A DNA stretch of 64,000 nucleotides from Vibrio azureus (GTDB lineage Bacteria > Pseudomonadota > Gammaproteobacteria > Enterobacterales > Vibrionaceae), in contig NZ_CP018617.1 in the NCBI RefSeq assembly GCF_002849855.1, positions 806,001-870,000 of the forward strand. Reading direction: 5' to 3'. Below the pieces are notes generated by a model, which was not told the origin of the DNA, searched no databases, and worked only from the letters and a program-made list of their open reading frames with translations. The translations under genes and the position numbers were made by a program. Position 1 is the first letter of the stretch. The number at the start of each line of letters is the position of its first letter. Positions 1 to 64,000 of the stretch are shown here, piece after piece.

Positions 1-1
1 T

Positions 2-274
2 GGTAAAAGGGAAATTAATGAAACTAATGATAATATTGACGTCGAAATTCATTTAAAAGATGGAAGTGTATATTCTGCCACACTTTTTAGCATGGAAAAT
101 ATTACTGAAATTATGGAAAGTTATCAAAACACAGGAGAGTGTTTAAATGGAGCGTTTTTTTGGGCCTCAGACATGATAATTATTCAGAATTTCAAGTTAG
201 AAACCATTAATAATATTATTAAAGAATTGGTCGAATCAGGTGAATACAAGTATGCTTGTTCTAAAATTAATTAG
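2..274 (+). CDS. Immunity-like protein, 5' end outside window
   Basis: The reading frame is open from the left edge (position 2) to a TAA at 272-274, so only the C-terminal ~90 residues are seen. The first ATG in this window (92) is internal, because coding-like sequence continues upstream of it. The fragment is acidic, with a conserved-looking central stretch reading TGECLNGAFFWASDMIII. I do not recognise the family. Its size, and the toxin-tail fragments and possible immunity genes that follow, make an immunity protein of a polymorphic-toxin cassette the likeliest role; that is inference from context. Confidence 0.6.
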   Translation, partial: GKREINETNDNIDVEIHLKDGSVYSATLFSMENITEIMESYQNTGECLNGAFFWASDMIIIQNFKLETINNIIKELVESGEYKYACSKIN

Positions 275-477
275 CTAGGGGACCCACTCCAGGCCCTAGC
301 CTTAACACAGATTTGCATCTAATACTGCAATCAGTTTTAAAAATCATCCCTGGTCGACAGCACTCATCAACACATAGCCATTATGCTAAGCTGGGGTATA
401 TTAACCAAGCTTTAAAATCTGGTTTATATCGTTCAGAAGGAAATTTGTTCTGGTTGCAATTGGCAATGCACAACTAG
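271..477 (+). pseudogene. C-terminal remnant of a polymorphic toxin-like protein
   Basis: The frame is open from just after a stop near 270 to TAG 475-477, with no plausible start and no upstream partner. The translation contains GRQHSSTHSHYAKLGYINQ and ends in LFWLQLAMHN, which looks like the end of a real globular domain. A short frame follows at once (ATG 480, 18 codons), as expected for a truncated partner gene. I read this as an orphaned toxin tip whose upstream Rhs-like or other delivery part is missing. The toxin activity is not identified. Confidence 0.45.
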
Positions 478-757
478 GTATGATATTAGATGATTTATTT
501 GATGAGGTAATTTCGAGGGCTTGTTGCAAAAATTAAAGATGTGTCTGATGTGCCTATCTGAGCACCTCTTTTCATACGTATATTCCAAAGATACTGAAGA
601 GTGTGTTGAAGAAGACAGATCTTTCCAGCACTCTCAGTTCAGGCTTCTTAAGACTTAACCAATAATCGAACTGGCTTTTATTCAAGTGTAATAGTTATTA
701 AATCGACTTATTGACTCTCAGGCATCAAAATAGAGACCACCCACTAAGGCGGTCTCT
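478..757. other. Non-coding spacer with a hairpin
   Basis: No convincing gene is visible here. The stretch holds the end of a short broken frame (480-536) and then stop-rich sequence. At 732-738 and 751-757 there is an inverted repeat (AGAGACC / GGTCTCT) with a 12-nt loop but only a weak T tail, so it may be a terminator or a recombination scar. Confidence 0.35.
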
Positions 758-946
758 TATGTTAGGCTTTACTATGCTGTCTATTCAGATGGTCGCTATA
801 TTTATGACGGTGCTCTGCATCATGATGGAATATCAATTAGCGATGATACTAAGCTAGTAGATTCGATGAACCCCAATGGTGTGGGTTATCGCCTCTATAA
901 CCCTGATGCTGGTGAGTTATTGAAAGGACCGATTAATGGAAAGTAA
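734..946 (+). pseudogene. Second toxin C-terminal remnant, overlapping the next gene
   Basis: The frame is open from 734 to TAA 944-946 without a good start codon. The translated end contains RLYYAVYSDGRYIYDG and NPNGVGYRLYNPDAGELLKG, which look like coding sequence. The stop lies 11 nt inside the following gene (ATG 936), the tight overlap typical of toxin-immunity pairs. The repeat-containing or delivery part is absent, so this is an orphan C-terminal tip. Nuclease, protease or other activity cannot be told from the sequence. Confidence 0.5.
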
Positions 947-1364
947 ATATTACGAGGTTAAAGCGCTTCAAAATGGCTTGGCAACTTCTTTAACCTCGGT
1001 TTTAAGAAATAAAGATCTTATTGTTTGGCACTCCGCTTTTCCGTCGAAGACACCAATTGGTTATGACGCTCAAGATGCGCCTCTTGTAATGTGGGCATTT
1101 GCTAGTGATAAGGAAGAGCAAGAAGATGAATTGATTTCTTTGATTAATGCATTTCAGACAAAGATTGGATGGCATTTAGATAAAGTAAGAAATGGGAGAT
1201 GGAGGTTGATGCCTAATCGTGTATGGGCTGTTTATGAAAAAAATAAAGATTTCACCATAATTCATGCGATAGCAGAAGTAAAGCGAGAAGATCCTCAATT
1301 TGGAGTGTTAGCAAATAACGAAATATTAGAGATGGCGCGTTATCTGGATGAGAGCCTCCGCTAA
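936..1364 (+). CDS. Probable immunity protein (142 aa)
   Basis: ATG 936 has a good ribosome site (AAAGGA at 923-928), and the gene overlaps the toxin remnant upstream by 11 nt. The product is soluble, with no signal peptide or membrane segment, and has a tryptophan-containing core (WHSAFPSKTP, MPNRVWAVYEKN). I do not recognise the family. Position directly after a toxin-tip fragment, in translational overlap with it, is the main reason to call it an immunity protein. It appears intact although its toxin is broken. Confidence 0.6.
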   Translation: MESKYYEVKALQNGLATSLTSVLRNKDLIVWHSAFPSKTPIGYDAQDAPLVMWAFASDKEEQEDELISLINAFQTKIGWHLDKVRNGRWRLMPNRVWAVYEKNKDFTIIHAIAEVKREDPQFGVLANNEILEMARYLDESLR

Positions 1365-1379
1365 CTGATATAAACATAT

Positions 1380-1490
1380 ATGGATACGAATGAAAGTCCT
1401 TTAATTGAACGGCAGAGGAAAATTGTGGCATTAAGAGATGTACAGTTGAATAGAGGTGATTATGGATTTGAAACTTTCTCCTTCTTCTGA
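1380..1490 (+). pseudogene. Fragment related to the end of the next gene
   Basis: A 36-codon frame begins DTNESPLIERQRKIVALRD. It resembles the C-terminal part of the following gene's product (DPNESAFIEWQRKLRKRK). It is probably what is left of an earlier copy of that gene after recombination, and it is unlikely to be translated usefully. Confidence 0.4.
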
Positions 1491-1803
1491 TGAAATTGAA
1501 ATCTTTTTGTTTGAATGTGTGGTAAAGAACTTGCAATCATTCTATGGACATTCATACGATGATGCTGTGCGCTTAGTTAATGAATACTATGCGAAATTTA
1601 CTGATGCGCACTTCTGTCGTCAGCATGGTATTTCTGTGCAGACTGCTGACCTCTTCTCGCATATTGCGGCTTTAGGTATGACTGATAGGGTTCAATATTA
1701 CCAAGTGCTAAAAAATGATCCGAATGAAAGTGCTTTCATTGAGTGGCAGAGGAAACTTCGGAAACGAAAAGAGTATAGGAATTTAAATGGCCGTTTTAAT
1801 TGA
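1462..1803 (+). CDS. Small helical protein of unknown function (113 aa)
   Basis: I chose ATG 1462 over GTG 1456 because GAGG sits at a suitable distance before it. The product is predicted to be largely helical (FECVVKNLQSFYGHSYDDAV) with a very basic C-terminus (RKLRKRKEYRN). The last codons overlap the next gene's start (ATG 1787) by 17 nt, so the two are probably co-translated. I do not recognise the family. A fragment just upstream copies its C-terminal region, evidence for cassette duplication here. Confidence 0.55.
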   Translation: MDLKLSPSSDEIEIFLFECVVKNLQSFYGHSYDDAVRLVNEYYAKFTDAHFCRQHGISVQTADLFSHIAALGMTDRVQYYQVLKNDPNESAFIEWQRKLRKRKEYRNLNGRFN

Positions 1804-2314
1804 AGCGTTGTCTGTTGTTATTCGCTGCGAAGCGATTGCTAAAAAATATATTGGAGGTATGGACGCTTTTATCGCTGCTCTTCCAAATAAATCGCTTTGC
1901 TCAGATGGTGAGTTGGCTCGTGTCAGATTTATGGTTCCTATAGATGTTCAAGCTTATGTTGAAAGTTTGATTGCTAATGGATTAACTTTCAAACGGTCAG
2001 ATAAAGCTATAGATATAGTCGTTGTCGATCAGCTGCATGGTCCGACAACTGATTGTGATTGGGTTGATGTTGGAGAAACTGATTGGAATAACAACCCCAA
2101 TCATACGGTGGCAGTGTGCTGTGCTAGGCCGACAAAAGTGGATCGCATTTTCGTTCCAGAAGGCTGGAGATATGAAGAATCTCTGAGCGCAAGCGGTATC
2201 TATATTGATGGAAAAGAAGTTCCAGAAAGCTTAAAGTTTGCTAGACATGAAAATGGGGTAGATGTTCTTCTTGATGAAAAAACGGGTCAAGAGTTTTATG
2301 TTGGTCGTTCATAA
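1787..2314 (+). CDS. Immunity-like protein (175 aa)
   Basis: ATG 1787 has AGGA at 1777-1780 as ribosome site and overlaps the gene before it. The product is soluble and acidic, with a D/W-rich middle (DCDWVDVGETDWNNNPNH). The C-terminal third reads like a beta-rich domain. I do not recognise the family. Pairing with the preceding helical protein, and a terminator directly downstream (2383-2408), suggest a two-gene cassette ending here. An immunity or anti-toxin role is inferred from context only. Confidence 0.55.
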   Translation: MAVLIEALSVVIRCEAIAKKYIGGMDAFIAALPNKSLCSDGELARVRFMVPIDVQAYVESLIANGLTFKRSDKAIDIVVVDQLHGPTTDCDWVDVGETDWNNNPNHTVAVCCARPTKVDRIFVPEGWRYEESLSASGIYIDGKEVPESLKFARHENGVDVLLDEKTGQEFYVGRS

Positions 2315-2382
2315 TATTCCTATTTTCTATTTTGCTTTCAATTACCAAAGGTATGTTTAGCAGTACAGTAAGTCTGATAAAA

Positions 2383-2408
2383 AGCCCAGCCATCGAGCTG
2401 GGCTTTTT
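2383..2408 (+). terminator. Rho-independent terminator
   Basis: A perfect 8-bp stem (AGCCCAGC / GCTGGGCT) with a 5-nt loop is followed by TTTTT. It ends the 1462-2314 gene pair. On the other strand the A-rich flank could also serve the decayed recombinase fragment. Confidence 0.8.
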
Positions 2409-2411
2409 ACG

Positions 2412-2712
2412 TCTGTTGCTGGATCGCTGTATCCATCATACTTTATGGCCCTTTTGGCAGATACACCAATCATCTTGGCCGTTTCGTTGATGCTCATTTG
2501 GTTATCGACTCTGAGCTTGTAGATTTTTTCATGCAGTTCCAGGTTAGGCTTCCTTCCTTTATATTTCCCTTTTCAATACCTTGCTTCTGGCGGCGTCTAT
2601 CTTCATAATCCTTTCTAGAAATTGCGGCCAGCATGTCCATCATCATGATGTTGATGGTCTTGATAATCGAGTTGGTGAATTCATCAGAAAGTACATAAGT
2701 TTGGTCGTTAGA
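2412..2712 (-). pseudogene. Serine recombinase (resolvase/invertase), C-terminal remnant with frameshift
   Basis: On the minus strand the first frame reads SDEFTNSIIKTINIMMMDM and then RRQKQGIEKG. After a one-base shift near 2570 the neighbouring frame continues KYKGRKPNLELHEKIYKLR, then SINETAKMIGVSA. That is the helix-turn-helix end of a Tn3-type resolvase or invertase. The catalytic serine domain is missing. The remnant sits between toxin-immunity debris and a barstar gene, which suggests past site-specific recombination at this locus. Confidence 0.75.
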
Positions 2713-2734
2713 AAAATTGAAGAAAATATCAAAT

Positions 2735-3022
2735 ATGAAAGTCTTTATTAACGGTAATGATATTAAAACGGAAATTGACTTCCACAAACACATTGCACAG
2801 GCATTGAATTTTCCATATTACTATGGGAGTAATTTAGATGCTCTGTGGGATGTTTTGAGCACTGACATGGAACGACCTACAACGCTTGTTTGGAAAAATG
2901 CTATGCTGTCTCAGGATGCTATGGGGGAGGAATTTATAAGAATACACGACCTTTTAAACAAGGTTGTGGCCCAAGATATTGAATGGGGACTGGATGAGAG
3001 ATTTGAATTGATCATTGATTGA
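2735..3022 (+). CDS. Barstar-family ribonuclease inhibitor
   Basis: The product (95 aa from ATG 2735; a TTG at 2717 is an unlikely earlier start) has the barstar layout. An N-terminal MKVFINGNDI strand comes first, then LNFPYYYGSNLDALWDVLS, the hallmark helix and loop that plug the barnase active site, and a C-terminal strand FELIID. It should bind and inactivate a barnase-like ribonuclease in the cytoplasm. No barnase gene is visible nearby, so it is either an orphan immunity gene or protects against an incoming toxin. Copy A of the large repeat begins just after it. Confidence 0.85.
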   Translation: MKVFINGNDIKTEIDFHKHIAQALNFPYYYGSNLDALWDVLSTDMERPTTLVWKNAMLSQDAMGEEFIRIHDLLNKVVAQDIEWGLDERFELIID

Positions 3023-3044
3023 GGATACTTTCAGCTACAAGCCC

Positions 3045-3320
3045 GATGAAATCGCTTTTTATCGAGCATTGGTTACTAATGAAGCATCGGTACGAGTATT
3101 AGGTGATGATAACCTTCGTCAATTGGCCATTGAATTAACCATACAACTGCGCAAATCAGCCACCGTTGATTGGCAAAAGCGAGAAAGTGTTCGGGCCCGC
3201 ATGCGTAATTTAGTACGCCGGCTTTTGCGCCGCTGGAAGTCTCCACCAGATGAGGCTGAAGAAGCCATCAAGCTGGTTTTAGAGCAAGCAGAAGTGCTCG
3301 CTGACGGTTGGTATAAGTAA
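3045..3320 (+). pseudogene. hsdR C-terminal fragment (copy A)
   Basis: The frame encodes the last ~90 residues of the type I restriction subunit, nearly identical to the end of the intact hsdR at 24042-24317 (PDEIAFYRALV... through VLADGWYK). The nuclease and helicase parts are absent. The frame is open back to 3015 only because it runs into unrelated sequence after the barstar gene. It marks the left boundary of repeat copy A and should have no function of its own. Confidence 0.85.
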
Positions 3321-3324
3321 TGAG

Positions 3325-3351
3325 AAAGGCAGGGCAGATACCCTGCCTTTT
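3325..3351 (+). terminator. Terminator after the hsdR tail (copy A)
   Basis: A 9-bp stem (AAGGCAGGG / CCCTGCCTT) with a 6-nt loop and TTT lies directly after the hsdR stop. It is identical in structure to the terminator after the intact hsdR at 24322-24348. Confidence 0.8.
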
Positions 3352-3476
3352 GAGTATCTATTCACATGTGGCTTTTATACAAGATCGAATAGTCATACCT
3401 TCGAGATAAAAAATATAATCCCAAATGAACCAAATTAGGTTTGACCCCTAACCAATAAATGTCTGAAGACCTGCTA

Positions 3477-3596
3477 ATGAGGCATGTTTATTGGATTACT
3501 GGCCTCACTTTGTCGATGATTGCTTTTGTAAATTATTATTTATTAACGGCTTGTTTTTCATATCTTGGACAACATGCATTGTTAAAAAAGTGGTGA
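3477..3596 (+). CDS. Possible 39-aa membrane peptide, only in repeat copy A
   Basis: ATG 3477 to TGA 3594-3596 encodes 39 residues with one hydrophobic segment (ITGLTLSMIAFVNYYLLTA) and a basic end (LLKKW). It coincides almost exactly with the 119-nt stretch that copy A has and copy B lacks; the junctions share the short sequence AT. There is no clear ribosome site. It may be a small membrane peptide or chance coding. The coincidence of frame and indel is the main argument for it. Confidence 0.35.
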   Translation: MRHVYWITGLTLSMIAFVNYYLLTACFSYLGQHALLKKW

Positions 3597-3722
3597 TAGG
3601 CCGGCGCACTTTATATTAGGATAGAGTAAAAATCTCGATATATATTCTTTAATTTTTATTGGCTTATGATAAATTAAGCGAAAGTAGAGCAGGTGTAAAA
3701 ACGAGACTGACTGTTACTAAAA

Positions 3723-3827
3723 ATGTTAGGTTTAAAAACAATGCTAAGTGAATCACAAAATATCGAGACCTATAAAATGCTTGGACAAGTAGCTTCTTCA
3801 GCAAATATTCAACTTTATGGAATTTAG
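3723..3827 (+). pseudogene. Truncated copy of the 181-aa gene
   Basis: The first codons (MLGLKTMLSESQNIETYKML) match the gene at 24571-25116. The frame then crosses a deletion junction near 3793 into the end of the neighbouring 314-aa gene, read out of frame, and stops. The GTG used as start in copy B is followed directly by a TAA here. The product would be a 34-residue fragment without function. Confidence 0.75.
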
Positions 3828-3984
3828 TAAAAGCTCACTTATTACTGGAGATAGCTTTAAGAGAAGTCAGCCTAAAACATATTTTTTCACTGATAAGAAG
3901 CCGGAACCATTCGAAGAAAGACTAAAAGACATTCTAGAACACGAACATATTCTTCCTAAATTATATCGCAATCTAAAAGAGTAA
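3794..3984 (+). pseudogene. C-terminal tail of the 314-aa membrane gene (copy A)
   Basis: The frame encodes the last ~60 residues of the protein at 25177-26121 (LLQQIFNFMEF through YRNLKE), with a few substitutions. Start, membrane segments and most of the protein are removed by the deletion that also cut the preceding gene. It is not expected to be expressed. Confidence 0.75.
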
Positions 3985-4191
3985 CTGAGCATTAGGTGCT
4001 TCAAGTCCGCACTTTATTTTGGACTCAGTCACTAATCTGAAAAGTTCAAGCGAATCTATATGGATTTTCTATATTAAAACTTATCCATGAGCCTTTAGTT
4101 TTAGATTTTTTAAATAAAAAGTAATGGTACGATAGGAATGAATGATAACAAATATGAAATAATTGATAACCTATTAGAGGTGCTCTTGTAA

Positions 4192-5217
4192 ATGAGTATA
4201 TTTTCAATGCAATTATCCATGTTCCGAGGAACCCCTTTTGCGTACTATTGGCCAGATCTTCGAAAAGAAGTACAAATTGTTATCGAAGAAGAAGACCCTA
4301 AGGAGCCGATTTCGTCTGTAAGTGATGATGTACTTACTCTACGCACGGGCTCTCACCTGCGTCGAAACTTTGTTCTTATTCCTTTACTAATAATGTTCAC
4401 CGCTTTTTCGTCTTATATAGTGAATTTTTCTCCTCGTCTTTATCATAGCAAGGTATATGCTGCTGATATGACAAAGTATCATAAACAAAATGTAGCTAAA
4501 TTCACAAAACATTCAATTGAAGCAAAAAAGAATGGAGATATTAAAAAATATAAACATTACCAAAAGGTTATCGAAAAAGAACTAAAAGAAATTGAAATTC
4601 TCAGTACTTATTTAGAAAAGGAAGGCTCGATAACAATTTTCACTCATATAAAGGCGTTAGCCATTGCTAATAACGGTGAGCTTGAAACGTTTTTATTAGA
4701 GTTAGCTATATTCGTAGGGCTCTATGGAGTCACTCTCTTTTTCTGGGTTTTCTTTCTACTAAAACCTCGTGATGCAGAAGTATATTTTGACCGACGGAAG
4801 CAAATTGTCTATTCGTGGCGAGCAGGTAGAGTAGGTGCAGCTGCATTTGATAAAGTGGGTTTGATGACCAACAACACGGGATTGTGTATCGTTTTAAATT
4901 TTGAAACGAAAAAGCGTGATGGTTATGTAGTCAAAGCAATGCCAGCCATTGATATAGATAATTTTGTTGGTCATGTCTCCAGTGATTATATCTACACGTT
5001 GGGTCAGATCCTTGCTTTTATGGATGATGGTAAGGAAGCGTTGATTGCTGCAGATTCATTTGAAAGGCCTCAGACAAAGTTTTTCCTCCGTGACAGTAAA
5101 AAGCCCGAAGATTTAGAGGCGCGTATTGAAGCCGCTCTAAAAGGTGGGGAAGAATTTTTGGACAAATATCAAAGTCACATTATCTGGGGGTTTGGAGACT
5201 TCAATTTCAAGAAGTGA
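4192..5217 (+). CDS. Two-span membrane protein, DUF6708-like, paralogue A (341 aa)
   Basis: ATG 4192 follows AGAGGTG at 4174-4180. There is a ~60-residue N-terminal region, a membrane segment near 60-80 after an LRRN basic cap, a ~90-residue hydrophilic loop, and a second membrane segment near 172-195 (LYGVTLFFWVFFLL). A C-terminal domain with EVYFDRRKQIVYSWRAGRVG follows. By the positive-inside rule the loop is periplasmic. Compared with the paralogue at 26329-27357 the two ends are almost identical while the loop diverges. The style recalls DUF6708 proteins of interbacterial-competition loci, from memory. A membrane immunity protein whose variable loop meets a periplasmic toxin is inferred. 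Confidence 0.6.
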   Translation: MSIFSMQLSMFRGTPFAYYWPDLRKEVQIVIEEEDPKEPISSVSDDVLTLRTGSHLRRNFVLIPLLIMFTAFSSYIVNFSPRLYHSKVYAADMTKYHKQNVAKFTKHSIEAKKNGDIKKYKHYQKVIEKELKEIEILSTYLEKEGSITIFTHIKALAIANNGELETFLLELAIFVGLYGVTLFFWVFFLLKPRDAEVYFDRRKQIVYSWRAGRVGAAAFDKVGLMTNNTGLCIVLNFETKKRDGYVVKAMPAIDIDNFVGHVSSDYIYTLGQILAFMDDGKEALIAADSFERPQTKFFLRDSKKPEDLEARIEAALKGGEEFLDKYQSHIIWGFGDFNFKK

Positions 5218-5280
5218 GATTGCTCCTCTGTTTATTGTGATATTGCAAATGAGGCGACCACTGTGTTGCTCTATTGGCGC

Positions 5281-5300
5281 TAACCCCGAATTTGGGGTTA
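5281..5300. terminator. Inverted repeat after paralogue A
   Basis: A perfect 7-bp stem (TAACCCC / GGGGTTA) with a 6-nt loop lies 63 nt after the stop. It is conserved at 27418-27437 in copy B. The T tail is poor, so termination is possible but not certain. Confidence 0.5.
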
Positions 5301-5378
5301 GCTATGGCATCGGTCAATTCTGATAAATCTTGGTGCCGTTAAACTAAACATTTATTAATGTTTTTTCCCCGTGAAATC

Positions 5379-5653
5379 GGGTATTGAACACCCTTCAGCT
5401 ATATATGGTGTTAGTATCACGGGTGGCCAATCAGATGAGCAGAGCGATCGTGCATGGCTACTAAACCGCATACGATTTAAGAGAGTTAGCGCATACCCTG
5501 TGGACAGATATCGGCATTGATTACCTGTGGGCAGAGACCTTATTGAATCATGCGAAGGGCAAAATGGATCAAGCGTATATCCACACGCACATAGAGCTGC
5601 AGAAATCAGAAGCACTCAAAGCTTATCATTTGTGGTTAAAAAATTGCTGGTGA
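5379..5653 (+). pseudogene. Tyrosine integrase C-terminal remnant (copy A)
   Basis: The translation matches the integrase tail at 27506-27793: LWTDIGIDYLWAETLLNHAK, then the stretch with the presumed nucleophile, QAYIHTHIEL. In this copy an in-frame TAA replaces a tryptophan codon and the catalytic HDLR motif reads YDLR. The N-terminal and core-binding domains are missing, so it cannot be active. The remnant indicates that an integrase gene once ended here, a likely old element boundary. Confidence 0.7.
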
Positions 5654-5894
5654 ACCTGTTGTATACCTGATTTTCAAAAAAACTTCCTCTTTACAATCGC
5701 GAGTTAAATCAATGATTAACCGCTATTCAAAATTTAATCACGGTGGACAATATTACTAGGCTCAAAGTGTGATAAAAGTCTCAATTTAGAGGCTAATGTA
5801 CAACTTGCGCCTCACCAGATGATTGGTTGAAGCTGATCAACACACAAATACGTGTCCTTGGATTTGATAGAGTAGAGGGTGGGTGACAGTGTAA

Positions 5895-6047
5895 CTTGTT
5901 TCTGATCGATTAGGTTTGTCACCAAGATGGGCAAGTTCGAATTTGAGAAGTTTATATGAGAGATGTTACCTAACGAGAAGACATACTGGTTTAGATTGTG
6001 GGGTCATGGAGTTTCGCTATCGTCGTTTTAAAATCGCTGAAGAGTAA
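5895..6047 (+). pseudogene. Winged-helix-like C-terminal remnant (copy A)
   Basis: A frame without a start, preceded by a stop, reads SDRLGLSPRWASSNLRSLY, then CYLTRRHTGLDCG and MEFRYRR. This resembles the recognition helix and wing of a DNA-binding protein. Substitutions relative to copy B (28035-28181) keep the protein sense, which supports past coding. The copies diverge at 6029, the right boundary of the large repeat. The family is not identified. Confidence 0.4.
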
Positions 6048-6168
6048 ATAATACGATAAGTGGCATTTGCCTATTATAAGCTTCGTTTTAACTAGTATTA
6101 CACTCATAAAGCTTATCGGTTCATGATAATATCAATCATGGATTAAAGAGCAATGATATCAGCAAGTT

Positions 6169-6573
6169 ATGATTAAAAAATGTTTAAAATTTCTCTCTCT
6201 AACTTTCCTTGCATTTTTACTATTTTGGTGGCTTGTATTATCTCCAGTTTCTTTCCCAAATGATAAATACTTTCGAACTATAATAAGTCCAGATCATAAG
6301 TGGAAGCTAGTAATTGTACCAGTATCTTTAACAACACCATTATCATTCATTCAAGCCTTACAAAATAAAAGTTATATCGTATTGTTTGATGAATTTGATA
6401 ATTACGTAGGGCAAAGTACACCTTTTTGTCTCATGCCAATCGATGATTTTAATGTATTATTTCCATCAAAATATTATAAAGATGTCGGTATCCAACCTGA
6501 AGATTGCGATTATGAAATACCGACAGATGATAAAAAATGGTGGAGTGAGATAATCGGATTCCTTCATTATTGA
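6169..6573 (+). CDS. Membrane-anchored small protein (134 aa)
   Basis: There is one strong N-terminal hydrophobic segment (FLSLTFLAFLLFWWLVLSP, about residues 8-27) after a KK start. A soluble domain follows, beginning with DKYFRTIISPDHKWKLVIVP. The order (anchor, ISPD motif, beta-rich domain) recalls DUF6201-type proteins, from memory and unverified. There is no lipobox. It lies alone between repeat copy A and a convergent gene, replacing what copy B has at this place, and could be another immunity-type protein facing the periplasm. Confidence 0.55.
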   Translation: MIKKCLKFLSLTFLAFLLFWWLVLSPVSFPNDKYFRTIISPDHKWKLVIVPVSLTTPLSFIQALQNKSYIVLFDEFDNYVGQSTPFCLMPIDDFNVLFPSKYYKDVGIQPEDCDYEIPTDDKKWWSEIIGFLHY

Positions 6574-6610
6574 AGAGATTTTTTTAAAAATTAAATAGCT
6601 TCTATGCCTT

Positions 6611-6763
6611 ATGAAAAGAAAGAGTTTAATAATAACATGGCTATCCTATATGCTTTTGAGTGAAAAAGGGATGAAGTACGCAGATAATTTGCAACACTCT
6701 ATTTTAAAGATTGCTGATGCGCAGAAAACAAAAGACGAAATCTTAGCGAGAGAATCATATTGA
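6611..6763 (+). CDS. Hypothetical 50-aa protein
   Basis: ATG 6611 to TGA 6761-6763 encodes 50 residues with a short hydrophobic start (SLIITWLSYMLL) and a polar helical rest (ADNLQHSILKIADAQKTKDE). There is no strong ribosome site. It may be a fragment of a larger gene; I do not recognise it. Confidence 0.3.
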   Translation: MKRKSLIITWLSYMLLSEKGMKYADNLQHSILKIADAQKTKDEILARESY

Positions 6764-6865
6764 AAGAATGTATTAGTATCTAGACAATTTGAATATTACG
6801 ACAACTGAGTCGATGTGAAGTTGACACACTTACGTCTATTCATTGTTCTGTGAGTATAAGTTATC

Positions 6866-6899
6866 AAAAAGTAATGCCGTCACTTGAACGGCATTTTTG
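6866..6899. terminator. Bidirectional terminator
   Basis: A 7-bp stem (ATGCCGT / ACGGCAT) is flanked by AAAAA on the left and TTTTT on the right, so it can work on both strands. It ends the minus-strand secreted-protein gene that stops at 6910. Confidence 0.75.
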
Positions 6900-6909
6900 T
6901 ATTGATAAT

Positions 6910-7338
6910 CTAGCTCTTAGTTTTCTCGAACCAGTAACTGTCCATTTGAGGTATCCAGTTTCGGTTTTTATCTTTTGGTAAGACGCCAGCCCATAGTAAA
7001 TTCAGCTGCCTATTAAAAGTTCCAATAGAGTGCCCACCTTGCGCACCTTCAAATGATAATACCATTGGGCCTTTATTACTGACTCCTGCTTGTCCCTCAT
7101 GGCAGTAGATTTTCGAGGTATGTTCTACATCAGGCGTTAATGAGTAGCTCATAGTTAACGTTGTGCAGTCTGTACCACAAGAGCCAGGTTGGGGGGCTGT
7201 AACATACATTATTAAACTAGAAGAGTTTATAGCAGTCCATTGCCCTGAAAGGTATGAACAATCAATAGGTTGTGTTTGATTTGCGTATATACTTTTAGAA
7301 GCAAGAAGACATAAAGATACAAGGAGGCATTTATTCAT
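6910..7338 (-). CDS. Secreted protein of unknown function (142 aa)
   Basis: The second possible start (7338) gives a classical signal peptide: MNK, a hydrophobic core LLVSLCLLA, and cleavage near YANQ. The start at 7350 would add only MVFL. The mature part has four cysteines (DCSYLSG, SCGTDC, IYCHEG) and alternating hydrophobic residues, suggesting a small disulfide-bonded beta barrel in the periplasm or outside. I do not recognise the family. It stands alone and ends at a bidirectional terminator. Confidence 0.6.
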   Translation of the reverse strand: MNKCLLVSLCLLASKSIYANQTQPIDCSYLSGQWTAINSSSLIMYVTAPQPGSCGTDCTTLTMSYSLTPDVEHTSKIYCHEGQAGVSNKGPMVLSFEGAQGGHSIGTFNRQLNLLWAGVLPKDKNRNWIPQMDSYWFEKTKS

Positions 7339-7439
7339 TAGAAAAACCATGAGATATAAAATATAGGCTTGTAATATGTCACATTGAAGTATTAATTGAT
7401 AGCGTATATGTCTAATACTTTATGATCCCGTAAGTTAAA

Positions 7440-7524
7440 ATAGGTTCTTCTGGATCCTACAGGTTTGCAAACGCGGGTACTGCTCGTGAAATAAAAATTT
7501 TTTGGGGCGTATGGCCACCACCAC
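7440..7524 (+). repeat. 85-nt repeat, left copy
   Basis: This segment aligns without gaps to 28231-28315. It begins TAGGTTCTTCTGGATCCT after one base and ends GTATGGCCACCACCAC. A short further match (GTGATGCGTAACG) follows about 45 nt later in both places. It is part of the chain of repeated segments shared by the two halves of the window; no function is evident. Confidence 0.7.
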
Positions 7525-7624
7525 TGGCAAGCCGCTTAATGGTGAAAATTGAGCTTAACCACTGAGAGTGATGCGTAACGTTAAGCTGTAATGTCCTTGT
7601 TTGCTTAAAAAACGCGGTAAAGCA

Positions 7625-8107
7625 TTATTTTAGAATAAACCCTTTATCGGGATATATAACCTCAAATTGATTTCCTTTGCCAACTAACTCCGTACAGACG
7701 CGCTTGTAACCAGCGACTAATCCATCACGTTCAGTAGACCTTTCAGAGTTAATGGTAAAATAAAAGCGATTAATACCAAGTTTATTTCCAATAGCCACAC
7801 CTTCCAAGAGAGTTTTTATCGCATATCCTTGACGCTTGATTGACTCATCCATCACTACTGCAAAAAAGTGAATTCGACTCATTGGTTTCTCCCAGTAAAA
7901 GTAGCGAAAGCCTAAAATATTCTCTGATTCATCCTCTACAGCTAACACATAATTTAGTTCCTTTTTAGCAGAGGTTGGATCAACCTTTTCTAAGAAATTC
8001 GTATGATTATGAACATAGGAATAGAAATCCTGTGCAACGTTTTCTGTCATACGCGAGTCGTAGTCACTTTCCAATAAGTCTTGTGCCAAATACTGTACTA
8101 TTTTCAT
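7625..8107 (-). CDS. GNAT-family N-acetyltransferase
   Basis: From the start at 8107 (MKIVQYLAQDLL) the product has about 160 residues. It shows the acetyltransferase core: a strand LNYVLAVEDES, then GFRYFYW, then VVMDESIKRQGYAIKTLLEG, whose R-x-x-G-Y matches the acetyl-CoA-binding Q/RxxGxG/A region, and finally FYFTINSERSTERDG. It should transfer an acetyl group from acetyl-CoA to an amine; the substrate is unknown. Longer starts upstream (8212) add a segment that does not look like the family. It is a single gene, minus strand. Confidence 0.7.
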   Translation of the reverse strand: MKIVQYLAQDLLESDYDSRMTENVAQDFYSYVHNHTNFLEKVDPTSAKKELNYVLAVEDESENILGFRYFYWEKPMSRIHFFAVVMDESIKRQGYAIKTLLEGVAIGNKLGINRFYFTINSERSTERDGLVAGYKRVCTELVGKGNQFEVIYPDKGFILK

Positions 8108-8214
8108 CTGCTTACTCTGATGCAAGATTGTGTCAATACATAAAATACTTTTTATACTGAGATTATCCGCATTTAAAGAATGAATAATGCCGCTTTTTAT
8201 TATCCAAATCAATG

Positions 8215-8688
8215 GTAAATCAATAGGTTAGTGGTGTTTTAAAGTTGTTAGATTAACCTTGAAGCTTTTTTACATGCTGAATAGAAGGATGATGAAGGTG
8301 TAAGGACAGAGCGAAAATTGGGGCTTTTTGATTACAAACACATGGGACAATTGATACATTTTTCATGATATTAACTCTCATGGAGTCTTTCTACTGATTT
8401 AAGTACCTTGAGAGTGCAAATTTAATTTGTATCTTTGAGATACCAAATTGAAATTAACTTGGGCCTTGTAAGTTCATAGTATGACGCGTCTTTTCAACTC
8501 AACTAATTACATGATAATGATTTTTTAATTAGTGAAAGTAGGGTAGAAAAATTTCTAAATGAGGGCATTTGTGACGCTAGAACACGTTACTGGGGAGTTA
8601 AGAGGGTAGGTGTTACAGCAATACTTTATAAGGTTTAACAACTAGAGTTTGAACAAGGTCGAGAATTATCGATTAATCTTGTAGCAAA
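8215..8688. other. Intergenic region with a 37-nt repeat
   Basis: No gene is visible between the acetyltransferase start and the end of the repressor gene. At 8318-8354 lies a 37-nt sequence (TTGGGGCTTTTTGATTAC... ending ACAATTGA) that recurs at 29947-29983 with one difference. The rest is AT-rich with stops in all frames. Confidence 0.6.
8318..8354 (+). repeat. 37-nt repeat, left copy
   Basis: This matches 29947-29983 at 36 of 37 positions. In both places it comes after the 85-nt repeat and before a phage-type region. It could be a remnant of an attachment site or simply part of a duplicated leader. Confidence 0.7.
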
Positions 8689-9351
8689 CTATTCCGGATT
8701 ATAGCTACCTATGACAACACCACAAACCTCAATCCCATCTTCTAGTATTGGCCGGTAAGAGGGGTTGAGAGGCTTTAAATATTTCTCGCCATACTCGTTT
8801 TCTGCAAGCTGTTTGAATGTATGTCCCTTGATTGTTTTTGCTAAAACTCTTTTACCTACTGAGGCTTCTTTGAGTGGGTCAACAAAAATGATCGTTCCCT
8901 CTGGATAACTACGGCCGTATGGATTGGTCATTGAATCCCCGACAACACGCAAAGCAAACGTACGTTCCGATGCACCTAATGTTGGACAAAAAATCATCTC
9001 AGAATTGGCCGGTATAACTTGTGGCTCTGAACAGCAAAAGATACTGGCTTGAACCCAAGAGATAATAGGAACCTCGCGAACTGGAGTTGTGGTTGGAGAG
9101 TAGGCTTCCTTTTGATCTACAGTGTTTGTTGCTCTTGAATGGTCTAAGTCTAGCCAGCCGGTTTGCATACTGGTACATCTTTCAATATGACGAGCTAATT
9201 TTGAACCAATTGTCTTAGTAGGATTTTTTCCCATCACCCTACTAATTTGAGTAGCGGAACGATCCAGTACATTGGCGAACTCCGATAATGTCTTATACCG
9301 AGCAAGTAATGTGCGAGCATTTAGTAAACGGACTTCTTCAATAGTTTTCAT
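8689..9351 (-). CDS. CI-type repressor with S24 peptidase domain (unit 1)
   Basis: The 220-aa product has an N-terminal DNA-binding region (SEFANVLDRSATQISRVMGK, about 23-42). The C-terminal LexA/CI peptidase domain follows, with serine 140 in VGDSMTNP and the general-base lysine in HTFKQL (about 180). The auto-cleavage position, normally Ala-Gly, reads VQA-SIFC at 102/103, so glycine is replaced by serine. It should hold phage early promoters off and be removed after DNA damage, but the altered site may make it poorly cleavable. Candidate operators lie upstream at 9372-9465. It heads a degraded phage module (CII-like, O-P, Q). Confidence 0.85.
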   Translation of the reverse strand: MKTIEEVRLLNARTLLARYKTLSEFANVLDRSATQISRVMGKNPTKTIGSKLARHIERCTSMQTGWLDLDHSRATNTVDQKEAYSPTTTPVREVPIISWVQASIFCCSEPQVIPANSEMIFCPTLGASERTFALRVVGDSMTNPYGRSYPEGTIIFVDPLKEASVGKRVLAKTIKGHTFKQLAENEYGEKYLKPLNPSYRPILEDGIEVCGVVIGSYNPE

Positions 9352-9371
9352 TATTCGCCTGATCTTTGTGA

Positions 9372-9465
9372 TGTACCACTACAACTATTTTATTTTCATG
9401 GACTCAAAAGGTACACGACCTTTACGGTTCATATGCTTTATTGTTTAATGTACCAAGTAGGTACC
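9372..9465. promoter_or_regulatory. Candidate operators of the unit 1 repressor
   Basis: Between the repressor start and the rightward genes lie TGTACC (9372-9377), GGTACA (9410-9415) and the near-palindrome TGTACC-AAGTA-GGTACC (9449-9465). The half-site recurs only in this control region and differs from that of the second repressor, which fits two different immunity types. Confidence 0.5.
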
Positions 9466-9543
9466 TATTACGTGCAAGGAGTATTGCGGAACTTATCTGA
9501 CGATAAAAAAGCAGCGCTCGCGAGTCAATTAGAATCACGATAA
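9448..9543 (+). CDS. Possible 31-aa leftover of a cro-like gene
   Basis: ATG 9448 to TAA 9541-9543 gives 31 residues ending SDDKKAALASQLESR. It lies where unit 2 carries its cro gene (34274-34477), but no helix-turn-helix remains. The start overlaps the strongest operator candidate. It may be the end of a deleted cro gene or chance. Confidence 0.25.
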   Translation: MYQVGTYYVQGVLRNLSDDKKAALASQLESR

Positions 9544-9644
9544 ACACAAGTTAAGGCCTGACATTTTCTAAATACAACTTAGTCAATCTAGGTCATGAAG
9601 TATGTTCACCAACAATCTGGTAAAAAACCAGTAAGGGAGGAACC

Positions 9645-9935
9645 ATGCAACCCAGTTTAAAAAGTGTTATGCATAACGCGGTCGTCGCTTGGCGCAGCGA
9701 GGCCACTAAAGGACAGATCGCAGAATACATTTCACGTTCCTATCACAAGATGAAAATCTTCGAAGAGGAAGATTGCCAAGGGCAACATCTGTTTAGAATC
9801 CCCTCGGCTTTAAACAAACCAAACAATACTCAAAATCTATTTCACTACATCATGTGCAAAACAAGAGAACTTTGTGCAATGAGTCTTTCTTATCAAAATT
9901 ACAATTCTGCATTGAATGCGAGGAGGGAAGCCTGA
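9645..9935 (+). CDS. Truncated CII-like regulator (unit 1)
   Basis: ATG 9645 follows GGGAGG. The first ~70 residues (QPSLKSVMHNAVVAWRSEAT...) match the phage regulatory CII/CP76 family gene at 34537-35085. The remaining ~110 residues are lost to a deletion that joins the frame to MSLSYQNYNSALNA, the tail of the leader before the O gene. The stop overlaps the next ATG (TGATG, 9933-9937). The 96-aa product lacks the C-terminal half of the family and is probably non-functional as a regulator. A small hairpin (CTGG...CCAG, 9617-9631) precedes the ribosome site and is kept in unit 2. Confidence 0.7.
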   Translation: MQPSLKSVMHNAVVAWRSEATKGQIAEYISRSYHKMKIFEEEDCQGQHLFRIPSALNKPNNTQNLFHYIMCKTRELCAMSLSYQNYNSALNARREA

Positions 9936-10804
9936 TGAGTATGCTGCTTACCGCTCAAGCCATGCAGTTAAAAGTCGGCAATGCGACCCGTAAACTCGTC
10001 TTGCTGAAGCTAGCAGACAACGCCAATGATAATGGTGTGTGTTGGCCATCTTATGAATACATCGCTGATATGTGCGAAGTAGACCGCCGAACCGTGATGC
10101 GTCATATCAAAACGTTGGAAGAAATGGGGTTGGTTTCCGTGCGTATTCGTAAGGGAGAAAAGGGCAATGCGACCAATGTTTATCAGTTACATTTAGGGGG
10201 TGACAAATTGTCCCCCCCTAGTGACACACGATCACCAGGGGTAGTGTCACAGGATCACCACCCTAGTGATCCTGTGTCACCCGGAATCAGTCATAGAACC
10301 AGTCATAAAGAACCTAAAAAAAATATACAAAAAAGTTCGGCTGAACTTGAATCTTGTTTTAACCGACTTTGGGCGGTATTCCCAACCAAAAAATCCAGGA
10401 AAAACTCGTTAGCAAAATTCAAAAGCATCGTGAAAGCGCAAAGTGAACCTCCCGAGGTCTTCACCCAAATACTTTGTCAGGATATTGAAACACGGGAGGC
10501 CAACCGTCAATTTGGTTTCGACAGGCTTCACCTAACGACCTACTTGAATCAAGAGCGATGGAACGACGATCATGAAATCAATCAAGAAAGTCATGCAGCT
10601 AGAGGCTCACAAGCATATTTTGTTAGTCGTTCACCGCTGAGTGAGAGAAGGGTCAGAGTAGGGGCATTACCAGCAATAAATTCCCAATATTTAGCCGATA
10701 AAGTGGATGTAAAACCTGTCAATGAGATTACAAGGCCCGATCCAAGCATGTTTAATCAAAAATCGGTTTTTGCAAGGGTCGCTGCAATGGGGGCTAGAGC
10801 ATAA
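9935..10804 (+). CDS. Phage replication protein: O-type N-terminus fused to P-type tail (unit 1)
   Basis: ATG 9935 has AGGAGG at 9920-9925; frame upstream of it is not coding. Residues 1-95 carry a winged-helix domain (ANDNGVCWPSYEYIADMCEV, RRTVMRHIKTLEEMGLVSV) as in lambda-O-like initiators, then a polar linker and the O C-terminal region (VFPTKKSRKNSLAKF). After WNDDHEINQ the frame passes directly into the last ~50 residues of the P-like helicase loader (VNEITRPDPSMFNQ, FARVAAMGARA). Unit 2 has O and P as separate genes, so an in-frame deletion of about 0.5 kb fused them. Origin recognition may remain; helicase loading should be lost. Confidence 0.75.
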   Translation: MSMLLTAQAMQLKVGNATRKLVLLKLADNANDNGVCWPSYEYIADMCEVDRRTVMRHIKTLEEMGLVSVRIRKGEKGNATNVYQLHLGGDKLSPPSDTRSPGVVSQDHHPSDPVSPGISHRTSHKEPKKNIQKSSAELESCFNRLWAVFPTKKSRKNSLAKFKSIVKAQSEPPEVFTQILCQDIETREANRQFGFDRLHLTTYLNQERWNDDHEINQESHAARGSQAYFVSRSPLSERRVRVGALPAINSQYLADKVDVKPVNEITRPDPSMFNQKSVFARVAAMGARA

Positions 10805-11391
10805 TGAAAATTGAAAGACTACTGGCCAAATTCAACGTAAAAGGGATGAACTACGACCCATCGTGCGGTGGGAAAGGGCTCATTTCACACGAAGAGCAGT
10901 TAGCCATCGTCGGCGCAGTATGGAAAGAATCGCCAATCGGATTCTTAGTGTTATTTGTGGAGTGCCTTCAAGATAAAACAGCACTTAATAAGTTGTATCA
11001 AGCAACGCTAATGGAAGCGAACACCCTGATGGATAAATGGCGTGGCCCATACTCAGAAAAGGCACTTCACGCGCTCGTGTCGACCGCTATTGCAGAAGCG
11101 ACGCAGCAGTCTGGCCAAGTTTGCCCAGAGTGTAATGGCAGCGGTAAATACATTGCCAAAAACCGAGCCAGAAGAACCTGCCCATGCTGCGACGGCGGCC
11201 GTATAGGCTGGACCCAAGAAACTCGTTTTGCTTTCTTCTGTCAAACTTTGCCTGTCACCTTTTCACGCTTTAAGAGATACGAACCTGTTCTTAGCAAGTT
11301 AGTAAAGCACTTGGTCGATAAACGCAATGCAGCGGCTCTGGTGTTACAGGGAAGGTACGAGCAAGAAAAGGCCGTGGCGAAAATGTTATAA
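10804..11391 (+). CDS. Q-type antitermination protein (unit 1)
   Basis: The start ATG overlaps the preceding stop (TAATG). The product has 195 residues, with helical N- and C-terminal parts and a zinc-ribbon-like centre (CPECNGSG...CPCCDGGR, near 115-140). This is the layout of phage antitermination protein Q with a DnaJ-like zinc finger. It should load onto RNA polymerase at the late promoter and let it read through terminators. It is about 90% identical by eye to the unit 2 copy at 36482-37069 and looks intact. No late genes follow in unit 1. Confidence 0.8.
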   Translation: MKIERLLAKFNVKGMNYDPSCGGKGLISHEEQLAIVGAVWKESPIGFLVLFVECLQDKTALNKLYQATLMEANTLMDKWRGPYSEKALHALVSTAIAEATQQSGQVCPECNGSGKYIAKNRARRTCPCCDGGRIGWTQETRFAFFCQTLPVTFSRFKRYEPVLSKLVKHLVDKRNAAALVLQGRYEQEKAVAKML

Positions 11392-11570
11392 GAAAAGATA
11401 CGTGCCCTAGACATGACGCTTTACTTCAAATTAAAAAGAGCAACGACCTGTTTGCTGAGAGGGTGCTAACTTGGTCATGCCCCTTTCTATTTCTATAGAT
11501 TTTCGGTTACGTCGTAATAAGCCGACACTGAGTGTCTCTAAGATCTCAGCTTTCCTTAACAAACCCTTAA

Positions 11571-12170
11571 TCACTTTGTCATTCTTAGAAATGACTTCAA
11601 TCGTTGCCAAAAACCAGTTTTCAACGGAATAAGACCTAATTCGGTGTCATACAACCAGGGGGCCGGCGTTTTCGAATTGTAATAAGTTAACCTTTGCGAG
11701 GGTATTAATTTGCTTTCAACGCCCTCTGGATAGTTGAAACAATAGCAAGGATCAGGCTCGTCAATCCCGATCATATCCCTCTCATTGAAAACCATCGTTT
11801 CAATAAACTCATCTAAATTTGAACCCAAAAATATTAGTTGTCCCTCTAAGTAATAAAAGTCCCCATTTTTATCTAAATATAGGTAACCTCCTAATTCAGA
11901 TAGCGAGCCAATTGGGTATAAATCTAAAGGGAGTTTATAATCCTCAATCATTTCCTGAATATCTCTTTTTGAGCAATCAAAATTCCTACTCGTTAGACGT
12001 AAAAGCCTCTTCTGACCAGTCTTACTAATTAGAGTGAGTCCATATATATTCCTTAATATGCTTTTGGCATTATCACTGATTGAATAGGCTGAATATTCTT
12101 CAGGCAATTCAACCATACGTTCACTACTCCAACCCATGGAGGTTAAATACTCTTCAGTTTTTTGTTGCAT
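11571..12170 (-). CDS. SUKH-3-like immunity protein
   Basis: The product (199 aa) begins with a helical region containing MGWSSERMVELPEEY. A SUKH/SMI1-KNR4-type core follows: LYPIGSLSELGGYLYLDKNG, DFYYLEGQLIFLG, NLDEFIETMVF. The W-x-x-x-R start and the Y-x-x-G-x-F/L pattern suit SUKH-3. Such proteins neutralise nuclease toxins of polymorphic or contact-dependent systems in the cytoplasm. No cognate toxin is nearby, and the gene faces its neighbours. The last ~40 residues (APWLYDTELGLIPL...) look like an added tail. Assigned from memory of the family pattern. Confidence 0.6.
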   Translation of the reverse strand: MQQKTEEYLTSMGWSSERMVELPEEYSAYSISDNAKSILRNIYGLTLISKTGQKRLLRLTSRNFDCSKRDIQEMIEDYKLPLDLYPIGSLSELGGYLYLDKNGDFYYLEGQLIFLGSNLDEFIETMVFNERDMIGIDEPDPCYCFNYPEGVESKLIPSQRLTYYNSKTPAPWLYDTELGLIPLKTGFWQRLKSFLRMTK

Positions 12171-12436
12171 TGTCTATTAATCCATCTTTACGGCCTTGGT
12201 GCAACAAGCCCATTCTTTCCAGGTGATATGTTTGTTATTGACATATTTTATTTCAAGATAAATAAAGATATTTAAATCTATATAATTATTGAAATATTAA
12301 CATTATAAGTGATTGATATGAAATGAAAGTATAAAGTTTTAATATCATTTAAACGAATGATTTAGTTGCTCTCAAACCTGAAAAAGTGTTATTTTCTCTA
12401 TAGTCAATTTAATTCAGCTATTTAGCTCATCATTTA

Positions 12437-12823
12437 ATGAAATTCAGTACTCAAAGAAAAATTTATCGCTCACGAAAAAAATTTCATTTTTTTATTTATC
12501 GTACTAGTAGAATAATATTTAACCTGGGCGGTGGGATATTTTTGGGCTTTGCATCTGTCGGATACTGGATGCGTCGTAGTCAGGAAACAATAACGATCTC
12601 CAATATAAGGCATAGTATGGTACTCGAAAATACTGAATTCCTTAAGTTTCAGGAATTATGCATAAGTGTATTTTTGGGTTTCCTTGCTTTCTGCTTTCTG
12701 GGATGTTCTTTTATTTATATCATTAAGGCGTATTGTAAAGATAATTATCAAGCGTCAAGAAGAAAATGGAGAAAAAACAGGCGTGATAGAAAACTAAAGA
12801 AAAAAGCTGATGGTAATCCTTAA
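12437..12823 (+). CDS. Two-span membrane protein, unknown (128 aa)
   Basis: A basic N-terminus (RKIYRSRKKFHF) is followed by a membrane segment (about 27-45, IIFNLGGGIFLGFASVGYW). A ~25-residue polar loop, a second segment (about 70-95, ISVFLGFLAFCFLGCSFIYI) and a very basic tail (RRKWRKNRRDRKLKKK) follow. Both ends should be cytoplasmic. I do not recognise the family. The AT-rich upstream region 12171-12436 shows no gene. It sits 45 nt before the DoxX-like gene. Confidence 0.5.
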   Translation: MKFSTQRKIYRSRKKFHFFIYRTSRIIFNLGGGIFLGFASVGYWMRRSQETITISNIRHSMVLENTEFLKFQELCISVFLGFLAFCFLGCSFIYIIKAYCKDNYQASRRKWRKNRRDRKLKKKADGNP

Positions 12824-12868
12824 CGACAAAGTGGCTTGGTGCAAAAACCTCAAATTGAAGGAGAACAT

Positions 12869-13246
12869 ATGACTACTGTGCAAATCGCTAGGTTCATAAT
12901 TACCTCTGCGTGGTTATATCATGGTCTAGCTCCAAAGCTAATACAGATAGCACCGCTTGAACAATTTATTTCAGGAAGTGTAGGTTTTGGAGAGGAAATA
13001 ACTTACATATTCATAAAAGTGGCAGGGATTGCAGAGGTTATGTGGGGAGTAATATTCTTCTTTTTTTACAAAGTTAGAGTAGTCCTACTATTAAATATTA
13101 TCGCTTTGATTGGCTTGCTCTTAGCGGTCGCAGCGTTGCAACCTCAACTTTTAATTGAAGCGTTCAACCCTGTAACAACAAATATTCCTCTGATAGCTTT
13201 TACGGTCATTATTCTTACAAGTCATAAACATTGTAGAGAAAGTTAA
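12869..13246 (+). CDS. DoxX-like membrane protein
   Basis: ATG 12869 follows a clear AAGGAG. The 125-aa product has four hydrophobic segments. The first carries the DoxX-like signature pattern (IARFIITSAWLYHGLAPKL), and a later one shows IAEVMWGVIFFFFY. DoxX-like proteins are small inner-membrane proteins linked to respiratory or redox functions; the exact substrate is unknown. It is possibly co-transcribed with the membrane gene just upstream. It is followed by a long imperfect palindrome (13281-13366). Confidence 0.65.
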   Translation: MTTVQIARFIITSAWLYHGLAPKLIQIAPLEQFISGSVGFGEEITYIFIKVAGIAEVMWGVIFFFFYKVRVVLLLNIIALIGLLLAVAALQPQLLIEAFNPVTTNIPLIAFTVIILTSHKHCRES

Positions 13247-13280
13247 GGGACAAATTGGGATTTAGAGAAGACGTAGAAGT

Positions 13281-13366
13281 GTTGCTAACCAAGCCCTCAT
13301 TTTGTGCAGGTGGCAAGGTTTGAGAAGCTTGGCCATAACACCTTGCTTAGAGAGGGGCTTGTGCAA
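13281..13366. repeat. Long imperfect palindrome
   Basis: Three nested arm pairs can be seen: GTTGCT/GCAAC at the outside, AAGCCCT/AGGGGCTT inside, and GGCAAGGT/ACCTTGC around the centre. The whole could fold into an ~86-nt cruciform or RNA hairpin between two convergent genes. Terminator, integron-type recombination site and inactive scar are all possible. No matching core site was found at its ends. Confidence 0.45.
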
Positions 13367-13397
13367 CACTTGGGATTTAACGTTGGCTACGCAACGC

Positions 13398-14498
13398 TTA
13401 ATCCTTAAACCACAGACCGTTATTTGCTGACGCATTATATAAGCTCAGATTTGAGTTTAACCCTGTAGAGCCGTTACCAAGCGGCCTCCAGCGCCAATTT
13501 AGCTGTTTCTCTCGGTCGGCAACATAAAGAGGAGATAGGCGAGCCCCCGCACTAAATTTGGCATCCTTACCAAAAACCAATGGTCTTCTAAAATTTTTAT
13601 CTTTTATTTCTTCGACAGTTTCTTTTTCTACATCGAAATAGTAATCAGCTTCCATATTAGTTCCCCAAGCAAAACGGCCCCCTGGACTAACCGAGCGAAA
13701 TTTTAACCTCTCATATCGCATGATTTCTTGACCTGGTTTCATGCTAATCTTCTTTGTTTCAAGGGTTTTAATATTTCTTTTATACAGACCAGTAGCACCC
13801 ACCGAAGTTAGGTTATCGCCATTGAGAACAGCGCCAAAAGCAACACCAAAATTCGATTCTGTAATTTCGCCGGTTTCAGAATCCCATCGAGCACTCGTTG
13901 AATTAGAACTGACTTTTGATGTCTGAAAGTACAAATAGCGGCTGTCTGAAGACCAAACCATCCCCGGTCGAGCGCCACCCGGTAAACGTGTCTGTTGTTG
14001 AGTTTTTAGGTCATAGACATATTTTGAGCTTGCTCTATCAACCCATGAAACATACCGCAAGTTAGGTGAGCGTCTAATCAGCTCAATGCCATCAACATCC
14101 GATTCAGGCACGACCAATCGCAAATCGGTACCGTCCGTTTTCATGCTCCAAATTCTTAAATTGTATCGATTATCGTCAGTCGACCAGGCAAATTGAAAGC
14201 GTGGTAAGTCATAAGAGCTTGGATCCTCGATGTCTTCTCTCGGCCACTCGTCAGCGTTTTGAATGTGATACTGAGGAAAGAGTCTAGAGACGTAGGTCAA
14301 GCCTTCAGCCGTTTGTTTAAAATTATCGGTATCGCTGTACTTCATAACATAGTAATTATGTTCACCTACGTAAGTACGTTTGGGGTATTGCTCTTGTAAC
14401 GTCAGCTCTTTCTCATCATTCGCTTCATTTAATTGCAACGAACTGTCGCAACCATAAAACGCAAAGCTGAGAAGGGTAATTAACATTGTTTTTTTCAT
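13398..14498 (-). CDS. Outer-surface lipoprotein with TolB-like propeller repeats
   Basis: The start gives MKKTMLITLLSFAFYGC, a lipoprotein signal with cysteine 17. After a low-complexity linker the 366-aa protein shows repeated WD40/PD40-type strands (NLRIWSMKTDGTDLRLV, SPNLRYVSWVDRASSKYVYD, MVWSSDSRYLYFQ). These are typical of TolB-like beta-propellers. It should be a lipid-anchored periplasmic or outer-membrane protein, perhaps a binding platform; the ligand is unknown. The gene is monocistronic and looks intact. Confidence 0.7.
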   Translation of the reverse strand: MKKTMLITLLSFAFYGCDSSLQLNEANDEKELTLQEQYPKRTYVGEHNYYVMKYSDTDNFKQTAEGLTYVSRLFPQYHIQNADEWPREDIEDPSSYDLPRFQFAWSTDDNRYNLRIWSMKTDGTDLRLVVPESDVDGIELIRRSPNLRYVSWVDRASSKYVYDLKTQQQTRLPGGARPGMVWSSDSRYLYFQTSKVSSNSTSARWDSETGEITESNFGVAFGAVLNGDNLTSVGATGLYKRNIKTLETKKISMKPGQEIMRYERLKFRSVSPGGRFAWGTNMEADYYFDVEKETVEEIKDKNFRRPLVFGKDAKFSAGARLSPLYVADREKQLNWRWRPLGNGSTGLNSNLSLYNASANNGLWFKD

Positions 14499-15349
14499 TG
14501 TTAGCCTAATAAGTCTGTTATTCTTATTTTTGTTGTTAGCTTAATGGATTTAAAAGAATTTTGTTGAAAAAATCATGTTCTACAATTGTTTATCATTGAA
14601 CAATGCCTTACGGTCAAGTCTGAATTCAAAGTGTGAAAGCAGGCTTGGCCAACCATCCAAGCTTCTTCCTTTATTCAAAGCCCGTGATAGTGCATTAATT
14701 TCCGCACATTCACGGCGAAGCAATTGCCAAGTGCATTACCTAATGCACTTTATGCCTTCATTATGAGTGTTTGGTTAGTCAAAGTGACCTTTTGATTGGT
14801 CAAGTTATCTTTATATCTTTTTAGTAATGATGACCAATTGAAATGGTAGAAGAGGTACGAATAAATCGCTGAGTGTTACAACTACTCAAAGTATTATTAT
14901 TTGCCCACAAAAAGAAGGTAAAGAGAATACTGACATCGATGAAAGAGTCAAACTCAGCGATGTAAAAGGGGAGTTAGTGTCACTCTCTGATTGGTATTTT
15001 GGTGCTAGAGAAGTATTAAACCATTTAGCGACTCTAGGTGTGCCCGTAATCAATGAAGAGAACAAAGCGCCGTAGGTAATTCATTCTTTTATTTGGTGTG
15101 TGAAGTCGTCAATTGAATTCAGACTTAGCCATAACCATAACGTCTTACTCAGTGATGAATCATAGGGAATGTTTGGCGGGTTGTGAGGTTTAATCTACTA
15201 TCGATATTTTTAAATCATTAGGTACAAAATCACAGGGTGAATATCTGAAAATCAGTTCGCTTGTTCTACTTCATAACTTTGCTAAATATATGAACCGCAT
15301 GTTGCCACTATCCAGTCTCAATCGACTCTGGATAGTGTCTGGTTACCCT
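14499..15349. other. Intergenic region with one coding remnant
   Basis: Apart from a start-less frame at 14842-15075 I see no gene in these ~850 nt. A short open frame at 14575-14766 has low-complexity, non-protein-like composition. The end near 15340 contains an inverted repeat (CACTATCCAGTCTC.../...CTGGATAGTG) that may terminate the DUF262 gene on the minus strand. Confidence 0.5.
14842..15075 (+). pseudogene. Start-less coding remnant
   Basis: The frame is open for 77 codons from a stop at 14839 to TAG 15073, with no ATG, GTG or TTG in a useful place. Its end (SDVKGELVSLSDWYFGARE, LNHLATLGVPVINEEN) has normal protein composition, unlike the surrounding frames. It is probably the last part of a deleted gene; the family is not recognised. 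Confidence 0.35.
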
Positions 15350-17023
15350 TTACCTAAATGACCATTCAGTGATCGCAAAGTCGACGATTTTGTTATGCCG
15401 TTCATTTATTGCTTCACAATCCCACATTGGGGCCTCGCTATCTTTAACAAAAGAAGCAATCTCAGCTTGTTGGTTGAGAATTGGGTTCTTTATGTAAGAC
15501 ATTAATTTATCAGCAAATGGTTTGTTTCCGATGGACGCATTGTGCGACCCTGATATAAGCATCAAGTTACCAAGACAATTGAGGTATTCAGAGCTAAAGT
15601 CTTCGGAATATTCACCCTGCTCATTGAGTTCATATCCTATTTCGATAGGATTCCCATCAGTAGGTGTGCGCGGTGCTATATGTTCAATTTGTTGGTTAGT
15701 AATCTTGAACCCTTCGACTGAATATCCCGCTCCCTGAAGATAACTCTCATAGCTCCAAAGCAGGTAGCTTAGTACATTATTTCCGTACATCCCGCCATGT
15801 AGATAGTTCTTCGTATTTGTATCACTCCAATACCATATATCGTTGAGCTTACTTGTTATTTTTTCTGATAAGACAGCATTGTTGCCATCGTAGGAGAGCA
15901 GAATTTCATTGAGACGCTCTTGGATATTTGCCCGACTATTGATGAGCTTAGCCCTAAAGGTTATCACTTCAAGAATGCGGAAAAGAGTTGGGAGATCTGA
16001 AGGGTTATAACGGTAGCCCTTAATAATGAATGGGTAAATGTACGCGGGGATCCCAAGTTTAAACAGTCTTTTCGCATACAAACTCTCTTCATGTTGTAAC
16101 TTATCTATGGCCACGAATGAATCGTTTAAACTTCGAACGTACTCTTTTATCCAGGTAACCTTGTCATCTTTGTCACGGAAAGCTTCCTTCAAGTCATCCA
16201 GAGTACGGTAGGCATACCCCTTGATATAGGCATTGTTGTGGTAAATCAGCACACTATCTTCATTAATACGTTCTATGTTGTTGATCACCTGATAAATGCG
16301 TTTAAATATGTTCGATACAAATTCGATATTGTTATCAACATCATCAGCAGGGCTATTCACGTACATCTGATACATGAAATACGATTTGACCTTTTCCATA
16401 TTGGTCAATTCTTTGCCTCTATTATTTTCCAGTTCAAACATCAGAGCCGCATCCTTCTTACCCTCCAATTCGATGATGGTAAGGTCGGTATTTTCAAGCT
16501 TCTCCTGGATGCTTACAAGACGTGCGGTATCAAGTTTAGAAAGTTGTTTAGTGAAGTATGCTTTCGCTTCAAGTAGTTTCTTTTGTGATGGAGAATAGGC
16601 ATCAAACTGATCGTGATTTTCGACAATTAGGCAGTCATAACAACTTCGATCATATTCAACTGGGCGAAGTTTAATATTTTTATCTCTGATGAAGGCTTCT
16701 TCAGTGTCATCAATGTCAAAATCATGCTCTGACAGGTCATTTCGTGTCTTTAATACATTGAGCAGAGAGCGAACAAATATAGTAATGGTAGTGACCCTTT
16801 GCTGGCCGTCAATGATTTCGTATAACTTGTTCTTTTCAACGCATTCAAGAAGAATATTCCCGAAAAAATAATTGTTTTCCCCATCTACTTGCTCATAAAG
16901 ATCTGACAAGAATTCATTCCAGTTGTTCTCTCCCCAAGCATAAGCCCGCTGGTATACAGGGATCTCGTAACTAACCTTGGAGGGCTCAAAGAAAGCCAAT
17001 ACTGTGGTTTGATTAAAGTTCAT
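15350..17023 (-). CDS. DUF262/DUF1524 protein (GmrSD-like restriction enzyme)
   Basis: The 557-aa product starts with a DUF262 domain: IPVYQRAYAWG (21-31) and IDGQQRVTT (71-79), the ParB-like nucleotide-binding motifs that drive cleavage in GmrS. A long helical middle follows, then a C-terminal DUF1524 His-Me nuclease region (QIEHIAPRTP with a later LGNLMLISGSHNASIGNK). A single polypeptide with both halves resembles fused GmrSD, which cuts phage DNA carrying modified bases. The gene stands beside a type I restriction operon in the opposite direction. All key motifs look intact, so it may be the active restriction gene of this pair. Confidence 0.85.
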   Translation of the reverse strand: MNFNQTTVLAFFEPSKVSYEIPVYQRAYAWGENNWNEFLSDLYEQVDGENNYFFGNILLECVEKNKLYEIIDGQQRVTTITIFVRSLLNVLKTRNDLSEHDFDIDDTEEAFIRDKNIKLRPVEYDRSCYDCLIVENHDQFDAYSPSQKKLLEAKAYFTKQLSKLDTARLVSIQEKLENTDLTIIELEGKKDAALMFELENNRGKELTNMEKVKSYFMYQMYVNSPADDVDNNIEFVSNIFKRIYQVINNIERINEDSVLIYHNNAYIKGYAYRTLDDLKEAFRDKDDKVTWIKEYVRSLNDSFVAIDKLQHEESLYAKRLFKLGIPAYIYPFIIKGYRYNPSDLPTLFRILEVITFRAKLINSRANIQERLNEILLSYDGNNAVLSEKITSKLNDIWYWSDTNTKNYLHGGMYGNNVLSYLLWSYESYLQGAGYSVEGFKITNQQIEHIAPRTPTDGNPIEIGYELNEQGEYSEDFSSEYLNCLGNLMLISGSHNASIGNKPFADKLMSYIKNPILNQQAEIASFVKDSEAPMWDCEAINERHNKIVDFAITEWSFR

Positions 17024-17039
17024 TTTACTCCCATTACTA

Positions 17040-17817
17040 AATATCGCAAAGTGTTTAATATCAACAGGTTAATCATAGTGAATGCATTAAAAGGAAACAG
17101 TGAAGAATGCAGTATTTTTTGATTCATTACATAAGAACCCATATTTGGGGTTGTCGTGGTTCACTAAAACTGACCCCTGATTAAGGGGCATTGCATGGTG
17201 GTTCCTCACGTCTCACAACTCACCGAAATCCTTAGTGCATCTTCAATCTCGACACTAAGGCTTTAATTAGTAATTGATAATTTAGTATAATGTGCAATTG
17301 AACAAATAGTCCTAAGATGCTTATTCTTAACGTAGATCAAAGAATATTTGGTACGATGTGTGGAATATATGCGCATTGCGTTTTGTCTAAGCTGGTATTG
17401 CTCACCCAGCGGCTCACTAGCGTGGTGTAGAAATGGTATGAAATCGGGTGTCTCACGGCGTGGGCAGGGGAGAAGGAAGTCTTCTGCTGTGTCACGATGG
17501 CTCTCGGCATCACACAGCCACTGCGGCTGATATCTTGCACTTTGTGGTTTTGCAGGTCACAAGACCTTAGCTTGCTATCAATGGCAAGATTGAACAGCGC
17601 CAACTTAAATAAGCGCTCTTCAAGCTCTAAGCGAATTCGAATCCGCCAAATACCTTTAATTTGAACGCTTTCTTCTGACCAACTCGCTTACCTTTGTTCC
17701 AAGCTACCTTGGTGTACTCTTTACTTCATAAAAACCACGATCAAATAGACATAAATCAAAGTAAATCGAAAGCTGAGTGCTATTATGTGTGCATTGTTGC
17801 ATATTAAGTAAACTCAA
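17040..17817. other. Region between DUF262 gene and hsdM
   Basis: It holds shared control DNA for the divergent DUF262 and hsdM genes and an integrase remnant (about 17430-17700, minus strand). Several small inverted repeats occur (for example CCCCTGATTAAGGGG near 17190). I see no intact gene. Frames on the plus strand here lack protein-like composition. Confidence 0.5.
17430..17700 (-). pseudogene. Tyrosine integrase N-terminal remnant
   Basis: On the minus strand the sequence reads VAWNKGKRVGQKKAFKLK. After a one-base shift near 17650 it continues WRIRIRLELEERLFKLALFN, then LAIDSKLRSCDL and RAIVTQQKT. This is the front part of a ~200-aa tyrosine recombinase family common in Vibrio and Shewanella islands. 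The catalytic half is absent. It differs from the integrase tails in repeats A and B, so at least two integrase families have acted in this region. Confidence 0.7.
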
Positions 17818-19536
17818 ATGAACCAACAAGAACAACTATTCCTGAAAGAGCTTGAAAGTAAGCTCTGGACAGCAGCAGAAAAGCTGCGCTCAACGCTCGA
17901 TGCGGCACAGTACAAGCATGCAGTGTTAGGTCTAATCTTCGTTAAATACGTTTCTGATGCGTTTAAGTTGCGTCAGGATGAAATCAAAGCTGACCTTGCT
18001 AACCCAGATCACGAATACTACCTAGATCCAGCCGACTTCTCTTAAGAAGAACTGGCTGAAGAGATTGCTAATGAACTAGAGGTTCGCGACTTCTACACCG
18101 AGAAGAACGTGTTCTGGCTGCCAACAGAGTCTCGCTGGCAGTTCTTGCAAGATAATGCACCTATAGCTATTGGTGGTGCCGACCTTGAGATTGACGGCCC
18201 AAATCAGCAAAAAGTCACCAAGAAAATCACTTCTGTTGGTCACCTAATTGATAACGCACTTGAAGGTATCGAGCGCGACAACCCGAAACTGAAAGGCGTA
18301 CTGAACAAATCCTACTCTGCTTTGAAGATTGACCAAGCGAAGCTGAATGAGCTAATCAACTTGATTGCCACTATTCCGTTTGTTCATGCAGACCTAAACA
18401 GTAAAGACATCCTTGGTCACGTATATGAATACATGCTTGGTCAGTTTGCACTGGCTGAGGGTAAAAAAGGTGGTCAGTTCTATACGCCAGCATCCATCGT
18501 ATCGCTGATTGTTGAAATGATTGAACCGTTTGAAGGTCGCGTCTATGACCCTGCAATGGGTAGCGGCGGTTTCTTTGTGCAATCGGAGAAGTTTATCGAG
18601 CGTAGAGCAAATCAAAAAGAACTCGACTCGCTAACGCAAAAGCAGAAGATCTCTATCTACGGTCAGGAATACAACCACACCACATGGCAGCTCGCGGCGA
18701 TGAACATGGCGATCCGTGGTTTGGATTACGACTTCGGTAAAGAGCCTGCCAGCACTTACACCAATGACCAGCACCCTGATCTTCGTGCTGATTTCATCAT
18801 GGCGAACCCACCGTTCAACATGAAAGAGTGGAACACAGGTGTTGATGATAACGATCCCCGTTGGATCTACGGCAATCCGCCTTCAGGTAATGCGAACTTT
18901 GCGTGGATGCAGCACATGCTTTATCACCTTGCACCGGATGGCTCGCAAGCCTTGTTACTTGCCAACGGTTCGATGAGCTCCAGTACCAATAATGAAGGTG
19001 AAATCCGTGCTTCCTTAATTGAAAACGATTTAGTGGAATGCATGGTGGCACTGCCGGGTCAGCTGTTTACCAATACCCAAATCCCAGCATGTATCTGGTT
19101 CCTAACCAAGAACAAAACCGCTCGCACCGATAAAGCGGGTCGCAAACTGCGTGATCGCAAAGGTGAAGTGCTGTTTATTGATGCGCGTAACCTTGGCTAC
19201 ATGAAAGATCGTGTACTGCGTGATTTCACCCGCGATGATATTCAGAAAGTCGCTGATCTTTACCATGCGTGGAAAACTGGAGCAGAAGTAAATGGCATCG
19301 TTTATGAAGACCAAGCAGGCTTCTGTAAATCAGCAACCCTTGAAGAAATCACCAAGCACGATTTTGTATTAACTCCGGGACGTTATGTTGGCGCTACTGA
19401 AGAGCTAGACGATGGCATTCCATTCGGTGAGAAGATGGCAACGCTAACAACTAAATTGAGTGAGCAATTTGCTGAGTCAGCAACGCTAGAAGCTGAGATC
19501 AAGAAGAACCTAGCGGGGTTGGGTTATGACATCTAA
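17818..19536 (+). pseudogene. hsdM: Type I restriction methyltransferase HsdM, interrupted by an in-frame stop
   Basis: The frame encodes a full-length HsdM of 571 residues except that codon 76 is TAA (18043-18045) in the stretch DPADFS-stop-EELAEEI. The reading frame is the same on both sides, so this is a nonsense change and not a frameshift. Upstream lies the N-terminal helical domain (AEKLRSTLDAAQYKHAVLGL). Downstream are the SAM motif (PAMGSGGFFVQ) and catalytic NPPFN. GTG 18109 could restart translation but without the N-terminal domain. The gene overlaps hsdS by 11 nt. As read, no full methyltransferase can form, and HsdR should also be idle because it needs the M2S core. Confidence 0.9.
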
Positions 19537-20920
19537 ATGGCCTGAGGTATCCTTAGCTGATATTTACGATATCCGTTCGGGTCTATCAAAACCAGCAAGT
19601 GCATTTGGTAGTGGTTACCCGTTTCTAAGTTTTAAAGAAGTCTTTGGTAATTATTTTGTTCCTGAAGAATTATCTCAGTTGGTTGAGTCTTCAGAAAAGG
19701 AGCGCGCAAATGGTTCGATAAAGAGAGGTGATGTCTTCCTTACTCGGACAAGCGAAACAATGCATGAGCTTGGTATGAGTAGCGTAGCTTTAAAAGACTA
19801 CGAAAACGCTACTTTTAACGGGTTTACCAAACGACTACGTCCCAAGGAAGGTACTTCTTATGAAGTGCACCCAGAATTTGTCGCTTACTATTTTAGAAGC
19901 CCACGCTTCAGAACTAGTATGCTCGCATTCTCGACATTATCAACAAGAGCTAGTCTAAACAACGATATGATTAGTCGTTTGACGCTACCTTTGCCTCCAA
20001 TTGAAGAACAGGAGAGAATAGCTAACATACTGAAATGTCTAGATGATAAAGCTTCAGTTAACACTAGCACTAATCAAATACTAGAACAAATGGCTCAAGC
20101 CATCTTTAAGTCATGGTTTGTCGACTTCGATCCTGTCAAAGCCAAGATGAATGGCGAGCAACCAGAGGGTATGGATGCGGCTACTGCCTCGCTATTCCCA
20201 GAAAAGCTCGTTGAATCTGAGTTGGGTTTGATACCAGAAGGTTGGGAAGTTGGAACTTTAGATAGCCATACATCTATGATTATCGACCATCGTGGAAAAA
20301 CACCTAAAAAGCTCGGTAGTGACTGGGTTGAAGAGGGTTATCCAGCGATCTCGGCAAAAAATATTAAGTCCAAGAAGATTGTTCGCCCAGACACAATCCG
20401 TTTTATCGATGAAGTTACATATAAGAAATGGATGAAAGAGCCTCTTATCAAAGGTGACATCATCATGACGTCTGAAGCACCGATGGGTGAACTGTACTTC
20501 TTTGATGGTTCACAAGATTTTTGCTTAAGCCAACGACTTTACGGTCTTAGAGCTAACAGTGATGTTTGCAGTCCAGAGTTCTTGTTTAACTGGCTCCAAA
20601 CAACAAAAGCAAAGTCAGATATGGAAGGTCGAGCTTCAGGTACAACTGCCTTGGGCATTAAACAAGCTGAGCTTCGCAAGGTTAAGATCTTGACGCCACC
20701 ACGAGAGCTTCTCGAAAAGTACAGTGTTGTAGCAAGTAATCTCGTGGGTATGGCAGCAAAGAATAACGCTCAAAATACTGTTCTTGAAGACTTGCGCGAC
20801 ACCTTACTTCCTAAATTGCTTTCGGGCGAAATCGAATTAGAGGCAAGCAAACCATTAGTTGAGCCGCTCCCATGGCTACTTGATTTAGATACAAGAGAAC
20901 AAGTGGTTGAGGCTGTCTAA
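19526..20920 (+). CDS. hsdS: Type I restriction specificity subunit HsdS
   Basis: ATG 19526 lies inside the hsdM end. The 464-aa protein has two target-recognition domains (about 1-150 and 240-390). Each is followed by a conserved helical region: PLPPIEEQERIANILKCLDD around 155-175 and the C-terminal RELLEKYSVVASNLVG helix with LLPKLLSGEIEL. Together with two HsdM it would read a bipartite DNA target. It looks intact. The site cannot be predicted here. A truncated small gene begins within its stop codon. Confidence 0.92.
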   Translation: MTSKWPEVSLADIYDIRSGLSKPASAFGSGYPFLSFKEVFGNYFVPEELSQLVESSEKERANGSIKRGDVFLTRTSETMHELGMSSVALKDYENATFNGFTKRLRPKEGTSYEVHPEFVAYYFRSPRFRTSMLAFSTLSTRASLNNDMISRLTLPLPPIEEQERIANILKCLDDKASVNTSTNQILEQMAQAIFKSWFVDFDPVKAKMNGEQPEGMDAATASLFPEKLVESELGLIPEGWEVGTLDSHTSMIIDHRGKTPKKLGSDWVEEGYPAISAKNIKSKKIVRPDTIRFIDEVTYKKWMKEPLIKGDIIMTSEAPMGELYFFDGSQDFCLSQRLYGLRANSDVCSPEFLFNWLQTTKAKSDMEGRASGTTALGIKQAELRKVKILTPPRELLEKYSVVASNLVGMAAKNNAQNTVLEDLRDTLLPKLLSGEIELEASKPLVEPLPWLLDLDTREQVVEAV

Positions 20921-21030
20921 TGGCAACCCGAGTAGAAATGATCATAGAAACGCTTAAGGCGCATCCTGAGCAAAAATGTACTGCTCGGTCTGTTTATGGT
21001 TGCTTGATTCATCGTGCTTGGAATCAATAA
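20920..21030 (+). pseudogene. Truncated small gene between hsdS and hsdR
   Basis: ATG 20920 overlaps the hsdS stop (TAATG) and opens a 36-codon frame beginning ATRVEMIIETLKAHPEQK. In related type I operons the gene at this place continues for ~100 residues with a helix-turn-helix domain. Here it ends early in a sequence that no longer resembles the family. It is probably a deletion remnant; whether it matters for restriction control is unknown. Confidence 0.5.
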
Positions 21031-21047
21031 TAAGGGAGATAGTGGTC

Positions 21048-24000
21048 ATGATTACAGAACACCAACTAGAACAGCTCTGTCTTGATTGGTTCGTAGACCA
21101 AGGTTACCTCTATAAAAATGGCTACGATATCGCCCCTGACGGTGATACACCTGAACGTGACGATTATCACCAAGTCGTGCTGAAACAACGCTTACTGGAG
21201 CGTTTAGAAGTACTGAACCCTGAGCTACCACAAGAAAGCTTGGCTGTGGTGGTGAGCACGGTGAGTACACCGGATACGCCAGTTCTGATTAAAAGCAACC
21301 GAGTTTTCCATAAATACCTGATTGAAGGCGTGCCTGTTGAGTACCCCGTGTATGAAGACGGGGAAACTGGTCAGTTGGAAACAAAGACTAAGCACACTCA
21401 TGCGCGTTTAATGGACTTTACCAATCCAAATAACAACGAGTTTTTGGTTGTCAATCAGTTCACTATTACAGGTAAAAAGGGCAACCGTCGCCCGGATATC
21501 GTGGTGTTCATTAATGGTTTGCCTATTGCGGTTATCGAGCTAAAAAATCCAGTTAAGACGCATTCTGATATTTGGAATGCTTATAACCAGCTTCAAACCT
21601 ACAAAGAAGAAATATCGGATCTATTTGTATTTAATGAAGCCTTGGTGATTAGTGATGGTGTCATTGCCAAAGTGGGGTCATTAACGGCAAATCAAGAACG
21701 ATTTTTACCGTGGAAAACCGTTACAGGTGAAGATGATAAACCACTGTTAGAGTTTCAGTTAGAAACCATGGTACGCGGGTTCTTTAGACCGGATTTGCTT
21801 TTAGATTACATTCGCTATTTCATCTTGTTTGAAACCGACCATGACAAAATTATTAAAAAAATTGCAGGTTATCACCAGTTTCATGCTGTTCGTGCTGCGG
21901 TAGAAGCGACCGTTAAAGCAAAACAGGGGGGGGATGATTTACCAATGGTGGCTGAAAGTGTTGGGAAGTATCAAGTTCAAGCAACGAAGGGTTTAGAAAA
22001 CATCAAATCCGGTAGCGGTAAAGCTGGTGTGGTTTGGCATACTCAAGGCAGCGGCAAAAGTATCTCTATGGTTTGTTATGCCAGTAAGTTATTGCAGCAA
22101 CCCGCGATGAATAATCCAACCATCGTTGTGGTTACCGACCGAAATGACTTAGATGGCCAACTTTACAATACCTTCAGTATGGCGAGCGAGACGCTAAAGC
22201 AAATTCCTCAGCAAGCAGATGATCGTGAGGAATTGCGGGATTTGCTACTCAACCGTCAATCAGGCGGCATCATCTTCACCACGATTCAAAAATTTGCGTT
22301 ATTGGCAGATGAAACAGAGCATCCCGTTTTATCTGAGCGAGCCAATATTGTGGTGGTATCGGATGAAGCGCACCGCAGTCAATATGGTAACAAATCCAAG
22401 TTAGTATCAATCAAAGATGATGATAATAATGTGATAGATTCTAAGTATGTGTTTGGGTATTCGAAATACATGCGTGATGCACTGCCTAATGCGTCTTTCA
22501 TTGGCTTTACGGGTACACCCATTGCCGTTGATGACAAAGACACGCGTGGTGTGTTTGGTGAATATGTCTCTATATACGATATTCAAGATGCTGTCGATGA
22601 TGGTGCTACGGTACCCATTTATTATGAATCGCGCCTAGCAAAGCTTGATATCAACCAAGCTGAAATTGAAAACCTTAACGATCAAATTGACGATGAGATC
22701 AGCGAGGAAGATGAAACAGAAACGCGTGAAAAAATTAAGTCGCAATGGGCAACGCTAGAAAAGCTCGTTGGTGCAGAGCCTCGTATCAAACAGGTTGCTC
22801 AAGACTTAGTGGCACATTTCACCACTCGTACTGAAACGTTTCCTGGTAAAGCGATGATTGTTGCAATGAGTCGCGAAATATGTGTCGATTTATATAACGC
22901 GATTGTAGCGATCAAACCTGAATGGCACAGCGATGATCCTAATCAGGGTGCTATTAAAATTGTCATGACTGGCTCTGCTTCTGATAAAGAAAAAATGCAG
23001 CCTCATATTCATGATAAAAAAACAAAAAAGCTGTTTGAAAAACGCTATAAAGACACCAATGATGAGCTGAAGTTAGTGATTGTACGAGATATGTGGTTAA
23101 CCGGCTTTGATGCCCCATGCTGCCATACCATGTACATCGACAAGCCAATGAAAGGGCATAACCTTATGCAGGCCATTGCTCGTGTTAACCGTGTTTTTAA
23201 AGATAAACCCGGCGGTCTTGTTGTCGATTATATTGGCATCGCCAGTGAACTTAAAAACGCCCTGAAAACGTACACAAACAGCCATGGTAAAGGGCAACCA
23301 ACCGTTGATACTGCTGAAGCTTTCGCTGTCTTGATGGAAAAGATTGATATTGTTCGCGGGATGTTTGCTACGCCAGTTGATGACAGGGTATTTAACTACC
23401 GTCCTAACTTTGAAACCGAGGCTTTACGTTTGCTGCCGGGCGCGGTAAATCATTTATCAGGTTTGTCACATATCGATAGCAATGGCAAGGAAGTGCGCGA
23501 TGGCAAGCGTCGGTTCCTAGATGTGATGGCCGCAATGACGAAAGCCTATTCGCTGTGTAATACCATGGATGAAACCCAAGGCTATAAAAATGAGATAGCC
23601 TTTTATTCTGCGATTAAGACGGCGTTTGTTAAGCACTCAACGGTTGATAAAAAACGCACTGATGAACAGCGTAACAGTGCGTTAAAGCAAATTTTAGATA
23701 ATGCCATTATTGCTAATGGTGTGGATGACATTTTCTCGATGGTGGGGTTAGATAAACCGAATATCGGATTGCTTTCTGACGAGTTCTTAGAAGATGTAAA
23801 GAACCTAAAAGAGAAAAACCTTGCGGTAGAATTGCTTGAAAAGCTCTTGCGCGATGAAGTCAAAGCACGAATGAAAAATGATGTGGTGCAGGAAAAGAAA
23901 TACTCAGATCGCATTCTAACGACGCTAAACAAATACCATAACCGTAGTATCGAAACTGCACAGGTCATTGAAGAGTTAATTAAATGGGCTAAAGAGATGG

Positions 24001-24317
24001 CTGCTGACGCTGAGATGGCGGCAGGGCTGAACCTGTCAGCGGATGAAATCGCTTTTTATCGAGCATTGGTTGCGAATGAAGCATCGGTACGAGTGTTAGG
24101 TGATGATAACCTTCGTCAATTGGCCATTGAATTAACCATACAACTGCGCAAATCAGCCTCCGTTGATTGGCAAAAGCGAGAAAGCGTTCGGGCCCGCATG
24201 CGTAATTTAGTACGCCGGCTTTTGCGCCGCTGGAAGTACCCGCCAGATGAGGCTGAAGAAGCCATCAAGCTGGTTTTAGAGCAAGCAGAAGTGCTCGCTG
24301 ATGGTTGGTATAAGTAA
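21048..24317 (+). CDS. hsdR: Type I restriction endonuclease subunit HsdR
   Basis: ATG 21048 follows AAGGGAG; the 1089-aa size is normal. The N-terminal nuclease domain has the PD-(D/E)XK motif (RRPDIVVFINGLP... with VIELKNP). The translocase has Walker A (WHTQGSGKS), DEAHRSQYG and helicase motifs such as FTGTPIA and AIARVNRVF. The C-terminal helical domain binds the methyltransferase core. It should translocate and cut unmodified DNA, but only when docked on M2S, which the hsdM stop prevents. Its last ~90 codons are duplicated at 3045-3320. Confidence 0.95.
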   Translation: MITEHQLEQLCLDWFVDQGYLYKNGYDIAPDGDTPERDDYHQVVLKQRLLERLEVLNPELPQESLAVVVSTVSTPDTPVLIKSNRVFHKYLIEGVPVEYPVYEDGETGQLETKTKHTHARLMDFTNPNNNEFLVVNQFTITGKKGNRRPDIVVFINGLPIAVIELKNPVKTHSDIWNAYNQLQTYKEEISDLFVFNEALVISDGVIAKVGSLTANQERFLPWKTVTGEDDKPLLEFQLETMVRGFFRPDLLLDYIRYFILFETDHDKIIKKIAGYHQFHAVRAAVEATVKAKQGGDDLPMVAESVGKYQVQATKGLENIKSGSGKAGVVWHTQGSGKSISMVCYASKLLQQPAMNNPTIVVVTDRNDLDGQLYNTFSMASETLKQIPQQADDREELRDLLLNRQSGGIIFTTIQKFALLADETEHPVLSERANIVVVSDEAHRSQYGNKSKLVSIKDDDNNVIDSKYVFGYSKYMRDALPNASFIGFTGTPIAVDDKDTRGVFGEYVSIYDIQDAVDDGATVPIYYESRLAKLDINQAEIENLNDQIDDEISEEDETETREKIKSQWATLEKLVGAEPRIKQVAQDLVAHFTTRTETFPGKAMIVAMSREICVDLYNAIVAIKPEWHSDDPNQGAIKIVMTGSASDKEKMQPHIHDKKTKKLFEKRYKDTNDELKLVIVRDMWLTGFDAPCCHTMYIDKPMKGHNLMQAIARVNRVFKDKPGGLVVDYIGIASELKNALKTYTNSHGKGQPTVDTAEAFAVLMEKIDIVRGMFATPVDDRVFNYRPNFETEALRLLPGAVNHLSGLSHIDSNGKEVRDGKRRFLDVMAAMTKAYSLCNTMDETQGYKNEIAFYSAIKTAFVKHSTVDKKRTDEQRNSALKQILDNAIIANGVDDIFSMVGLDKPNIGLLSDEFLEDVKNLKEKNLAVELLEKLLRDEVKARMKNDVVQEKKYSDRILTTLNKYHNRSIETAQVIEELIKWAKEMAADAEMAAGLNLSADEIAFYRALVANEASVRVLGDDNLRQLAIELTIQLRKSASVDWQKRESVRARMRNLVRRLLRRWKYPPDEAEEAIKLVLEQAEVLADGWYK

Positions 24318-24321
24318 TGAG

Positions 24322-24348
24322 AAAGGCAGGGCAGATACCCTGCCTTTT
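24322..24348 (+). terminator. Terminator after hsdR
   Basis: The stem AAGGCAGGG / CCCTGCCTT is followed by TTTT directly after the hsdR stop. It is the same as the copy A terminator at 3325-3351 and closes the hsd operon. Confidence 0.8.
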
Positions 24349-24570
24349 GAGTATCTATTCACATATGGCTTTTATACAAGATCGAATAGTCACACCTTCG
24401 AGATAAAAAATATAATCCCAAATGAACCAAATTAGGTTTGTCCCCTAACCAATAAATGTCTAAAGACCTGCTAATAGGCCGGCGCACTTTATATGAGGAT
24501 AGAGTAAAAATCTCGATATATTTTCTTTAATTTTTATTGGCTTATGTTAAATTAAGCGAAAGTAGAGTAG

Positions 24571-25116
24571 GTGGAAAAACGAGACTGTCTGTTACTAAAG
24601 ATGTTAGGCTTAAAAACAATGCTAAGTGAATCACAAAATATCGAGACCTATAAAATGCTTGGACAAGTAGCAATGTGTGCTGGTGGAAGCGAGTTTAAAA
24701 TTTCGTGGGCAATGAGCTTACTTGAACAAGGTCTCGAAACAGAAAATCTAGCGATTCTGGCCACTTTACTTAAGCCCGTGAACGAATTCGAAGCTGATGA
24801 TTATTTCAACCGTGTTCTAGCTGAGTTAAGTATTACTCGTCCAAGCGATGAAGCGGCTATTGAGGGTTATGTAAAAGTAATAACCGATGAAGTGACAAAA
24901 GGGTATCTTTTACCTGAATCAGCGGTGTCGAAGATCTGTGCTGCAAATGTTCGACTAGATTATCCAGGTTTTTTGGGGGAATTTACTACTTTGGAAGATG
25001 AGTGGTATTGTGAATGTATTAACGGGTGGTCAAAACAGAAGAGAAATGAAGAAATTATTAAGGCTTGTAAAGAAGCATATGAAGCTCTCAACTACCCATA
25101 CATCAGAGAAGCCTAA
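24571..25116 (+). CDS. Helical protein of unknown function (181 aa), possibly frameshifted at its end
   Basis: GTG 24571 and ATG 24601 are both possible starts. The product is a soluble, all-helical protein (SWAMSLLEQGLETENLAILA, DEAAIEGYVKVITDEV) resembling repeat-type immunity proteins. The stop at 25114 is followed, one frame over, by a protein-like stretch (KQKTYLDMIDGELADYERYL). That stretch ends in TGA overlapping the next ATG (25177), so the original gene probably ran on about 20 codons and was coupled to it. The family is not recognised. A fragment of this gene remains in copy A. Confidence 0.6.
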   Translation: MEKRDCLLLKMLGLKTMLSESQNIETYKMLGQVAMCAGGSEFKISWAMSLLEQGLETENLAILATLLKPVNEFEADDYFNRVLAELSITRPSDEAAIEGYVKVITDEVTKGYLLPESAVSKICAANVRLDYPGFLGEFTTLEDEWYCECINGWSKQKRNEEIIKACKEAYEALNYPYIREA

Positions 25117-25176
25117 AAAGCAGAAAACTTACCTTGATATGATAGACGGCGAACTTGCGGATTATGAGAGATATTT

Positions 25177-26121
25177 ATGATTAATAATGATAAGTTATTC
25201 ATTAGATCCAAATATGCTCAAAAACTTATTAATGGCAGAGACTTCTTTTTACAGAAAAAAAATATAGAGCCCGAAGAAGAGCCACTTGAGCCATTTATGC
25301 GTGTTACAGATGACATACTTTGTGTTCGTGAACACAGGTATAATATACGCTCTGTATATATAATTCCGTTTGTTATAGCTTTTTGGATTATATTAATATA
25401 TGCTGTTAGTAATATAGGATTAAACTCAAATAATATTTCTTATGCGAAAGAAAAACTAATTGAATATGAAGAAATGAAAAAAAGTGGTATTTATTTTGAT
25501 GAATTTGATACTAATAGTCTTAACTATTTTAAAGGTTTATTCGGAGAAAATAAAAAATATTCAATTATCAATTACTTAAAAACAGTGTATTTATATGCTA
25601 ACGAAGGTCACCGTGAGGCTGTAAAAAATAATTTAATTACTATAGCTATCATATCAATTTTTACATTTTACTTAACTCTCTTCTTTATAAAATCGCCAAG
25701 GCCCGCTGATATTTATTTTGATCGTAGGCGGAAAATTGTTTATACGTGGGTTCTAGGTCGTTTAGCAGCATGCCGGTTTGAGAATTTGGGATTTTTAGAG
25801 AAAAGTACAGGTGTTGTTTTATACCTTTATGGAGATAAAAGGAATGATCACGGAAATTATGATCTGATCCGTATGAAAGTGCAACCGACAGGTGGTGTAT
25901 TTCTTAATTCAGAAGAAGGGAATAACTATTTTCTTCAGCAAATATTCAACTTTATGGAATTTGGTAAAAGCTCACTTATTACTGGAGATAGCTTTAATAG
26001 AAATCAGCCTAAAACATATTTTTTCACTGATAAGAAACCGGAACCATTCGAAGAAAGACTAAAAGACATTCTAGAACACGAACATATTCTTCCTAAATTA
26101 TATCGCAATCTAAAAGAGTAA
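25177..26121 (+). CDS. Two-span membrane protein, DUF6708-like (314 aa)
   Basis: It is organised like the 341/342-aa proteins: a cytoplasmic N-terminus, a membrane segment after residues ~60 (IIPFVIAFWIILIYAV) and a ~90-residue loop that should be periplasmic. A second segment (IAIISIFTFYLTLFFI) and a C-terminal domain with DIYFDRRRKIVYTWVLGRLA follow. The C-terminal motif is shared with the neighbours, the loop is not. It is translated from ATG 25177, overlapping the extended end of the upstream helical gene. A role as membrane immunity protein is inferred from this modular pattern and the toxin-immunity surroundings. Confidence 0.6.
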   Translation: MINNDKLFIRSKYAQKLINGRDFFLQKKNIEPEEEPLEPFMRVTDDILCVREHRYNIRSVYIIPFVIAFWIILIYAVSNIGLNSNNISYAKEKLIEYEEMKKSGIYFDEFDTNSLNYFKGLFGENKKYSIINYLKTVYLYANEGHREAVKNNLITIAIISIFTFYLTLFFIKSPRPADIYFDRRRKIVYTWVLGRLAACRFENLGFLEKSTGVVLYLYGDKRNDHGNYDLIRMKVQPTGGVFLNSEEGNNYFLQQIFNFMEFGKSSLITGDSFNRNQPKTYFFTDKKPEPFEERLKDILEHEHILPKLYRNLKE

Positions 26122-26328
26122 CTAAGCATTAGATGCTTCAAGTCCGCATTTTATTTTGGACTCAGTCACTAATCTGAAAAGTTCAAGCGAATCTATATGG
26201 ATTTTCTATATTAAAACTTATCCATGAGCCTTTAGTTTTAGAATTTCGAAATAAAAAGTTATGGTAGGATAGGAATGAATGATAACAAATATGAAATAAT
26301 TGATAACCTATTAGAGGTGCTCTTGTAA

Positions 26329-27357
26329 ATGAGTATATTTTCAATGCAATTATCCATGTTCCGAGGAACCCCTTTTGCGTACTATTGGCCAGATCTTCGA
26401 AAAGAAGTACAAATTGATATCGAAGAAGAAGACCCTAAGGAGCCGATTTCGTCTGTAAGTGATGATGTACTTACTCTACGCACGGGCTCTCACTTGCGTC
26501 GAAACTTTGTTCTTATTCCTTTACTAATAATGTTCACCGTTTTTTCGGCTATTATGATGGTGAATGCTCAACCCCGCTTCTCTTACAGTAAGGAGGATGC
26601 TGCTGATATGATAAAGTATCATAAAAACAGTGTAGCCGAATTTACTGAATATTCAATTGAAGCAAAAAAGAATGGAGATATTAAAAAATACAATGATTAT
26701 CAAAAGATTATTCAGCGTAGCTTAAAACAAATTCAAGGGTATAAAGTTTATACAGATAAAGAAGGCTCGATAACAATTTTCACCCATATGAAGGCGTTAG
26801 CCACTTTTGGCAACGGTGAGCTTAAGGAGTTTATATTATATATAGCTGTATTCGGAGGGCTCTATGGAGTCACTCTCTTTTTTTGGGCCTTCTTTCTACT
26901 AAAACCTCGTGATGCAGAAGTATACTTTGATCGACGGAAGCAAATTGTCTATTCGTGGCGAGCAGGGAGAGTAGGTGCAGCTGCATTTGATAAAGTGGGT
27001 TTGATGACCAACAACACGGGATTGTGTATCGTTTTAAATTTTGAAACGAAAAAGCGTGATGGTTATGTAGTCAAAGCAATGCCAGCCATTGATATAGATA
27101 AGTTTGTTGGTCATGTCTCCAGTGATTATATCTACACGTTGGGTCAGATCCTTGCTTTTATGGATGATGGTAAGGAAGCGTTGATTGCTGCGGATTCATT
27201 TGAAAGGCCTCAGACAAAGTTTTTCCTCCGTGACAGTAAAAAGCCCGAAGATTTAGAGGCGCGTATTGAAGCCGCTCTAAAAGGTGGGGAAGAATTTTTG
27301 GACAAATATCAAAGCCACATTATCTGGGGGTTTGGAGACTTCAATTTCAAGAAGTGA
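26329..27357 (+). CDS. Two-span membrane protein, DUF6708-like, paralogue B (342 aa)
   Basis: This is the partner of 4192-5217. The first ~70 and last ~165 residues are nearly identical in the two (C-terminal EVYFDRRKQIVYSWRAGRVG). The loop between the membrane segments (about 78-170) differs at many positions but keeps lengths and some shared blocks (EAKKNGDIKKY, EGSITIFTH). The ribosome site and upstream leader are also copied. Such a split of conservation suggests diversifying or recombined specificity in the periplasmic part. Function as in paralogue A is inferred. Confidence 0.6.
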   Translation: MSIFSMQLSMFRGTPFAYYWPDLRKEVQIDIEEEDPKEPISSVSDDVLTLRTGSHLRRNFVLIPLLIMFTVFSAIMMVNAQPRFSYSKEDAADMIKYHKNSVAEFTEYSIEAKKNGDIKKYNDYQKIIQRSLKQIQGYKVYTDKEGSITIFTHMKALATFGNGELKEFILYIAVFGGLYGVTLFFWAFFLLKPRDAEVYFDRRKQIVYSWRAGRVGAAAFDKVGLMTNNTGLCIVLNFETKKRDGYVVKAMPAIDIDKFVGHVSSDYIYTLGQILAFMDDGKEALIAADSFERPQTKFFLRDSKKPEDLEARIEAALKGGEEFLDKYQSHIIWGFGDFNFKK

Positions 27358-27417
27358 GAGTGCTCCTTTTATTGTGATATTGCAAATGAGGCGACCATTG
27401 TGTCGCTTGATCGGAGC

Positions 27418-27437
27418 TAACCCCGAATTTGGGGTTA
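27418..27437. terminator. Inverted repeat after paralogue B
   Basis: It is the same TAACCCC / GGGGTTA hairpin as at 5281-5300, 60 nt after the gene. The T tail is weak. Confidence 0.5.
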
Positions 27438-27505
27438 GCTATTGCATCGGTCAATTCTGATAAATATTGGTGCCGTTAAACTAATCATTTATTAATGTTT
27501 TTTCC

Positions 27506-27793
27506 CCGTGAAAGCGGGTATTGAACCCCCTTCAGCTATATCCGAGGCCAGTATTCAGCTCGGTGGCCAATCATATGCTCAGAGCCATCGCGCATGGCCA
27601 CTGGACCGCACACGATTTAAGAAAGTTAGCGCGCACCGTGTGGGCCGATATTGGCATTGATTACCTGGTTGCAGAGACCTTATTGAATCATGCGAAGGGC
27701 AAAATGGATCAAGCGTATATCCACACGCACATAGAGCTGCAGAAATCAGAAGCACTCAAAGCTTATCATTTGTGGTTAAAAAATTGCTGGTGA
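27506..27793 (+). pseudogene. Tyrosine integrase C-terminal remnant (copy B)
   Basis: The frame begins without a real start after a TGA and encodes the catalytic end of an integrase. It has TAHDLRKLARTVWADIG (His and Arg of the HxxR-type box), then VAETLLNHAKGKMDQAYIHT with the likely tyrosine nucleophile. The N-terminal two thirds are gone. Copy A has the same piece with a stop codon and a lost histidine. Its position at the end of each repeat suggests an old integrase-distal element boundary. Confidence 0.75.
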
Positions 27794-28034
27794 ACCTGTT
27801 ATATACCTGATTTTCAAAAAAACTTCCTCTTTACAATCGCGAGTTAAATCAATGATTAACCGCTATTCAAAATTTAATCGCTATGGACAATATTACTAGG
27901 CTCAAAGTGTGATAAAAGTCTCAATTTAGTGGCTAATGTACAACTCGCGCCTCACCAAATGACGGGTTGAAGCTGATCAAAACACAAATACGTGTCCTTG
28001 GAATTGATAGAGTAGAGGGTGGGTGACAGTGTAA

Positions 28035-28181
28035 CTTATTTCTGAACGATTAGGTTTGTCACCAAGTTGGGCAAGTTCGAATTTGAGAAGTTTATATGAG
28101 AGATGTTACCTATCAAGAAGACATACTGGTTTAGATTGTGGGGGCATGGAGTTTCGCTATCGTCGTTTAATGCCCCTGTGA
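28035..28181 (+). pseudogene. Winged-helix-like C-terminal remnant (copy B)
   Basis: The start-less frame reads LISERLGLSPSWASSNLRSL, then CYLSRRHTGLDCGGMEFRYR, and ends at TGA 28179. It parallels 5895-6047 with mostly conservative changes. It is probably the DNA-binding end of a deleted regulator or initiator. The right boundary of repeat B falls inside its last codons. Confidence 0.4.
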
Positions 28182-28230
28182 TGATGAAAGCTTAAAAAGG
28201 ATCTCAAAACCATCTATATAAAACAATGAG

Positions 28231-28315
28231 ATAGGTTCTTCTGGATCCTTCAAGTTAGCAAACGAGGCAACTGCTCGTGAAATAAAAATTTTTCGGGGTG
28301 TATGGCCACCACCAC
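28231..28315 (+). repeat. 85-nt repeat, right copy
   Basis: It aligns gap-free with 7440-7524. Here it follows repeat B after only 62 nt; in the left half a 1.4 kb block with two small genes separates the corresponding parts. Confidence 0.7.
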
Positions 28316-28519
28316 CTCAAAAGAGATTTATGAGGTAATCAGTCAAACTTAGATTGAGCGTGATGCGTAACGCTGTATCAAGACCAGCTTTAAGTGCAAA
28401 GTGTAGTTGAGCGCAATGCTAAACTGACCTGCTTTCTAAATGATTCTCCATAAAATGTATTTAATTGAAAAAAATTTTTGTATAAAATTATCTACATTAT
28501 TGTTTTTAATAATCTTTTT

Positions 28520-28906
28520 ATGCTAAAAATCATTTTAATCGTTGTGTCAATAATATTTACTTTTTTCGTTCAGGCTAACACGCTGGTTACAACCCATTTA
28601 TTATGTGCGAATGATAAGGGTACAGAGTGGGATTGGGCCAATTGGAGTAACGGGGATTATATAGAGTTAAAAGGATACTGGGGGTCTCTACAGTATAAAG
28701 GAAAGTGGATTGGTTATTTTACTGTAGATAACAAACAATATGAGCTTTTGAGTGAATGTTCTTGTTTTACAGAGCAGTGTCTTAATTATTTCCCTCATCC
28801 CGCCGATGCTCTCAATAATTATTGGTATTTAATTAGAAATGCTGACACAAAGAAATTTTCAGGGGGCTATTACACTAAGTTTAATTATAACCCTTTCCCA
28901 ACATAA
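28520..28906 (+). CDS. Small secreted protein (128 aa)
   Basis: I chose ATG 28520 over TTG 28478 because it gives a signal peptide directly (MLKIILIVVSIIFTFFVQA, cleavage after QA-N). The mature part has four cysteines (LLCAND, SECSCFTEQC) and many tryptophans (EWDWANWSNG, YWGSLQYKGKW). It suggests a small, disulfide-stabilised periplasmic or secreted beta protein. I do not recognise it. It occupies the same relative place as the secreted-protein gene at 6910-7338 but is not similar to it. A terminator follows at 28931. Confidence 0.55.
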   Translation: MLKIILIVVSIIFTFFVQANTLVTTHLLCANDKGTEWDWANWSNGDYIELKGYWGSLQYKGKWIGYFTVDNKQYELLSECSCFTEQCLNYFPHPADALNNYWYLIRNADTKKFSGGYYTKFNYNPFPT

Positions 28907-28930
28907 TTGTGTAAATATACCTCATCGGTC

Positions 28931-28966
28931 AAAAAAGGCGCTCCAATAATTTGAGCGCCTCTTTTA
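28931..28966. terminator. Bidirectional terminator
   Basis: The stem AGGCGCTC / GAGCGCCT has an 8-nt loop, with A6 before and TCTTTT after. It separates the convergent secreted-protein and antirepressor genes. An almost identical hairpin lies at 30209-30247. Confidence 0.8.
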
Positions 28967-29006
28967 AATCTTCACGAAAAATAATAACGACTTCTTACGA
29001 CAATAT

Positions 29007-29600
29007 TCAGCGATTATTTCTCTTTGCAGATAATAATTCAGCCAATCTACAATTTGCAGTTTCGGCAATTCTTGCATAGTCCTCAATAGAAAAATATCCA
29101 GGCTCATTCAGCAGCTCAGGAAGCTTTGAACGCTCAAAGACCGTTACGTCATTGCCAACTGGAATAACACCGATCACACGGCCGTTTTCTAATGTCATTA
29201 AAAGTTTGGTAGTAGTGGAGATAGGACTTGAGGGAGGGAGTTGGTTGGTTTCTTGATTCCAGTGTCGCCAGAGAACATCGTCACATTCGGTTTGGTATTG
29301 GATGACTTTTTCGCGAATTTCTCTACGTATTCGATTAGGTTGCAGTGTTTGGAGCCAACCAAAGAGTTTTCGAAGTGGGATGCAGATACGTTCACGAGGT
29401 TTGTTATCAGAAGCAACCATGGTCATTATGACCATAGTCCAGCGTTCGGAGTTCCCAGTTAACTTTCTATACTGTGTTTTCCAATTTAAACCGATGCCTT
29501 CGACAATGGGTTTCATTGGTATGTAAGGTTCGTTGTTGTACTCAACGACCAATAGATTAGAACCGTAGAAAGGGACAATGACTTGATGATTGTTCGGCAT
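29007..29600 (-). CDS. Phage antirepressor (P22_AR_N domain)
   Basis: Start 29600 has GGAGG upstream; longer frames are not family-like. The 197-aa product contains the P22 Ant N-terminal domain: VIVPFYGSNLLVVEYNNEPY, IPMKPIVEGIGLNWKTQYRK, RWTMVIMTM and IPLRKLFGWLQTLQPNRI. A short helical C-terminus follows. Such proteins bind phage repressors and relieve immunity. It faces leftwards, outside the main early operon, next to the prophage integrase side. It may act on one or both CI repressors here; the target is not predictable. Confidence 0.85.
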   Translation of the reverse strand: MPNNHQVIVPFYGSNLLVVEYNNEPYIPMKPIVEGIGLNWKTQYRKLTGNSERWTMVIMTMVASDNKPRERICIPLRKLFGWLQTLQPNRIRREIREKVIQYQTECDDVLWRHWNQETNQLPPSSPISTTTKLLMTLENGRVIGVIPVGNDVTVFERSKLPELLNEPGYFSIEDYARIAETANCRLAELLSAKRNNR

Positions 29601-29894
29601 AAATGCCTCCGATGCAATGAGATTGAACATTGACCACTCAAAGGGACCAAACTTTGGTGGCGGACTGAACTGGGTTGGTCCTACCGCTGCATCGGAAGCG
29701 GCCAGCCTAAGCTGCCCAATCCAGCCCACCATAATACAGATGTGCGGATTCTGTGCGTAAAAAAACCAGCAAGAGCTGGCGTATACACACCGATGCAAGA
29801 GATTTAACTCCAAAGCGGGGGACCAATCCCGTCACTGGATTTTGCCAGTGAATTCAAATTATGAGCCTAGAGATACATTAAATCAAGATATGCT

Positions 29895-29948
29895 TTTGGG
29901 GCGATTGGTAAGACCAATTTTAGGCTTTGGGGCGTTTTTGGGGCTTTT
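29895..29948 (+). repeat. 54-nt repeat, first copy
   Basis: It is the same length as 30118-30171, with about five differences, most of them clustered left of GGTAAGACC. It carries the palindrome ATTGGTAAGACCAAT at 29904-29918, a form known for GntR-type (PdhR/LldR) operators. Confidence 0.65.
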
Positions 29949-29983
29949 GGGGCTTTTTGATTACAAGCACATGGGACAATTGA
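29947..29983 (+). repeat. 37-nt repeat, right copy
   Basis: It matches 8318-8354 with one difference (G for A in the centre) and directly continues the first 54-nt repeat. Confidence 0.7.
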
Positions 29984-30117
29984 ATAAATTTGCTCACTTT
30001 ATTAGCAGGATTTAGGACAAATTTACGTGCATTCATCGGAACCTTTGTTCTTTTTTAGTTCAATATTATCAATCACTTAGACGTAATGACCCACAGAAAA
30101 AAAATTATCACGATTCT

Positions 30118-30171
30118 TTGGGGCAGTCGGTAAGACCAATTTTAGTCTTTGGGGCGTTTTTGGGGCTTTTT
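30118..30171 (+). repeat. 54-nt repeat, second copy
   Basis: This is the second copy of the segment at 29895-29948. The left half of the palindrome is degenerate here (CAGTCGGTAAGACCAAT), so any operator function should be weaker. Confidence 0.65.
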
Positions 30172-30208
30172 GGGGTCAAACTGGCCAAATTCAGCCCATT
30201 TTTCCGAT

Positions 30209-30247
30209 AAAAAAAAGGCGCTCTAATAATCTGAGCGCCTCTCTTAA
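30209..30247. terminator. Terminator after the PhnA-domain gene
   Basis: The stem AGGCGCTC / GAGCGCCT has an 8-nt loop and flanking A and T tracts. It is nearly the same as 28931-28966, suggesting that the gene ends were copied along with the terminator. Confidence 0.75.
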
Positions 30248-30265
30248 ATCTCACTAAAACAATGA

Positions 30266-30535
30266 CTATTTTTTACGGCAATATTCCGCGATAACGTACA
30301 TTGATTGACCGCCATTTGCCTTACCAGAAACCAGCTTCGGATCGTCGCCAAGGCTTATGCCACGTATGACCGTGCCTTGTTTGATGACTTGGTTTGTACC
30401 TCGAACGGGGAGGTCTTTGATGACCGTTACGTCGTCACCTTTTTTCAGTTCAGTGCCGTTACAATCAAGCGTTTTATCGTCATCTGACATGCCTTTCATC
30501 GCCCAATTCATCTGCTCTTCTTCCATATACATCAT
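30266..30535 (-). CDS. PhnA-domain protein
   Basis: The C-terminal ~70 residues match the PhnA/YjdM C-terminal domain: DCNGTELKKGDDVTVIKDLP, then TNQVIKQGTVIRGISL and a final YVIAEYCRKK. The zinc-ribbon N-terminus of full-length PhnA is missing, as in the short family members. The start could be 30535 or 30490 (MSDDDK); the extra 15 residues (MMYMEEEQMNWAMKG) are of uncertain origin. The molecular function of the family is poorly known despite the phosphonate name. It lies between the antirepressor and the prophage integrase and may be host DNA at the prophage border. Confidence 0.65.
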   Translation of the reverse strand: MMYMEEEQMNWAMKGMSDDDKTLDCNGTELKKGDDVTVIKDLPVRGTNQVIKQGTVIRGISLGDDPKLVSGKANGGQSMYVIAEYCRKK

Positions 30536-30694
30536 ATCGAGCGCAATGTTGAAAATTTAAAATCACCTATATAAAACAATCTTTTATACAAATTTATAAA
30601 AAAATTTTGGGTAGAAATGGGATCATCGCTCCTGCTGTATTGTTCACCCCAATCGATCAACTTATCCAAAGGAGCGGACTCGCGAAGCTTTTGT
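30536..30694. other. Likely left border zone of the prophage
   Basis: This stretch is non-coding, between the PhnA-domain gene and the end of the integrase gene. In temperate phages the attachment site normally lies next to int, so attL is expected here. The matching attR would be right of the window, so the core cannot be defined. Confidence 0.35.
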
Positions 30695-31921
30695 CTACTT
30701 ATCAGAACTCACTTTCTTCAACGCTTCCCAGGCCTTTTCACTTTCCGAAGCGTTTTTGTTCTCCATCCATTTCCCATAGATATTGGCGATCATTAAAAAG
30801 TTACTGTGTCCCATTTGCTTTGCGAGATACGCAATGTTCACGTTCGCGTAACTCAACATCCACGACGCATAAGTGTGGCGCAGTTGATAAACATTGCGGT
30901 AAGGGATACCGGCACGAATGCAAATATTCCTCCACATCTTATTTGGTGACGTCTTACTAAAATAATCATAGGGCGTTTTCGCATTGAGATTTTCTGTCGC
31001 CTTCGGGTTGAAGACAAAACGAATGTTATCGATACGGACAGTCTTATCAGCCAATTCAACTTCATGGTCTTTTTTGGGATAGAAGGCACTCAATTTCATC
31101 TGCGCTTTCAAAGCCTCAAATGCAGGAGGCATTAAATCAATCGTTCGTTCACGATCCGTTTTGGGTGTTTTCAACCCGCGAGCCTCAAAGGTTGCTCTAC
31201 GAATGGTGAGTTGCTTGTTCTCAAAATCGACATCTTCCCAGGCTAACCCACAAATCTCACCCGTTCTCAGACCCGTGTAAGTGAGTAGGGTGATCATGTT
31301 TCTGTGTTGCTCTTTCATGCAGGCATTCAGGGCTTTGTTTATCTCATCCATCGAAAATGGGTGAATGTTACGTTCTGGTGTTTTAACGCTCTGCATAAAC
31401 TCCGCATAGTTGCGATCTACAAACTCCATTTTATGCAGCCAGGTAAAGAAGGATTTGATCGCACGGAAATACGTATTCAGTGTTCTAGCGCCTCGATCTT
31501 TCATCAGGAGGGCACGCAGTTCCGTCACCGATTGAGGACTCAACGTGTTACAGCTACGCTCAGCACCATACGCGTTTTTGGCGATCTTAAACAAAGAAAC
31601 GTATTTCTTGTAGGTCGATGATCTTAATTCAAGCTGTTTGATTTTGAGGTATTTATCCACCATATCACCAAACGTACTCGCTTTGGCGCAATCAGTCGCA
31701 TGAGGGGAATCAGGGAAGTGTTCTGCATAAGAAAACGTGCCAATACAGATTTCATACATGATGGTCTCGCGTTTTCGTGAGGCAAATTGAATGTTCTGCT
31801 TGCTCGCAACAAGGCCTAGAGATTCACGGCGACGCTTTCCTTTGTAGAAAAAAATGATTCGTAACCGCCTGCCATGGATCTCTATACCCGTTGGAAGTTT
31901 TACATTCTGGCCCTGTGCCAT
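30695..31921 (-). CDS. Prophage tyrosine integrase
   Basis: The 408-aa protein (or 411 from 31930) has a basic N-terminal arm-binding part (GIEIHGRRLRIIFFYKGKRR), a SAM-like core-binding domain (about 85-180) and the catalytic domain. That has Arg in TYTGLRTGEICGL (~222), QLRHTYASW (~349-357), MGHS (~374) and the nucleophile in IANIYGKW (~385). It should integrate and excise the prophage together with the excisionase whose gene overlaps its start. It reads leftwards toward the presumed attL. It looks complete. Confidence 0.92.
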   Translation of the reverse strand: MAQGQNVKLPTGIEIHGRRLRIIFFYKGKRRRESLGLVASKQNIQFASRKRETIMYEICIGTFSYAEHFPDSPHATDCAKASTFGDMVDKYLKIKQLELRSSTYKKYVSLFKIAKNAYGAERSCNTLSPQSVTELRALLMKDRGARTLNTYFRAIKSFFTWLHKMEFVDRNYAEFMQSVKTPERNIHPFSMDEINKALNACMKEQHRNMITLLTYTGLRTGEICGLAWEDVDFENKQLTIRRATFEARGLKTPKTDRERTIDLMPPAFEALKAQMKLSAFYPKKDHEVELADKTVRIDNIRFVFNPKATENLNAKTPYDYFSKTSPNKMWRNICIRAGIPYRNVYQLRHTYASWMLSYANVNIAYLAKQMGHSNFLMIANIYGKWMENKNASESEKAWEALKKVSSDK

Positions 31922-32100
31922 CGGTTCCATTCCTCAGTGTCGACCATCCATGTTCCATTAATTTTACAAATGACCGAGGAAGGGTAGATCCCCTCGTTGG
32001 CTCTATCACGCATAGTTTTTGTACTGATACCGATAAGCTCAGAGGCCAGTTTTAAAGTGACGATGGTTATCTTTGCAAGTTTGGGATTTTGGGTTTCCAT
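31900..32100 (-). CDS. Excisionase-type DNA-binding protein
   Basis: Start 32100 gives a 66-aa basic protein with a MerR/Xis-like winged helix (LASELIGISTKTMRDRANEG, then SVICKINGTWMVDTEEWNRW). Overlap with the integrase start is the usual xis-int arrangement. It should bend attachment-site DNA and favour excision. A longer start at 32142 adds an unlikely proline-rich stretch. Confidence 0.8.
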   Translation of the reverse strand: METQNPKLAKITIVTLKLASELIGISTKTMRDRANEGIYPSSVICKINGTWMVDTEEWNRWHRARM

Positions 32101-32295
32101 TGTATTAGAACCTCGCTTTAGGGGGGGATTGAACGTTATCACCCCGTGATAAACCGGAAGAGTTCACACTCATCCATAAAGTGTTCAGATTGACGAGTCA
32201 TGTTGAGCCTCACTCATTGTCGTTCTCCCTGTTGTATAAAAAGTAAAATCCATAAAAAGTCGCACAAACGAGTGCGTAAACCTCGATGCTCAAAA

Positions 32296-32667
32296 TCAAT
32301 CATCTCCTGATGGTATAATTCGTACTCGGTTTGTTGTGTGCCAACACATCGCATCACCATAAAACAAACCGCCTTCGCGTAACTTTGCACATCCTAGTGG
32401 TAGTGGTTCGCCACATTGACCACAGCAACCTAACTCGTTTTCTATTTTTGGTATCTCCGCATGAACGCGATGAATAAGAGACTGTAAAGCTTCAACTTGT
32501 GTATAAGCGGTACCGGGGTAAGAGAAGAACTGACAGATATCCGCTAACATCACAATCTCATTCTGTGACAACGTCACTCTAATGTCTTTGTTACCACTGG
32601 CTTTACGCTTGTCTCTTAGACGTTGAGCACGAGCCGCTGCTTTTTCACGCCTACGCTTTTCATTCAT
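32296..32667 (-). CDS. Phage early protein with C-terminal zinc-finger-like cysteines (123 aa)
   Basis: ATG 32667 overlaps the stop of the gene before it (TAATG). The N-terminus is highly basic (EKRRREKAAARAQRLRDKRK) and the middle helical. The end carries CCGQCGEP...C...C spaced like a small zinc-binding knuckle. It is probably DNA- or RNA-associated. I do not recognise the family. It belongs to the leftward early operon controlled from the operator region near 33.4 kb. Confidence 0.55.
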   Translation of the reverse strand: MNEKRRREKAAARAQRLRDKRKASGNKDIRVTLSQNEIVMLADICQFFSYPGTAYTQVEALQSLIHRVHAEIPKIENELGCCGQCGEPLPLGCAKLREGGLFYGDAMCWHTTNRVRIIPSGDD

Positions 32668-32918
32668 TAACCCGCCTTGCGTTTGCGAGAGGTGGCTTTC
32701 TTTTTCATAGGGGCGAGTAACTGGCGGGCTTTGACCAGACAAAAGTCGAAACACTTTCCCCCTCGGCCGCCAAAAGAAGCGGTGGTTCGGTAGGTTTCAA
32801 TCGCGAAGTGACAGGCACGATTGACTTGGTGATATTCGTAGCCTTCACCAATTAAGATTTTGTGAATGTGCTTATGGATAAACTCTTCCTGAGAGTTTCG
32901 AAGCGGTGAGGTCTTCAT
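32667..32918 (-). CDS. Phage early protein (83 aa)
   Basis: A small basic protein with HKHIHKILIGEGYEYHQVNR, a glycine-rich turn (FGGRGGKCF) and a lysine/arginine tail (PMKKKATSRKRKAG). Its stop overlaps the next gene's ATG by one base, so the two are translationally coupled. No family recognised. Confidence 0.55.
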   Translation of the reverse strand: MKTSPLRNSQEEFIHKHIHKILIGEGYEYHQVNRACHFAIETYRTTASFGGRGGKCFDFCLVKARQLLAPMKKKATSRKRKAG

Positions 32919-33087
32919 TAAACAGTTCCTTTGTTTTCAGGGTGAAGCCAAGCAATCAGTTTAAATACTTGAAATCGGTGGTCAGCCGGTTATATACTGA
33001 TTATGAGGCTTGGTTATAAAGTCTCATTGCACAAAGTCAGCCCTTATTGGTTTAGTCACCGATAGGGGTTTTCTTTTTCTGATGCTT

Positions 33088-33351
33088 TCAAATTCTCATT
33101 TCATTCAACTTACTGCTCAATTGTTCAGAAAGGGCGTTGAACTGCTGGATGGTCTGAGAGTCCTCTTCTCCTACGCTGATTTCCAAGTCTTTACACTTAT
33201 CGCTTAGCGCAATAAGCTGTTGTAGTTCGTTGTATAACGGGTCACTTTTCGGCAGGTTAGCTAACAAATCCTGAAAGCTCGTCCTATGAAGTTGAATGGC
33301 TTTATAGCCTTCAAGAGTCTTGCTAATCGCGTCGATAGGCACAAACATCAT
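33088..33351 (-). CDS. First gene of the leftward early operon (87 aa)
   Basis: The 87-aa product is mostly helical (LQQLIALSDKCKDLEISVGE, QTIQQFNALSEQLSSKLNEM). It is the first gene after two repressor-type operators (33363-33426), the position lambda gives to its N operon. There is no arginine-rich motif, so an N-like antiterminator is not supported. No family recognised. Confidence 0.55.
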   Translation of the reverse strand: MMFVPIDAISKTLEGYKAIQLHRTSFQDLLANLPKSDPLYNELQQLIALSDKCKDLEISVGEEDSQTIQQFNALSEQLSSKLNEMRI

Positions 33352-33362
33352 ATTTTCCTCAT

Positions 33363-33426
33363 AACACCTTAGGTTGTTTTTAATCCTACAACTGATTCTT
33401 TTAGCATGTCAACACCTAAGGTTGTG
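33363..33426 (-). promoter_or_regulatory. OL-type operator pair
   Basis: Two near-identical 14-mers, ACACCTTAGGTTGT (33364-33377) and ACACCTAAGGTTGT (33412-33425), lie 48 nt apart just before the leftward 87-aa gene. Related sequences occur between cI and cro (34165-34254). Left and right operators around the repressor gene are the lambda layout. Confidence 0.7.
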
Positions 33427-33437
33427 TTTTTGGATAT

Positions 33438-33467
33438 AAAAAAACCCGCACTGGGCGGGTCATTTTT
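33438..33467 (-). terminator. Terminator after cI
   Basis: The stem ACCCGC / GCGGGT is flanked by A and T tracts, 12 nt after the end of the repressor gene on the minus strand. Confidence 0.65.
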
Positions 33468-33479
33468 ATGTCTTAAGGT

Positions 33480-34145
33480 TTAAATATCCATAACTACTTG
33501 TTTGACATAACCAATTATTCGGCAGTTACCACTGATTGATATCGGGTCGTACTTCGGGTTCAACGGTAATAAATATTTCTGAGGGCCATCGATTTCAAGT
33601 TTCTTTATTGTTGCCTCTGGTGCGTCGTTTAATATCGCGACAACTATCTTTCCGTTGTCTGGGCTGCTACATGGCTCGACTACAATGACAGAGCCTGCTG
33701 GGATAGAAGGATAACCGAAAGGGTTAGTCATTGAGTTACCCGTCACCCTCATCGCAAAGGCTTTTTCTGATACCTTAACTGATGTGATTTGTTGATCAAA
33801 GTCCTGGTCTTTATCATGTATTACCTTCGCCCAGTCTCCAGCTTGTGCTTGGCTCAATATTGGCAAGGAACGAATCCCACTGGTCATCACCATTGCAGTA
33901 TTGGAAGGACTTGTATGGTCTTTGTTACAGACTGCTAGGTTATCATCCTGAGGCTCTAACCCTTGAAGCCAAAGTGCACTGCATTTAAGAGCGCTAGCGA
34001 GCTGTAAGATATTACGAGGCTTCAACGTTCTACCATCTTCAATTTTATGAATAGACTGCTGGGCAACTCCGACTCTTTCAGCTAACTCAGACTGAGAGAG
34101 GTTGAGTTCTTTTCTACGTTGCTTAACTCGGTCAGCAAAACTCAT
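33480..34145 (-). CDS. Prophage CI repressor (unit 2)
   Basis: The 221-aa protein has an N-terminal helix-turn-helix (SQSELAERVGVAQQSIHKIE, about 17-36) and a C-terminal S24 peptidase domain. Cleavage site SQAQA-GDW lies at 102/103, serine 138 in VTGNSMTNP and the base lysine in EATIKKLE (~181). It should keep the prophage silent by binding the ACACCT-AGGTTGT type operators on both sides and cleave itself during the SOS response. Unlike the unit 1 repressor it keeps the Ala-Gly site. It is divergent from cro. Confidence 0.92.
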   Translation of the reverse strand: MSFADRVKQRRKELNLSQSELAERVGVAQQSIHKIEDGRTLKPRNILQLASALKCSALWLQGLEPQDDNLAVCNKDHTSPSNTAMVMTSGIRSLPILSQAQAGDWAKVIHDKDQDFDQQITSVKVSEKAFAMRVTGNSMTNPFGYPSIPAGSVIVVEPCSSPDNGKIVVAILNDAPEATIKKLEIDGPQKYLLPLNPKYDPISISGNCRIIGYVKQVVMDI

Positions 34146-34163
34146 TCGTACTTCCTATAACAA

Positions 34164-34254
34164 AAAAACCTTTCGGTGTTATCTAATTATCACAACAAAA
34201 TGTGTTAATTGACAAACATCTTAAGTTGTAATTTAATGAGACAACATAAGTTGT
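34164..34254. promoter_or_regulatory. OR-type operator region between cI and cro
   Basis: Repressor-type sites are seen at 34216-34229 (ACATCTTAAGTTGT), at 34241-34254 (ACAACATAAGTTGT) and, less well conserved, at 34165-34179 (AAACCTTTCGGTGT region). They share the half-site GTTGT/ACAAC with the OL pair. Both divergent promoters should lie here. Confidence 0.65.
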
Positions 34255-34273
34255 TTTGGGTTGAGAGGGAACG

Positions 34274-34477
34274 ATGTCAGCCATTGAGAGAGCTACTGCA
34301 ATTCTAGGAGGTCAAACATCACTAGCAAAGCTTTTAGGTGTAAGCCAATCCCATGTTTGGAATTGGATCAACCGAAAGCGTCAGGCGCCAGCAAAATATA
34401 TTCGAGCAATTTCAAAGGCAACAGGAGGTCAAGTATCAGTGAATGAATTATTAACTGACCATGAAGATATTAAATGA
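34274..34477 (+). CDS. Cro-like regulator (YdaS type)
   Basis: The 67-aa protein is a single helix-turn-helix domain (GGQTSLAKLLGVSQSHVWNW, then INRKRQAPAKYIRAI) of the Cro/YdaS type, divergent from cI. It should compete for the operators and push toward lytic growth. ATG 34274 follows GAGAGGGAACG. It is intact, while only a possible stub remains at the same place in unit 1. Confidence 0.85.
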   Translation: MSAIERATAILGGQTSLAKLLGVSQSHVWNWINRKRQAPAKYIRAISKATGGQVSVNELLTDHEDIK

Positions 34478-34536
34478 AATGCGTTAAGGGATCGAATTAC
34501 CCACATTCTGGATAAAAAGCCAGTAAGGAAGGAACC

Positions 34537-35085
34537 ATGCAACCCAGTTTAAAAAGTGTTATGCATAACGCGGTCGTCGCTTGGCGTACCGAGGCCACGA
34601 AAGAACAGATTGCGGAATACATCTCACGTTTCTATCACAAGATGAAAATTTTTGAAGAGGAAGATTGCCAACGGCAACACTTACTTAAAGTCCCATCAGC
34701 ATTAAACAACTCAAACAATACCCAAAATCTATTTAGATACATCAGCAGAACAAGTCCAGAAGCGAAAGCGAATGTCATGGATCTGCTCCCCGCCATTATT
34801 GCCGCCATGCCCAAACAAAGAGCCACCGCTGCACTAAATCAGTTCCTTAATCCACTTGGCTATTCAGTCGCAGCCATTGGCTCAAGTCACGCTATGGCGA
34901 ACCGTGATCAACTGTTGGCCGATTTCAGCAAAGAATCTTCAGAAGCCCTTCGCTCAGTACTGTTACTGAGTGAGTACGCTTCGACGGATCAACTTCGTAA
35001 CGCTTACCGAGAGTTACAAGAGAGTGTCGGCTCTCATGAACCCTTACTCAAATATTTAGAGACATTAATGGTGCAGAAGGGCTAA
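34537..35085 (+). CDS. Phage regulatory CII-family protein (unit 2)
   Basis: The 182-aa protein (ATG 34537 after AAGGAAGG) matches the CP76/CII regulatory family of P2- and lambda-like Vibrio phages: QPSLKSVMHNAVVAWRTEAT, a leucine-rich helical C-terminal half, and an end with EPLLKYLETLMVQKG. It likely supports repressor synthesis or replication control. It is preceded by the small CTGG...CCAG hairpin. The unit 1 copy is truncated after ~70 residues. Confidence 0.75.
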   Translation: MQPSLKSVMHNAVVAWRTEATKEQIAEYISRFYHKMKIFEEEDCQRQHLLKVPSALNNSNNTQNLFRYISRTSPEAKANVMDLLPAIIAAMPKQRATAALNQFLNPLGYSVAAIGSSHAMANRDQLLADFSKESSEALRSVLLLSEYASTDQLRNAYRELQESVGSHEPLLKYLETLMVQKG

Positions 35086-35141
35086 CCCCCTGAATGCGAT
35101 TAATCACCACGCTAATAAGCAAAACAAGAGAACTTTGTGCA

Positions 35142-35201
35142 ATGAGTCTTTCTTATCAAAATTATGAATCTGCATTGAATGCGGGTAGGAGAGCCAGATG
35201 A
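35142..35201 (+). CDS. 19-aa leader peptide coupled to the O gene
   Basis: ATG 35142 opens a 19-codon frame (MSLSYQNYESALNAGRRAR) whose TGA overlaps the O start (ATGA, 35198-35201). The same peptide with small changes ends just before the O gene in unit 1 (MSLSYQNYNSALNARREA). Conservation of sequence and overlap in both units suggests it serves translational coupling. Confidence 0.5.
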   Translation: MSLSYQNYESALNAGRRAR

Positions 35202-36076
35202 GTATGCTTCTTACCGCTCAAGCCATGCAGTTAAAAGTCGGCAATGCGACCCGCAAACTCGTCTTGCTGAAGCTCGCAGATAACGCCAACGACAATGGTG
35301 TGTGTTGGCCATCTTATGAATACATCGCTGATATGTGCGAAGTCAGCCGCCGAACCGTGATGCGCCACATCAAAACATTGGAAGAAATGGGGTTGGTTTC
35401 AGTGAGTTCTCGTAAGGGAGAAAAGGGCAATTCGACCAATGTTTATCAGTTACATTTAGGGGGTGACAAATTGTCCTCTCCTAGTGACACACGATCACCA
35501 GGGGGGGTGACACAGGATCACCAACCTAGTGATCCTGTGTCACCCGGAATCAGTCATAGAACCAGTCATAAAGAACCTAAAAAAAATAAACAAAAAAAGT
35601 CTGCTGAATTTGAATCTTGTTTTAGCCAAATTTGGGCGGTATTCCCCACCAAAAAATCCAGGAAAAACGCGTTAGCAAAATTCATCAGCATCGTGAAAGC
35701 GCAGAGTGAACCTCCAGAAGTATTCACCGAGATGCTTTGCCAAGATATCGAAACCCGGGTGGCCAATCGGCAATTTGGTTTCGACAGGCTTCACCTAACG
35801 ACCTACTTGAATCAAGAGCGATGGAACGACGATCATGAAATCAACCAAGCAAGCCACGGAGGCGCAGAGTCACATGCACAGCGATTGGAGCAGCTTAACG
35901 CCGATTTGCTCGCCCGTTACGGCCACACTGCCACACCAATTCGACAATCAAATTTTGCACCTGAGTGTGGAGGATTGGATCCAAGCGAAGTTTGTGGAGG
36001 GATTTGGCACGAAATGGATTTACAAGGCACTCCCATCGACCTGGATTCAAGCGATTTCCACGATGTCAGTGACTGA
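35198..36076 (+). CDS. Phage replication initiator, O-type (unit 2)
   Basis: The 292-aa protein has an N-terminal winged helix (ANDNGVCWPSYEYIADMCEV, RRTVMRHIKTLEEMGLVSV). A polar linker rich in repeated TCACCAGG/GATCACC DNA, possibly origin iterons (35495-35545), follows, and then a C-terminal domain (WAVFPTKKSRKNALAKF, LHLTTYLNQERWND). It should bind the phage origin and recruit the P protein. Its last ~80 codons overlap the P gene in another frame, longer than usual for O-P pairs. Confidence 0.8.
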   Translation: MSMLLTAQAMQLKVGNATRKLVLLKLADNANDNGVCWPSYEYIADMCEVSRRTVMRHIKTLEEMGLVSVSSRKGEKGNSTNVYQLHLGGDKLSSPSDTRSPGGVTQDHQPSDPVSPGISHRTSHKEPKKNKQKKSAEFESCFSQIWAVFPTKKSRKNALAKFISIVKAQSEPPEVFTEMLCQDIETRVANRQFGFDRLHLTTYLNQERWNDDHEINQASHGGAESHAQRLEQLNADLLARYGHTATPIRQSNFAPECGGLDPSEVCGGIWHEMDLQGTPIDLDSSDFHDVSD

Positions 36077-36482
36077 CATTCGAAGAGCGATGAGCCAAAC
36101 GCTCTTGAAAGGGGATGCGTGGCCGCCAAGCTTACCTGAGTTCATCAACATGGGGCGAGAAGTGCTAGTCGATGTCGATGAAGCCTTCACTCGGATGCTG
36201 CACGGAATGCCAAAAGGGGACATCGAATACTGGGCCTCGCAAGAAATCGGTTTTATTTGTCGTACACAACTGCGTGAACGAGAAGCCAGAGCCAAGCATC
36301 GTAAAGTGCTGAGCAAGTATGCTGAAAAGGCGAGAGCAGGGGCATTACCCGCAAGAAATTCCCTACGCTTAGTGGACAAAACGAATGTAAAACCCATCAG
36401 TGAAATCACAAGACCTGACCCAAGCATGTTTGATAAAGACTCGGTGTTTGCAAGAGTCGCTGCAATGGGGGCTAGGGCGTAA
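35835..36482 (+). CDS. Replication protein P-type helicase loader (unit 2)
   Basis: The 215-aa product shows the P-family core: VEDWIQAKFVEGFGTKW, IRRAMSQTLLKGDAWPPSLP, EFINMG. The C-terminal tail VARVAAMGARA-like is shared with the unit 1 fusion. It should bring host DnaB to O at the origin. The start could be 35835 or 35874; either way it overlaps the O gene by more than 200 nt. The stop overlaps the Q gene's ATG (TAATG). The central part is absent from unit 1. Confidence 0.8.
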   Translation: MKSTKQATEAQSHMHSDWSSLTPICSPVTATLPHQFDNQILHLSVEDWIQAKFVEGFGTKWIYKALPSTWIQAISTMSVTDIRRAMSQTLLKGDAWPPSLPEFINMGREVLVDVDEAFTRMLHGMPKGDIEYWASQEIGFICRTQLREREARAKHRKVLSKYAEKARAGALPARNSLRLVDKTNVKPISEITRPDPSMFDKDSVFARVAAMGARA

Positions 36483-37069
36483 TGAAATTGGAAAGATTAC
36501 TGGCCAAATTCAACGTAAAAGGGATGAACTACGACCCATCGAGCGGTGGGAAAGGTCTCATTTCACACGAAGAACAGTTGGCCATCGTCGGTGCAGTCTG
36601 GAAGGAATCGCCAATTGGATTTTTAGTGTTATTCGTAGAGTGCCTGCAAGATAAAACTGCACTTCACAAGCTGTACCAAGCCACTTTGCTTGAAGCGAAA
36701 GCCCTGATGGATAAATGGCGTGGCCCATACGCGGAAAACGCCCTTCATGCACTCGTATCCACAGCCATTGCAGAAGCCACGCAGCAGTCTGGCCAAATTT
36801 GCCCAGAGTGTAATGGCAGCGGAAAATACATTGCCAAAAACCGAGCCAGAAGGACCTGCCCATGCTGCGACGGTGGCCGTATAAGTTGGACCCAAGAAAC
36901 CCGTTTCGCTTTTTTCTGCCAAACCTTGCCCGTTACCTTTTCACGTTTTAAAAGGTACGAACCTATTGTTGGTAAGTTGGTAAAGTATTTAGTTGATAAA
37001 CGCAATGCAGCGACTTTGGTGTTACAGGGAAGGTGGAAGCAAGAAGAGGCAGTAGCGAAGGAGTTATAA
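36482..37069 (+). CDS. Q-type antitermination protein (unit 2)
   Basis: The 195-aa protein is a close copy of 10804-11391, with the zinc-ribbon centre CPECNGSG...CPCCDGGR. It is followed by three terminator hairpins (37317, 37419, 37564) and then the cargo and lysis genes, the expected stage for Q-dependent read-through into late genes. It starts within the P stop codon. Confidence 0.85.
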   Translation: MKLERLLAKFNVKGMNYDPSSGGKGLISHEEQLAIVGAVWKESPIGFLVLFVECLQDKTALHKLYQATLLEAKALMDKWRGPYAENALHALVSTAIAEATQQSGQICPECNGSGKYIAKNRARRTCPCCDGGRISWTQETRFAFFCQTLPVTFSRFKRYEPIVGKLVKYLVDKRNAATLVLQGRWKQEEAVAKEL

Positions 37070-37316
37070 GCTTAGGTATAACTCCTCAATGGTGCTTCGC
37101 TGATTAAGTATGTAGACAGGATTTAGTCTTCTAGGTAGTCAGTCTTTACTTCTAAATATGGATTGTCTTAAAGTCCATAGAATAAAAAGAGAAGTTTGAA
37201 AAATTAATCGCTTAACTGTGACATAGCCCTTTGCAGCCATATAACGTTGGGTAGTATATTGACGTGGCATTGATGTACTTTTTGAAGTACTTTCTACATT
37301 AGTAATCTTTTCATGA

Positions 37317-37349
37317 CCAGCCAATAACCATCTTGGCTGGTTTTTTTTT
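37317..37349 (+). terminator. Strong terminator (tR'-like)
   Basis: The stem CCAGCCA / TGGCTGG is followed by nine T residues. It is the first terminator downstream of Q and a natural target of antitermination. Confidence 0.8.
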
Positions 37350-37418
37350 ATTACCAGTTGCTAAAGTATGAATGGGAGACTAGGCTGTAAAAGTAGAGTT
37401 TATACTCCGAGCCACTTT

Positions 37419-37450
37419 CCTTAGCTTCCAGTCGTAGCTAAGGCTTTTTT
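37419..37450 (+). terminator. Second strong terminator
   Basis: The stem CCTTAGCT / AGCTAAGG has a 9-nt loop followed by CTTTTTT. It lies 70 nt after the first terminator. Confidence 0.8.
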
Positions 37451-37556
37451 CTCTTATCTCGTTAATTCAGCCAGTGTCGAAAAGTCCATAGTTTTAAAAC
37501 GTTAACCTTCCTGGCTTCCTTCTTTTCTTGAAGAATTCAACAAAACACTTGCGCGC

Positions 37557-37592
37557 AAAAAAAAGCCCAATGGAGTAGACATTGGGCTAAGT
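37557..37592 (-). terminator. Minus-strand terminator
   Basis: The stem AGCCCAAT / ATTGGGCT is preceded on the plus strand by A8, giving a T tract on the minus strand. It would stop leftward transcription coming from the cargo genes toward Q. Confidence 0.7.
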
Positions 37593-37883
37593 TTACGTAG
37601 CTAACAGTGACAGTAGTGAAAAGTCTGGGGAGACTTTCCAGATACTCAAAAACTATAGTCAATGCCTTTTAAAAGATCCCTTTTGGGATACTAAAAACAT
37701 CACTCTTCGAGAATAAATTGAAAAAATGTGATGAGTTGCAAATTATCGCGGTGCTTAAATCATTGGATTCAGAAGTGACGCCTACGTAACCTCAAATTAT
37801 GGAAAAGTAAGTTTTAGAACTGTTAATTTCCAACCATTCACATATGCCATAATTTGCACATAATCGTAAATAGAGACAAATAT

Positions 37884-38354
37884 ATGCCCCCAAGTCATGA
37901 TCAAGACATACACCAATGTATTGAAGAAATATTAATAAAAAGTCCTTCTGCTTCGTCTTTTACCTTGCGTCAAGAAGTTAAAATGAGTGTTCAAGGTCAA
38001 TGTCAGTATCATCACCTCCTGCCATTCTATGAAAGTGGCCTTGTCAATGACCGAGCAGATATTTATCGAGAAATCCAACTCATGCTGGATAAAGGGTATG
38101 GGTTCACATTGATTGCCAAATTGATTTCGTGTGATCGATTTAATTACCTGCAGGTGGCGCAAATTCTGAATAGATTAGCAAGAGGACTGAACCATCTTGA
38201 ACAAGCAAGAAAATGTAAGCTCCTCTCTTTTGGCTTTAAAACGGTCAATGACTCAGATGAGCAAGCCCGGATCATGACACATCTAAAAAATAAAGGGCAT
38301 CGTTTAACCGATGTGTGGCAAGTGATTCATGATGAACGCAATGGAGAGATTTGA
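37884..38354 (+). CDS. Unknown helical protein, first cargo gene (156 aa)
   Basis: ATG 37884 is preferred over TTG 37854. The soluble, helical product has two similar segments: REIQLMLDKGYGFTLIAKLI and ARIMTHLKNKGHRLTDVWQV, both following the pattern x-L-x-x-K-G-x-x-x-T-x-h. This suggests an internal repeat such as a degenerate helix-turn-helix pair. I do not recognise the family. It is the first gene after the late-control terminators and could be a regulator of the cargo, which is inference. Confidence 0.5.
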   Translation: MPPSHDQDIHQCIEEILIKSPSASSFTLRQEVKMSVQGQCQYHHLLPFYESGLVNDRADIYREIQLMLDKGYGFTLIAKLISCDRFNYLQVAQILNRLARGLNHLEQARKCKLLSFGFKTVNDSDEQARIMTHLKNKGHRLTDVWQVIHDERNGEI

Positions 38355-38464
38355 CGAAAGACGAGCTTGTATCCTAGGAGACACATTTGAATGAAGCATA
38401 AATCAATAGCCATATGAGCTAAAAGCCACTTTGCTGCAATCGTCCTAGGATATTCGTTTAATAA

Positions 38465-38704
38465 CTAGTCATAAAAGGGGGGGTAAAGTGTGTAGCCATC
38501 TCTAAAACTGACTGAATGAACCCCTTTCTCATTCAGTAACCTCCTGTGCTCATGCATCAATTGCTGGTGATTGAAATCGCAATAGAGATGGATGTCAGAG
38601 TGTGACTGATTACTATGATAAATGTCTATGAGCTCTGTCAAAGAGACTTCCAATAATTCTAGCTCTTCAATATACAACAATGGGGGGGCAAAGACTTCTT
38701 CCAT
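38465..38704 (-). CDS. Small acidic protein, unknown (79 aa)
   Basis: The short product begins MEEVFAPPLLYIEELELLEV, contains a histidine-rich middle (HSDIHLYCDFNHQQLMHEHR) and ends FRDGYTLYPPFYD. There is no signal peptide or membrane segment. It lies 110 nt upstream of the end of nothing else on its strand, so it is probably monocistronic. Not recognised. Confidence 0.4.
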   Translation of the reverse strand: MEEVFAPPLLYIEELELLEVSLTELIDIYHSNQSHSDIHLYCDFNHQQLMHEHRRLLNEKGVHSVSFRDGYTLYPPFYD

Positions 38705-38873
38705 GTTCTTACCTCGGTCAATAAAATCATTAGAAAAATAGACGACCTGTTGTTAAACGAGCGTGATGTAGCGCATAATTTTTGTTGCAAATTAACAAGT
38801 CTATGAATGATAGATGAAAATATTTTGATGTGGCCGTCGCTTCAAAACGACGGCCAGAGCAAGACGCTTTAGA

Positions 38874-40457
38874 CTAGAAATCCGCTTGCAGTGATACCCC
38901 AGAGTAATCTGAATAGGCATTCAGCATAATGTGGTAACGCCCTGTTTCTGAATTATTTATTGTGCAAGTTTCTCGATTTCCTAGTTTATAGGGGCGGCAG
39001 TCCCAAGTCTGTTTTGTCGGCTTATCCCCAAATTTTAGGTACATATCTGCATCGCCGTTGCCGCCGATCATCAACACATTTAAGGTGGTGCCTTTTACTA
39101 AATCAACATAGAAAAACTGCTGCTCACCTTTCGGAGCACTCAGATTGTGAATGGGTACACCGGACAGTAATTGCTGGTCTGGAGAAGGGGTCGGGGTAGG
39201 CTTGTTACAATCAACCTTACAAGCGTCATCAGATAAGCTGTAGAGTAATTTATTAGCCGTATTACGGTTATCTGAAACTTTGTTGTCACTGGCGCGAGCG
39301 ATCAATCGCTCCGAGACTTGTGCTGGTAAAAGGGTCTCATCTTCTTGTAAATACAATGCTGCTACACCTGCTACATGAGGTGTTGCCATTGAGGTGCCAC
39401 TAATCGTCCTATAACCGCCATCGAACCAAGCCGATTTAATGCCAGAGCCCGGTGCAAACATATCAACACATGAACCCCAGTTAGAAAAGCTTGAGCGTGA
39501 GTCATTTCGGGTCGTTGACCCAACCGTAACGCCTGGCTCGACACGTGCTGGAGAGCCATTACAGGCGTCTGCATTTTCATTACCCGCAGCGAGCATGTAA
39601 CTAATCCCAGACTCAATAGATTTCTCTACGGCATTATCCAAAGCCAGAGATTTTCCACCACCGAGACTCATATTGGCCACCGATGGTCCGCTTGCGTGTC
39701 CTGTCACCCAATCCACGCCAGCTATCACTCCGGAGGTGGAACCTGAGCCACTACAACTTAAGACTCTGACCCCAACCAGCTGAATGTTTTTTGCCACGCC
39801 GTATTGTGCGCCACCAATCGTACCTGCTACATGGGTTCCATGGCCGTGACAGTCAGAAGTATCATTATCCTTATCCACTGCATCATAACCTGAAATGGAA
39901 CGGCCACTGAATTCTTCATGTTCATTGTTAATGCCGGTATCAATGACGTAAGCGGTCACACCCGTTCCATCATACTGGGTTGTATATTGGCTATCTAACG
40001 GCAAATCACGCTGATCGATGCGGTCGAGCCCCCAAACTGCGTCGTCTTGAAGGAGAGAAGGCGACAAAATTGGCCCCAATTCGATGACTTTATCCTGTTC
40101 AATAAAGTCAATACGTGGGTCCATACGAAGTACATTAAGCTGATGAGTGTCTAATCTGGCAACAAATCCCCCCATGGAATGGTCAAAAATTTGCTCTATA
40201 TTGATGGATAAATCTTGGGCGACATCATTAATGACTTGATGAGTGAACTGTTTTAGCTCAATGGAGTTACTTTCTATGACACCTGGCAGCTTGAGAGAAA
40301 CAATGTACTGTCCAGGGATCCCGCTGCTCGCAGGTGCTAACAGTAGAGGCGCCTTATCTTCCTTAGTTCCATCGAAATGTTGAGTGAAACCAGCATTTGC
40401 ATAAGTTAAAGTTATGGCGGTGAGACCACCGATTATAGATATTTTCAGCATATTCAT
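38874..40457 (-). CDS. Secreted S8 (subtilisin/proteinase K-like) serine protease
   Basis: The 527-aa precursor has a signal peptide (about 1-22, end YANA), an I9 inhibitor propeptide (GQYIVSLKLPG to PRIDFIEQD), and a proteinase-K-like catalytic domain. Its triad is Asp173 (AYVIDTGIN), His206 (CHGHGTHVAGT) and Ser356 (SGTSMATPHVAG), with oxyanion Asn293. A proline-rich linker and a C-terminal pre-peptidase (PPC) domain (VDLVKGTTLNVLMIGGNGDA) follow. This is the layout of Vibrio alkaline serine exoproteases. It should be exported and cleave proteins outside the cell. It sits inside the prophage between Q and lysis, facing away from the late genes, with its own promoter region upstream. Confidence 0.93.
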   Translation of the reverse strand: MNMLKISIIGGLTAITLTYANAGFTQHFDGTKEDKAPLLLAPASSGIPGQYIVSLKLPGVIESNSIELKQFTHQVINDVAQDLSINIEQIFDHSMGGFVARLDTHQLNVLRMDPRIDFIEQDKVIELGPILSPSLLQDDAVWGLDRIDQRDLPLDSQYTTQYDGTGVTAYVIDTGINNEHEEFSGRSISGYDAVDKDNDTSDCHGHGTHVAGTIGGAQYGVAKNIQLVGVRVLSCSGSGSTSGVIAGVDWVTGHASGPSVANMSLGGGKSLALDNAVEKSIESGISYMLAAGNENADACNGSPARVEPGVTVGSTTRNDSRSSFSNWGSCVDMFAPGSGIKSAWFDGGYRTISGTSMATPHVAGVAALYLQEDETLLPAQVSERLIARASDNKVSDNRNTANKLLYSLSDDACKVDCNKPTPTPSPDQQLLSGVPIHNLSAPKGEQQFFYVDLVKGTTLNVLMIGGNGDADMYLKFGDKPTKQTWDCRPYKLGNRETCTINNSETGRYHIMLNAYSDYSGVSLQADF

Positions 40458-40844
40458 TCCTTGATTGAAAAAAGCCGCCCCTTCAACCTGTTATTAAAGG
40501 AGGTGCATATTGATAACTACGACTACTAAAATCTATATCAATAAGTGCGTTTTAATTCGATGACTTTGCCGCTTTTATCCAAAATACGACCAGTAATAAA
40601 ATACTCTGTAACAAAATGTAACAAGAATAAGGTTCACGAACGTCGGAGATAGAGTGAATAGGGGGAGTATTGAGGTTGGGAGGGCCTTAGAGGCTACGCA
40701 AAAGGAAAACCGAATAAGAGTTGTGATGTAGCACACATAAATACTATTCTGTTTGGTATTTTAATAACGAATCTGAGAAAGCGAGCTAGTCTGTTTGTGT
40801 AAGCTTTTTCTCGGTAGTTTTAGCTTGCACTACTCATACGACTT
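40458..40844. other. Protease promoter region
   Basis: A non-coding stretch between the protease and a small peptide gene. It must hold the protease promoter on the minus strand. I see AT-rich sequence but no certain promoter boxes or binding sites. Confidence 0.4.
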
Positions 40845-40976
40845 TCAACCTATTTGCAATACGACTTTGCCCGGCGTTACCTTGAATGCGCTGGGCTTCT
40901 TTTTTGTTGAAGCATTGTGTCGCTTTGCTCCGATTTCCTGTTCAATCTCAGCTAGCTCATGGCGTATTTGTTCCAT
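40845..40976 (-). CDS. Short coiled-coil peptide, truncated copy (43 aa)
   Basis: Start 40976 has AGGAGTAGG upstream. The peptide begins MEQIRHELAEIEQEIGAKRH, nearly the same as the start of the 72-aa protein at 44330-44548. It then diverges into a basic, probably frame-altered end. Its start and leader lie within the direct repeat that flanks the PARIS-like genes. It may be a decayed copy. Confidence 0.45.
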   Translation of the reverse strand: MEQIRHELAEIEQEIGAKRHNASTKKKPSAFKVTPGKVVLQIG

Positions 40977-41105
40977 TTTCCTACTCCTTTTCAATTCATT
41001 GCCTGAAACAAACCTACCATTTTGATTACCAAAATTACTATTCACAGAAAAAGCTTTGCGTGAGGTGGTCTGTATCGATCAAACCTTACGGAAAGTGACT
41101 ATAGA
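40931..41105 (-). repeat. Direct repeat left of the PARIS-like genes
   Basis: It matches 44503-44728 in the same orientation. It covers the start of a short coiled-coil gene, its ribosome site and leader, and ends near CTTACGGAAAGTGACTATAG. The other copy has an extra ~50 nt in the leader. The two copies enclose 3.4 kb of cargo. Confidence 0.75.
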
Positions 41106-41107
41106 AA

Positions 41108-41416
41108 TTATAATTCTTTAAGAATAGGACTTTCAGGGTTGGTCTCTTCCAGTATTTTTACAATTTTTTCGAGCAGTTTATCTTCTTCATTTGAATAGAA
41201 TTCTTTTTTAATTTTAATTGTTGTATCGACTAGTTCATTTGTCTCAATTTTAAAGCCTAACCCTTCAAATGTACCTCCACAAAGTAGAAAAACAATGACA
41301 AATGGGAGAAGGCTACCAGTTAGACCTAATTCAATAACCCCCATAGCATCATTTTTCAAATAAAAAGTGACCATAGAAACAGGTTGCCGAAACTGTAATA
41401 AACTATTTAAAATCAT
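41108..41416 (-). CDS. Single-span membrane protein, unknown (102 aa)
   Basis: The product has one hydrophobic segment (LGLTGSLLPFVIVFLLCGG, about 30-50) and a charged helical C-terminus (KEFYSNEEDKLLEKIVKILE). There is no good ribosome site, and the start is uncertain. It lies directly inside the left flank repeat, downstream of the nuclease gene on the same strand but 290 nt away. It could be an accessory part of the system; not recognised. Confidence 0.4.
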   Translation of the reverse strand: MILNSLLQFRQPVSMVTFYLKNDAMGVIELGLTGSLLPFVIVFLLCGGTFEGLGFKIETNELVDTTIKIKKEFYSNEEDKLLEKIVKILEETNPESPILKEL

Positions 41417-41705
41417 ACGGTGAGGTATGTTGTTTTTTGTGGGAGAGTTGGTATAGATGGCATGTTATTTTAGCCGAGGTTTAGAGGACGGTAGTGTTTG
41501 CCCTTTTCCAGTTAGTACTTTTACTCATTCAAAACCTGTTAATGTGCGTTTGTCATACTAAAAGTTATCCAAATTCAGTATATGCCGAGATTATGCATCA
41601 AGAGACGTTTCAACTTCTCAATACCACAACTAACTTACGGATTTTTTGAAGCTTTAGAAAATTGCGCTAGTTATAAAATCCAGCGCAACTAAAGTTAATT
41701 TAAAT

Positions 41706-42569
41706 CTAGATGCTAGGTGTAATAACAGAGTTTCGACAATCTATTACTTGAGATATGTCGCAGTTCAAAGCAAGTCTTTGCTTGAAGTTCATATGTGATA
41801 CACTCTTATTCAAAATCGTAGATACCTTACTGTGAATCATAGGGTAGAGGTAATCTTTTCCCGATACATGCGTTGTCAACTTACATAACGAAGATTCCAT
41901 TCTTTCAAGTATTTCTTGGTATGTTTCAGTAAATATTTCTTGCCCTTTAGAATTTATTATCACGTCATTGAGTTCCGAAATTTTATACTTTACTTTTTCT
42001 GGGTCGATTGTTGAATTATACTTATCATCAAGGAAATCTTTAATAGGAATTGAAACATTAGGTACACTGGGAATGTTTAACTTTTGAATCATTGCATACC
42101 TGATAAACAATTCAACAAGTGGATACTCACAAACTGATTTCCATTCGTCGTAAGAGAATTCACTAACGATGTCCTCTTCACGTAAACTTGTATGCTCTTC
42201 ATTAATGTAATTAATAATTGCGTTGACATCAAGTAGAAGGTTTTCGACACAATAATAAGGTAAACGAAAGACACCACGAGGAAGTTCATTTTCCCCTTTT
42301 AATATGTAAAGGTCACCATCAACAACAAATAGAGTTGGTTTTTTAATATTGCCTTTTTTCTCGTTACATTTTTTTATGACGTTACCTCTAGAGCCAATAG
42401 GATATACATTGTCAATCTTGTATTGATCATTAAATATTCTCTTGAAAATATTCACATATAGTTTGTCGTAATTTTTTGCAGTATCTTCTATATAAATATC
42501 AATATCATTGTATGTATCCAATAGTTTTGATTTAGAAAACTTAGCTGCATCTTTCCTCTGCAAAGTCAT
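41706..42569 (-). CDS. ariB: DUF4435 protein, AriB-like effector nuclease of a PARIS system
   Basis: Start 42569 lies immediately after the ATPase stop. The 287-aa protein begins MTLQRKDAAKFSKSKLLDTY and carries the DUF4435 (OLD-type TOPRIM) signature: LFVVDGDLYIL with paired acidic residues, then RLPYYCVENLLLDVNAI. An ABC ATPase gene directly before a DUF4435 gene is the PARIS arrangement (AriA-AriB). In PARIS, AriA releases AriB after sensing a phage anti-restriction protein, and AriB then cleaves host tRNA. Effector motifs look intact. Assignment rests on domain pair, order and sizes. Confidence 0.75.
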   Translation of the reverse strand: MTLQRKDAAKFSKSKLLDTYNDIDIYIEDTAKNYDKLYVNIFKRIFNDQYKIDNVYPIGSRGNVIKKCNEKKGNIKKPTLFVVDGDLYILKGENELPRGVFRLPYYCVENLLLDVNAIINYINEEHTSLREEDIVSEFSYDEWKSVCEYPLVELFIRYAMIQKLNIPSVPNVSIPIKDFLDDKYNSTIDPEKVKYKISELNDVIINSKGQEIFTETYQEILERMESSLCKLTTHVSGKDYLYPMIHSKVSTILNKSVSHMNFKQRLALNCDISQVIDCRNSVITPSI

Positions 42570-42570
42570 C

Positions 42571-43934
42571 TTATATCCCCCACCTCTCGATCGGAGTGCA
42601 ATAATCATCATATTCGCCAATGATATCAGGAGAGTGTGTTGCCAAAATTAATTGAATATTACTATTTATCTCTCTCAATGCAGAGATAAACATATCCTGC
42701 CACTTTATGTGTAGGGATATTTCTGGTTCATCTATAATAATACTGTTAATATCGTTCTTTCTCGAGAATACCATGTTGGCTATTATGATGACTAGTTGCT
42801 TTTCACCAGAAGAGAGTTCATCTATTTCTACTTTATGTGAGCTATTTTTAATGCTTGCGTAAATATTACCTATTGAGTTTATAACTATTTTTTTTCGGTT
42901 TCATCAAAAAAGTAATTTACTACCTTTTCAAAAAGATCAATTTTTTTTCTCTTTTCGTCAAGGTTGGATTTATGCTTGTCTATTATTTTCACGAGGTTAT
43001 AAATTCGTTCCACTTGGGTTATGTTGAGTAAGTACTCAAGTGTAAACTTCATTTCTTCTCGATCTTTGTTTTTTGAAAAAGCTTTGTCGTAAAGTCCATC
43101 GAGTTTCTCAAAGAAAGATGAACTCATAGTGCTAAGTTCATGACCTTTTATTTCTATATTATTAAGGACATCTAGTATTTCGTTTTTCCTTTCTTTTACT
43201 TCTAGAAAGCGAGATTCAATCATCGATTGACTATCTATGATTCCATCATAGTTATCAATGTATGTAAAAGATGAAGTTATTATGTTATTTCTTAAAGTAT
43301 TTAGTTGAGCGTTTTCGTATTTCTTAATTCTCTTAAATTCATTATTAACTAGTCTCTTGCAATCGTTAAGAGCAACATCAAAGCTGTCTATTTCTCTCTC
43401 GATCTTTTCATCAAACATTTTAATATTATAGCTTCCAAATAAGTCATCTTTAGATAGTAAATCCTTTTTTTTGTTTGATATTCTTCTGTTTAATCCTATT
43501 AACATTGGTGCGTTAATATTTGAGAATATATTGAAGTCTGAATTGTCATTCATAACTTCCATATTGTATCTATCAATGAAATCATTAACTATTGTGGATT
43601 TTTTATTGCCAAATATGTTATTTTTTCCAGTGTTTTTCACTGAAATTTTAAAGTCGTTAACATAAAAGTCTAAGCTGGCTTCAGCTTCAGGTTCTAATTT
43701 TTCAATTAGTATTTTATAATCTTTTTCTCCTACATTTATTAAAAGTTCAAATGTCTTAAATGATGTCTCATTAATTTTTTTTATATCTAATTTTAGTACT
43801 GACTCAATTAAACATAATATGCTGGTTTTACCACTTCCGTTTACACCTGTTATAATGCTTAGTTCGTGATTAAATCTTATTTTTTTCGAAATATATTTAT
43901 GCAAATCTTGAGTTTTTACACTTAGTATTTTCAT
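42571..43934 (-). pseudogene. ariA: AAA15/ABC ATPase, AriA-like, frameshifted at an A8 run
   Basis: The first part (349 codons from 43934) has Walker A (TGVNGSGKTS, 29-38) and a coiled-coil middle, and ends GAA AAA AAA TAG near 42885. The neighbouring frame continues without loss: VEIDELSSGEKQLVIII (ABC signature), NSIIIDEPEISLHIKWQD (Walker B) and ATHSPDIIGEY (switch histidine). It stops at 42571, one base before the DUF4435 start. Joined, the protein has ~454 residues, normal for AriA. One base (an A) is missing from the run as read. It may be a null allele, a phase-variable tract, or corrected by slippage or frameshifting. Confidence 0.75.
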
Positions 43935-44329
43935 TGTATGCTCCTATGCAACTAGTGTTTATGATACATTGACACTCAGTGTGTCACAAGCATCGTAAAA
44001 GTTTTCAACATGACGTTTAAGAGTGATTCTCAACGCTTGGCATTTTCAGTTTGTATCGATTTTAGTGATCTGCACTATCAACTATGGACTTCAAGTTAAG
44101 CTACTTTTCATACCTGTAGTTATTCATGAACTGCTAATGTTCGAGTTTCTGAAACTGATTCATGTCCAAGAACCATTCACATAAAGCCTACTTTTTTGCG
44201 TCAAACCTATCGATACCGTAGTAAGATAGAATAGACATACTACCGACAACTTGAGTGTGGAAGCCTTTCAAAAGGGGAGTCCACAAAAATTTGTCTTTAT
44301 GTTCAAAAATCCAAGGGGTTACACGCCCA
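43935..44329. other. Region upstream of the ATPase gene
   Basis: It contains the promoter side of the PARIS-like pair (minus strand). A frame at 44188-44406 overlaps the next small gene and has no ribosome site, so I do not call it. No RNA gene is evident. Confidence 0.4.
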
Positions 44330-44548
44330 TTAATCATCACTGAAAAGAGCAATGTACTCAGGTGAATAGATGTTAATGTATTGTTGGTGGGGAGCATAGA
44401 GCTCAAATAGTATCTCTAAGGTATCAGTTTCAACTTGAACCATCGGGGATTTATTAGCTTTTGCCTGTTCAAGGGCAGCTTGTGCAGTTTGTAGTTTTTC
44501 GCCGATTTCCTGTTCAATCTCAGCTAGTTCATCTTGCACTTTTTCCAT
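44330..44548 (-). CDS. Short coiled-coil protein (72 aa)
   Basis: Start 44548 has GAGGAATAGG upstream. The product begins MEKVQDELAEIEQEIGEKLQ, a heptad-type helix, continues QAALEQAKANKSP and ends in a compact part (ILFELYAPHQQYINIYSPEY). It lies within and beside the right flank repeat of the PARIS-like genes; a shortened relative is at 40845-40976. Not recognised. It may mark a common insertion site for cargo. Confidence 0.5.
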   Translation of the reverse strand: MEKVQDELAEIEQEIGEKLQTAQAALEQAKANKSPMVQVETDTLEILFELYAPHQQYINIYSPEYIALFSDD

Positions 44549-44728
44549 GTTCCTATTCCTCTTCAATTTAATACCTGAAACAAACCTACCATGCTGATTA
44601 TCAAACTTACTATTCACAGAAAGCACTTTGCGTGACATCACACAGGACCTTAGGAAACGAGATGTAGATTAAGTGGCGTATTGTGTGAGGTGGTCTGTAA
44701 CGATCAAGCCTTACGGAAAGTTACTATA
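44503..44728 (-). repeat. Direct repeat right of the PARIS-like genes
   Basis: This is the second copy of 40931-41105. Its outer part continues with a weaker match (AGAGTTGG-ATGATGGC... and GGCGGTAG at 44808-44855 against 41452-41496). Confidence 0.7.
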
Positions 44729-44819
44729 GAAAAAAGTTGTCGAAACGATAAATAATCCCTTTTGTGAACTCAAATACAGTATGGTATTTTGTTTTCTTAT
44801 TTATAGAGAGTTGGAATTG

Positions 44820-44882
44820 ATGGCTGGTTACTATGGCCGAGAAGTAAAGGGCGGTAGCTTTTATACTTTGTACTCCATCTAA
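44820..44882 (+). CDS. Possible 20-aa peptide
   Basis: ATG 44820 to TAA 44880-44882 encodes MAGYYGREVKGGSFYTLYSI. A related start (MACYFSRGLEDGSV) occurs at the matching place in the left flank (from about 41458). It may be a conserved short peptide or just repeated leader sequence. Confidence 0.25.
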   Translation: MAGYYGREVKGGSFYTLYSI

Positions 44883-44955
44883 AGAGTATAATTTTGTCTT
44901 TAAATATAAAATTTCTCTACCTAATAGTGGTTATACAATAGGAGTTAAAAGTAAG

Positions 44956-46008
44956 TTGTTGGTTAAATATTATGGTTTGATTGATGATGAAAGTGGTAAT
45001 GGTCTAATCCCAAGATTTCAATTTCTAATAAATGGTAAATTTCGTTTTACTCAGCCAAAGTATTTAAATGATAAAGGTAGCGAATCAAAGTTGCTTCCTT
45101 ATTTCAACCGGTTTTCCCCATCAGACCTAAAATGGGCAAAGCGGCAACATGACAAATGGCAGGCTGATCCTGATTATGTCCCTTCGGATGAAGAATTGAT
45201 TAATATGCATTTGAGACCATCAGGCATAAGGCTTGATGACTGCTTTCCGACCATGATTCTAACAGAAAAAAACTTTGATTCTGTGTCTGATTTTGAAGAA
45301 CATAAATTTAAAAGTATGGTTTCGAGTGTTAACACGCTTATCCTTGATGCTTTAAGTAGCCAAATTGGTGTACTTTCACTAAGTAATACAGCGACAAATG
45401 AATTAATGTGGACACACTATGCTTCTGAGGGCAAAGGGATAGCGATTTCATTCAATGAAGCTCATCCATTCTTCACTAAACACATACCTCTTCCTGTGAC
45501 TTATAAATCAGAAGATAGAGCATGTATTACCTATTTTGAAGGTAATTGGCGTATAAATGGTGAACCAGTTGAAAGTTATCAAACTTCAGAAAAATCAAGT
45601 GCAATTGAAGCTTATACTCAAATGTTGTCTAACGGGGTTGATATTGATGAGCTGACGAAGCGACTAATGTTCTCAAAAGCACATAAATGGGCTTATGAAG
45701 ATGAAACACGTATTGTCTTGCCACTTGAGCTTTGTGATGAAAAGCTCGGTCCAATAATAAAACTGCCGGAAGAAATAAGCAGTCTTAATGTTAAACTTTT
45801 AAATTTAGGCAATTACCCTGAAGTATGCCTAAAGAGAATTCCGTTTGATGCGTTCGACACTTTATTTTTTGGTTATAATTTGGATAATGTCCATAAAGAA
45901 AAAATCATCAAAGCTGTGAAAAATAATAAAGAGCTTTCACATTTAAAAATAAAGTCAGTTAAACATGATATTTATGGGGAAATTGAGCTTGTTGAAGCTT
46001 TTATATGA
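44956..46008 (+). CDS. DUF2971 protein
   Basis: The start is TTG (44956 or 44959) with TAGGAG upstream. The 350-aa protein shows DUF2971 marks: an N-terminal FRFTQPKYLNDK, the central GVLSLSNTATNELMWTHYAS with a GIAISFN continuation, and a later KWAYEDETRIVLP. The family is frequent in defence islands and mobile elements and may bind or modify NAD-like or nucleotide ligands; the biochemical role is not established. It is the first rightward gene of the defence block, 200 nt before the reverse transcriptase. Confidence 0.75.
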   Translation: MLVKYYGLIDDESGNGLIPRFQFLINGKFRFTQPKYLNDKGSESKLLPYFNRFSPSDLKWAKRQHDKWQADPDYVPSDEELINMHLRPSGIRLDDCFPTMILTEKNFDSVSDFEEHKFKSMVSSVNTLILDALSSQIGVLSLSNTATNELMWTHYASEGKGIAISFNEAHPFFTKHIPLPVTYKSEDRACITYFEGNWRINGEPVESYQTSEKSSAIEAYTQMLSNGVDIDELTKRLMFSKAHKWAYEDETRIVLPLELCDEKLGPIIKLPEEISSLNVKLLNLGNYPEVCLKRIPFDAFDTLFFGYNLDNVHKEKIIKAVKNNKELSHLKIKSVKHDIYGEIELVEAFI

Positions 46009-46209
46009 CATTTTTTTTGGTGTTAGAATACTTTTTTAGTTTGAAATTAACACTTTAAATCCCAACTTAAATGCGATTTTGGATTAGATTTTAAAACTAT
46101 AATTATGGGTAGTAGTAATGATTGGGGACTTTATCACTTGGACTCCATTTTTTAATAATAAACATTTCAATTTTTAGTTAATAATATATTATAAATATAA
46201 GGTTAGGTA
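46009..46209 (+). other. AT-rich leader before the reverse transcriptase
   Basis: These 200 nt are very AT-rich and hold no gene beyond a 16-codon frame (46105). Many defence reverse transcriptases have a non-coding RNA next to them, so this is the place to look. I cannot see a stable conserved fold by eye. Confidence 0.3.
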
Positions 46210-47733
46210 GTGAGTAAATTAACAGAAGAATCATTGGAATTCGCAAAGAAACACATCAGCTCATTTTACGACTCAGACTTTTTCCCAAAAACGTTTGAAT
46301 TTGAAGCTATTTGGTATAACTGGGAAGATGTTAAAAAGCATCTAAGCTCTACTAATATATCGAAGTTGAGGGTTAAACATCCTTTATCCCTAGCTTCTAA
46401 GAAGCCGAAAGGCAGTTATAGAATCGTCCATCAGTTAGAGCCATTGGATACAATTATTTATACAGCATTAGCTTACGAATTTGCTGAAGCTATAGAATTA
46501 TCTCGAACTCCAGAAAAACAAAAAATAGCTTGTTCATATCGTATAGAGCTAAGTGAAGGTGGTTTCTTTTCCAAAGACAACGGTTTTAAGAACTTTACTG
46601 AAAGAACAGAGAAGTTATCCACTAGTTACGAATATGTTTTAACAACCGACATTACTGACTTCTATAATCAAATTTATTTACATAGATTAAATAATGCTCT
46701 TGAGCTTGCAGCCCCTAGCTTGAAAAATAAAGCAGACGATCTTGAATCATTTCTTACAAGTTTAAATGATAAATCATCACAAGGTATTCCTGTTGGACCT
46801 GCGGCAAGTATTTTAATGTCAGAGGCAATATTAGTAGATATAGATCGTTTCATATTCGAAAAAGGTGTAGAACATACAAGGTATGTTGATGATTTTAGAA
46901 TTTTCTCAGACTCTAAGCTTGAGCTGGAGAAGGTACTTGAAGAGTTAACTCTTTATCTGTACGAAGCTCACAGGCTTTCACTAGCTACAGACAAAACGAG
47001 GATACTCGAAACTGAACAATATGTAGAAGGTACACTCCACAATCAATATGAACTAGAGAAAGTGGAAATATTCAGAACCTTAGAGGTTTTAAACCCCTAT
47101 TCAGGTGAGGTTGATTTCGTCGAAGTGCCAGTTGAAGACGAAGACGAAAAAGTAGAGCATCAACTGAATGAAATCTCTGATCAGCTCCTGAAGCGTGATA
47201 CTTTAGATCTTGGTTTAGCTCGGGCATTAATCAGAAAGGCTAAAAAAAGCAAAAATATCTCAATTGCATCTGTGATATTAGATAATTTTGAGTTTTTTGT
47301 GCCTGTTATAAACGACGTGGTTTTGTATTTCGAAGAAGTTACTAATGAGAGTTTTACAAAGGTACACAAAAAACAGCTTAAGTCTGTTATAAATAATGAT
47401 GCAGCTCAAAGCCAAATTGTTCGCTTTTGGTTAGAGTGGTATGTCGCTCACAATAGTTTATTACTAGAAGACCGTGAATTCAGACAGTACATTCATGGTA
47501 GTGAGTTTATTGAAAACCAAGCTATTGCAGCTGTAACAACAAAGAATGTGTCTTGGGTACGTGATATCAAAAAAGACGTATACAACGTAGGTGAGAAAGG
47601 AAAGCGTGCCATTTTGTTTGCAACACAAATATTACCTACTGATGAGCGAACCCATTGGTTAAAGTTATTTGCTAAAAACTCACCGGAAGAGCTTGATCGT
47701 TGGATTGCTAAGTGGATTTTGGAAGCAAAGTAA
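46210..47733 (+). CDS. Defence-type reverse transcriptase (UG/DRT-like)
   Basis: The start is GTG 46210 with AGGTTAGGT upstream. The 507-aa protein contains the catalytic palm motifs: YRIVHQLEPLDTIIYTAL (about 70-87), A-box VLTTDITDFYNQIY with Asp147 and Asp150, B-box SQGIPVGPAASILMSEA (190-206) and the C-box YVDD (225-228). The second half (about 300-507) is helical without a known nuclease. This matches unknown-group reverse transcriptases linked to abortive infection, which make cDNA or untemplated DNA after phage attack. The exact class is not assigned. The nuclease gene starts 34 nt downstream, so they likely share a transcript. Confidence 0.88.
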   Translation: MSKLTEESLEFAKKHISSFYDSDFFPKTFEFEAIWYNWEDVKKHLSSTNISKLRVKHPLSLASKKPKGSYRIVHQLEPLDTIIYTALAYEFAEAIELSRTPEKQKIACSYRIELSEGGFFSKDNGFKNFTERTEKLSTSYEYVLTTDITDFYNQIYLHRLNNALELAAPSLKNKADDLESFLTSLNDKSSQGIPVGPAASILMSEAILVDIDRFIFEKGVEHTRYVDDFRIFSDSKLELEKVLEELTLYLYEAHRLSLATDKTRILETEQYVEGTLHNQYELEKVEIFRTLEVLNPYSGEVDFVEVPVEDEDEKVEHQLNEISDQLLKRDTLDLGLARALIRKAKKSKNISIASVILDNFEFFVPVINDVVLYFEEVTNESFTKVHKKQLKSVINNDAAQSQIVRFWLEWYVAHNSLLLEDREFRQYIHGSEFIENQAIAAVTTKNVSWVRDIKKDVYNVGEKGKRAILFATQILPTDERTHWLKLFAKNSPEELDRWIAKWILEAK

Positions 47734-47767
47734 AATTTTAGTAGTTGTTGTATTTAAGAGGTAGATT

Positions 47768-48721
47768 GTGGCTGGAGAACGTTCTAAGACCATTGGTGAA
47801 GTTGGTGAAAGTATTGCTGAAAACTTTTTTAGTAAAATTGGGTGGGGCTTACCTCAGAAAGGGATCTATTATCCTTGCATAAAGCGTCAAAAGCATGCAC
47901 TTTCAACGTCTAAGAGTGGTGAAAAAACACAGCACGGTATTGATTTCCAATTTTCTTACAAGTCATTACTAGAGTCAGAAACTCTGAACCACCTTATTAT
48001 TTCTGTTAAACATGCCAAAGATAGTAAGTATCCAGCATCTGCTACTGCAAAGTTCAAAGGGTATATTCAAGATCTAGTTCATACAAGAGAGTGTTTTTTA
48101 CGCTCTGGAGAGCGAAGAGAGCTGAACGTAGATTACAAAGGGTGCAAGAGAATTAATGATATTCCCGTTTTATTCTACATATCAAGTTGTGACCATGAAG
48201 ATTTTGACTTCGTCTCAAAACTACAAAGCAGTAGATTTATGAATGACTATGATATAGGTGAGTTATATATAGTGGATAATCGTAGAGTATCATTTATCCT
48301 CAATGTTTTGACATATATTGAAAGTAAACATTCTGATTGGGATTGGAATTTTTTTAATCCATTGACTGGCATGAACATAGCTGACTCTACTATTATGCAA
48401 CATAATAAAAAAATGCAAGTAGAGTTCTTGAATAGTCCATTTGTCCCGTTTTTGCTAAAGAAGACTGTTGGCGGGCATGAAACTTGTAAATTCTTGGTTG
48501 CATCTATCGATGGATTTTCTGCAAATAACTTTGCAAAGCTGATAACATACTGTCGTCAGAACACTAATGACAATGTCAGTGATGTTGAGATTGTTACTGG
48601 TGATTATTTTCCAGATGATCATGACTCGATAATACGAAAAGTATTATCTTCGAATGAAATGGAACTAAATGTATCACTTGGTAACTTTAAGCCTAATTTT
48701 AGGAGTCTAGCTAATGTCTGA
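47768..48721 (+). CDS. PD-(D/E)XK nuclease-like protein resembling GapS4a
   Basis: The start is GTG 47768 after AGAGG. The 317-aa protein has a restriction-type fold near its front: GEVGESIAENFFSKIGW (Glu14), TQHGIDFQFSY (Asp59) and LNHLIISVKHAKDS (Lys81). This is the E...D...x-V-K pattern of PD-(D/E)XK enzymes. A further conserved-looking FKGYIQDLVHTRECF follows. The pattern recalls GapS4a of the Vibrio two-gene anti-phage system GAPS4, from memory. It should be a DNA nuclease activated on infection. It overlaps its partner gene by 8 nt and follows the reverse transcriptase closely. Confidence 0.65.
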   Translation: MAGERSKTIGEVGESIAENFFSKIGWGLPQKGIYYPCIKRQKHALSTSKSGEKTQHGIDFQFSYKSLLESETLNHLIISVKHAKDSKYPASATAKFKGYIQDLVHTRECFLRSGERRELNVDYKGCKRINDIPVLFYISSCDHEDFDFVSKLQSSRFMNDYDIGELYIVDNRRVSFILNVLTYIESKHSDWDWNFFNPLTGMNIADSTIMQHNKKMQVEFLNSPFVPFLLKKTVGGHETCKFLVASIDGFSANNFAKLITYCRQNTNDNVSDVEIVTGDYFPDDHDSIIRKVLSSNEMELNVSLGNFKPNFRSLANV

Positions 48722-49817
48722 CTTCTTTATTCCTACTGGTGATTACCTACGGCAATTTATTGGTAATTCAATGATAAAACCTGGTGATATCAAGGATATT
48801 TTAAAAAAAAGAGGGATCTTTTCTTCATCTAACGATAAAAAAATTCTTGGTCCTTTGTTGGTAAAAACTGGTATATCTCCGGATGAATTTGAAAGCTTGA
48901 AAGAGTCCATTCAGACGAAAGAAGAAAACCCTAAGGTCCAAACTAGAAAACTTGTCTGGAATAGTGAAGAAGATTTAGTTGATGCAATACCATATGATTT
49001 TGACTTTTCAGATTTAATAGTAGATCCGTTTGGAATATCCACTGTTGATAACGATCCATGCTTTTCTCTTGCAGGTGATGGAAAAGATCCAAATCATTTA
49101 GTTGCTGATATTGTCATTAAGAGAACAGATAAAACTAAAAACTTTGGGGATGACACTTCTTACCATAATTGTTCTATAGAATTAAAACTTGATGATAACA
49201 ACAATATTGATTTAAACATCACAGTCAAACACTCATCTAAAGAGAGTCTTAGTGTAATTAACAAGGTTTCAACCAGGGTCCATCATCATTTAAAAAGTAA
49301 CGGCTATGTTTCCCAAGAGCCAATGAAGAAAATTCTATTTGGTGACTTTACCAATGAGCATCGTGTAGATTTTCTCATTGAATTAGCTAAGTCAAAAGAA
49401 ATGTATTTATATTACCAAGACATTAAGAAAATTTACTTTGCTCCTGATGAAAATGTTAAAGGAGAAAAACCTCAAGAGATCGAGTGGTTTGAAAAGAAAG
49501 TTAAAGACTTAATGTTCAAAGGAGAAAAGCTGGATTCCAGTATTTTCTTGATAAAGCCCGAACTCAAGAAGCATCTAAAGTTATATAGTATAAGTTCTAG
49601 CCATGAGCTAAATGACTCTGATCATCAGGGCACCTGTGTGCTTAACCTTTATTTTCAAGGAATGGACGCGAATAGTGAGTTAATGATGGAAGTTGATGGT
49701 TTGAAGATTCAACAGAAGTTAGCAGATGAAAACAAGTCTATTATCAAGTTACAAGTACTAAAGTTTTTAGAAGCAAAGAAGCTAGAACTTTACGAAAAAT
49801 ATTCGCATAAAGAATAG
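48714..49817 (+). CDS. GapS4b-like partner protein
   Basis: ATG 48714 lies inside the nuclease gene. The 367-aa protein begins SDFFIPTGDYLRQFIG, then IKPGDIKDILKKRGIFSSS and LLVKTGISPDEFESLKE, a small helical region. A larger domain follows with mixed strands (ADIVIKRTDKTKNF, CSIELKLDDNNNIDLNITVK). I recall this N-terminal pattern from the second protein of GAPS4-type systems; its activity is unknown and presumably regulates or targets the nuclease. There is no catalytic motif I can name. It ends the defence block. Confidence 0.55.
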   Translation: MSDFFIPTGDYLRQFIGNSMIKPGDIKDILKKRGIFSSSNDKKILGPLLVKTGISPDEFESLKESIQTKEENPKVQTRKLVWNSEEDLVDAIPYDFDFSDLIVDPFGISTVDNDPCFSLAGDGKDPNHLVADIVIKRTDKTKNFGDDTSYHNCSIELKLDDNNNIDLNITVKHSSKESLSVINKVSTRVHHHLKSNGYVSQEPMKKILFGDFTNEHRVDFLIELAKSKEMYLYYQDIKKIYFAPDENVKGEKPQEIEWFEKKVKDLMFKGEKLDSSIFLIKPELKKHLKLYSISSSHELNDSDHQGTCVLNLYFQGMDANSELMMEVDGLKIQQKLADENKSIIKLQVLKFLEAKKLELYEKYSHKE

Positions 49818-49992
49818 TCAGACACATAATGATTGCTTTTATTTGAGTTCTTAAAGCCGATCTCGCTTCACTCAAACATAACACACCTAAATAAGCTGAG
49901 CATTTAACGCATCGTTATTGCGTTGCTAATATCTTAACAGTTGTTAGCAGTGCAAATTGAATTCAACTTTAAAAATAACTGGTAGGATAAGA

Positions 49993-50358
49993 ATGAACTT
50001 AGAGGCTTTAAAAGAAATTATTAGAAATCACCCGGAGATTCTTGAGGAGTCAGCTCGAGATAGTGGTGCCGATGAAAGTGTAGTTATGGGAATCGCTAAA
50101 TTTTCCAGTCGGAATGGCTATGAGGTAATGTCTGAACATCAGAAGTATCATTTTGATAAATCAATTCGTCATTTGGTGGAAGATGTTCAATGTTCAGGTT
50201 ATACACATGAATTTGAAGAAGAACATCAAGAGTGTCTAAATATCTTAGATGACGATGACTTGGTTGAGTATTACCAAAATGACGGGGGGTACTGTGAAAG
50301 CTGTCAAGGTCAATCCGACGCAGATGCACATAGTAAAGCATCATTTATGGCGGACTAA
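49993..50358 (+). CDS. Acidic protein with C-terminal cysteine pair (121 aa)
   Basis: ATG 49993 has AGGATAAG before it; a start at 49957 lacks one. The product is acidic and helical (LEALKEIIRNHPEILEESAR) with an acidic stretch (NILDDDDLVEYYQNDGG) and a CESC motif near the end. No family recognised. It lies between the defence block and the lysis genes, followed by a terminator (50536-50567). Confidence 0.45.
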   Translation: MNLEALKEIIRNHPEILEESARDSGADESVVMGIAKFSSRNGYEVMSEHQKYHFDKSIRHLVEDVQCSGYTHEFEEEHQECLNILDDDDLVEYYQNDGGYCESCQGQSDADAHSKASFMAD

Positions 50359-50535
50359 TCTGAAGAGTGCTGCGCACTGCTAATAAGCGTTTAGGGTTTC
50401 AACTAACTTTAACTAACCAGAATGAAATAGGTTAATGCATAGTGCAGTACCTCTAAAGCGTTTTTGTACAAATGTTATGACACATAGACCTAGTATTCTT
50501 GCTTTCCCCGCTCAAGTGTGCATAATTACTACAGT

Positions 50536-50567
50536 AAAAAAACCTCGCCCAATCGGCGGGGTTTTTT
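50536..50567 (+). terminator. Terminator before the lysis genes
   Basis: The stem AACCTCGCC / GGCGGGGTT (one mismatch) has a 5-nt loop, followed by TTTTT. It separates cargo from the late operon; Q-modified polymerase would have to pass it. Confidence 0.75.
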
Positions 50568-50639
50568 CGTTTCTAGCGTTTATAACTTTCGAGCACCCCT
50601 TTCCATTGTGAAAGTAGGGTGCTTTTTTATGGGCCTCAT

Positions 50640-50852
50640 ATGCAAGATAAACTCAGTTCATTCTTTTCATATCTCACGAGCGGCTTATTGGCTCTGACCG
50701 GGGCCTTCAGCATTCAAGATTGGGCAGCCGTGATTGGTATTGTGATGGTGTTTGTCACGTACTTCACCAATCGGCGCATCAAACTCAAAATGCTTGAGGA
50801 AATTCGCAAGCAACGAATTTCGGAAGCGCTCAATGAAAAACTTAATCAGTAA
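50640..50852 (+). CDS. Phage holin
   Basis: ATG 50640 gives 70 residues with a hydrophobic segment (about 10-25, SYLTSGLLALTGAF), a second (WAAVIGIVMVFVTYF) and a basic tail (NRRIKLKMLEEIRKQR). It should form holes in the inner membrane that set lysis time and free or activate the SAR endolysin encoded by the overlapping next gene (20-nt overlap). Confidence 0.75.
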   Translation: MQDKLSSFFSYLTSGLLALTGAFSIQDWAAVIGIVMVFVTYFTNRRIKLKMLEEIRKQRISEALNEKLNQ

Positions 50853-51360
50853 AACCGTTTGTTCAGTTGCCGTTGTATTGTCCATTGTTTTTACCCTTAG
50901 TCCCAATATGCAAACCAGCCAGCAAGGTTTGGCGCATATTGCCAACCTCGAAGGGTGCCGAACACAAGCGTATCAGTGCAGCGCTGATGTATGGACCATT
51001 GGCCTGGGTCATACCACGGGCGTTAAGCAGGGTGATGTCGCGACGAAAGAACAGATTGCCCGTCACTTTGTCGCCGATATCCAAACCGCTGAAAAAACGG
51101 TCAACCAATACTTAACTGCTGATGTGACTCAAGCTCAGTTTGATGTCCTGGTGAGCTTTGTGTTCAACCTCGGTGCTGGCAACTTTAAACGTTCCACCAT
51201 GCTCAAGCTGTTTAATCAAAACCAACCTTTAAAAGCGTGCCGAGAGTTTTCACGTTGGGTTTATGTTAACGGAAAAAATTGCAATGACCCTGACAGCCAA
51301 TGTTCAGGGGTGGTCAAACGCCGGGCAATAGAGCAACAAGCGTGCTTAAACGGCTGGTAA
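50833..51360 (+). CDS. SAR endolysin, GH24 lysozyme, P1 Lyz-like
   Basis: ATG 50833 gives 175 residues. The N-terminus is a signal-arrest-release segment (VCSVAVVLSIVFTLSP, with Cys10). The catalytic region has Glu40-Gly-Cys42, Cys49 and Thr55 in LEGCRTQAYQCSADVWTIGL. The spacing E, +2 C, +9 C, +15 T is that of phage P1 Lyz. There the +9 Cys is catalytic, is locked by a disulfide to the +2 Cys, and is freed by the SAR cysteine on release from the membrane. It cuts peptidoglycan. The gene is set between holin and spanins. Confidence 0.88.
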   Translation: MKNLISKTVCSVAVVLSIVFTLSPNMQTSQQGLAHIANLEGCRTQAYQCSADVWTIGLGHTTGVKQGDVATKEQIARHFVADIQTAEKTVNQYLTADVTQAQFDVLVSFVFNLGAGNFKRSTMLKLFNQNQPLKACREFSRWVYVNGKNCNDPDSQCSGVVKRRAIEQQACLNGW

Positions 51361-51372
51361 AAGAGGGGGCTT

Positions 51373-51729
51373 ATGAACGTCTCTATCAAACAGTTCTTGC
51401 TGGTGGGCGTAGGGGTTTTACTGCTTGCTAGCTTAGCGGCGTCGGCTTATCTGTTTGAGCTCACTCAGCTTCAAGCAACGCGATACGGTGATCTGCAGAG
51501 TCAATTTAAAGCGTCCCTGAACCAAAATAAATCCCTAGCTATCACGGTGAAAACCTTAACTGAGGAAGCTCGTCAAGCGCAGCAGGCCGCCGATGTCTTG
51601 CTGCAAGCCAAAGCAGAGCGAAATACCGTCACCATTCAAACCGTGACAGAAATTAAAGAGGTACTCAACCATGAAAAGTGCGCTGATGTACCTATTCCTG
51701 ATGCTGCTAAGTGGGTGTACTACCACTGA
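51373..51729 (+). CDS. i-spanin (Rz-like)
   Basis: The 118-aa protein has an N-terminal membrane anchor (FLLVGVGVLLLASLAASAYL) and a long coiled coil (QATRYGDLQSQFKASLNQNK, then EEARQAQQAADVLLQAKAER). It spans the periplasm and joins the outer-membrane spanin whose gene is embedded in its end (59-nt overlap), completing lysis by membrane fusion. Confidence 0.8.
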   Translation: MNVSIKQFLLVGVGVLLLASLAASAYLFELTQLQATRYGDLQSQFKASLNQNKSLAITVKTLTEEARQAQQAADVLLQAKAERNTVTIQTVTEIKEVLNHEKCADVPIPDAAKWVYYH

Positions 51730-51943
51730 AGTCATCACCGAAGTTCAAGAAAGATTAGTGCTTCCACCTGCGGTGTATCTGACCGCTTGCCAACAACCGT
51801 TTACCGCGCCGCCGAAAACCTACGGTGAGGCGGTCGAGCGTGACCCAATATGGCTCGAATCTTGGCGCAATTGCGCAGACCAAATTGAGCACTTGCGTGA
51901 CTTTTATGGTTACGACAGTGCGATTTCAAATCCAGACAAATAA
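51671..51943 (+). CDS. o-spanin (Rz1-like lipoprotein)
   Basis: The start lies inside the i-spanin gene in another frame. The 90-aa product has a lipoprotein signal (YLFLMLLSGC, Cys16) and a proline-containing periplasmic part (VLPPAVYLTACQQPFTAPPK). Nested Rz/Rz1 gene pairs are standard in lambdoid lysis cassettes. Confidence 0.8.
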   Translation: MKSALMYLFLMLLSGCTTTEVITEVQERLVLPPAVYLTACQQPFTAPPKTYGEAVERDPIWLESWRNCADQIEHLRDFYGYDSAISNPDK

Positions 51944-52156
51944 CACCGAATACCGGTAGGCGTGGGTTCCTCGCTGTCTGGCTTGTTAGCGATGATCATC
52001 TTCAGCTTCGGCTGATACTCCTTACGTGTGAGCGCAAGTACAGAATCAAAAAGGAACAAGCAGAGTTCAAACGAACTACATTGATTAGCAACGTCAGCTT
52101 GATGCGAAAAAGGGCGTGACGCTCGGAGAGACGAGACCTATTAATAAGGGCTTTCA

Positions 52157-52627
52157 ATGAATAATGAAAAACGACTTTGGAATTTAACCGAGTTGGAAGC
52201 GTTCGACTATCACCGTTCAACGATCCGCAAAAAGCTTAAATCGGCAGGAGTTGAGCCGATTGCCTTTAAAGGGCAAACCCCGCTGTATGATGTGGTGCAA
52301 GTCGCGCCTTACTTATGCAAAGCGCCACTCAAAGAAAGTGCGGCGCCGGATTTGATGGGGTTTAAAAGTGCCGCGGAGTTAAGAGCGTACGTGCAATCGG
52401 AACGAGAAAAGCTCGCGCTGCAAAAAGAATCGAGCGAGTGCATTTCTAAAGAAGATTATGAGAATGAAATTGCGCTTTGTATATCCGGTTTAAAGGGCTT
52501 TAAAGACAAAGTCATTACCCGGATTGAATCGGCAATCCCAACGGCGACCACGCAGCAACTCGAAGCATTAGAACGTTTACTTAACTTTGATTTAAAGGCG
52601 GTGTCAGATGGGCTTGAACAGCTTTGA
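52157..52627 (+). CDS. Terminase small subunit (DUF1441 type)
   Basis: The 156-aa protein has an N-terminal DNA-binding domain (NLTELEAFDYHRSTIRKKLK, then GQTPLYDVVQVAPYL) and a helical C-terminus (EALERLLNFDLKAVSDGLEQ). This DUF1441 form recognises the packaging site. It overlaps the large-subunit gene by 20 nt. The 213 nt upstream show no gene and may include cos or pac. Confidence 0.8.
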   Translation: MNNEKRLWNLTELEAFDYHRSTIRKKLKSAGVEPIAFKGQTPLYDVVQVAPYLCKAPLKESAAPDLMGFKSAAELRAYVQSEREKLALQKESSECISKEDYENEIALCISGLKGFKDKVITRIESAIPTATTQQLEALERLLNFDLKAVSDGLEQL

Positions 52628-54704
52628 TACCCGTCTTGGTGTTCAATTTGCTGATGCGAGTAAGATCCGTCGAGAGCTGGCTTATTTGTGTGCACCCACC
52701 GATAAAACTCCGCTTGAAGCTGCAGATGAAAATTTGTGGATATCCGATGGTACCGATGTGACCAAGTTTCTGTCTTCGTTGGTCCCTTACATGAAAGAGC
52801 CGATGAACTGCTTGGCCAGACGCATTTATGAAGCGGTGATCGTCGTCGGTCCGGCGCGTTCGGGCAAAACCAAAGCCTTGGTGGAAGGGTGGATCAACTA
52901 TACGGTCACGCAAGCTCCTGGCGATATGCTGCTGATTTACAGCACCAAAACCAAAGCGGCCGATATGTCCAAGGCCGATTTGGATCGCTGCTTTTCGGCC
53001 ACATCAGGCATTGCGCGTTTGAAAACCGGGCGTAAGTCTGACGATAACATCACCTCTAAGAAATTTAGAAATGGCATGAATCTTAAGCTCGATTCTGCCA
53101 CGGAAACCAGTTTGTCGGCGTCGACCTATCGATATGCGGGTGCGACCGATTACGACCGGGCCGATGATGGCGTAGGGCAAGAGGGCTCTAAGTTTGAGCT
53201 GATGCTCATGCGGGTTCAAAACGCCAAATCGTCAGGCATGGTGATGGCCGAGAGTTCGCCTGGTCGTATTGTTCGCCATCCCAAACCGGAAGAAGAATTG
53301 CTGCCTCATGAAGCGCAACCTTGTGGGGGGATTGCCTCGTTGTATAACCAAGGGGATCGTCGCCGTTTCTATTGGACCTGCGATGATTGCCACGCCCACT
53401 TTAGGCCAGAATTTGAAACATTGAAATGGGACGACAAAGGGGACCCATTACTTTCGTCTCAAACCGCGTATGTGGCTTGCCCAAGGTGTGGCCATCGAAT
53501 TGAAGAAAGTGAAAAACACGCCAAGAATGCCAGCGGCCAATGGTTGCGTGAAGGGGCGGTGGATAAATACGGCGAGTTAGTCAAAGATGAGTCCGAGATA
53601 CGCACCACCAAATGGGCCACGTTTTGGTTTGAGGGCGTGATTGCGACCTACAGCAGTTGGCAAAACTTGGTCTATCGCTATCTCAATGCCGAGGCCATGT
53701 ATCAAGACAGTGGCGACGAAGACGCCTTGATCTCGTTTATCAATACCCGAATGGGGCGCTCGTATATTCTGCAATCCCAAGGGCAAGATATTGGGGCGCA
53801 TGAGCTGATGGAAAAAGCCAAAGCGAACCCGTATTTACGCTGCGTGGTACCCGTTGGCGGCCGCTTCTTGCTGATGAATATCGATGTGCAAGGCGGGCAA
53901 TCCAACGCCCGTTTTGTGGTGCAAGCTCAGGTTTTTGGTGAAGGGCTGCAGCGCTGGATCATCGACCGCTTTGAAATTCTCACCGCGCCACACCGAAACG
54001 GTGACCGCATCAATCCGACCATTTACGCCGAAGACTGGGACTTGCTTATCGATCAGGTAATCAAGAAAACCTATCCCGTGGCCGATGGCAGTGGCCGAGT
54101 GATGAAACCCGCTTTAACCCTGTGTGACTCTGGCGGCTCGGCTGGGGTCAAAGATGGAAAGAAAACCTCCGTGACCGATTTTGCTTACCAGTTTTATAAC
54201 CGGCTCAAAGCAAAAGGCCTGTCTCATTTGTTTCGCTTGGTGAAAGGGTCCAGTAACAAAGACATGGATTCGTTAATCAAAGAGTCTTATCCAGATAAGC
54301 GCAGCAAGTTGGCCCATGGTGAGATCCCGTTATTGCTGCTGCACACCAACCGACTGAAAAATCGTGTGGTGGCCAGCTACTCACGTGAAGAATTTGGTTC
54401 TCGGTATTTTCATTTGCCGGCTTGGGCACCTAGAGAATGGTTTGATGAACTGACGGCCGAATTTATCGATGAAAAAGGCCAGTGGATTTGCCCGGATAAG
54501 ACGCGTAACGAGAGCTTTGATTTGTGTGCCTATGCTGAGGCGGGGATGCACTTTCTCGGTGGTGATGATATCGATTGGGAAAACCCACCCCCTTGGGCGT
54601 GTGAATGGCAGATAAACCCAAACGTCATTGATGCAGACTTACCGCCGGTGTTCGAGCGCAAGCCTAAGCAACGATACAACCACTCAAGAGGGATTTTCGG
54701 ATGA
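52608..54704 (+). CDS. Terminase large subunit, GpA family
   Basis: The 698-aa protein carries a Walker A (VVGPARSGKTKA, 79-90), zinc-finger-like cysteines (WTCDDCH, ACPRCGH) and a C-terminal nuclease domain with LLMNIDVQGG and TLCDSGGSAG. It is the lambda GpA-type motor that cuts and pumps DNA into proheads. Intact and of normal length. Confidence 0.92.
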   Translation: MGLNSFDTRLGVQFADASKIRRELAYLCAPTDKTPLEAADENLWISDGTDVTKFLSSLVPYMKEPMNCLARRIYEAVIVVGPARSGKTKALVEGWINYTVTQAPGDMLLIYSTKTKAADMSKADLDRCFSATSGIARLKTGRKSDDNITSKKFRNGMNLKLDSATETSLSASTYRYAGATDYDRADDGVGQEGSKFELMLMRVQNAKSSGMVMAESSPGRIVRHPKPEEELLPHEAQPCGGIASLYNQGDRRRFYWTCDDCHAHFRPEFETLKWDDKGDPLLSSQTAYVACPRCGHRIEESEKHAKNASGQWLREGAVDKYGELVKDESEIRTTKWATFWFEGVIATYSSWQNLVYRYLNAEAMYQDSGDEDALISFINTRMGRSYILQSQGQDIGAHELMEKAKANPYLRCVVPVGGRFLLMNIDVQGGQSNARFVVQAQVFGEGLQRWIIDRFEILTAPHRNGDRINPTIYAEDWDLLIDQVIKKTYPVADGSGRVMKPALTLCDSGGSAGVKDGKKTSVTDFAYQFYNRLKAKGLSHLFRLVKGSSNKDMDSLIKESYPDKRSKLAHGEIPLLLLHTNRLKNRVVASYSREEFGSRYFHLPAWAPREWFDELTAEFIDEKGQWICPDKTRNESFDLCAYAEAGMHFLGGDDIDWENPPPWACEWQINPNVIDADLPPVFERKPKQRYNHSRGIFG

Positions 54705-54922
54705 ATGTCGCCATACCCAGCCATCAAGACAGATTGCAGTGGTACCTAGACGCTGAGCAAAAAATCTTACAGCAACAGTCTGTAAAAACGGCAGAAGGGG
54801 AAGAGTTGACCTTGGCCAGTTTAAGCACGGTGCGCAGAGAAATAGAACGTTTACAGCGCATTATCTCGCTGCAGGCGCAAGGAGGGCGGCTTGCCATGAT
54901 ACGGAGAAACTATCTTGAGTAG
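54701..54922 (+). CDS. Head-tail joining protein (gpW-like)
   Basis: A 73-aa helical protein (RLQWYLDAEQKILQQQSVKT, then LASLSTVRREIERLQRIISL) sits between terminase and portal, in 4-nt overlap with the former. Size, helical hairpin and place match lambda gpW-type connectors. Confidence 0.7.
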   Translation: MNVAIPSHQDRLQWYLDAEQKILQQQSVKTAEGEELTLASLSTVRREIERLQRIISLQAQGGRLAMIRRNYLE

Positions 54923-56417
54923 CCCAAACTGGATTGACAAGCTTATCGCCGTCTTCAATCCGCGAAAAGGCCTAGAGCGCGCCCACGACCGGCGACTGTT
55001 AAATAAATACAATGCCGCACTTTCTCGTAATCCCCACACTAAAAAGACCAACAAACAATCGAAAGGCGATGCCAACGCCCTAAACAAAGGCGCCAAAGCC
55101 GTCTATCAGCGTGCCCGGCACATGGATGAGAACAACCCATTTGTGACGGCCATTTTAGATGAGCTTTGCGCCAACGTGATTGGTCCCAATGGCATTATGG
55201 TCGAGCCTCAACCGCTCAATCATAAAGGGGAAGTGCATGTGGTCTGCGCTCAGGCGATCATGACTTGGTGGGAGAACTTTTCGTTAAAGCAGAACATCGA
55301 TGCCGAGCTGTCGAGAGCAGAAACCGAGTGGTTAGCGGGGCGAACCTGGTTTCGTGATGGCGAGGTGTTTTGTCGCATGTTCATGGGCAAACATAAGGAT
55401 TTAACTTATCCGACCGACACGCCCTTTGCCGTGCAGCCCTTTGAGCCCGATTTCATTCCGGCGCACATCACTGAGGCCGACGGGGGCATGTTTGAAGGCA
55501 TCAAGCGCAATAAGCTGGGGCAAGCCATCAGCTATTTGATCCAAAAAGATGCAAGGGGCTTTGAGTTTGCAGAGGTCGATGCGCAGTTTGTTTGCCATTT
55601 GAAGTTTACTCGCCGCTTTCATCAAAACCGGGGCATTTCGCTGTTGCACTCGGTATTGGATTTGGTCGATGACCTTGAAGATTACGATCAGTCGGAGCGT
55701 ATCAGCGCCCAAATCGCCAGCCGCTTTGCCTATTACATCAAACGCGATCCGTCTTTGCATTCCAACACCACCGACGCGTTTGATCGTGGCGGGGATTTGT
55801 TCTTAGGGATGGGAAATTCGTTTGAACTGGCCCCCGGTGAAGAAGCCGGCGTGGTGGAGAACAACCGCAAAGAGACCATGAGCAGTCCTTTTCGTAATGC
55901 CCAGCTGCGATTGGCCAGTGGAGGCGCCGGGGTGAATAACTCCAGCGTAACCCGAGATTACAGCAACGGCAGTTATTCTGCGCAGCGGCAAGAGTTAATC
56001 GATTCGTTCAGTCGTTACCGAGTCCTGCAGCGCAAATTCGTTTTAGGTTGGACGCGCCCCCAGTATCGGCATGCCCTTAAAATGGCGATGCTCGCCGGTG
56101 AGGTAACCTTGCCTAAAGACGTCGACCGTACGACCATTTTGAATGCGATTTATCAAGCGCCGGTGATGCCTTGGATTGATCCCAGCAAAGAGATGGTCGG
56201 CGTGGAAAAAGGTACGCGCTTGGGGCTGCATTCGTTAAGCCATGCCCAGCGTGAACGCAACATCAACCCCTTATCGACGCGCCGTGAAATCCAATCGGAG
56301 CGACAACAAATGAATGATATGGACATCGTGAGCACCTCCGATCCTGCTCATGCGATAAAGAACAACAACCCACAACACAACCAACAAGAAGAGGCCAACC
56401 ATGCCAAAGCCAAATAA
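54915..56417 (+). CDS. Portal protein, lambda GpB family
   Basis: The 500-aa protein begins WIDKLIAVFNPRKGLERAHD and contains RHMDENNPFVTAILDELCAN, WLAGRTWFRDGEVFCRMF and NNSSVTRDYSNGSYSAQRQE, blocks typical of the GpB portal. It forms the DNA gate at one capsid vertex. It overlaps neighbours on both sides. Confidence 0.9.
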   Translation: MSSPNWIDKLIAVFNPRKGLERAHDRRLLNKYNAALSRNPHTKKTNKQSKGDANALNKGAKAVYQRARHMDENNPFVTAILDELCANVIGPNGIMVEPQPLNHKGEVHVVCAQAIMTWWENFSLKQNIDAELSRAETEWLAGRTWFRDGEVFCRMFMGKHKDLTYPTDTPFAVQPFEPDFIPAHITEADGGMFEGIKRNKLGQAISYLIQKDARGFEFAEVDAQFVCHLKFTRRFHQNRGISLLHSVLDLVDDLEDYDQSERISAQIASRFAYYIKRDPSLHSNTTDAFDRGGDLFLGMGNSFELAPGEEAGVVENNRKETMSSPFRNAQLRLASGGAGVNNSSVTRDYSNGSYSAQRQELIDSFSRYRVLQRKFVLGWTRPQYRHALKMAMLAGEVTLPKDVDRTTILNAIYQAPVMPWIDPSKEMVGVEKGTRLGLHSLSHAQRERNINPLSTRREIQSERQQMNDMDIVSTSDPAHAIKNNNPQHNQQEEANHAKAK

Positions 56418-58434
56418 GCGTTGGTACACGCTCAACAATGAAGCCGAGGTGATTAAGATCTGGGTGCATGGCGACATCAGCGCTTGGGATATTGATGCGA
56501 CAGAAATCATCACGGCACTGCAAGCGGCCGATGGAAAAGAGGTCGAATTACGCATGTTAAGTGGCGGTGGCAGTGTCTACCAAGGCTTAGCCATGTACAA
56601 CGCCTTACAGGCCCACAAAGGAAAAGTGATCGGCATCGTCGATGGGATGGCCGCCAGTATCGCCACTTATGTTTTGCTCGCCTGTGATGCGATTCGTATG
56701 CCTGAAAACGCCATGTTGATGATCCATAACCCCTCGATTGGGGCCTGGGGCGGTGAGAAAGAAATCAACTCCGCACTGCAGCAGTTGCAAGCGGCCACCC
56801 AAACCATTTCGAAAGCGTACGCGCAAAAGTCCGGCCAACCGCTCGACGCGGTACTGACGGCGATGGAGAACGAAACTTGGTTCACCGCGAAGGCCGCCAA
56901 AGAGTGGGGACTGGTTGATGAAGTGGTGGAGGCAGTCGATTTGAGTAACTCTCTACAAGACTTCGATGAATCCGACTTTAAGCATTTCAAACAACCGCCC
57001 AGCGCACTTATTCACTCGCTCACACGGCAAAGCAAAGAAACCGAACCCTTGGCCGCCTCTGCTCAGCCACTTGCAACTCAACTCAACCCACCCAAGCAGG
57101 AAAGCGACATGCCAAGCCCAAATGAAGACATACACAAGGCGGTGAAACATGAAAACCAGCGCCAAGCCGATATTCGTGCGCTGTGCGCGCAACATCATGT
57201 CAGTGAGGCCCTCACCAATGCGATGCTCACCGATTTAACGTGCTCAGTGGCGCAAGCCTCGACCAAGATTTTAGCCAGTATTGGCCATCAATCGGCGACA
57301 GGGCAGCCCGAACCGGAGGCTAATTTAACCGCCATCCACATGAGAGTGGGCAATGGTCACCATGTGAAAGAGGAACTGCAAAATGCTTTAAACGCACGAT
57401 GTGGGGTGGCGGAGCTGGAAAAAGACAACGCGTTTGGTCATGAATCGCTGCTCAATATGGCGCGGGCTTGCCTTGATGTGAATGCCCGCAGTGCCATCAC
57501 CAAAAATGAATTGGTCAACCGGGCCTTTAACACCGGGGATTTTGGCGACATCATCACCGAAGGCATTCGCACGGTGATGCGTGATGAAGCGCAGGCCAGT
57601 GCGCCGATGTGGCGTGAGCTGGCCAATGTGGAAAACCTCACGGACTTTCGTGAAACCGAGCTGGTGATGGTCAACGACGCGCCGGATCTGATGAAAATCT
57701 CAGAAGACGGTGAGTACAAAGCGGCGATCTTAAAAGGCAGCGGTGAGCGCATTCAGCTTGCAACCTTTGGCCGAGAAATACAGTTCACTCGTCACGCCAT
57801 CATTAATGATGAGATTGGTTTGGTAGCCAAGGTGCCGCGTAAATTCATGCAATCGGGATATCGTCTGTCAGACAAGTTGATGTTTAACGCGATTTTCGCC
57901 GGCAAGATGGCCGATGGCGGCGATGTGTTTAAAGCCGGTAAAGACAAGGGCTGGGGTAATCTGGTTAACGACGTAGCCCAAGGCGATTACGCGGCCATGA
58001 TCATGGCACTGCACAAGGTGTTTGCTACGGCCACCACCATTCCGTTTAGTGGCGAAGCCGGTCAAGGTGATGCGTTAGATTTGCGCGGTGAGATTTTAAT
58101 CGCGAGCCCCGATCATGCCTCTATGTTTGAAGCGGTATTGAATACAGCAAGCAAACCCGATGTGTTTAACCCAGCGTATAAAAAGTTCAGCAAAGTGATT
58201 GAAACGGCGCGTGTGGCCGAGGTCAATGGCGCTTTGGCGTTAACGGGCAAAGACTTTGATACCGTGGTGATGGGGTTTTTAGATGGCCAGCAAGATCCGT
58301 GGCTTGAAACCGGCGACGGCTGGACCAGTGATGGGGCCAAATTCCGCATTACTTATGACTTAATGTCGAAGGTGTTGGATCGCCGTGGCATTGCTAAGGC
58401 GAGCTTTGCAGCAAATGGGGTCAAAACAAAGTGA
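56401..58434 (+). CDS. ClpP-like prohead protease, scaffold and major capsid in one protein
   Basis: The 677-aa protein starts with an S14 (ClpP-fold) domain: LRMLSGGGSVYQG (51-62), serine 86 in DGMAASIATY and His109 in MLMIHNPS. A variable linker (about 200-260) likely serves as scaffold. The C-terminal ~400 residues are a Mu-type capsid domain (EGIRTVMRDEAQASAPMWRE, LATFGREIQFTRHAIINDE, LRGEILIASPDHASMFE). The protease should cut itself off during capsid maturation. Protease and capsid are separate genes in lambda. Confidence 0.88.
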   Translation: MPKPNKRWYTLNNEAEVIKIWVHGDISAWDIDATEIITALQAADGKEVELRMLSGGGSVYQGLAMYNALQAHKGKVIGIVDGMAASIATYVLLACDAIRMPENAMLMIHNPSIGAWGGEKEINSALQQLQAATQTISKAYAQKSGQPLDAVLTAMENETWFTAKAAKEWGLVDEVVEAVDLSNSLQDFDESDFKHFKQPPSALIHSLTRQSKETEPLAASAQPLATQLNPPKQESDMPSPNEDIHKAVKHENQRQADIRALCAQHHVSEALTNAMLTDLTCSVAQASTKILASIGHQSATGQPEPEANLTAIHMRVGNGHHVKEELQNALNARCGVAELEKDNAFGHESLLNMARACLDVNARSAITKNELVNRAFNTGDFGDIITEGIRTVMRDEAQASAPMWRELANVENLTDFRETELVMVNDAPDLMKISEDGEYKAAILKGSGERIQLATFGREIQFTRHAIINDEIGLVAKVPRKFMQSGYRLSDKLMFNAIFAGKMADGGDVFKAGKDKGWGNLVNDVAQGDYAAMIMALHKVFATATTIPFSGEAGQGDALDLRGEILIASPDHASMFEAVLNTASKPDVFNPAYKKFSKVIETARVAEVNGALALTGKDFDTVVMGFLDGQQDPWLETGDGWTSDGAKFRITYDLMSKVLDRRGIAKASFAANGVKTK

Positions 58435-58505
58435 TGGGATGGCTAACAACCAGTTTATTGGATAGATAGGGTGAGCATGGCTTGCCCTTTTTTAATGGTG
58501 ACGAT

Positions 58506-58838
58506 ATGCGTTTAAGCGATGGAAAAAAGATAGTCGCCCCCGTTCCAGCGGGTGGTTTTCAAAAAGATGTGCCGTGTTTACTTGGGGCGTTACTCGTGGT
58601 GCCCAATTTTACCGCAGAAGCGGGAGACACGGCGGTGTGTTACCTACAAGGCCATTTTGATGGGCCCATTCGAGCAGGCGATGATGTGCGTTTTGAGTCT
58701 GAGCCAGCGTACTTTCACGATAGCGAGTTTACCAAGACCCAACCGACGGGTACCGGAGACATCTCTCAACCGGTTGGGGTGTTCATTGATGGCGGTGTGC
58801 TCTTAACGGGCGGGCTCATCACTGAGTTTGTGACCTAA
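58506..58838 (+). CDS. Capsid decoration protein (DUF2190-like)
   Basis: ATG 58506 begins MRLSDGKKIVAPVPAGGFQK; the 110-aa product is all-beta (GDTAVCYLQGHFDGPIRAGD). DUF2190-type proteins cement or decorate capsids and commonly follow the capsid gene, as here. Confidence 0.7.
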   Translation: MRLSDGKKIVAPVPAGGFQKDVPCLLGALLVVPNFTAEAGDTAVCYLQGHFDGPIRAGDDVRFESEPAYFHDSEFTKTQPTGTGDISQPVGVFIDGGVLLTGGLITEFVT

Positions 58839-58841
58839 GCG

Positions 58842-59168
58842 ATGAGCGTGTTTGTAGCGGCTCGGGATCTTATTCGTCAATCAATCCAACGCTGTTTTGG
58901 GCGCTCGATGGAAGTGATGACCAGACAAGGGCAGCCATTGGAAGTGGTGGGTTACCTTCGGCGCCATGAAAAGGGCGTCAATCAAGTGCATTTGCTGCTT
59001 ACCGACTCCACGCTGCCGGAAGGCTGTATCTTACACTATCAGGGCGAGCGCTATCGGTTGGTCTTTCATGCCGCCGCGGGCAATCCCAGCGCAACCAGTC
59101 AGCTGATGCGCGAATATGTCATGGTCTCAGACAGTCAGAGGGCGCAGCATGAATGGTCTGAATTCTAG
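58842..59168 (+). CDS. Head-tail connector protein
   Basis: A 108-aa beta-rich protein (SMEVMTRQGQPLEVVGYLRR, LHYQGERYRLVFHAAAG) lies 3 nt after the decoration gene. Position and size match stopper-type connectors between portal and tail. The exact family is not certain. The next gene overlaps its end. Confidence 0.6.
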   Translation: MSVFVAARDLIRQSIQRCFGRSMEVMTRQGQPLEVVGYLRRHEKGVNQVHLLLTDSTLPEGCILHYQGERYRLVFHAAAGNPSATSQLMREYVMVSDSQRAQHEWSEF

Positions 59169-59673
59169 TCGAAATGAATGGCAGCTCGATACCACGTTCA
59201 TTCATCGTTATGAAGCGTTTGAAAAGGCCATCCCCAAAGCCGTGATTCGAGCGGCGTCGCTGACTTCTCGGTGGCTGCGGGGGGTATCGATGGCCGAGCT
59301 TGGCTATGAAATGAGCATCGATATCAAAGCGCTGCGTTCACGGTTTCGAGTCTACAAAAAAGGGCGGGTGTCGAAGGTGTGGATTGGGGTGCGTGATATT
59401 GGCGTGCATCGGCTTGGCAGGCCAGTGCAAACTCGCTCAGGCGTTCAGGTTGGGGAACATTTTTTTGCCGGCGCGTTTATCTCGCCAATGGACAGCGATC
59501 AGCTTTTGGTATGGCGAAGGCGAGGTAAGTCGAACAAGCGCATCGAAAGCGTCACCATCGAGATCCATGATGAGGTCGATGCGATTGTCGAGAGCTACTT
59601 ACCTGATATTAATCGTAAATTTGAGGCATTTTTTCATCGTGAATTCAAACACGTTCTTTCGCTCGCCGCGTGA
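59149..59673 (+). CDS. Tail completion / minor tail protein
   Basis: Start 59149 gives 174 residues: YEAFEKAIPKAVIRAASLTS, then a basic beta domain (FRVYKKGRVSKVWIGVRDIG, HFFAGAFISPMDSDQLLVW). This resembles lambda gpZ-type tail terminator neighbours that prepare the tail end for joining. It overlaps both neighbouring genes. Confidence 0.6.
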   Translation: MNGLNSSRNEWQLDTTFIHRYEAFEKAIPKAVIRAASLTSRWLRGVSMAELGYEMSIDIKALRSRFRVYKKGRVSKVWIGVRDIGVHRLGRPVQTRSGVQVGEHFFAGAFISPMDSDQLLVWRRRGKSNKRIESVTIEIHDEVDAIVESYLPDINRKFEAFFHREFKHVLSLAA

Positions 59674-60160
59674 GTGGGTTTTATTGGTGGTCCATCACTT
59701 AGAGCAGCGCCTGGCGCTGAACATCGAGACTGTTTATCGGCGCCAAGCGGTTCAATTGGACACTACCACCGTCAGTTATCACATCGGCGAGGCCGATCCG
59801 GTCAACGAATATGCCAACGATGGCCGGAACCTTCATGAGATTGAATTGCGGTTCTTGGTTGAAGTGCCTCTTTCCATGCCGGACTTTGATTTAGAAGCAT
59901 TGGACGCGTCAACACGCTTAGAGCGGGAATTATCGATGCAGCACTTTGGCGTCTGCAGTGATTTAGACGGCGCGACCGTGGTAGCCAATCTGCCGAGTAA
60001 ATTCGATCCGAAAAATGGTGTGTTTGCCCGAACCGTGACCATGAGACAGCGGATCCGATTAGGCCCAGTGGAAGAGAGCTGGCATTACATTGAAGGAGGG
60101 GCGGCCCATGCTCACCCAACTGATGAAACATGTGAGTGCCTTAGAGAAGAAGGTGCTTGA
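59639..60160 (+). CDS. Tail-associated protein, unknown (173 aa)
   Basis: I place the start at GTG 59639, inside the previous gene; longer frames are its shadow. The product begins NSNTFFRSPREWVLLVVHHL and continues with beta-type sequence (HEIELRFLVEVPLSMPDFDL, FARTVTMRQRIRLG). Its place before baseplate V suggests a tail terminator or small baseplate part. No family recognised. Confidence 0.5.
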   Translation: MNSNTFFRSPREWVLLVVHHLEQRLALNIETVYRRQAVQLDTTTVSYHIGEADPVNEYANDGRNLHEIELRFLVEVPLSMPDFDLEALDASTRLERELSMQHFGVCSDLDGATVVANLPSKFDPKNGVFARTVTMRQRIRLGPVEESWHYIEGGAAHAHPTDETCECLREEGA

Positions 60161-60701
60161 GTTGCATGAAGAGCTTGAAGAAAACCATCGTGCTTCGGCC
60201 AATCTACTGCGCTTAGGTGTGGTGGTCAAAGCCGAGGCAAACACCGTCGATATTCAAACCGGGGCGAATCTGGCTAAGCGGGTCCCTTTTTTTGTCCTTG
60301 CCGCAGGCAGAGTCAGTCAGTATCGGCGGCCCTCGGTCAACGAGCAATGTTTGCTGATCAACTTGGGCAGCGGGGATAACTTAAACAATGCGGTGGCGTT
60401 GATGGGATTGCCGTCGACGCAGTTTCCAAGCCCCACCATCAACGAGAACGAGGTGATGACCGATTACGGCAACGGCATGACTGAGCTTTATAACCTCGAT
60501 GACGGTGCGCTGATTTGTCGGTATCCAGGCGGCATGAAAATCTATGGGGATACTTGGCAAGACGGGCACTATAAAGCCACGGGCGCCATCACCGACCATA
60601 CTCGCTCGATGCAAGCAGACCGTGAGATTTATAACCAGCACGCTCACCCAGGTATTGCCTCTGGCCCTTCGAAAACCCAGCCAACGGAGCAAAAGCAATG
60701 A
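60108..60701 (+). CDS. Baseplate assembly protein V (spike)
   Basis: ATG 60108 follows GGAGGGG. The 197-aa protein has an N-terminal helix (LEKKVLELHEELEENHRAS), an OB-fold region (LLRLGVVVKAEANTVDIQTG) and a C-terminal beta-helix start (MTDYGNGMTELYNLDDGAL). It is the gpV type that tops the tail tube in P2/Mu-like contractile phages, so this prophage is a myovirus-type phage. Confidence 0.82.
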   Translation: MLTQLMKHVSALEKKVLELHEELEENHRASANLLRLGVVVKAEANTVDIQTGANLAKRVPFFVLAAGRVSQYRRPSVNEQCLLINLGSGDNLNNAVALMGLPSTQFPSPTINENEVMTDYGNGMTELYNLDDGALICRYPGGMKIYGDTWQDGHYKATGAITDHTRSMQADREIYNQHAHPGIASGPSKTQPTEQKQ

Positions 60702-61030
60702 TAGGTATTGATCCCCAAACCGGCAAAACCGTCACCGGAGCCGCTGCGTTGAGCTGCCGTTTTGCCAAGATATTAACCACACAAGTGAGTTCACGAGTCA
60801 AACGTCGCGGCGTGGGCAATCGCGCCGTCTCGCGATTGGGCAAACAGCAGAGCCCGACCGAAGCGATGATCGTGCAAAACCTCACCCTAGAAGCGTTATC
60901 TAACCCATTGAATGGCTTGACCGATTACCAAGGCATTCAGTGCCAAGCCACCCCACATTTGAATGGATTTCGAGTCAAGGTTTCTGGGACCTGGCGCGGT
61001 GAGCCGCTGCAGTTAAGGGGTGTATTATGA
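60698..61030 (+). CDS. Baseplate assembly protein W (gp25-like)
   Basis: The 110-aa protein begins MIGIDPQTGKTVTG and has VSSRVKRRGVGNRAVSRLGK, the conserved region of gpW/gp25 wedge proteins (E-x-R analogue region). It starts in the gpV stop and overlaps gpJ. It belongs to the baseplate wedge. Confidence 0.75.
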   Translation: MIGIDPQTGKTVTGAAALSCRFAKILTTQVSSRVKRRGVGNRAVSRLGKQQSPTEAMIVQNLTLEALSNPLNGLTDYQGIQCQATPHLNGFRVKVSGTWRGEPLQLRGVL

Positions 61031-62007
61031 GTGCCAAACCCAAGGCGTTCAGTGAGCCGCACTTTGAAACGCTGCTCAGTGACTACATCCAACATGCGCT
61101 GGCTTATTGCGCCGAGCGAGACCAAGACAAAGCTACTCTTCTGCGTGAGGCGTTTGACAATCAAGGCGAGCTGCTGGCTCAGGTAACGCAAGCCTTTGTC
61201 TTAAAACGCACCGCTGAAATTCGCGAGCAAAATCATCAAGCGTTGCAGATGTTTCGTAAATACGTCACCGATAGCGACATGGTCGATTTACTGGCACTGC
61301 AATACAGCTTGAAACGCCAAGTGATTGAAGCGGGGGATGACACGGTCTTTCCTGCCAAGCCTGCGGTGATGGAATCGAATGAAAGCTTGCTGCAGCGTTT
61401 CGATTTGGCGCCTTTTCAGTTTCATACCACCGGCACTCGGCTCGGTTATCGCTTTCATGCGATGACGTTAGAAGAGCGGCCCACCATTACGGTGCGCTCA
61501 GAAAAAGACGCGCTGGTGATGCGTTATGAATTTCCTGACACATCCTTACCCAATCCCATCAAAGATGCGCAGGCCAGAATGCTAGAACCAAATACGGGCA
61601 AAGTGTGCGTGGCACTGCTCAGCCGTGCGTCCGCCGATGGGGTCCCTCATTCAGACTTGCTGGAAAGAGCGCACCAATATTTAAATCGCGATGATATCGC
61701 GCAAGAGTCTGATGAAGTGACGGTCAAAGCCGCGATACCGAAACCCTATCGCATTGAGGTGACCTTGTTCACTGGCGCCGATCCAAAAAACGAAGTCGAT
61801 AATGCTTCAGCGGTCGCTGTGGCTTGGCAGTTTGCCGACCAGGCGCAGACACTTGGCAGCATTGTTGACCGAGAAGAGGTGGCGCACATCTTTTATGAAT
61901 TAGGGGCCAAGCGAGCCAAAGTGCAAGCGCCGGTGACGGATGTGATCTGCGCTTGGGATGAAGCGCCGTATTGTACGGAGGTCGTGGTCCATGTCCGAGC
62001 TGAATAA
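61027..62007 (+). CDS. Baseplate assembly protein J
   Basis: The 326-aa protein matches P2 gpJ in order and features: an N-terminal helical part (YCAERDQDKATLLREAFDNQ, LRQVIEAGDDTVFPAKP-like stretch), then strands and the end with VDREEVAHIFYELGAKRAKV. It builds the wedge with W and I. Confidence 0.8.
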   Translation: MSAKPKAFSEPHFETLLSDYIQHALAYCAERDQDKATLLREAFDNQGELLAQVTQAFVLKRTAEIREQNHQALQMFRKYVTDSDMVDLLALQYSLKRQVIEAGDDTVFPAKPAVMESNESLLQRFDLAPFQFHTTGTRLGYRFHAMTLEERPTITVRSEKDALVMRYEFPDTSLPNPIKDAQARMLEPNTGKVCVALLSRASADGVPHSDLLERAHQYLNRDDIAQESDEVTVKAAIPKPYRIEVTLFTGADPKNEVDNASAVAVAWQFADQAQTLGSIVDREEVAHIFYELGAKRAKVQAPVTDVICAWDEAPYCTEVVVHVRAE

Positions 62008-62647
62008 GGCGTTTATTTCGGTCCAGCCCAATAATGCGTCTTTGATTGAAGAGGCCTTGGAGTATGGCTGGGCGCAGCTTCTCCACTCGCTGCCTTGCCC
62101 GTATCCCAATCTCAAACAGCCTTTATTGACCGCGCCACCCTTTGTGGCCTTGCTGGCGGGTGAGCGGGGCGTGCGCGATTGGCAACCCAAAGATACGCCA
62201 CAGAGCCAACGCAAAACCGTCGATAAGGCTTTTGAGATCCACCGTAAAGCGGGCACGCGGCTCGGTTTGTCGATTGCCCTCGATGCAATTGATTGTGATG
62301 TGGACGTGATCCCTTGGCATCAAATGACCCCAAGAGCGCCTCCGTACCACATTGAATGCATCGCAACGCAGCGGAGCCAAGCGCTTGATAAGGCGGCCAC
62401 CACCCGAGTGTTAAGCCGCATTGAGAGCACCAAATCAGAGCGAGACACGGTGCATTTGATCATGGCACTCAGTGTCGATTCTGGGTTTACCTTGTCTGCC
62501 GTGACGCACCCCATCGTCATGGTAAGCGATGAATCTGCACTTTTGTGTGCGCTTCCTGATATTTCCCCTGGCGTTGCGCCGCTGTACTGGGGCGCTGCCA
62601 CACGCCTTATTTTTACCACCGAACATCAATTTGGAGCCATCGCATGA
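61991..62647 (+). CDS. Tail protein I (baseplate wedge)
   Basis: Start 61991 gives 218 residues: MSELNKAFISVQPNNASLIE, then LLAGERGVRDWQPKDTPQSQ and TRLGLSIALDAIDCDVDV, typical of P2 gpI. It overlaps gpJ by 17 nt and the fibre gene by 4 nt. Confidence 0.78.
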   Translation: MSELNKAFISVQPNNASLIEEALEYGWAQLLHSLPCPYPNLKQPLLTAPPFVALLAGERGVRDWQPKDTPQSQRKTVDKAFEIHRKAGTRLGLSIALDAIDCDVDVIPWHQMTPRAPPYHIECIATQRSQALDKAATTRVLSRIESTKSERDTVHLIMALSVDSGFTLSAVTHPIVMVSDESALLCALPDISPGVAPLYWGAATRLIFTTEHQFGAIA

Positions 62648-63180
62648 GTTATGTCGTGCAATACACCGATGCCGGGCTGGCGGAACTTATCAGCGCCCAA
62701 CATCAAGGACTCAAGGCAGCGATCAAAACCATTGCCGTGGGGGATCGCAGTTATACACCAACGACCGACCAGCAGGCGTTACACAACGAGCGGCAACGTG
62801 AAGTGATTGTCGATTGGGAGGAGCTCAGCCCAACACAATTGAGAATGAGCGCCGTATTCAAAGGCAATCAAGAATATGAAGTGCGAGAAGTCGGGTTCTT
62901 TTTAGCGTCCGGTACCTTGCTCGCACTGTATTCCGCTCCGAATACCTTGCTGACCTACAAGTCAGCGAACTCGAGTTGGTTACAAAAGTTCACCTTGGAT
63001 GTGTCTCCACTGCCAAGTGACAGCATTACGGTCGAAGTAGGGACCGAGAATTTGAATTTACTGATGTTTGAAGAGGTGCTCACTGCGGCCATCGCCACGA
63101 TCTCTTTAGGCACCACACAAATTAAAATCGCGCACCAGCAATGGTTGCTGAGTGAGCGACTCAGAGCGGAGTTGGATTAA
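62644..63180 (+). CDS. Tail fibre N-terminal-type protein (DUF3751-like)
   Basis: The 178-aa protein begins MSYVVQYTDAGLAELISAQH and contains LKAAIKTIAVGDRSYTPTTD and EVREVGFFLASGTLLALYS, the collar-fibre N-terminal domain that attaches to the baseplate. Usually this domain heads a long fibre; here it is a separate short protein. Confidence 0.7.
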   Translation: MSYVVQYTDAGLAELISAQHQGLKAAIKTIAVGDRSYTPTTDQQALHNERQREVIVDWEELSPTQLRMSAVFKGNQEYEVREVGFFLASGTLLALYSAPNTLLTYKSANSSWLQKFTLDVSPLPSDSITVEVGTENLNLLMFEEVLTAAIATISLGTTQIKIAHQQWLLSERLRAELD

Positions 63181-63977
63181 TGAGTATCGAGCAAAAGATC
63201 ACCGATTTACAGACGGCCTCGGCAGAGCAGACGGCCGCTTCACAAGCCTTGTCCCAAGAGGTGATAGAGAAACTGGGCGAGATTGATCAAAAATTTATTG
63301 AAGCCAAGGACAGCTTTGAGCGTTGGCGGGGGCAAGTACAAGCCAAAGACATCCATGGCCAAAGTATGTATCAGTCGATGATTGATTTAACCGGGTTGAG
63401 TACTGACAATTACTATCCGGTGTGGTGGCAATTTCCCAGTAATAAAGGGGGTGACTCACGGCTCACCATTTCAAGAGAGTGGGCGCAAGACCAAGAGCTG
63501 GATCCGTTCGGCGAAAGGTTGTCTGTCGCGGGGTTAAATCTGCAAATAGAAGGCGCCGGACACCCAACTCTTGGCGACGCCGATTACATGACCATCAAAC
63601 GATTTTGGCAAACCTACCGAAAAACGGTCCGAGGCCTTGCGTTTGGCATGCAGTGCATTGCTCGCCCCATTAATGGCCTTAGACCTATGTATCTTGGGTA
63701 TACGGACGGGCAAATCGTTAACCATTCAAGTCGAAGTGGTTGCTACCTGAGAGGCGGGCTGACTTACCATGTCACCAAAAGCTTCCAGCATCAGCTGTGG
63801 TACAGCCGGGAAGGTGGGGAGGTGTCGGCCGGGACCTATTCCAATGAAGCTTTTGAAATCGATTGGCGAGTGAAAGCTTATCATAAGGACGATCCCTTTC
63901 TGGGCCCCGATTATGACGATCAAATTCGCTTTCTTTATGCGATGGAGTTAGACAAACGTTATGTAAAAGCACAGTGA
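63180..63977 (+). CDS. Tail fibre-associated protein (265 aa)
   Basis: The start overlaps the preceding stop. There is a coiled-coil start (LQTASAEQTAASQALSQEVI) followed by a compact domain with LTGLSTDNYYPVWWQFPSNK, a glycine-rich middle and the end DQIRFLYAMELDKRYVKAQ. It probably extends the fibre and may touch the host receptor. No named family. Confidence 0.6.
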   Translation: MSIEQKITDLQTASAEQTAASQALSQEVIEKLGEIDQKFIEAKDSFERWRGQVQAKDIHGQSMYQSMIDLTGLSTDNYYPVWWQFPSNKGGDSRLTISREWAQDQELDPFGERLSVAGLNLQIEGAGHPTLGDADYMTIKRFWQTYRKTVRGLAFGMQCIARPINGLRPMYLGYTDGQIVNHSSRSGCYLRGGLTYHVTKSFQHQLWYSREGGEVSAGTYSNEAFEIDWRVKAYHKDDPFLGPDYDDQIRFLYAMELDKRYVKAQ

Positions 63978-63984
63978 GGACAGC

Positions 63985-64000
63985 ATGACCTATACAATTA
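63985..64000 (+). CDS. Start of a further tail gene, cut by the window
   Basis: ATG 63985 has GAGG at 63977-63980 and opens MTYTI. Only five codons are visible, so nothing can be said about function. Confidence 0.4.

Follow-up and report, generated by a model that had tools for sequence, protein, structure and literature searches.

A DRT8 reverse transcriptase and a GapS4a/GapS4b pair in a Vibrio prophage cargo hotspot: most likely two stacked defence systems

In a 64,000-nucleotide stretch of the Vibrio azureus genome (hereafter, the window), taken from a 1.57-Mb contig (genome size 4.83 Mb), a DRT8-type reverse transcriptase (RT) gene is followed by the genes for GapS4a and GapS4b. We hold with high confidence that the trio represents two independent anti-phage systems, adjacent in a Vibrio prophage cargo hotspot: a DRT8 that most likely acts alone and a two-gene GAPS4 system. 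What is stacked here is most likely two already known kinds of defence, not a new three-gene machine, and we think it unlikely that this strain couples the RT functionally to the GapS4 pair. An earlier note on this DNA had left two options, either stacked systems or a single system of three genes whose nuclease is fed by cDNA; the former is supported by our analysis and the latter is contradicted by the co-occurrence counts given below. Family membership, the lack of co-occurrence, the existence of separate mobile units, and the hotspot are all read directly from the sequences. The analysis removes an RT-GapS4 three-gene system as a false lead, shows that both DRT8 and GapS4 are carried by integron arrays and by a prophage hotspot, and leaves a by-product worth keeping: DRT8 moves as an integron cassette of a single gene, and its predicted fold is DRT4/DRT6-like over the full length.

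The features of the window are listed in Table 1. The earlier note had described an RT followed by a PD-(D/E)XK protein and a GapS4b-like partner, and the profile searches bear out the RT and the GapS4a/GapS4b pair. The PADLOC model Drt8 (PDLC03783) matches the RT with 502 bits over residues 3-505 of 507, while the next-best PADLOC model, RT_UG21, reaches 128 bits; we take Drt8 to be UG7, from the order of the PADLOC numbers and from the literature. Besides this full-length match, the window RT shares with DRT8 its intact RT motifs, i.e., an intact polymerase active site, as D147, D227 and D228 are invariant in 38 of 38 aligned sequences. Its relatives have 24-63% identity and come from several phyla. 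Assignment to DRT4 by sequence was rejected (NF041749, 85.4 bits versus a cut-off of 450). Both partner proteins pass their curated NCBIfam cut-offs (GapS4a with 319 bits versus 270), and their genes are adjacent and overlap by 8 nt, an overlap also read from two relatives (L147 and L148), which makes the pair a member of GAPS4. What sets the window apart from other GAPS4 loci is the RT gene ending 34 nt upstream. Together with GapS4b, GapS4a would more likely than not cut DNA through its putative PD-(D/E)XK-like domain.

Table 1. Features of the window discussed in the text (positions are those of the window)
Feature	Position	Strand	Details
DRT8 (presumably UG7) reverse transcriptase	46210..47733	+	507 aa; catalytic residues intact (D147, YVDD 225-228)
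GapS4a	47768..48721	+	317 aa; probably an N-terminal PD-(D/E)XK-like nuclease domain
GapS4b	48714..49817	+	367 aa; GapS4a partner; NF047934 367 bits, cut-off 300
Prophage cargo hotspot holding the trio and other defence genes	37100..50500	.	in related prophages almost empty or with other contents
DUF2971 protein (PADLOC candidate PDC-S31)	44956..46008	+	PF11185 32.7 bits, cut-off 22; PDC-S31 66 bits
AriA/AriB-like (PARIS-like) pair	41706..43934	-	AriB PDLC02983 53.6 bits; AriA/PtuA-type AAA up to 32.5 bits
Partial attC-like sequence in the prophage cargo region	44007..44069	+	nhmmer E 1.8e-11, profile positions 2-64 of 120

The earlier note had suggested counting how often the RT and GapS4a/b occur together, and the counts turn out against a conserved association, the co-occurrence result that the note had named as a refutation. 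We examined 70 DRT8-type loci from other genomes, drawn from a scan of species genomes that gave 62 loci and from other searches; the number of independent loci is slightly below 70 (L150 is a second copy of L062, and L090 seems almost the same as L089), and the most distant members, at 24-28% identity, may fall outside a strictly defined DRT8. In 69 of the 70 the RT match exceeds 50 bits, and at least 1 kb of downstream sequence is available in 64 (less than 1 kb in six). A GapS4a or GapS4b homologue is found in the examined flank of none of the 70 (E <= 0.1). Conversely, in 14 GapS4-type loci that come from plasmids and genomes other than this one (both proteins are present in 13; L044 is a weak, distant match), no RT match is seen at E <= 1 in the 0.7-6 kb of upstream flank (about 0.7 kb in one). 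We found the trio in one other copy only, on the viral contig L107, which shares 8,926 bp with the window at 100% identity and is not independent of it.

The same holds for related genomes. Within 329 genomes of the family, RT matches above 100 bits occur in four (V. azureus, G963, G1023 and, as a distant match, G944) and GapS4a matches in seven (V. azureus, five clear others, and the marginal G594, E 8.4e-4), and V. azureus is the sole genome with both. Across 369 genomes of the class, GapS4a is present in two and DRT8 with at least 386 bits in four, and again only the genome of the window has both. On the other side of the balance, weak matches to other kinds of RT (21-48 bits) lie on other contigs of three GapS4a genomes (G762, G624, G052). 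As both parts are rare, independence predicts no co-occurrence elsewhere, whereas many instances would be expected of a conserved system of three genes; RT-GapS4a-GapS4b was rejected as such a system. Searches for GapS4 in phage records (tblastn with GapS4a) and in E. coli (blastn with both genes) gave no match.

The boundary between the two parts is also visible at the DNA level. The closest relatives of the pair, L147 (76% identity for GapS4a, 82% for GapS4b), L148 (67%) and L149 (64%), have other genes upstream and no RT, and DNA similarity between the window and these three starts at 47759-47769, at the GapS4a start codon, and stops at 49786-49811. The GapS4a copy of L147 is broken.

Integron arrays carry each part without the other: two genomes have DRT8 as a cassette of one gene, and another has GapS4a/b. 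In the array L151 (genome G1023), a DRT8 open reading frame (ORF) at 5760-7304 sits between attC sites at 5594-5713 and 7314-7404, with 46 nt of cassette sequence on its 5' side and 9 nt on its 3' side. In Aliiglaciecola (L045), attC-type sites of 105 and 66 nt lie on both sides of the gene (around 1300-3030), with 16 nt before the ATG, and at L058 an attC-type site directly follows the stop codon (after 3356); these two loci indicate that DRT8 cassettes extend beyond Vibrionaceae. In a pattern search of DRT8 flanks, the attC pattern is present downstream of DRT8 in 3 of 67 loci (L045, L058, L151) and upstream in 3 of 65, of which the one at L071 was discounted because it lies inside coding sequence; of 4,715 control windows 11 have the pattern, and part of these 11 belong to integron arrays. 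A separate nhmmer profile was built from nine L151 sites, so that L151 itself matches by construction. With this profile, the GapS4 pair of L147 (genome G762; genes at 5902-3839) is bounded by an attC site at 6085-5996 (E 2.1e-17) and a weak attC-like site at 3841-3759 (E 0.0037), in an array with further attC sites. The partial attC-like stretch in the window (Table 1) hints that integron cargo reached the prophage.

The layout of the trio leaves room for a variant of the stacked arrangement that is compatible with it, in which the two systems are separate but now co-transcribed, with additive or mildly synergistic effects and no common mechanism. The earlier note's description of the trio (one strand, a 34-nt gap, an 8-nt overlap, no terminator between the genes) agrees with the ORFs and our terminator search, in which no terminator-like site was seen between the three genes. 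The shared strand, the short gap and the lack of such a site fit an operon, which counts against reading the arrangement as simple stacking, and the RT and the GapS4 pair may share a transcript. Stacking in prophage hotspots also agrees with this variant; against it, promoter-like matches in the region are at chance level (15 found versus 21.6 expected), i.e., without excess. We consider the variant possible, though somewhat short of probable.

Turning to the DRT8 polymerase as a system of its own, its predicted fold matches DRT6 and DRT4 (UG15) along the full length, with the same architecture throughout, although sequence identity is only 14-19%; the abortive-infection polymerases AbiK and Abi-P2 align with lower coverage (375 and 411 residues) at 16-17% identity. 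The region C-terminal to the RT domain is helical and aligns with both DRT6 and DRT4, and within the window RT chain we saw no PD-(D/E)XK domain, from this helical C-terminal part and the fold comparison. In this respect it differs from DRT8 as characterised in the introduction of PMC12596737, i.e., by a PD-(D/E)XK domain. As a table in PMC10952713 lists Cap17-type effectors for DRT8, and given the PD-(D/E)XK remark, DRT8 appears in the literature with partners, which counts against the stacked reading; PMC13213688 and PMC13314766 describe its mechanism as unresolved. The full-length DRT6/DRT4 fold and the short cassette leaders (46 and 16 nt) favour a single-gene polymerase without a noncoding RNA (ncRNA). 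By analogy, we lean slightly towards a DRT8 that would act in the manner of DRT4 and DRT6, synthesizing DNA without a separate ncRNA and probably without a template (the latter suggested by the predicted fold), with a product that would turn toxic or sequester phage factors during infection. In the integron cassettes, with their one ORF and hardly any flanking sequence, DRT8 has a natural minimal unit, and these cassettes and the full-length fold make a one-gene, ncRNA-free DRT8 polymerase directly testable.

If DRT8 required a hidden ncRNA, as DRT2, DRT3 and DRT9 do, the RT gene would not be a complete system by itself. Other DRTs do need ncRNAs, according to PMC13213688, and an RNA that is structured without sequence conservation or that lies within the coding region would evade searches of flanks and of Rfam. 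However, a comparison of the flanks of 22 relatives and the window gave similarity only between L062 and L064, plus short downstream stretches shared by L045, L058 and L069, which in L045 and L058 are attC-type; the window region has no Rfam match up to E 0.1; the leaders before the cassette ORFs are short; and the nearest full-length folds are those of the single-gene DRT6 and DRT4. We regard such an RNA as unlikely, and a little more so since the second cassette (L045) was found.

Nor do the neighbours of DRT8 point to a conserved partner gene. When neighbours were clustered, no cluster covered more than 6 loci; we read the clusters as integrases, short-chain dehydrogenases, resolvases and similar proteins, whose distance from DRT8 varies. 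The nearest neighbours (90-900 aa, no further than 600 nt away) number 111, and 109 were scanned, the two of L090 being left out because they duplicate those of L089. Among the 25 commonest of the 146 Pfam families matched, none is present in more than 4 of the 109. Among downstream neighbours on the same strand (26 within 300 nt), 20 were scanned; none has a PD-(D/E)XK Pfam match, and 10 match nothing. GapS4a as the PD-(D/E)XK part of DRT8 is likewise out as a general feature, given its absence from the examined flanks of all 70 DRT8-type loci. DUF2971 was also rejected as a fixed partner: apart from the window and its identical copy, it accompanies DRT8 only in L106, a weak case and the single one among the 62 genome loci, and in L151, where it is in a separate cassette.

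Several loci merit a separate remark. DUF2971 is a weak but recurrent neighbour, present in the window, in the next cassette of L151 (7435-8373) and in L106 (3819-4709), where it lies upstream of a DRT8 gene truncated after about 30 codons, with what we read as transposase-like ORFs behind. In L062 and L064 (about 3360-7280), the genes around DRT8 are of SMODS (CD-NTase) and SLATT type, an arrangement that looks like insertion into, or attachment to, a CBASS-like module. At L009 (556-3039, minus strand), a DRT8-like RT has a C-terminal extension of about 300 residues, and at L102 an ORF further out resembles a restriction-type nuclease by eye. The sole DRT8 among 5,426 E. coli genomes, in strain C5 (L199), is in an island with an AAA ATPase and HNH pair, recombinases, and a second RT gene.

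A single three-gene system, in which the GapS4 nuclease would be triggered or fed by DNA that the RT makes on infection, or by the RT complex, has the close spacing, the single strand, the missing terminator and the PD-(D/E)XK remark in the introduction of PMC12596737 on its side, and is highly improbable in view of the co-occurrence counts in both directions, the separate occurrences in integron arrays, and the absence of an RT from the three GapS4 relatives of 64-76% identity. We give equally little credence to a functional unit in this lineage, in which DNA made by DRT8 during infection would activate the GapS4a/b nuclease as its ligand or its substrate; if true, it would link a DNA-writing defence to a DNA-cutting one.

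The two stacked systems share their location with other cargo. Prophage genes identified with PHROGs lie on both sides of the hotspot (integrase, repressor, Q-like antiterminator, endolysin, terminase, portal, head protease). A terminase search gave 27 viral contigs, of which two (L154 and L180) have the same source as the identical copy and the other 25 (L155-L179) are relatives. DNA similarity to the related prophages that span the region ends near 37.1 kb and restarts near 50.5 kb, and in the 17 relatives for which limits were set the hotspot is smallest in L166 (273 bp, almost without cargo) and reaches 5,736 bp. The RT, GapS4a/b, AriA/B and the DUF2971 protein are found in 0 of 26 loci (L155-L180, several of which span the region only partly) at E <= 1e-3. 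The region is thus a hotspot for defence cargo, as hotspot proteins of the relatives match PADLOC models: all ten chosen for scanning match some model at 1e-5, with full-length matches to GajA and GajB (L155), PtuB (L162) and PtuA (L175) and weaker ones for the rest.

Within the window's own cargo, the DUF2971 protein just upstream of the RT is likely a further defence gene. The AriA-like ATPase (42571-43934) reads in pieces, as ORFs at 42885-43934 and 42571-42774, and is probably broken. On either side of the AriA/AriB-like block, at 40912-41107 and 44484-44732, are direct repeats (152 nt at 83%, 52 nt at 92%), which suggest a stretch duplicated around an insertion. Elsewhere in the window, near-duplicate ORFs (4192-5217 and 26329-27357; 9645-11391 and 34537-37069) look as if two related phage-like elements lay close together.
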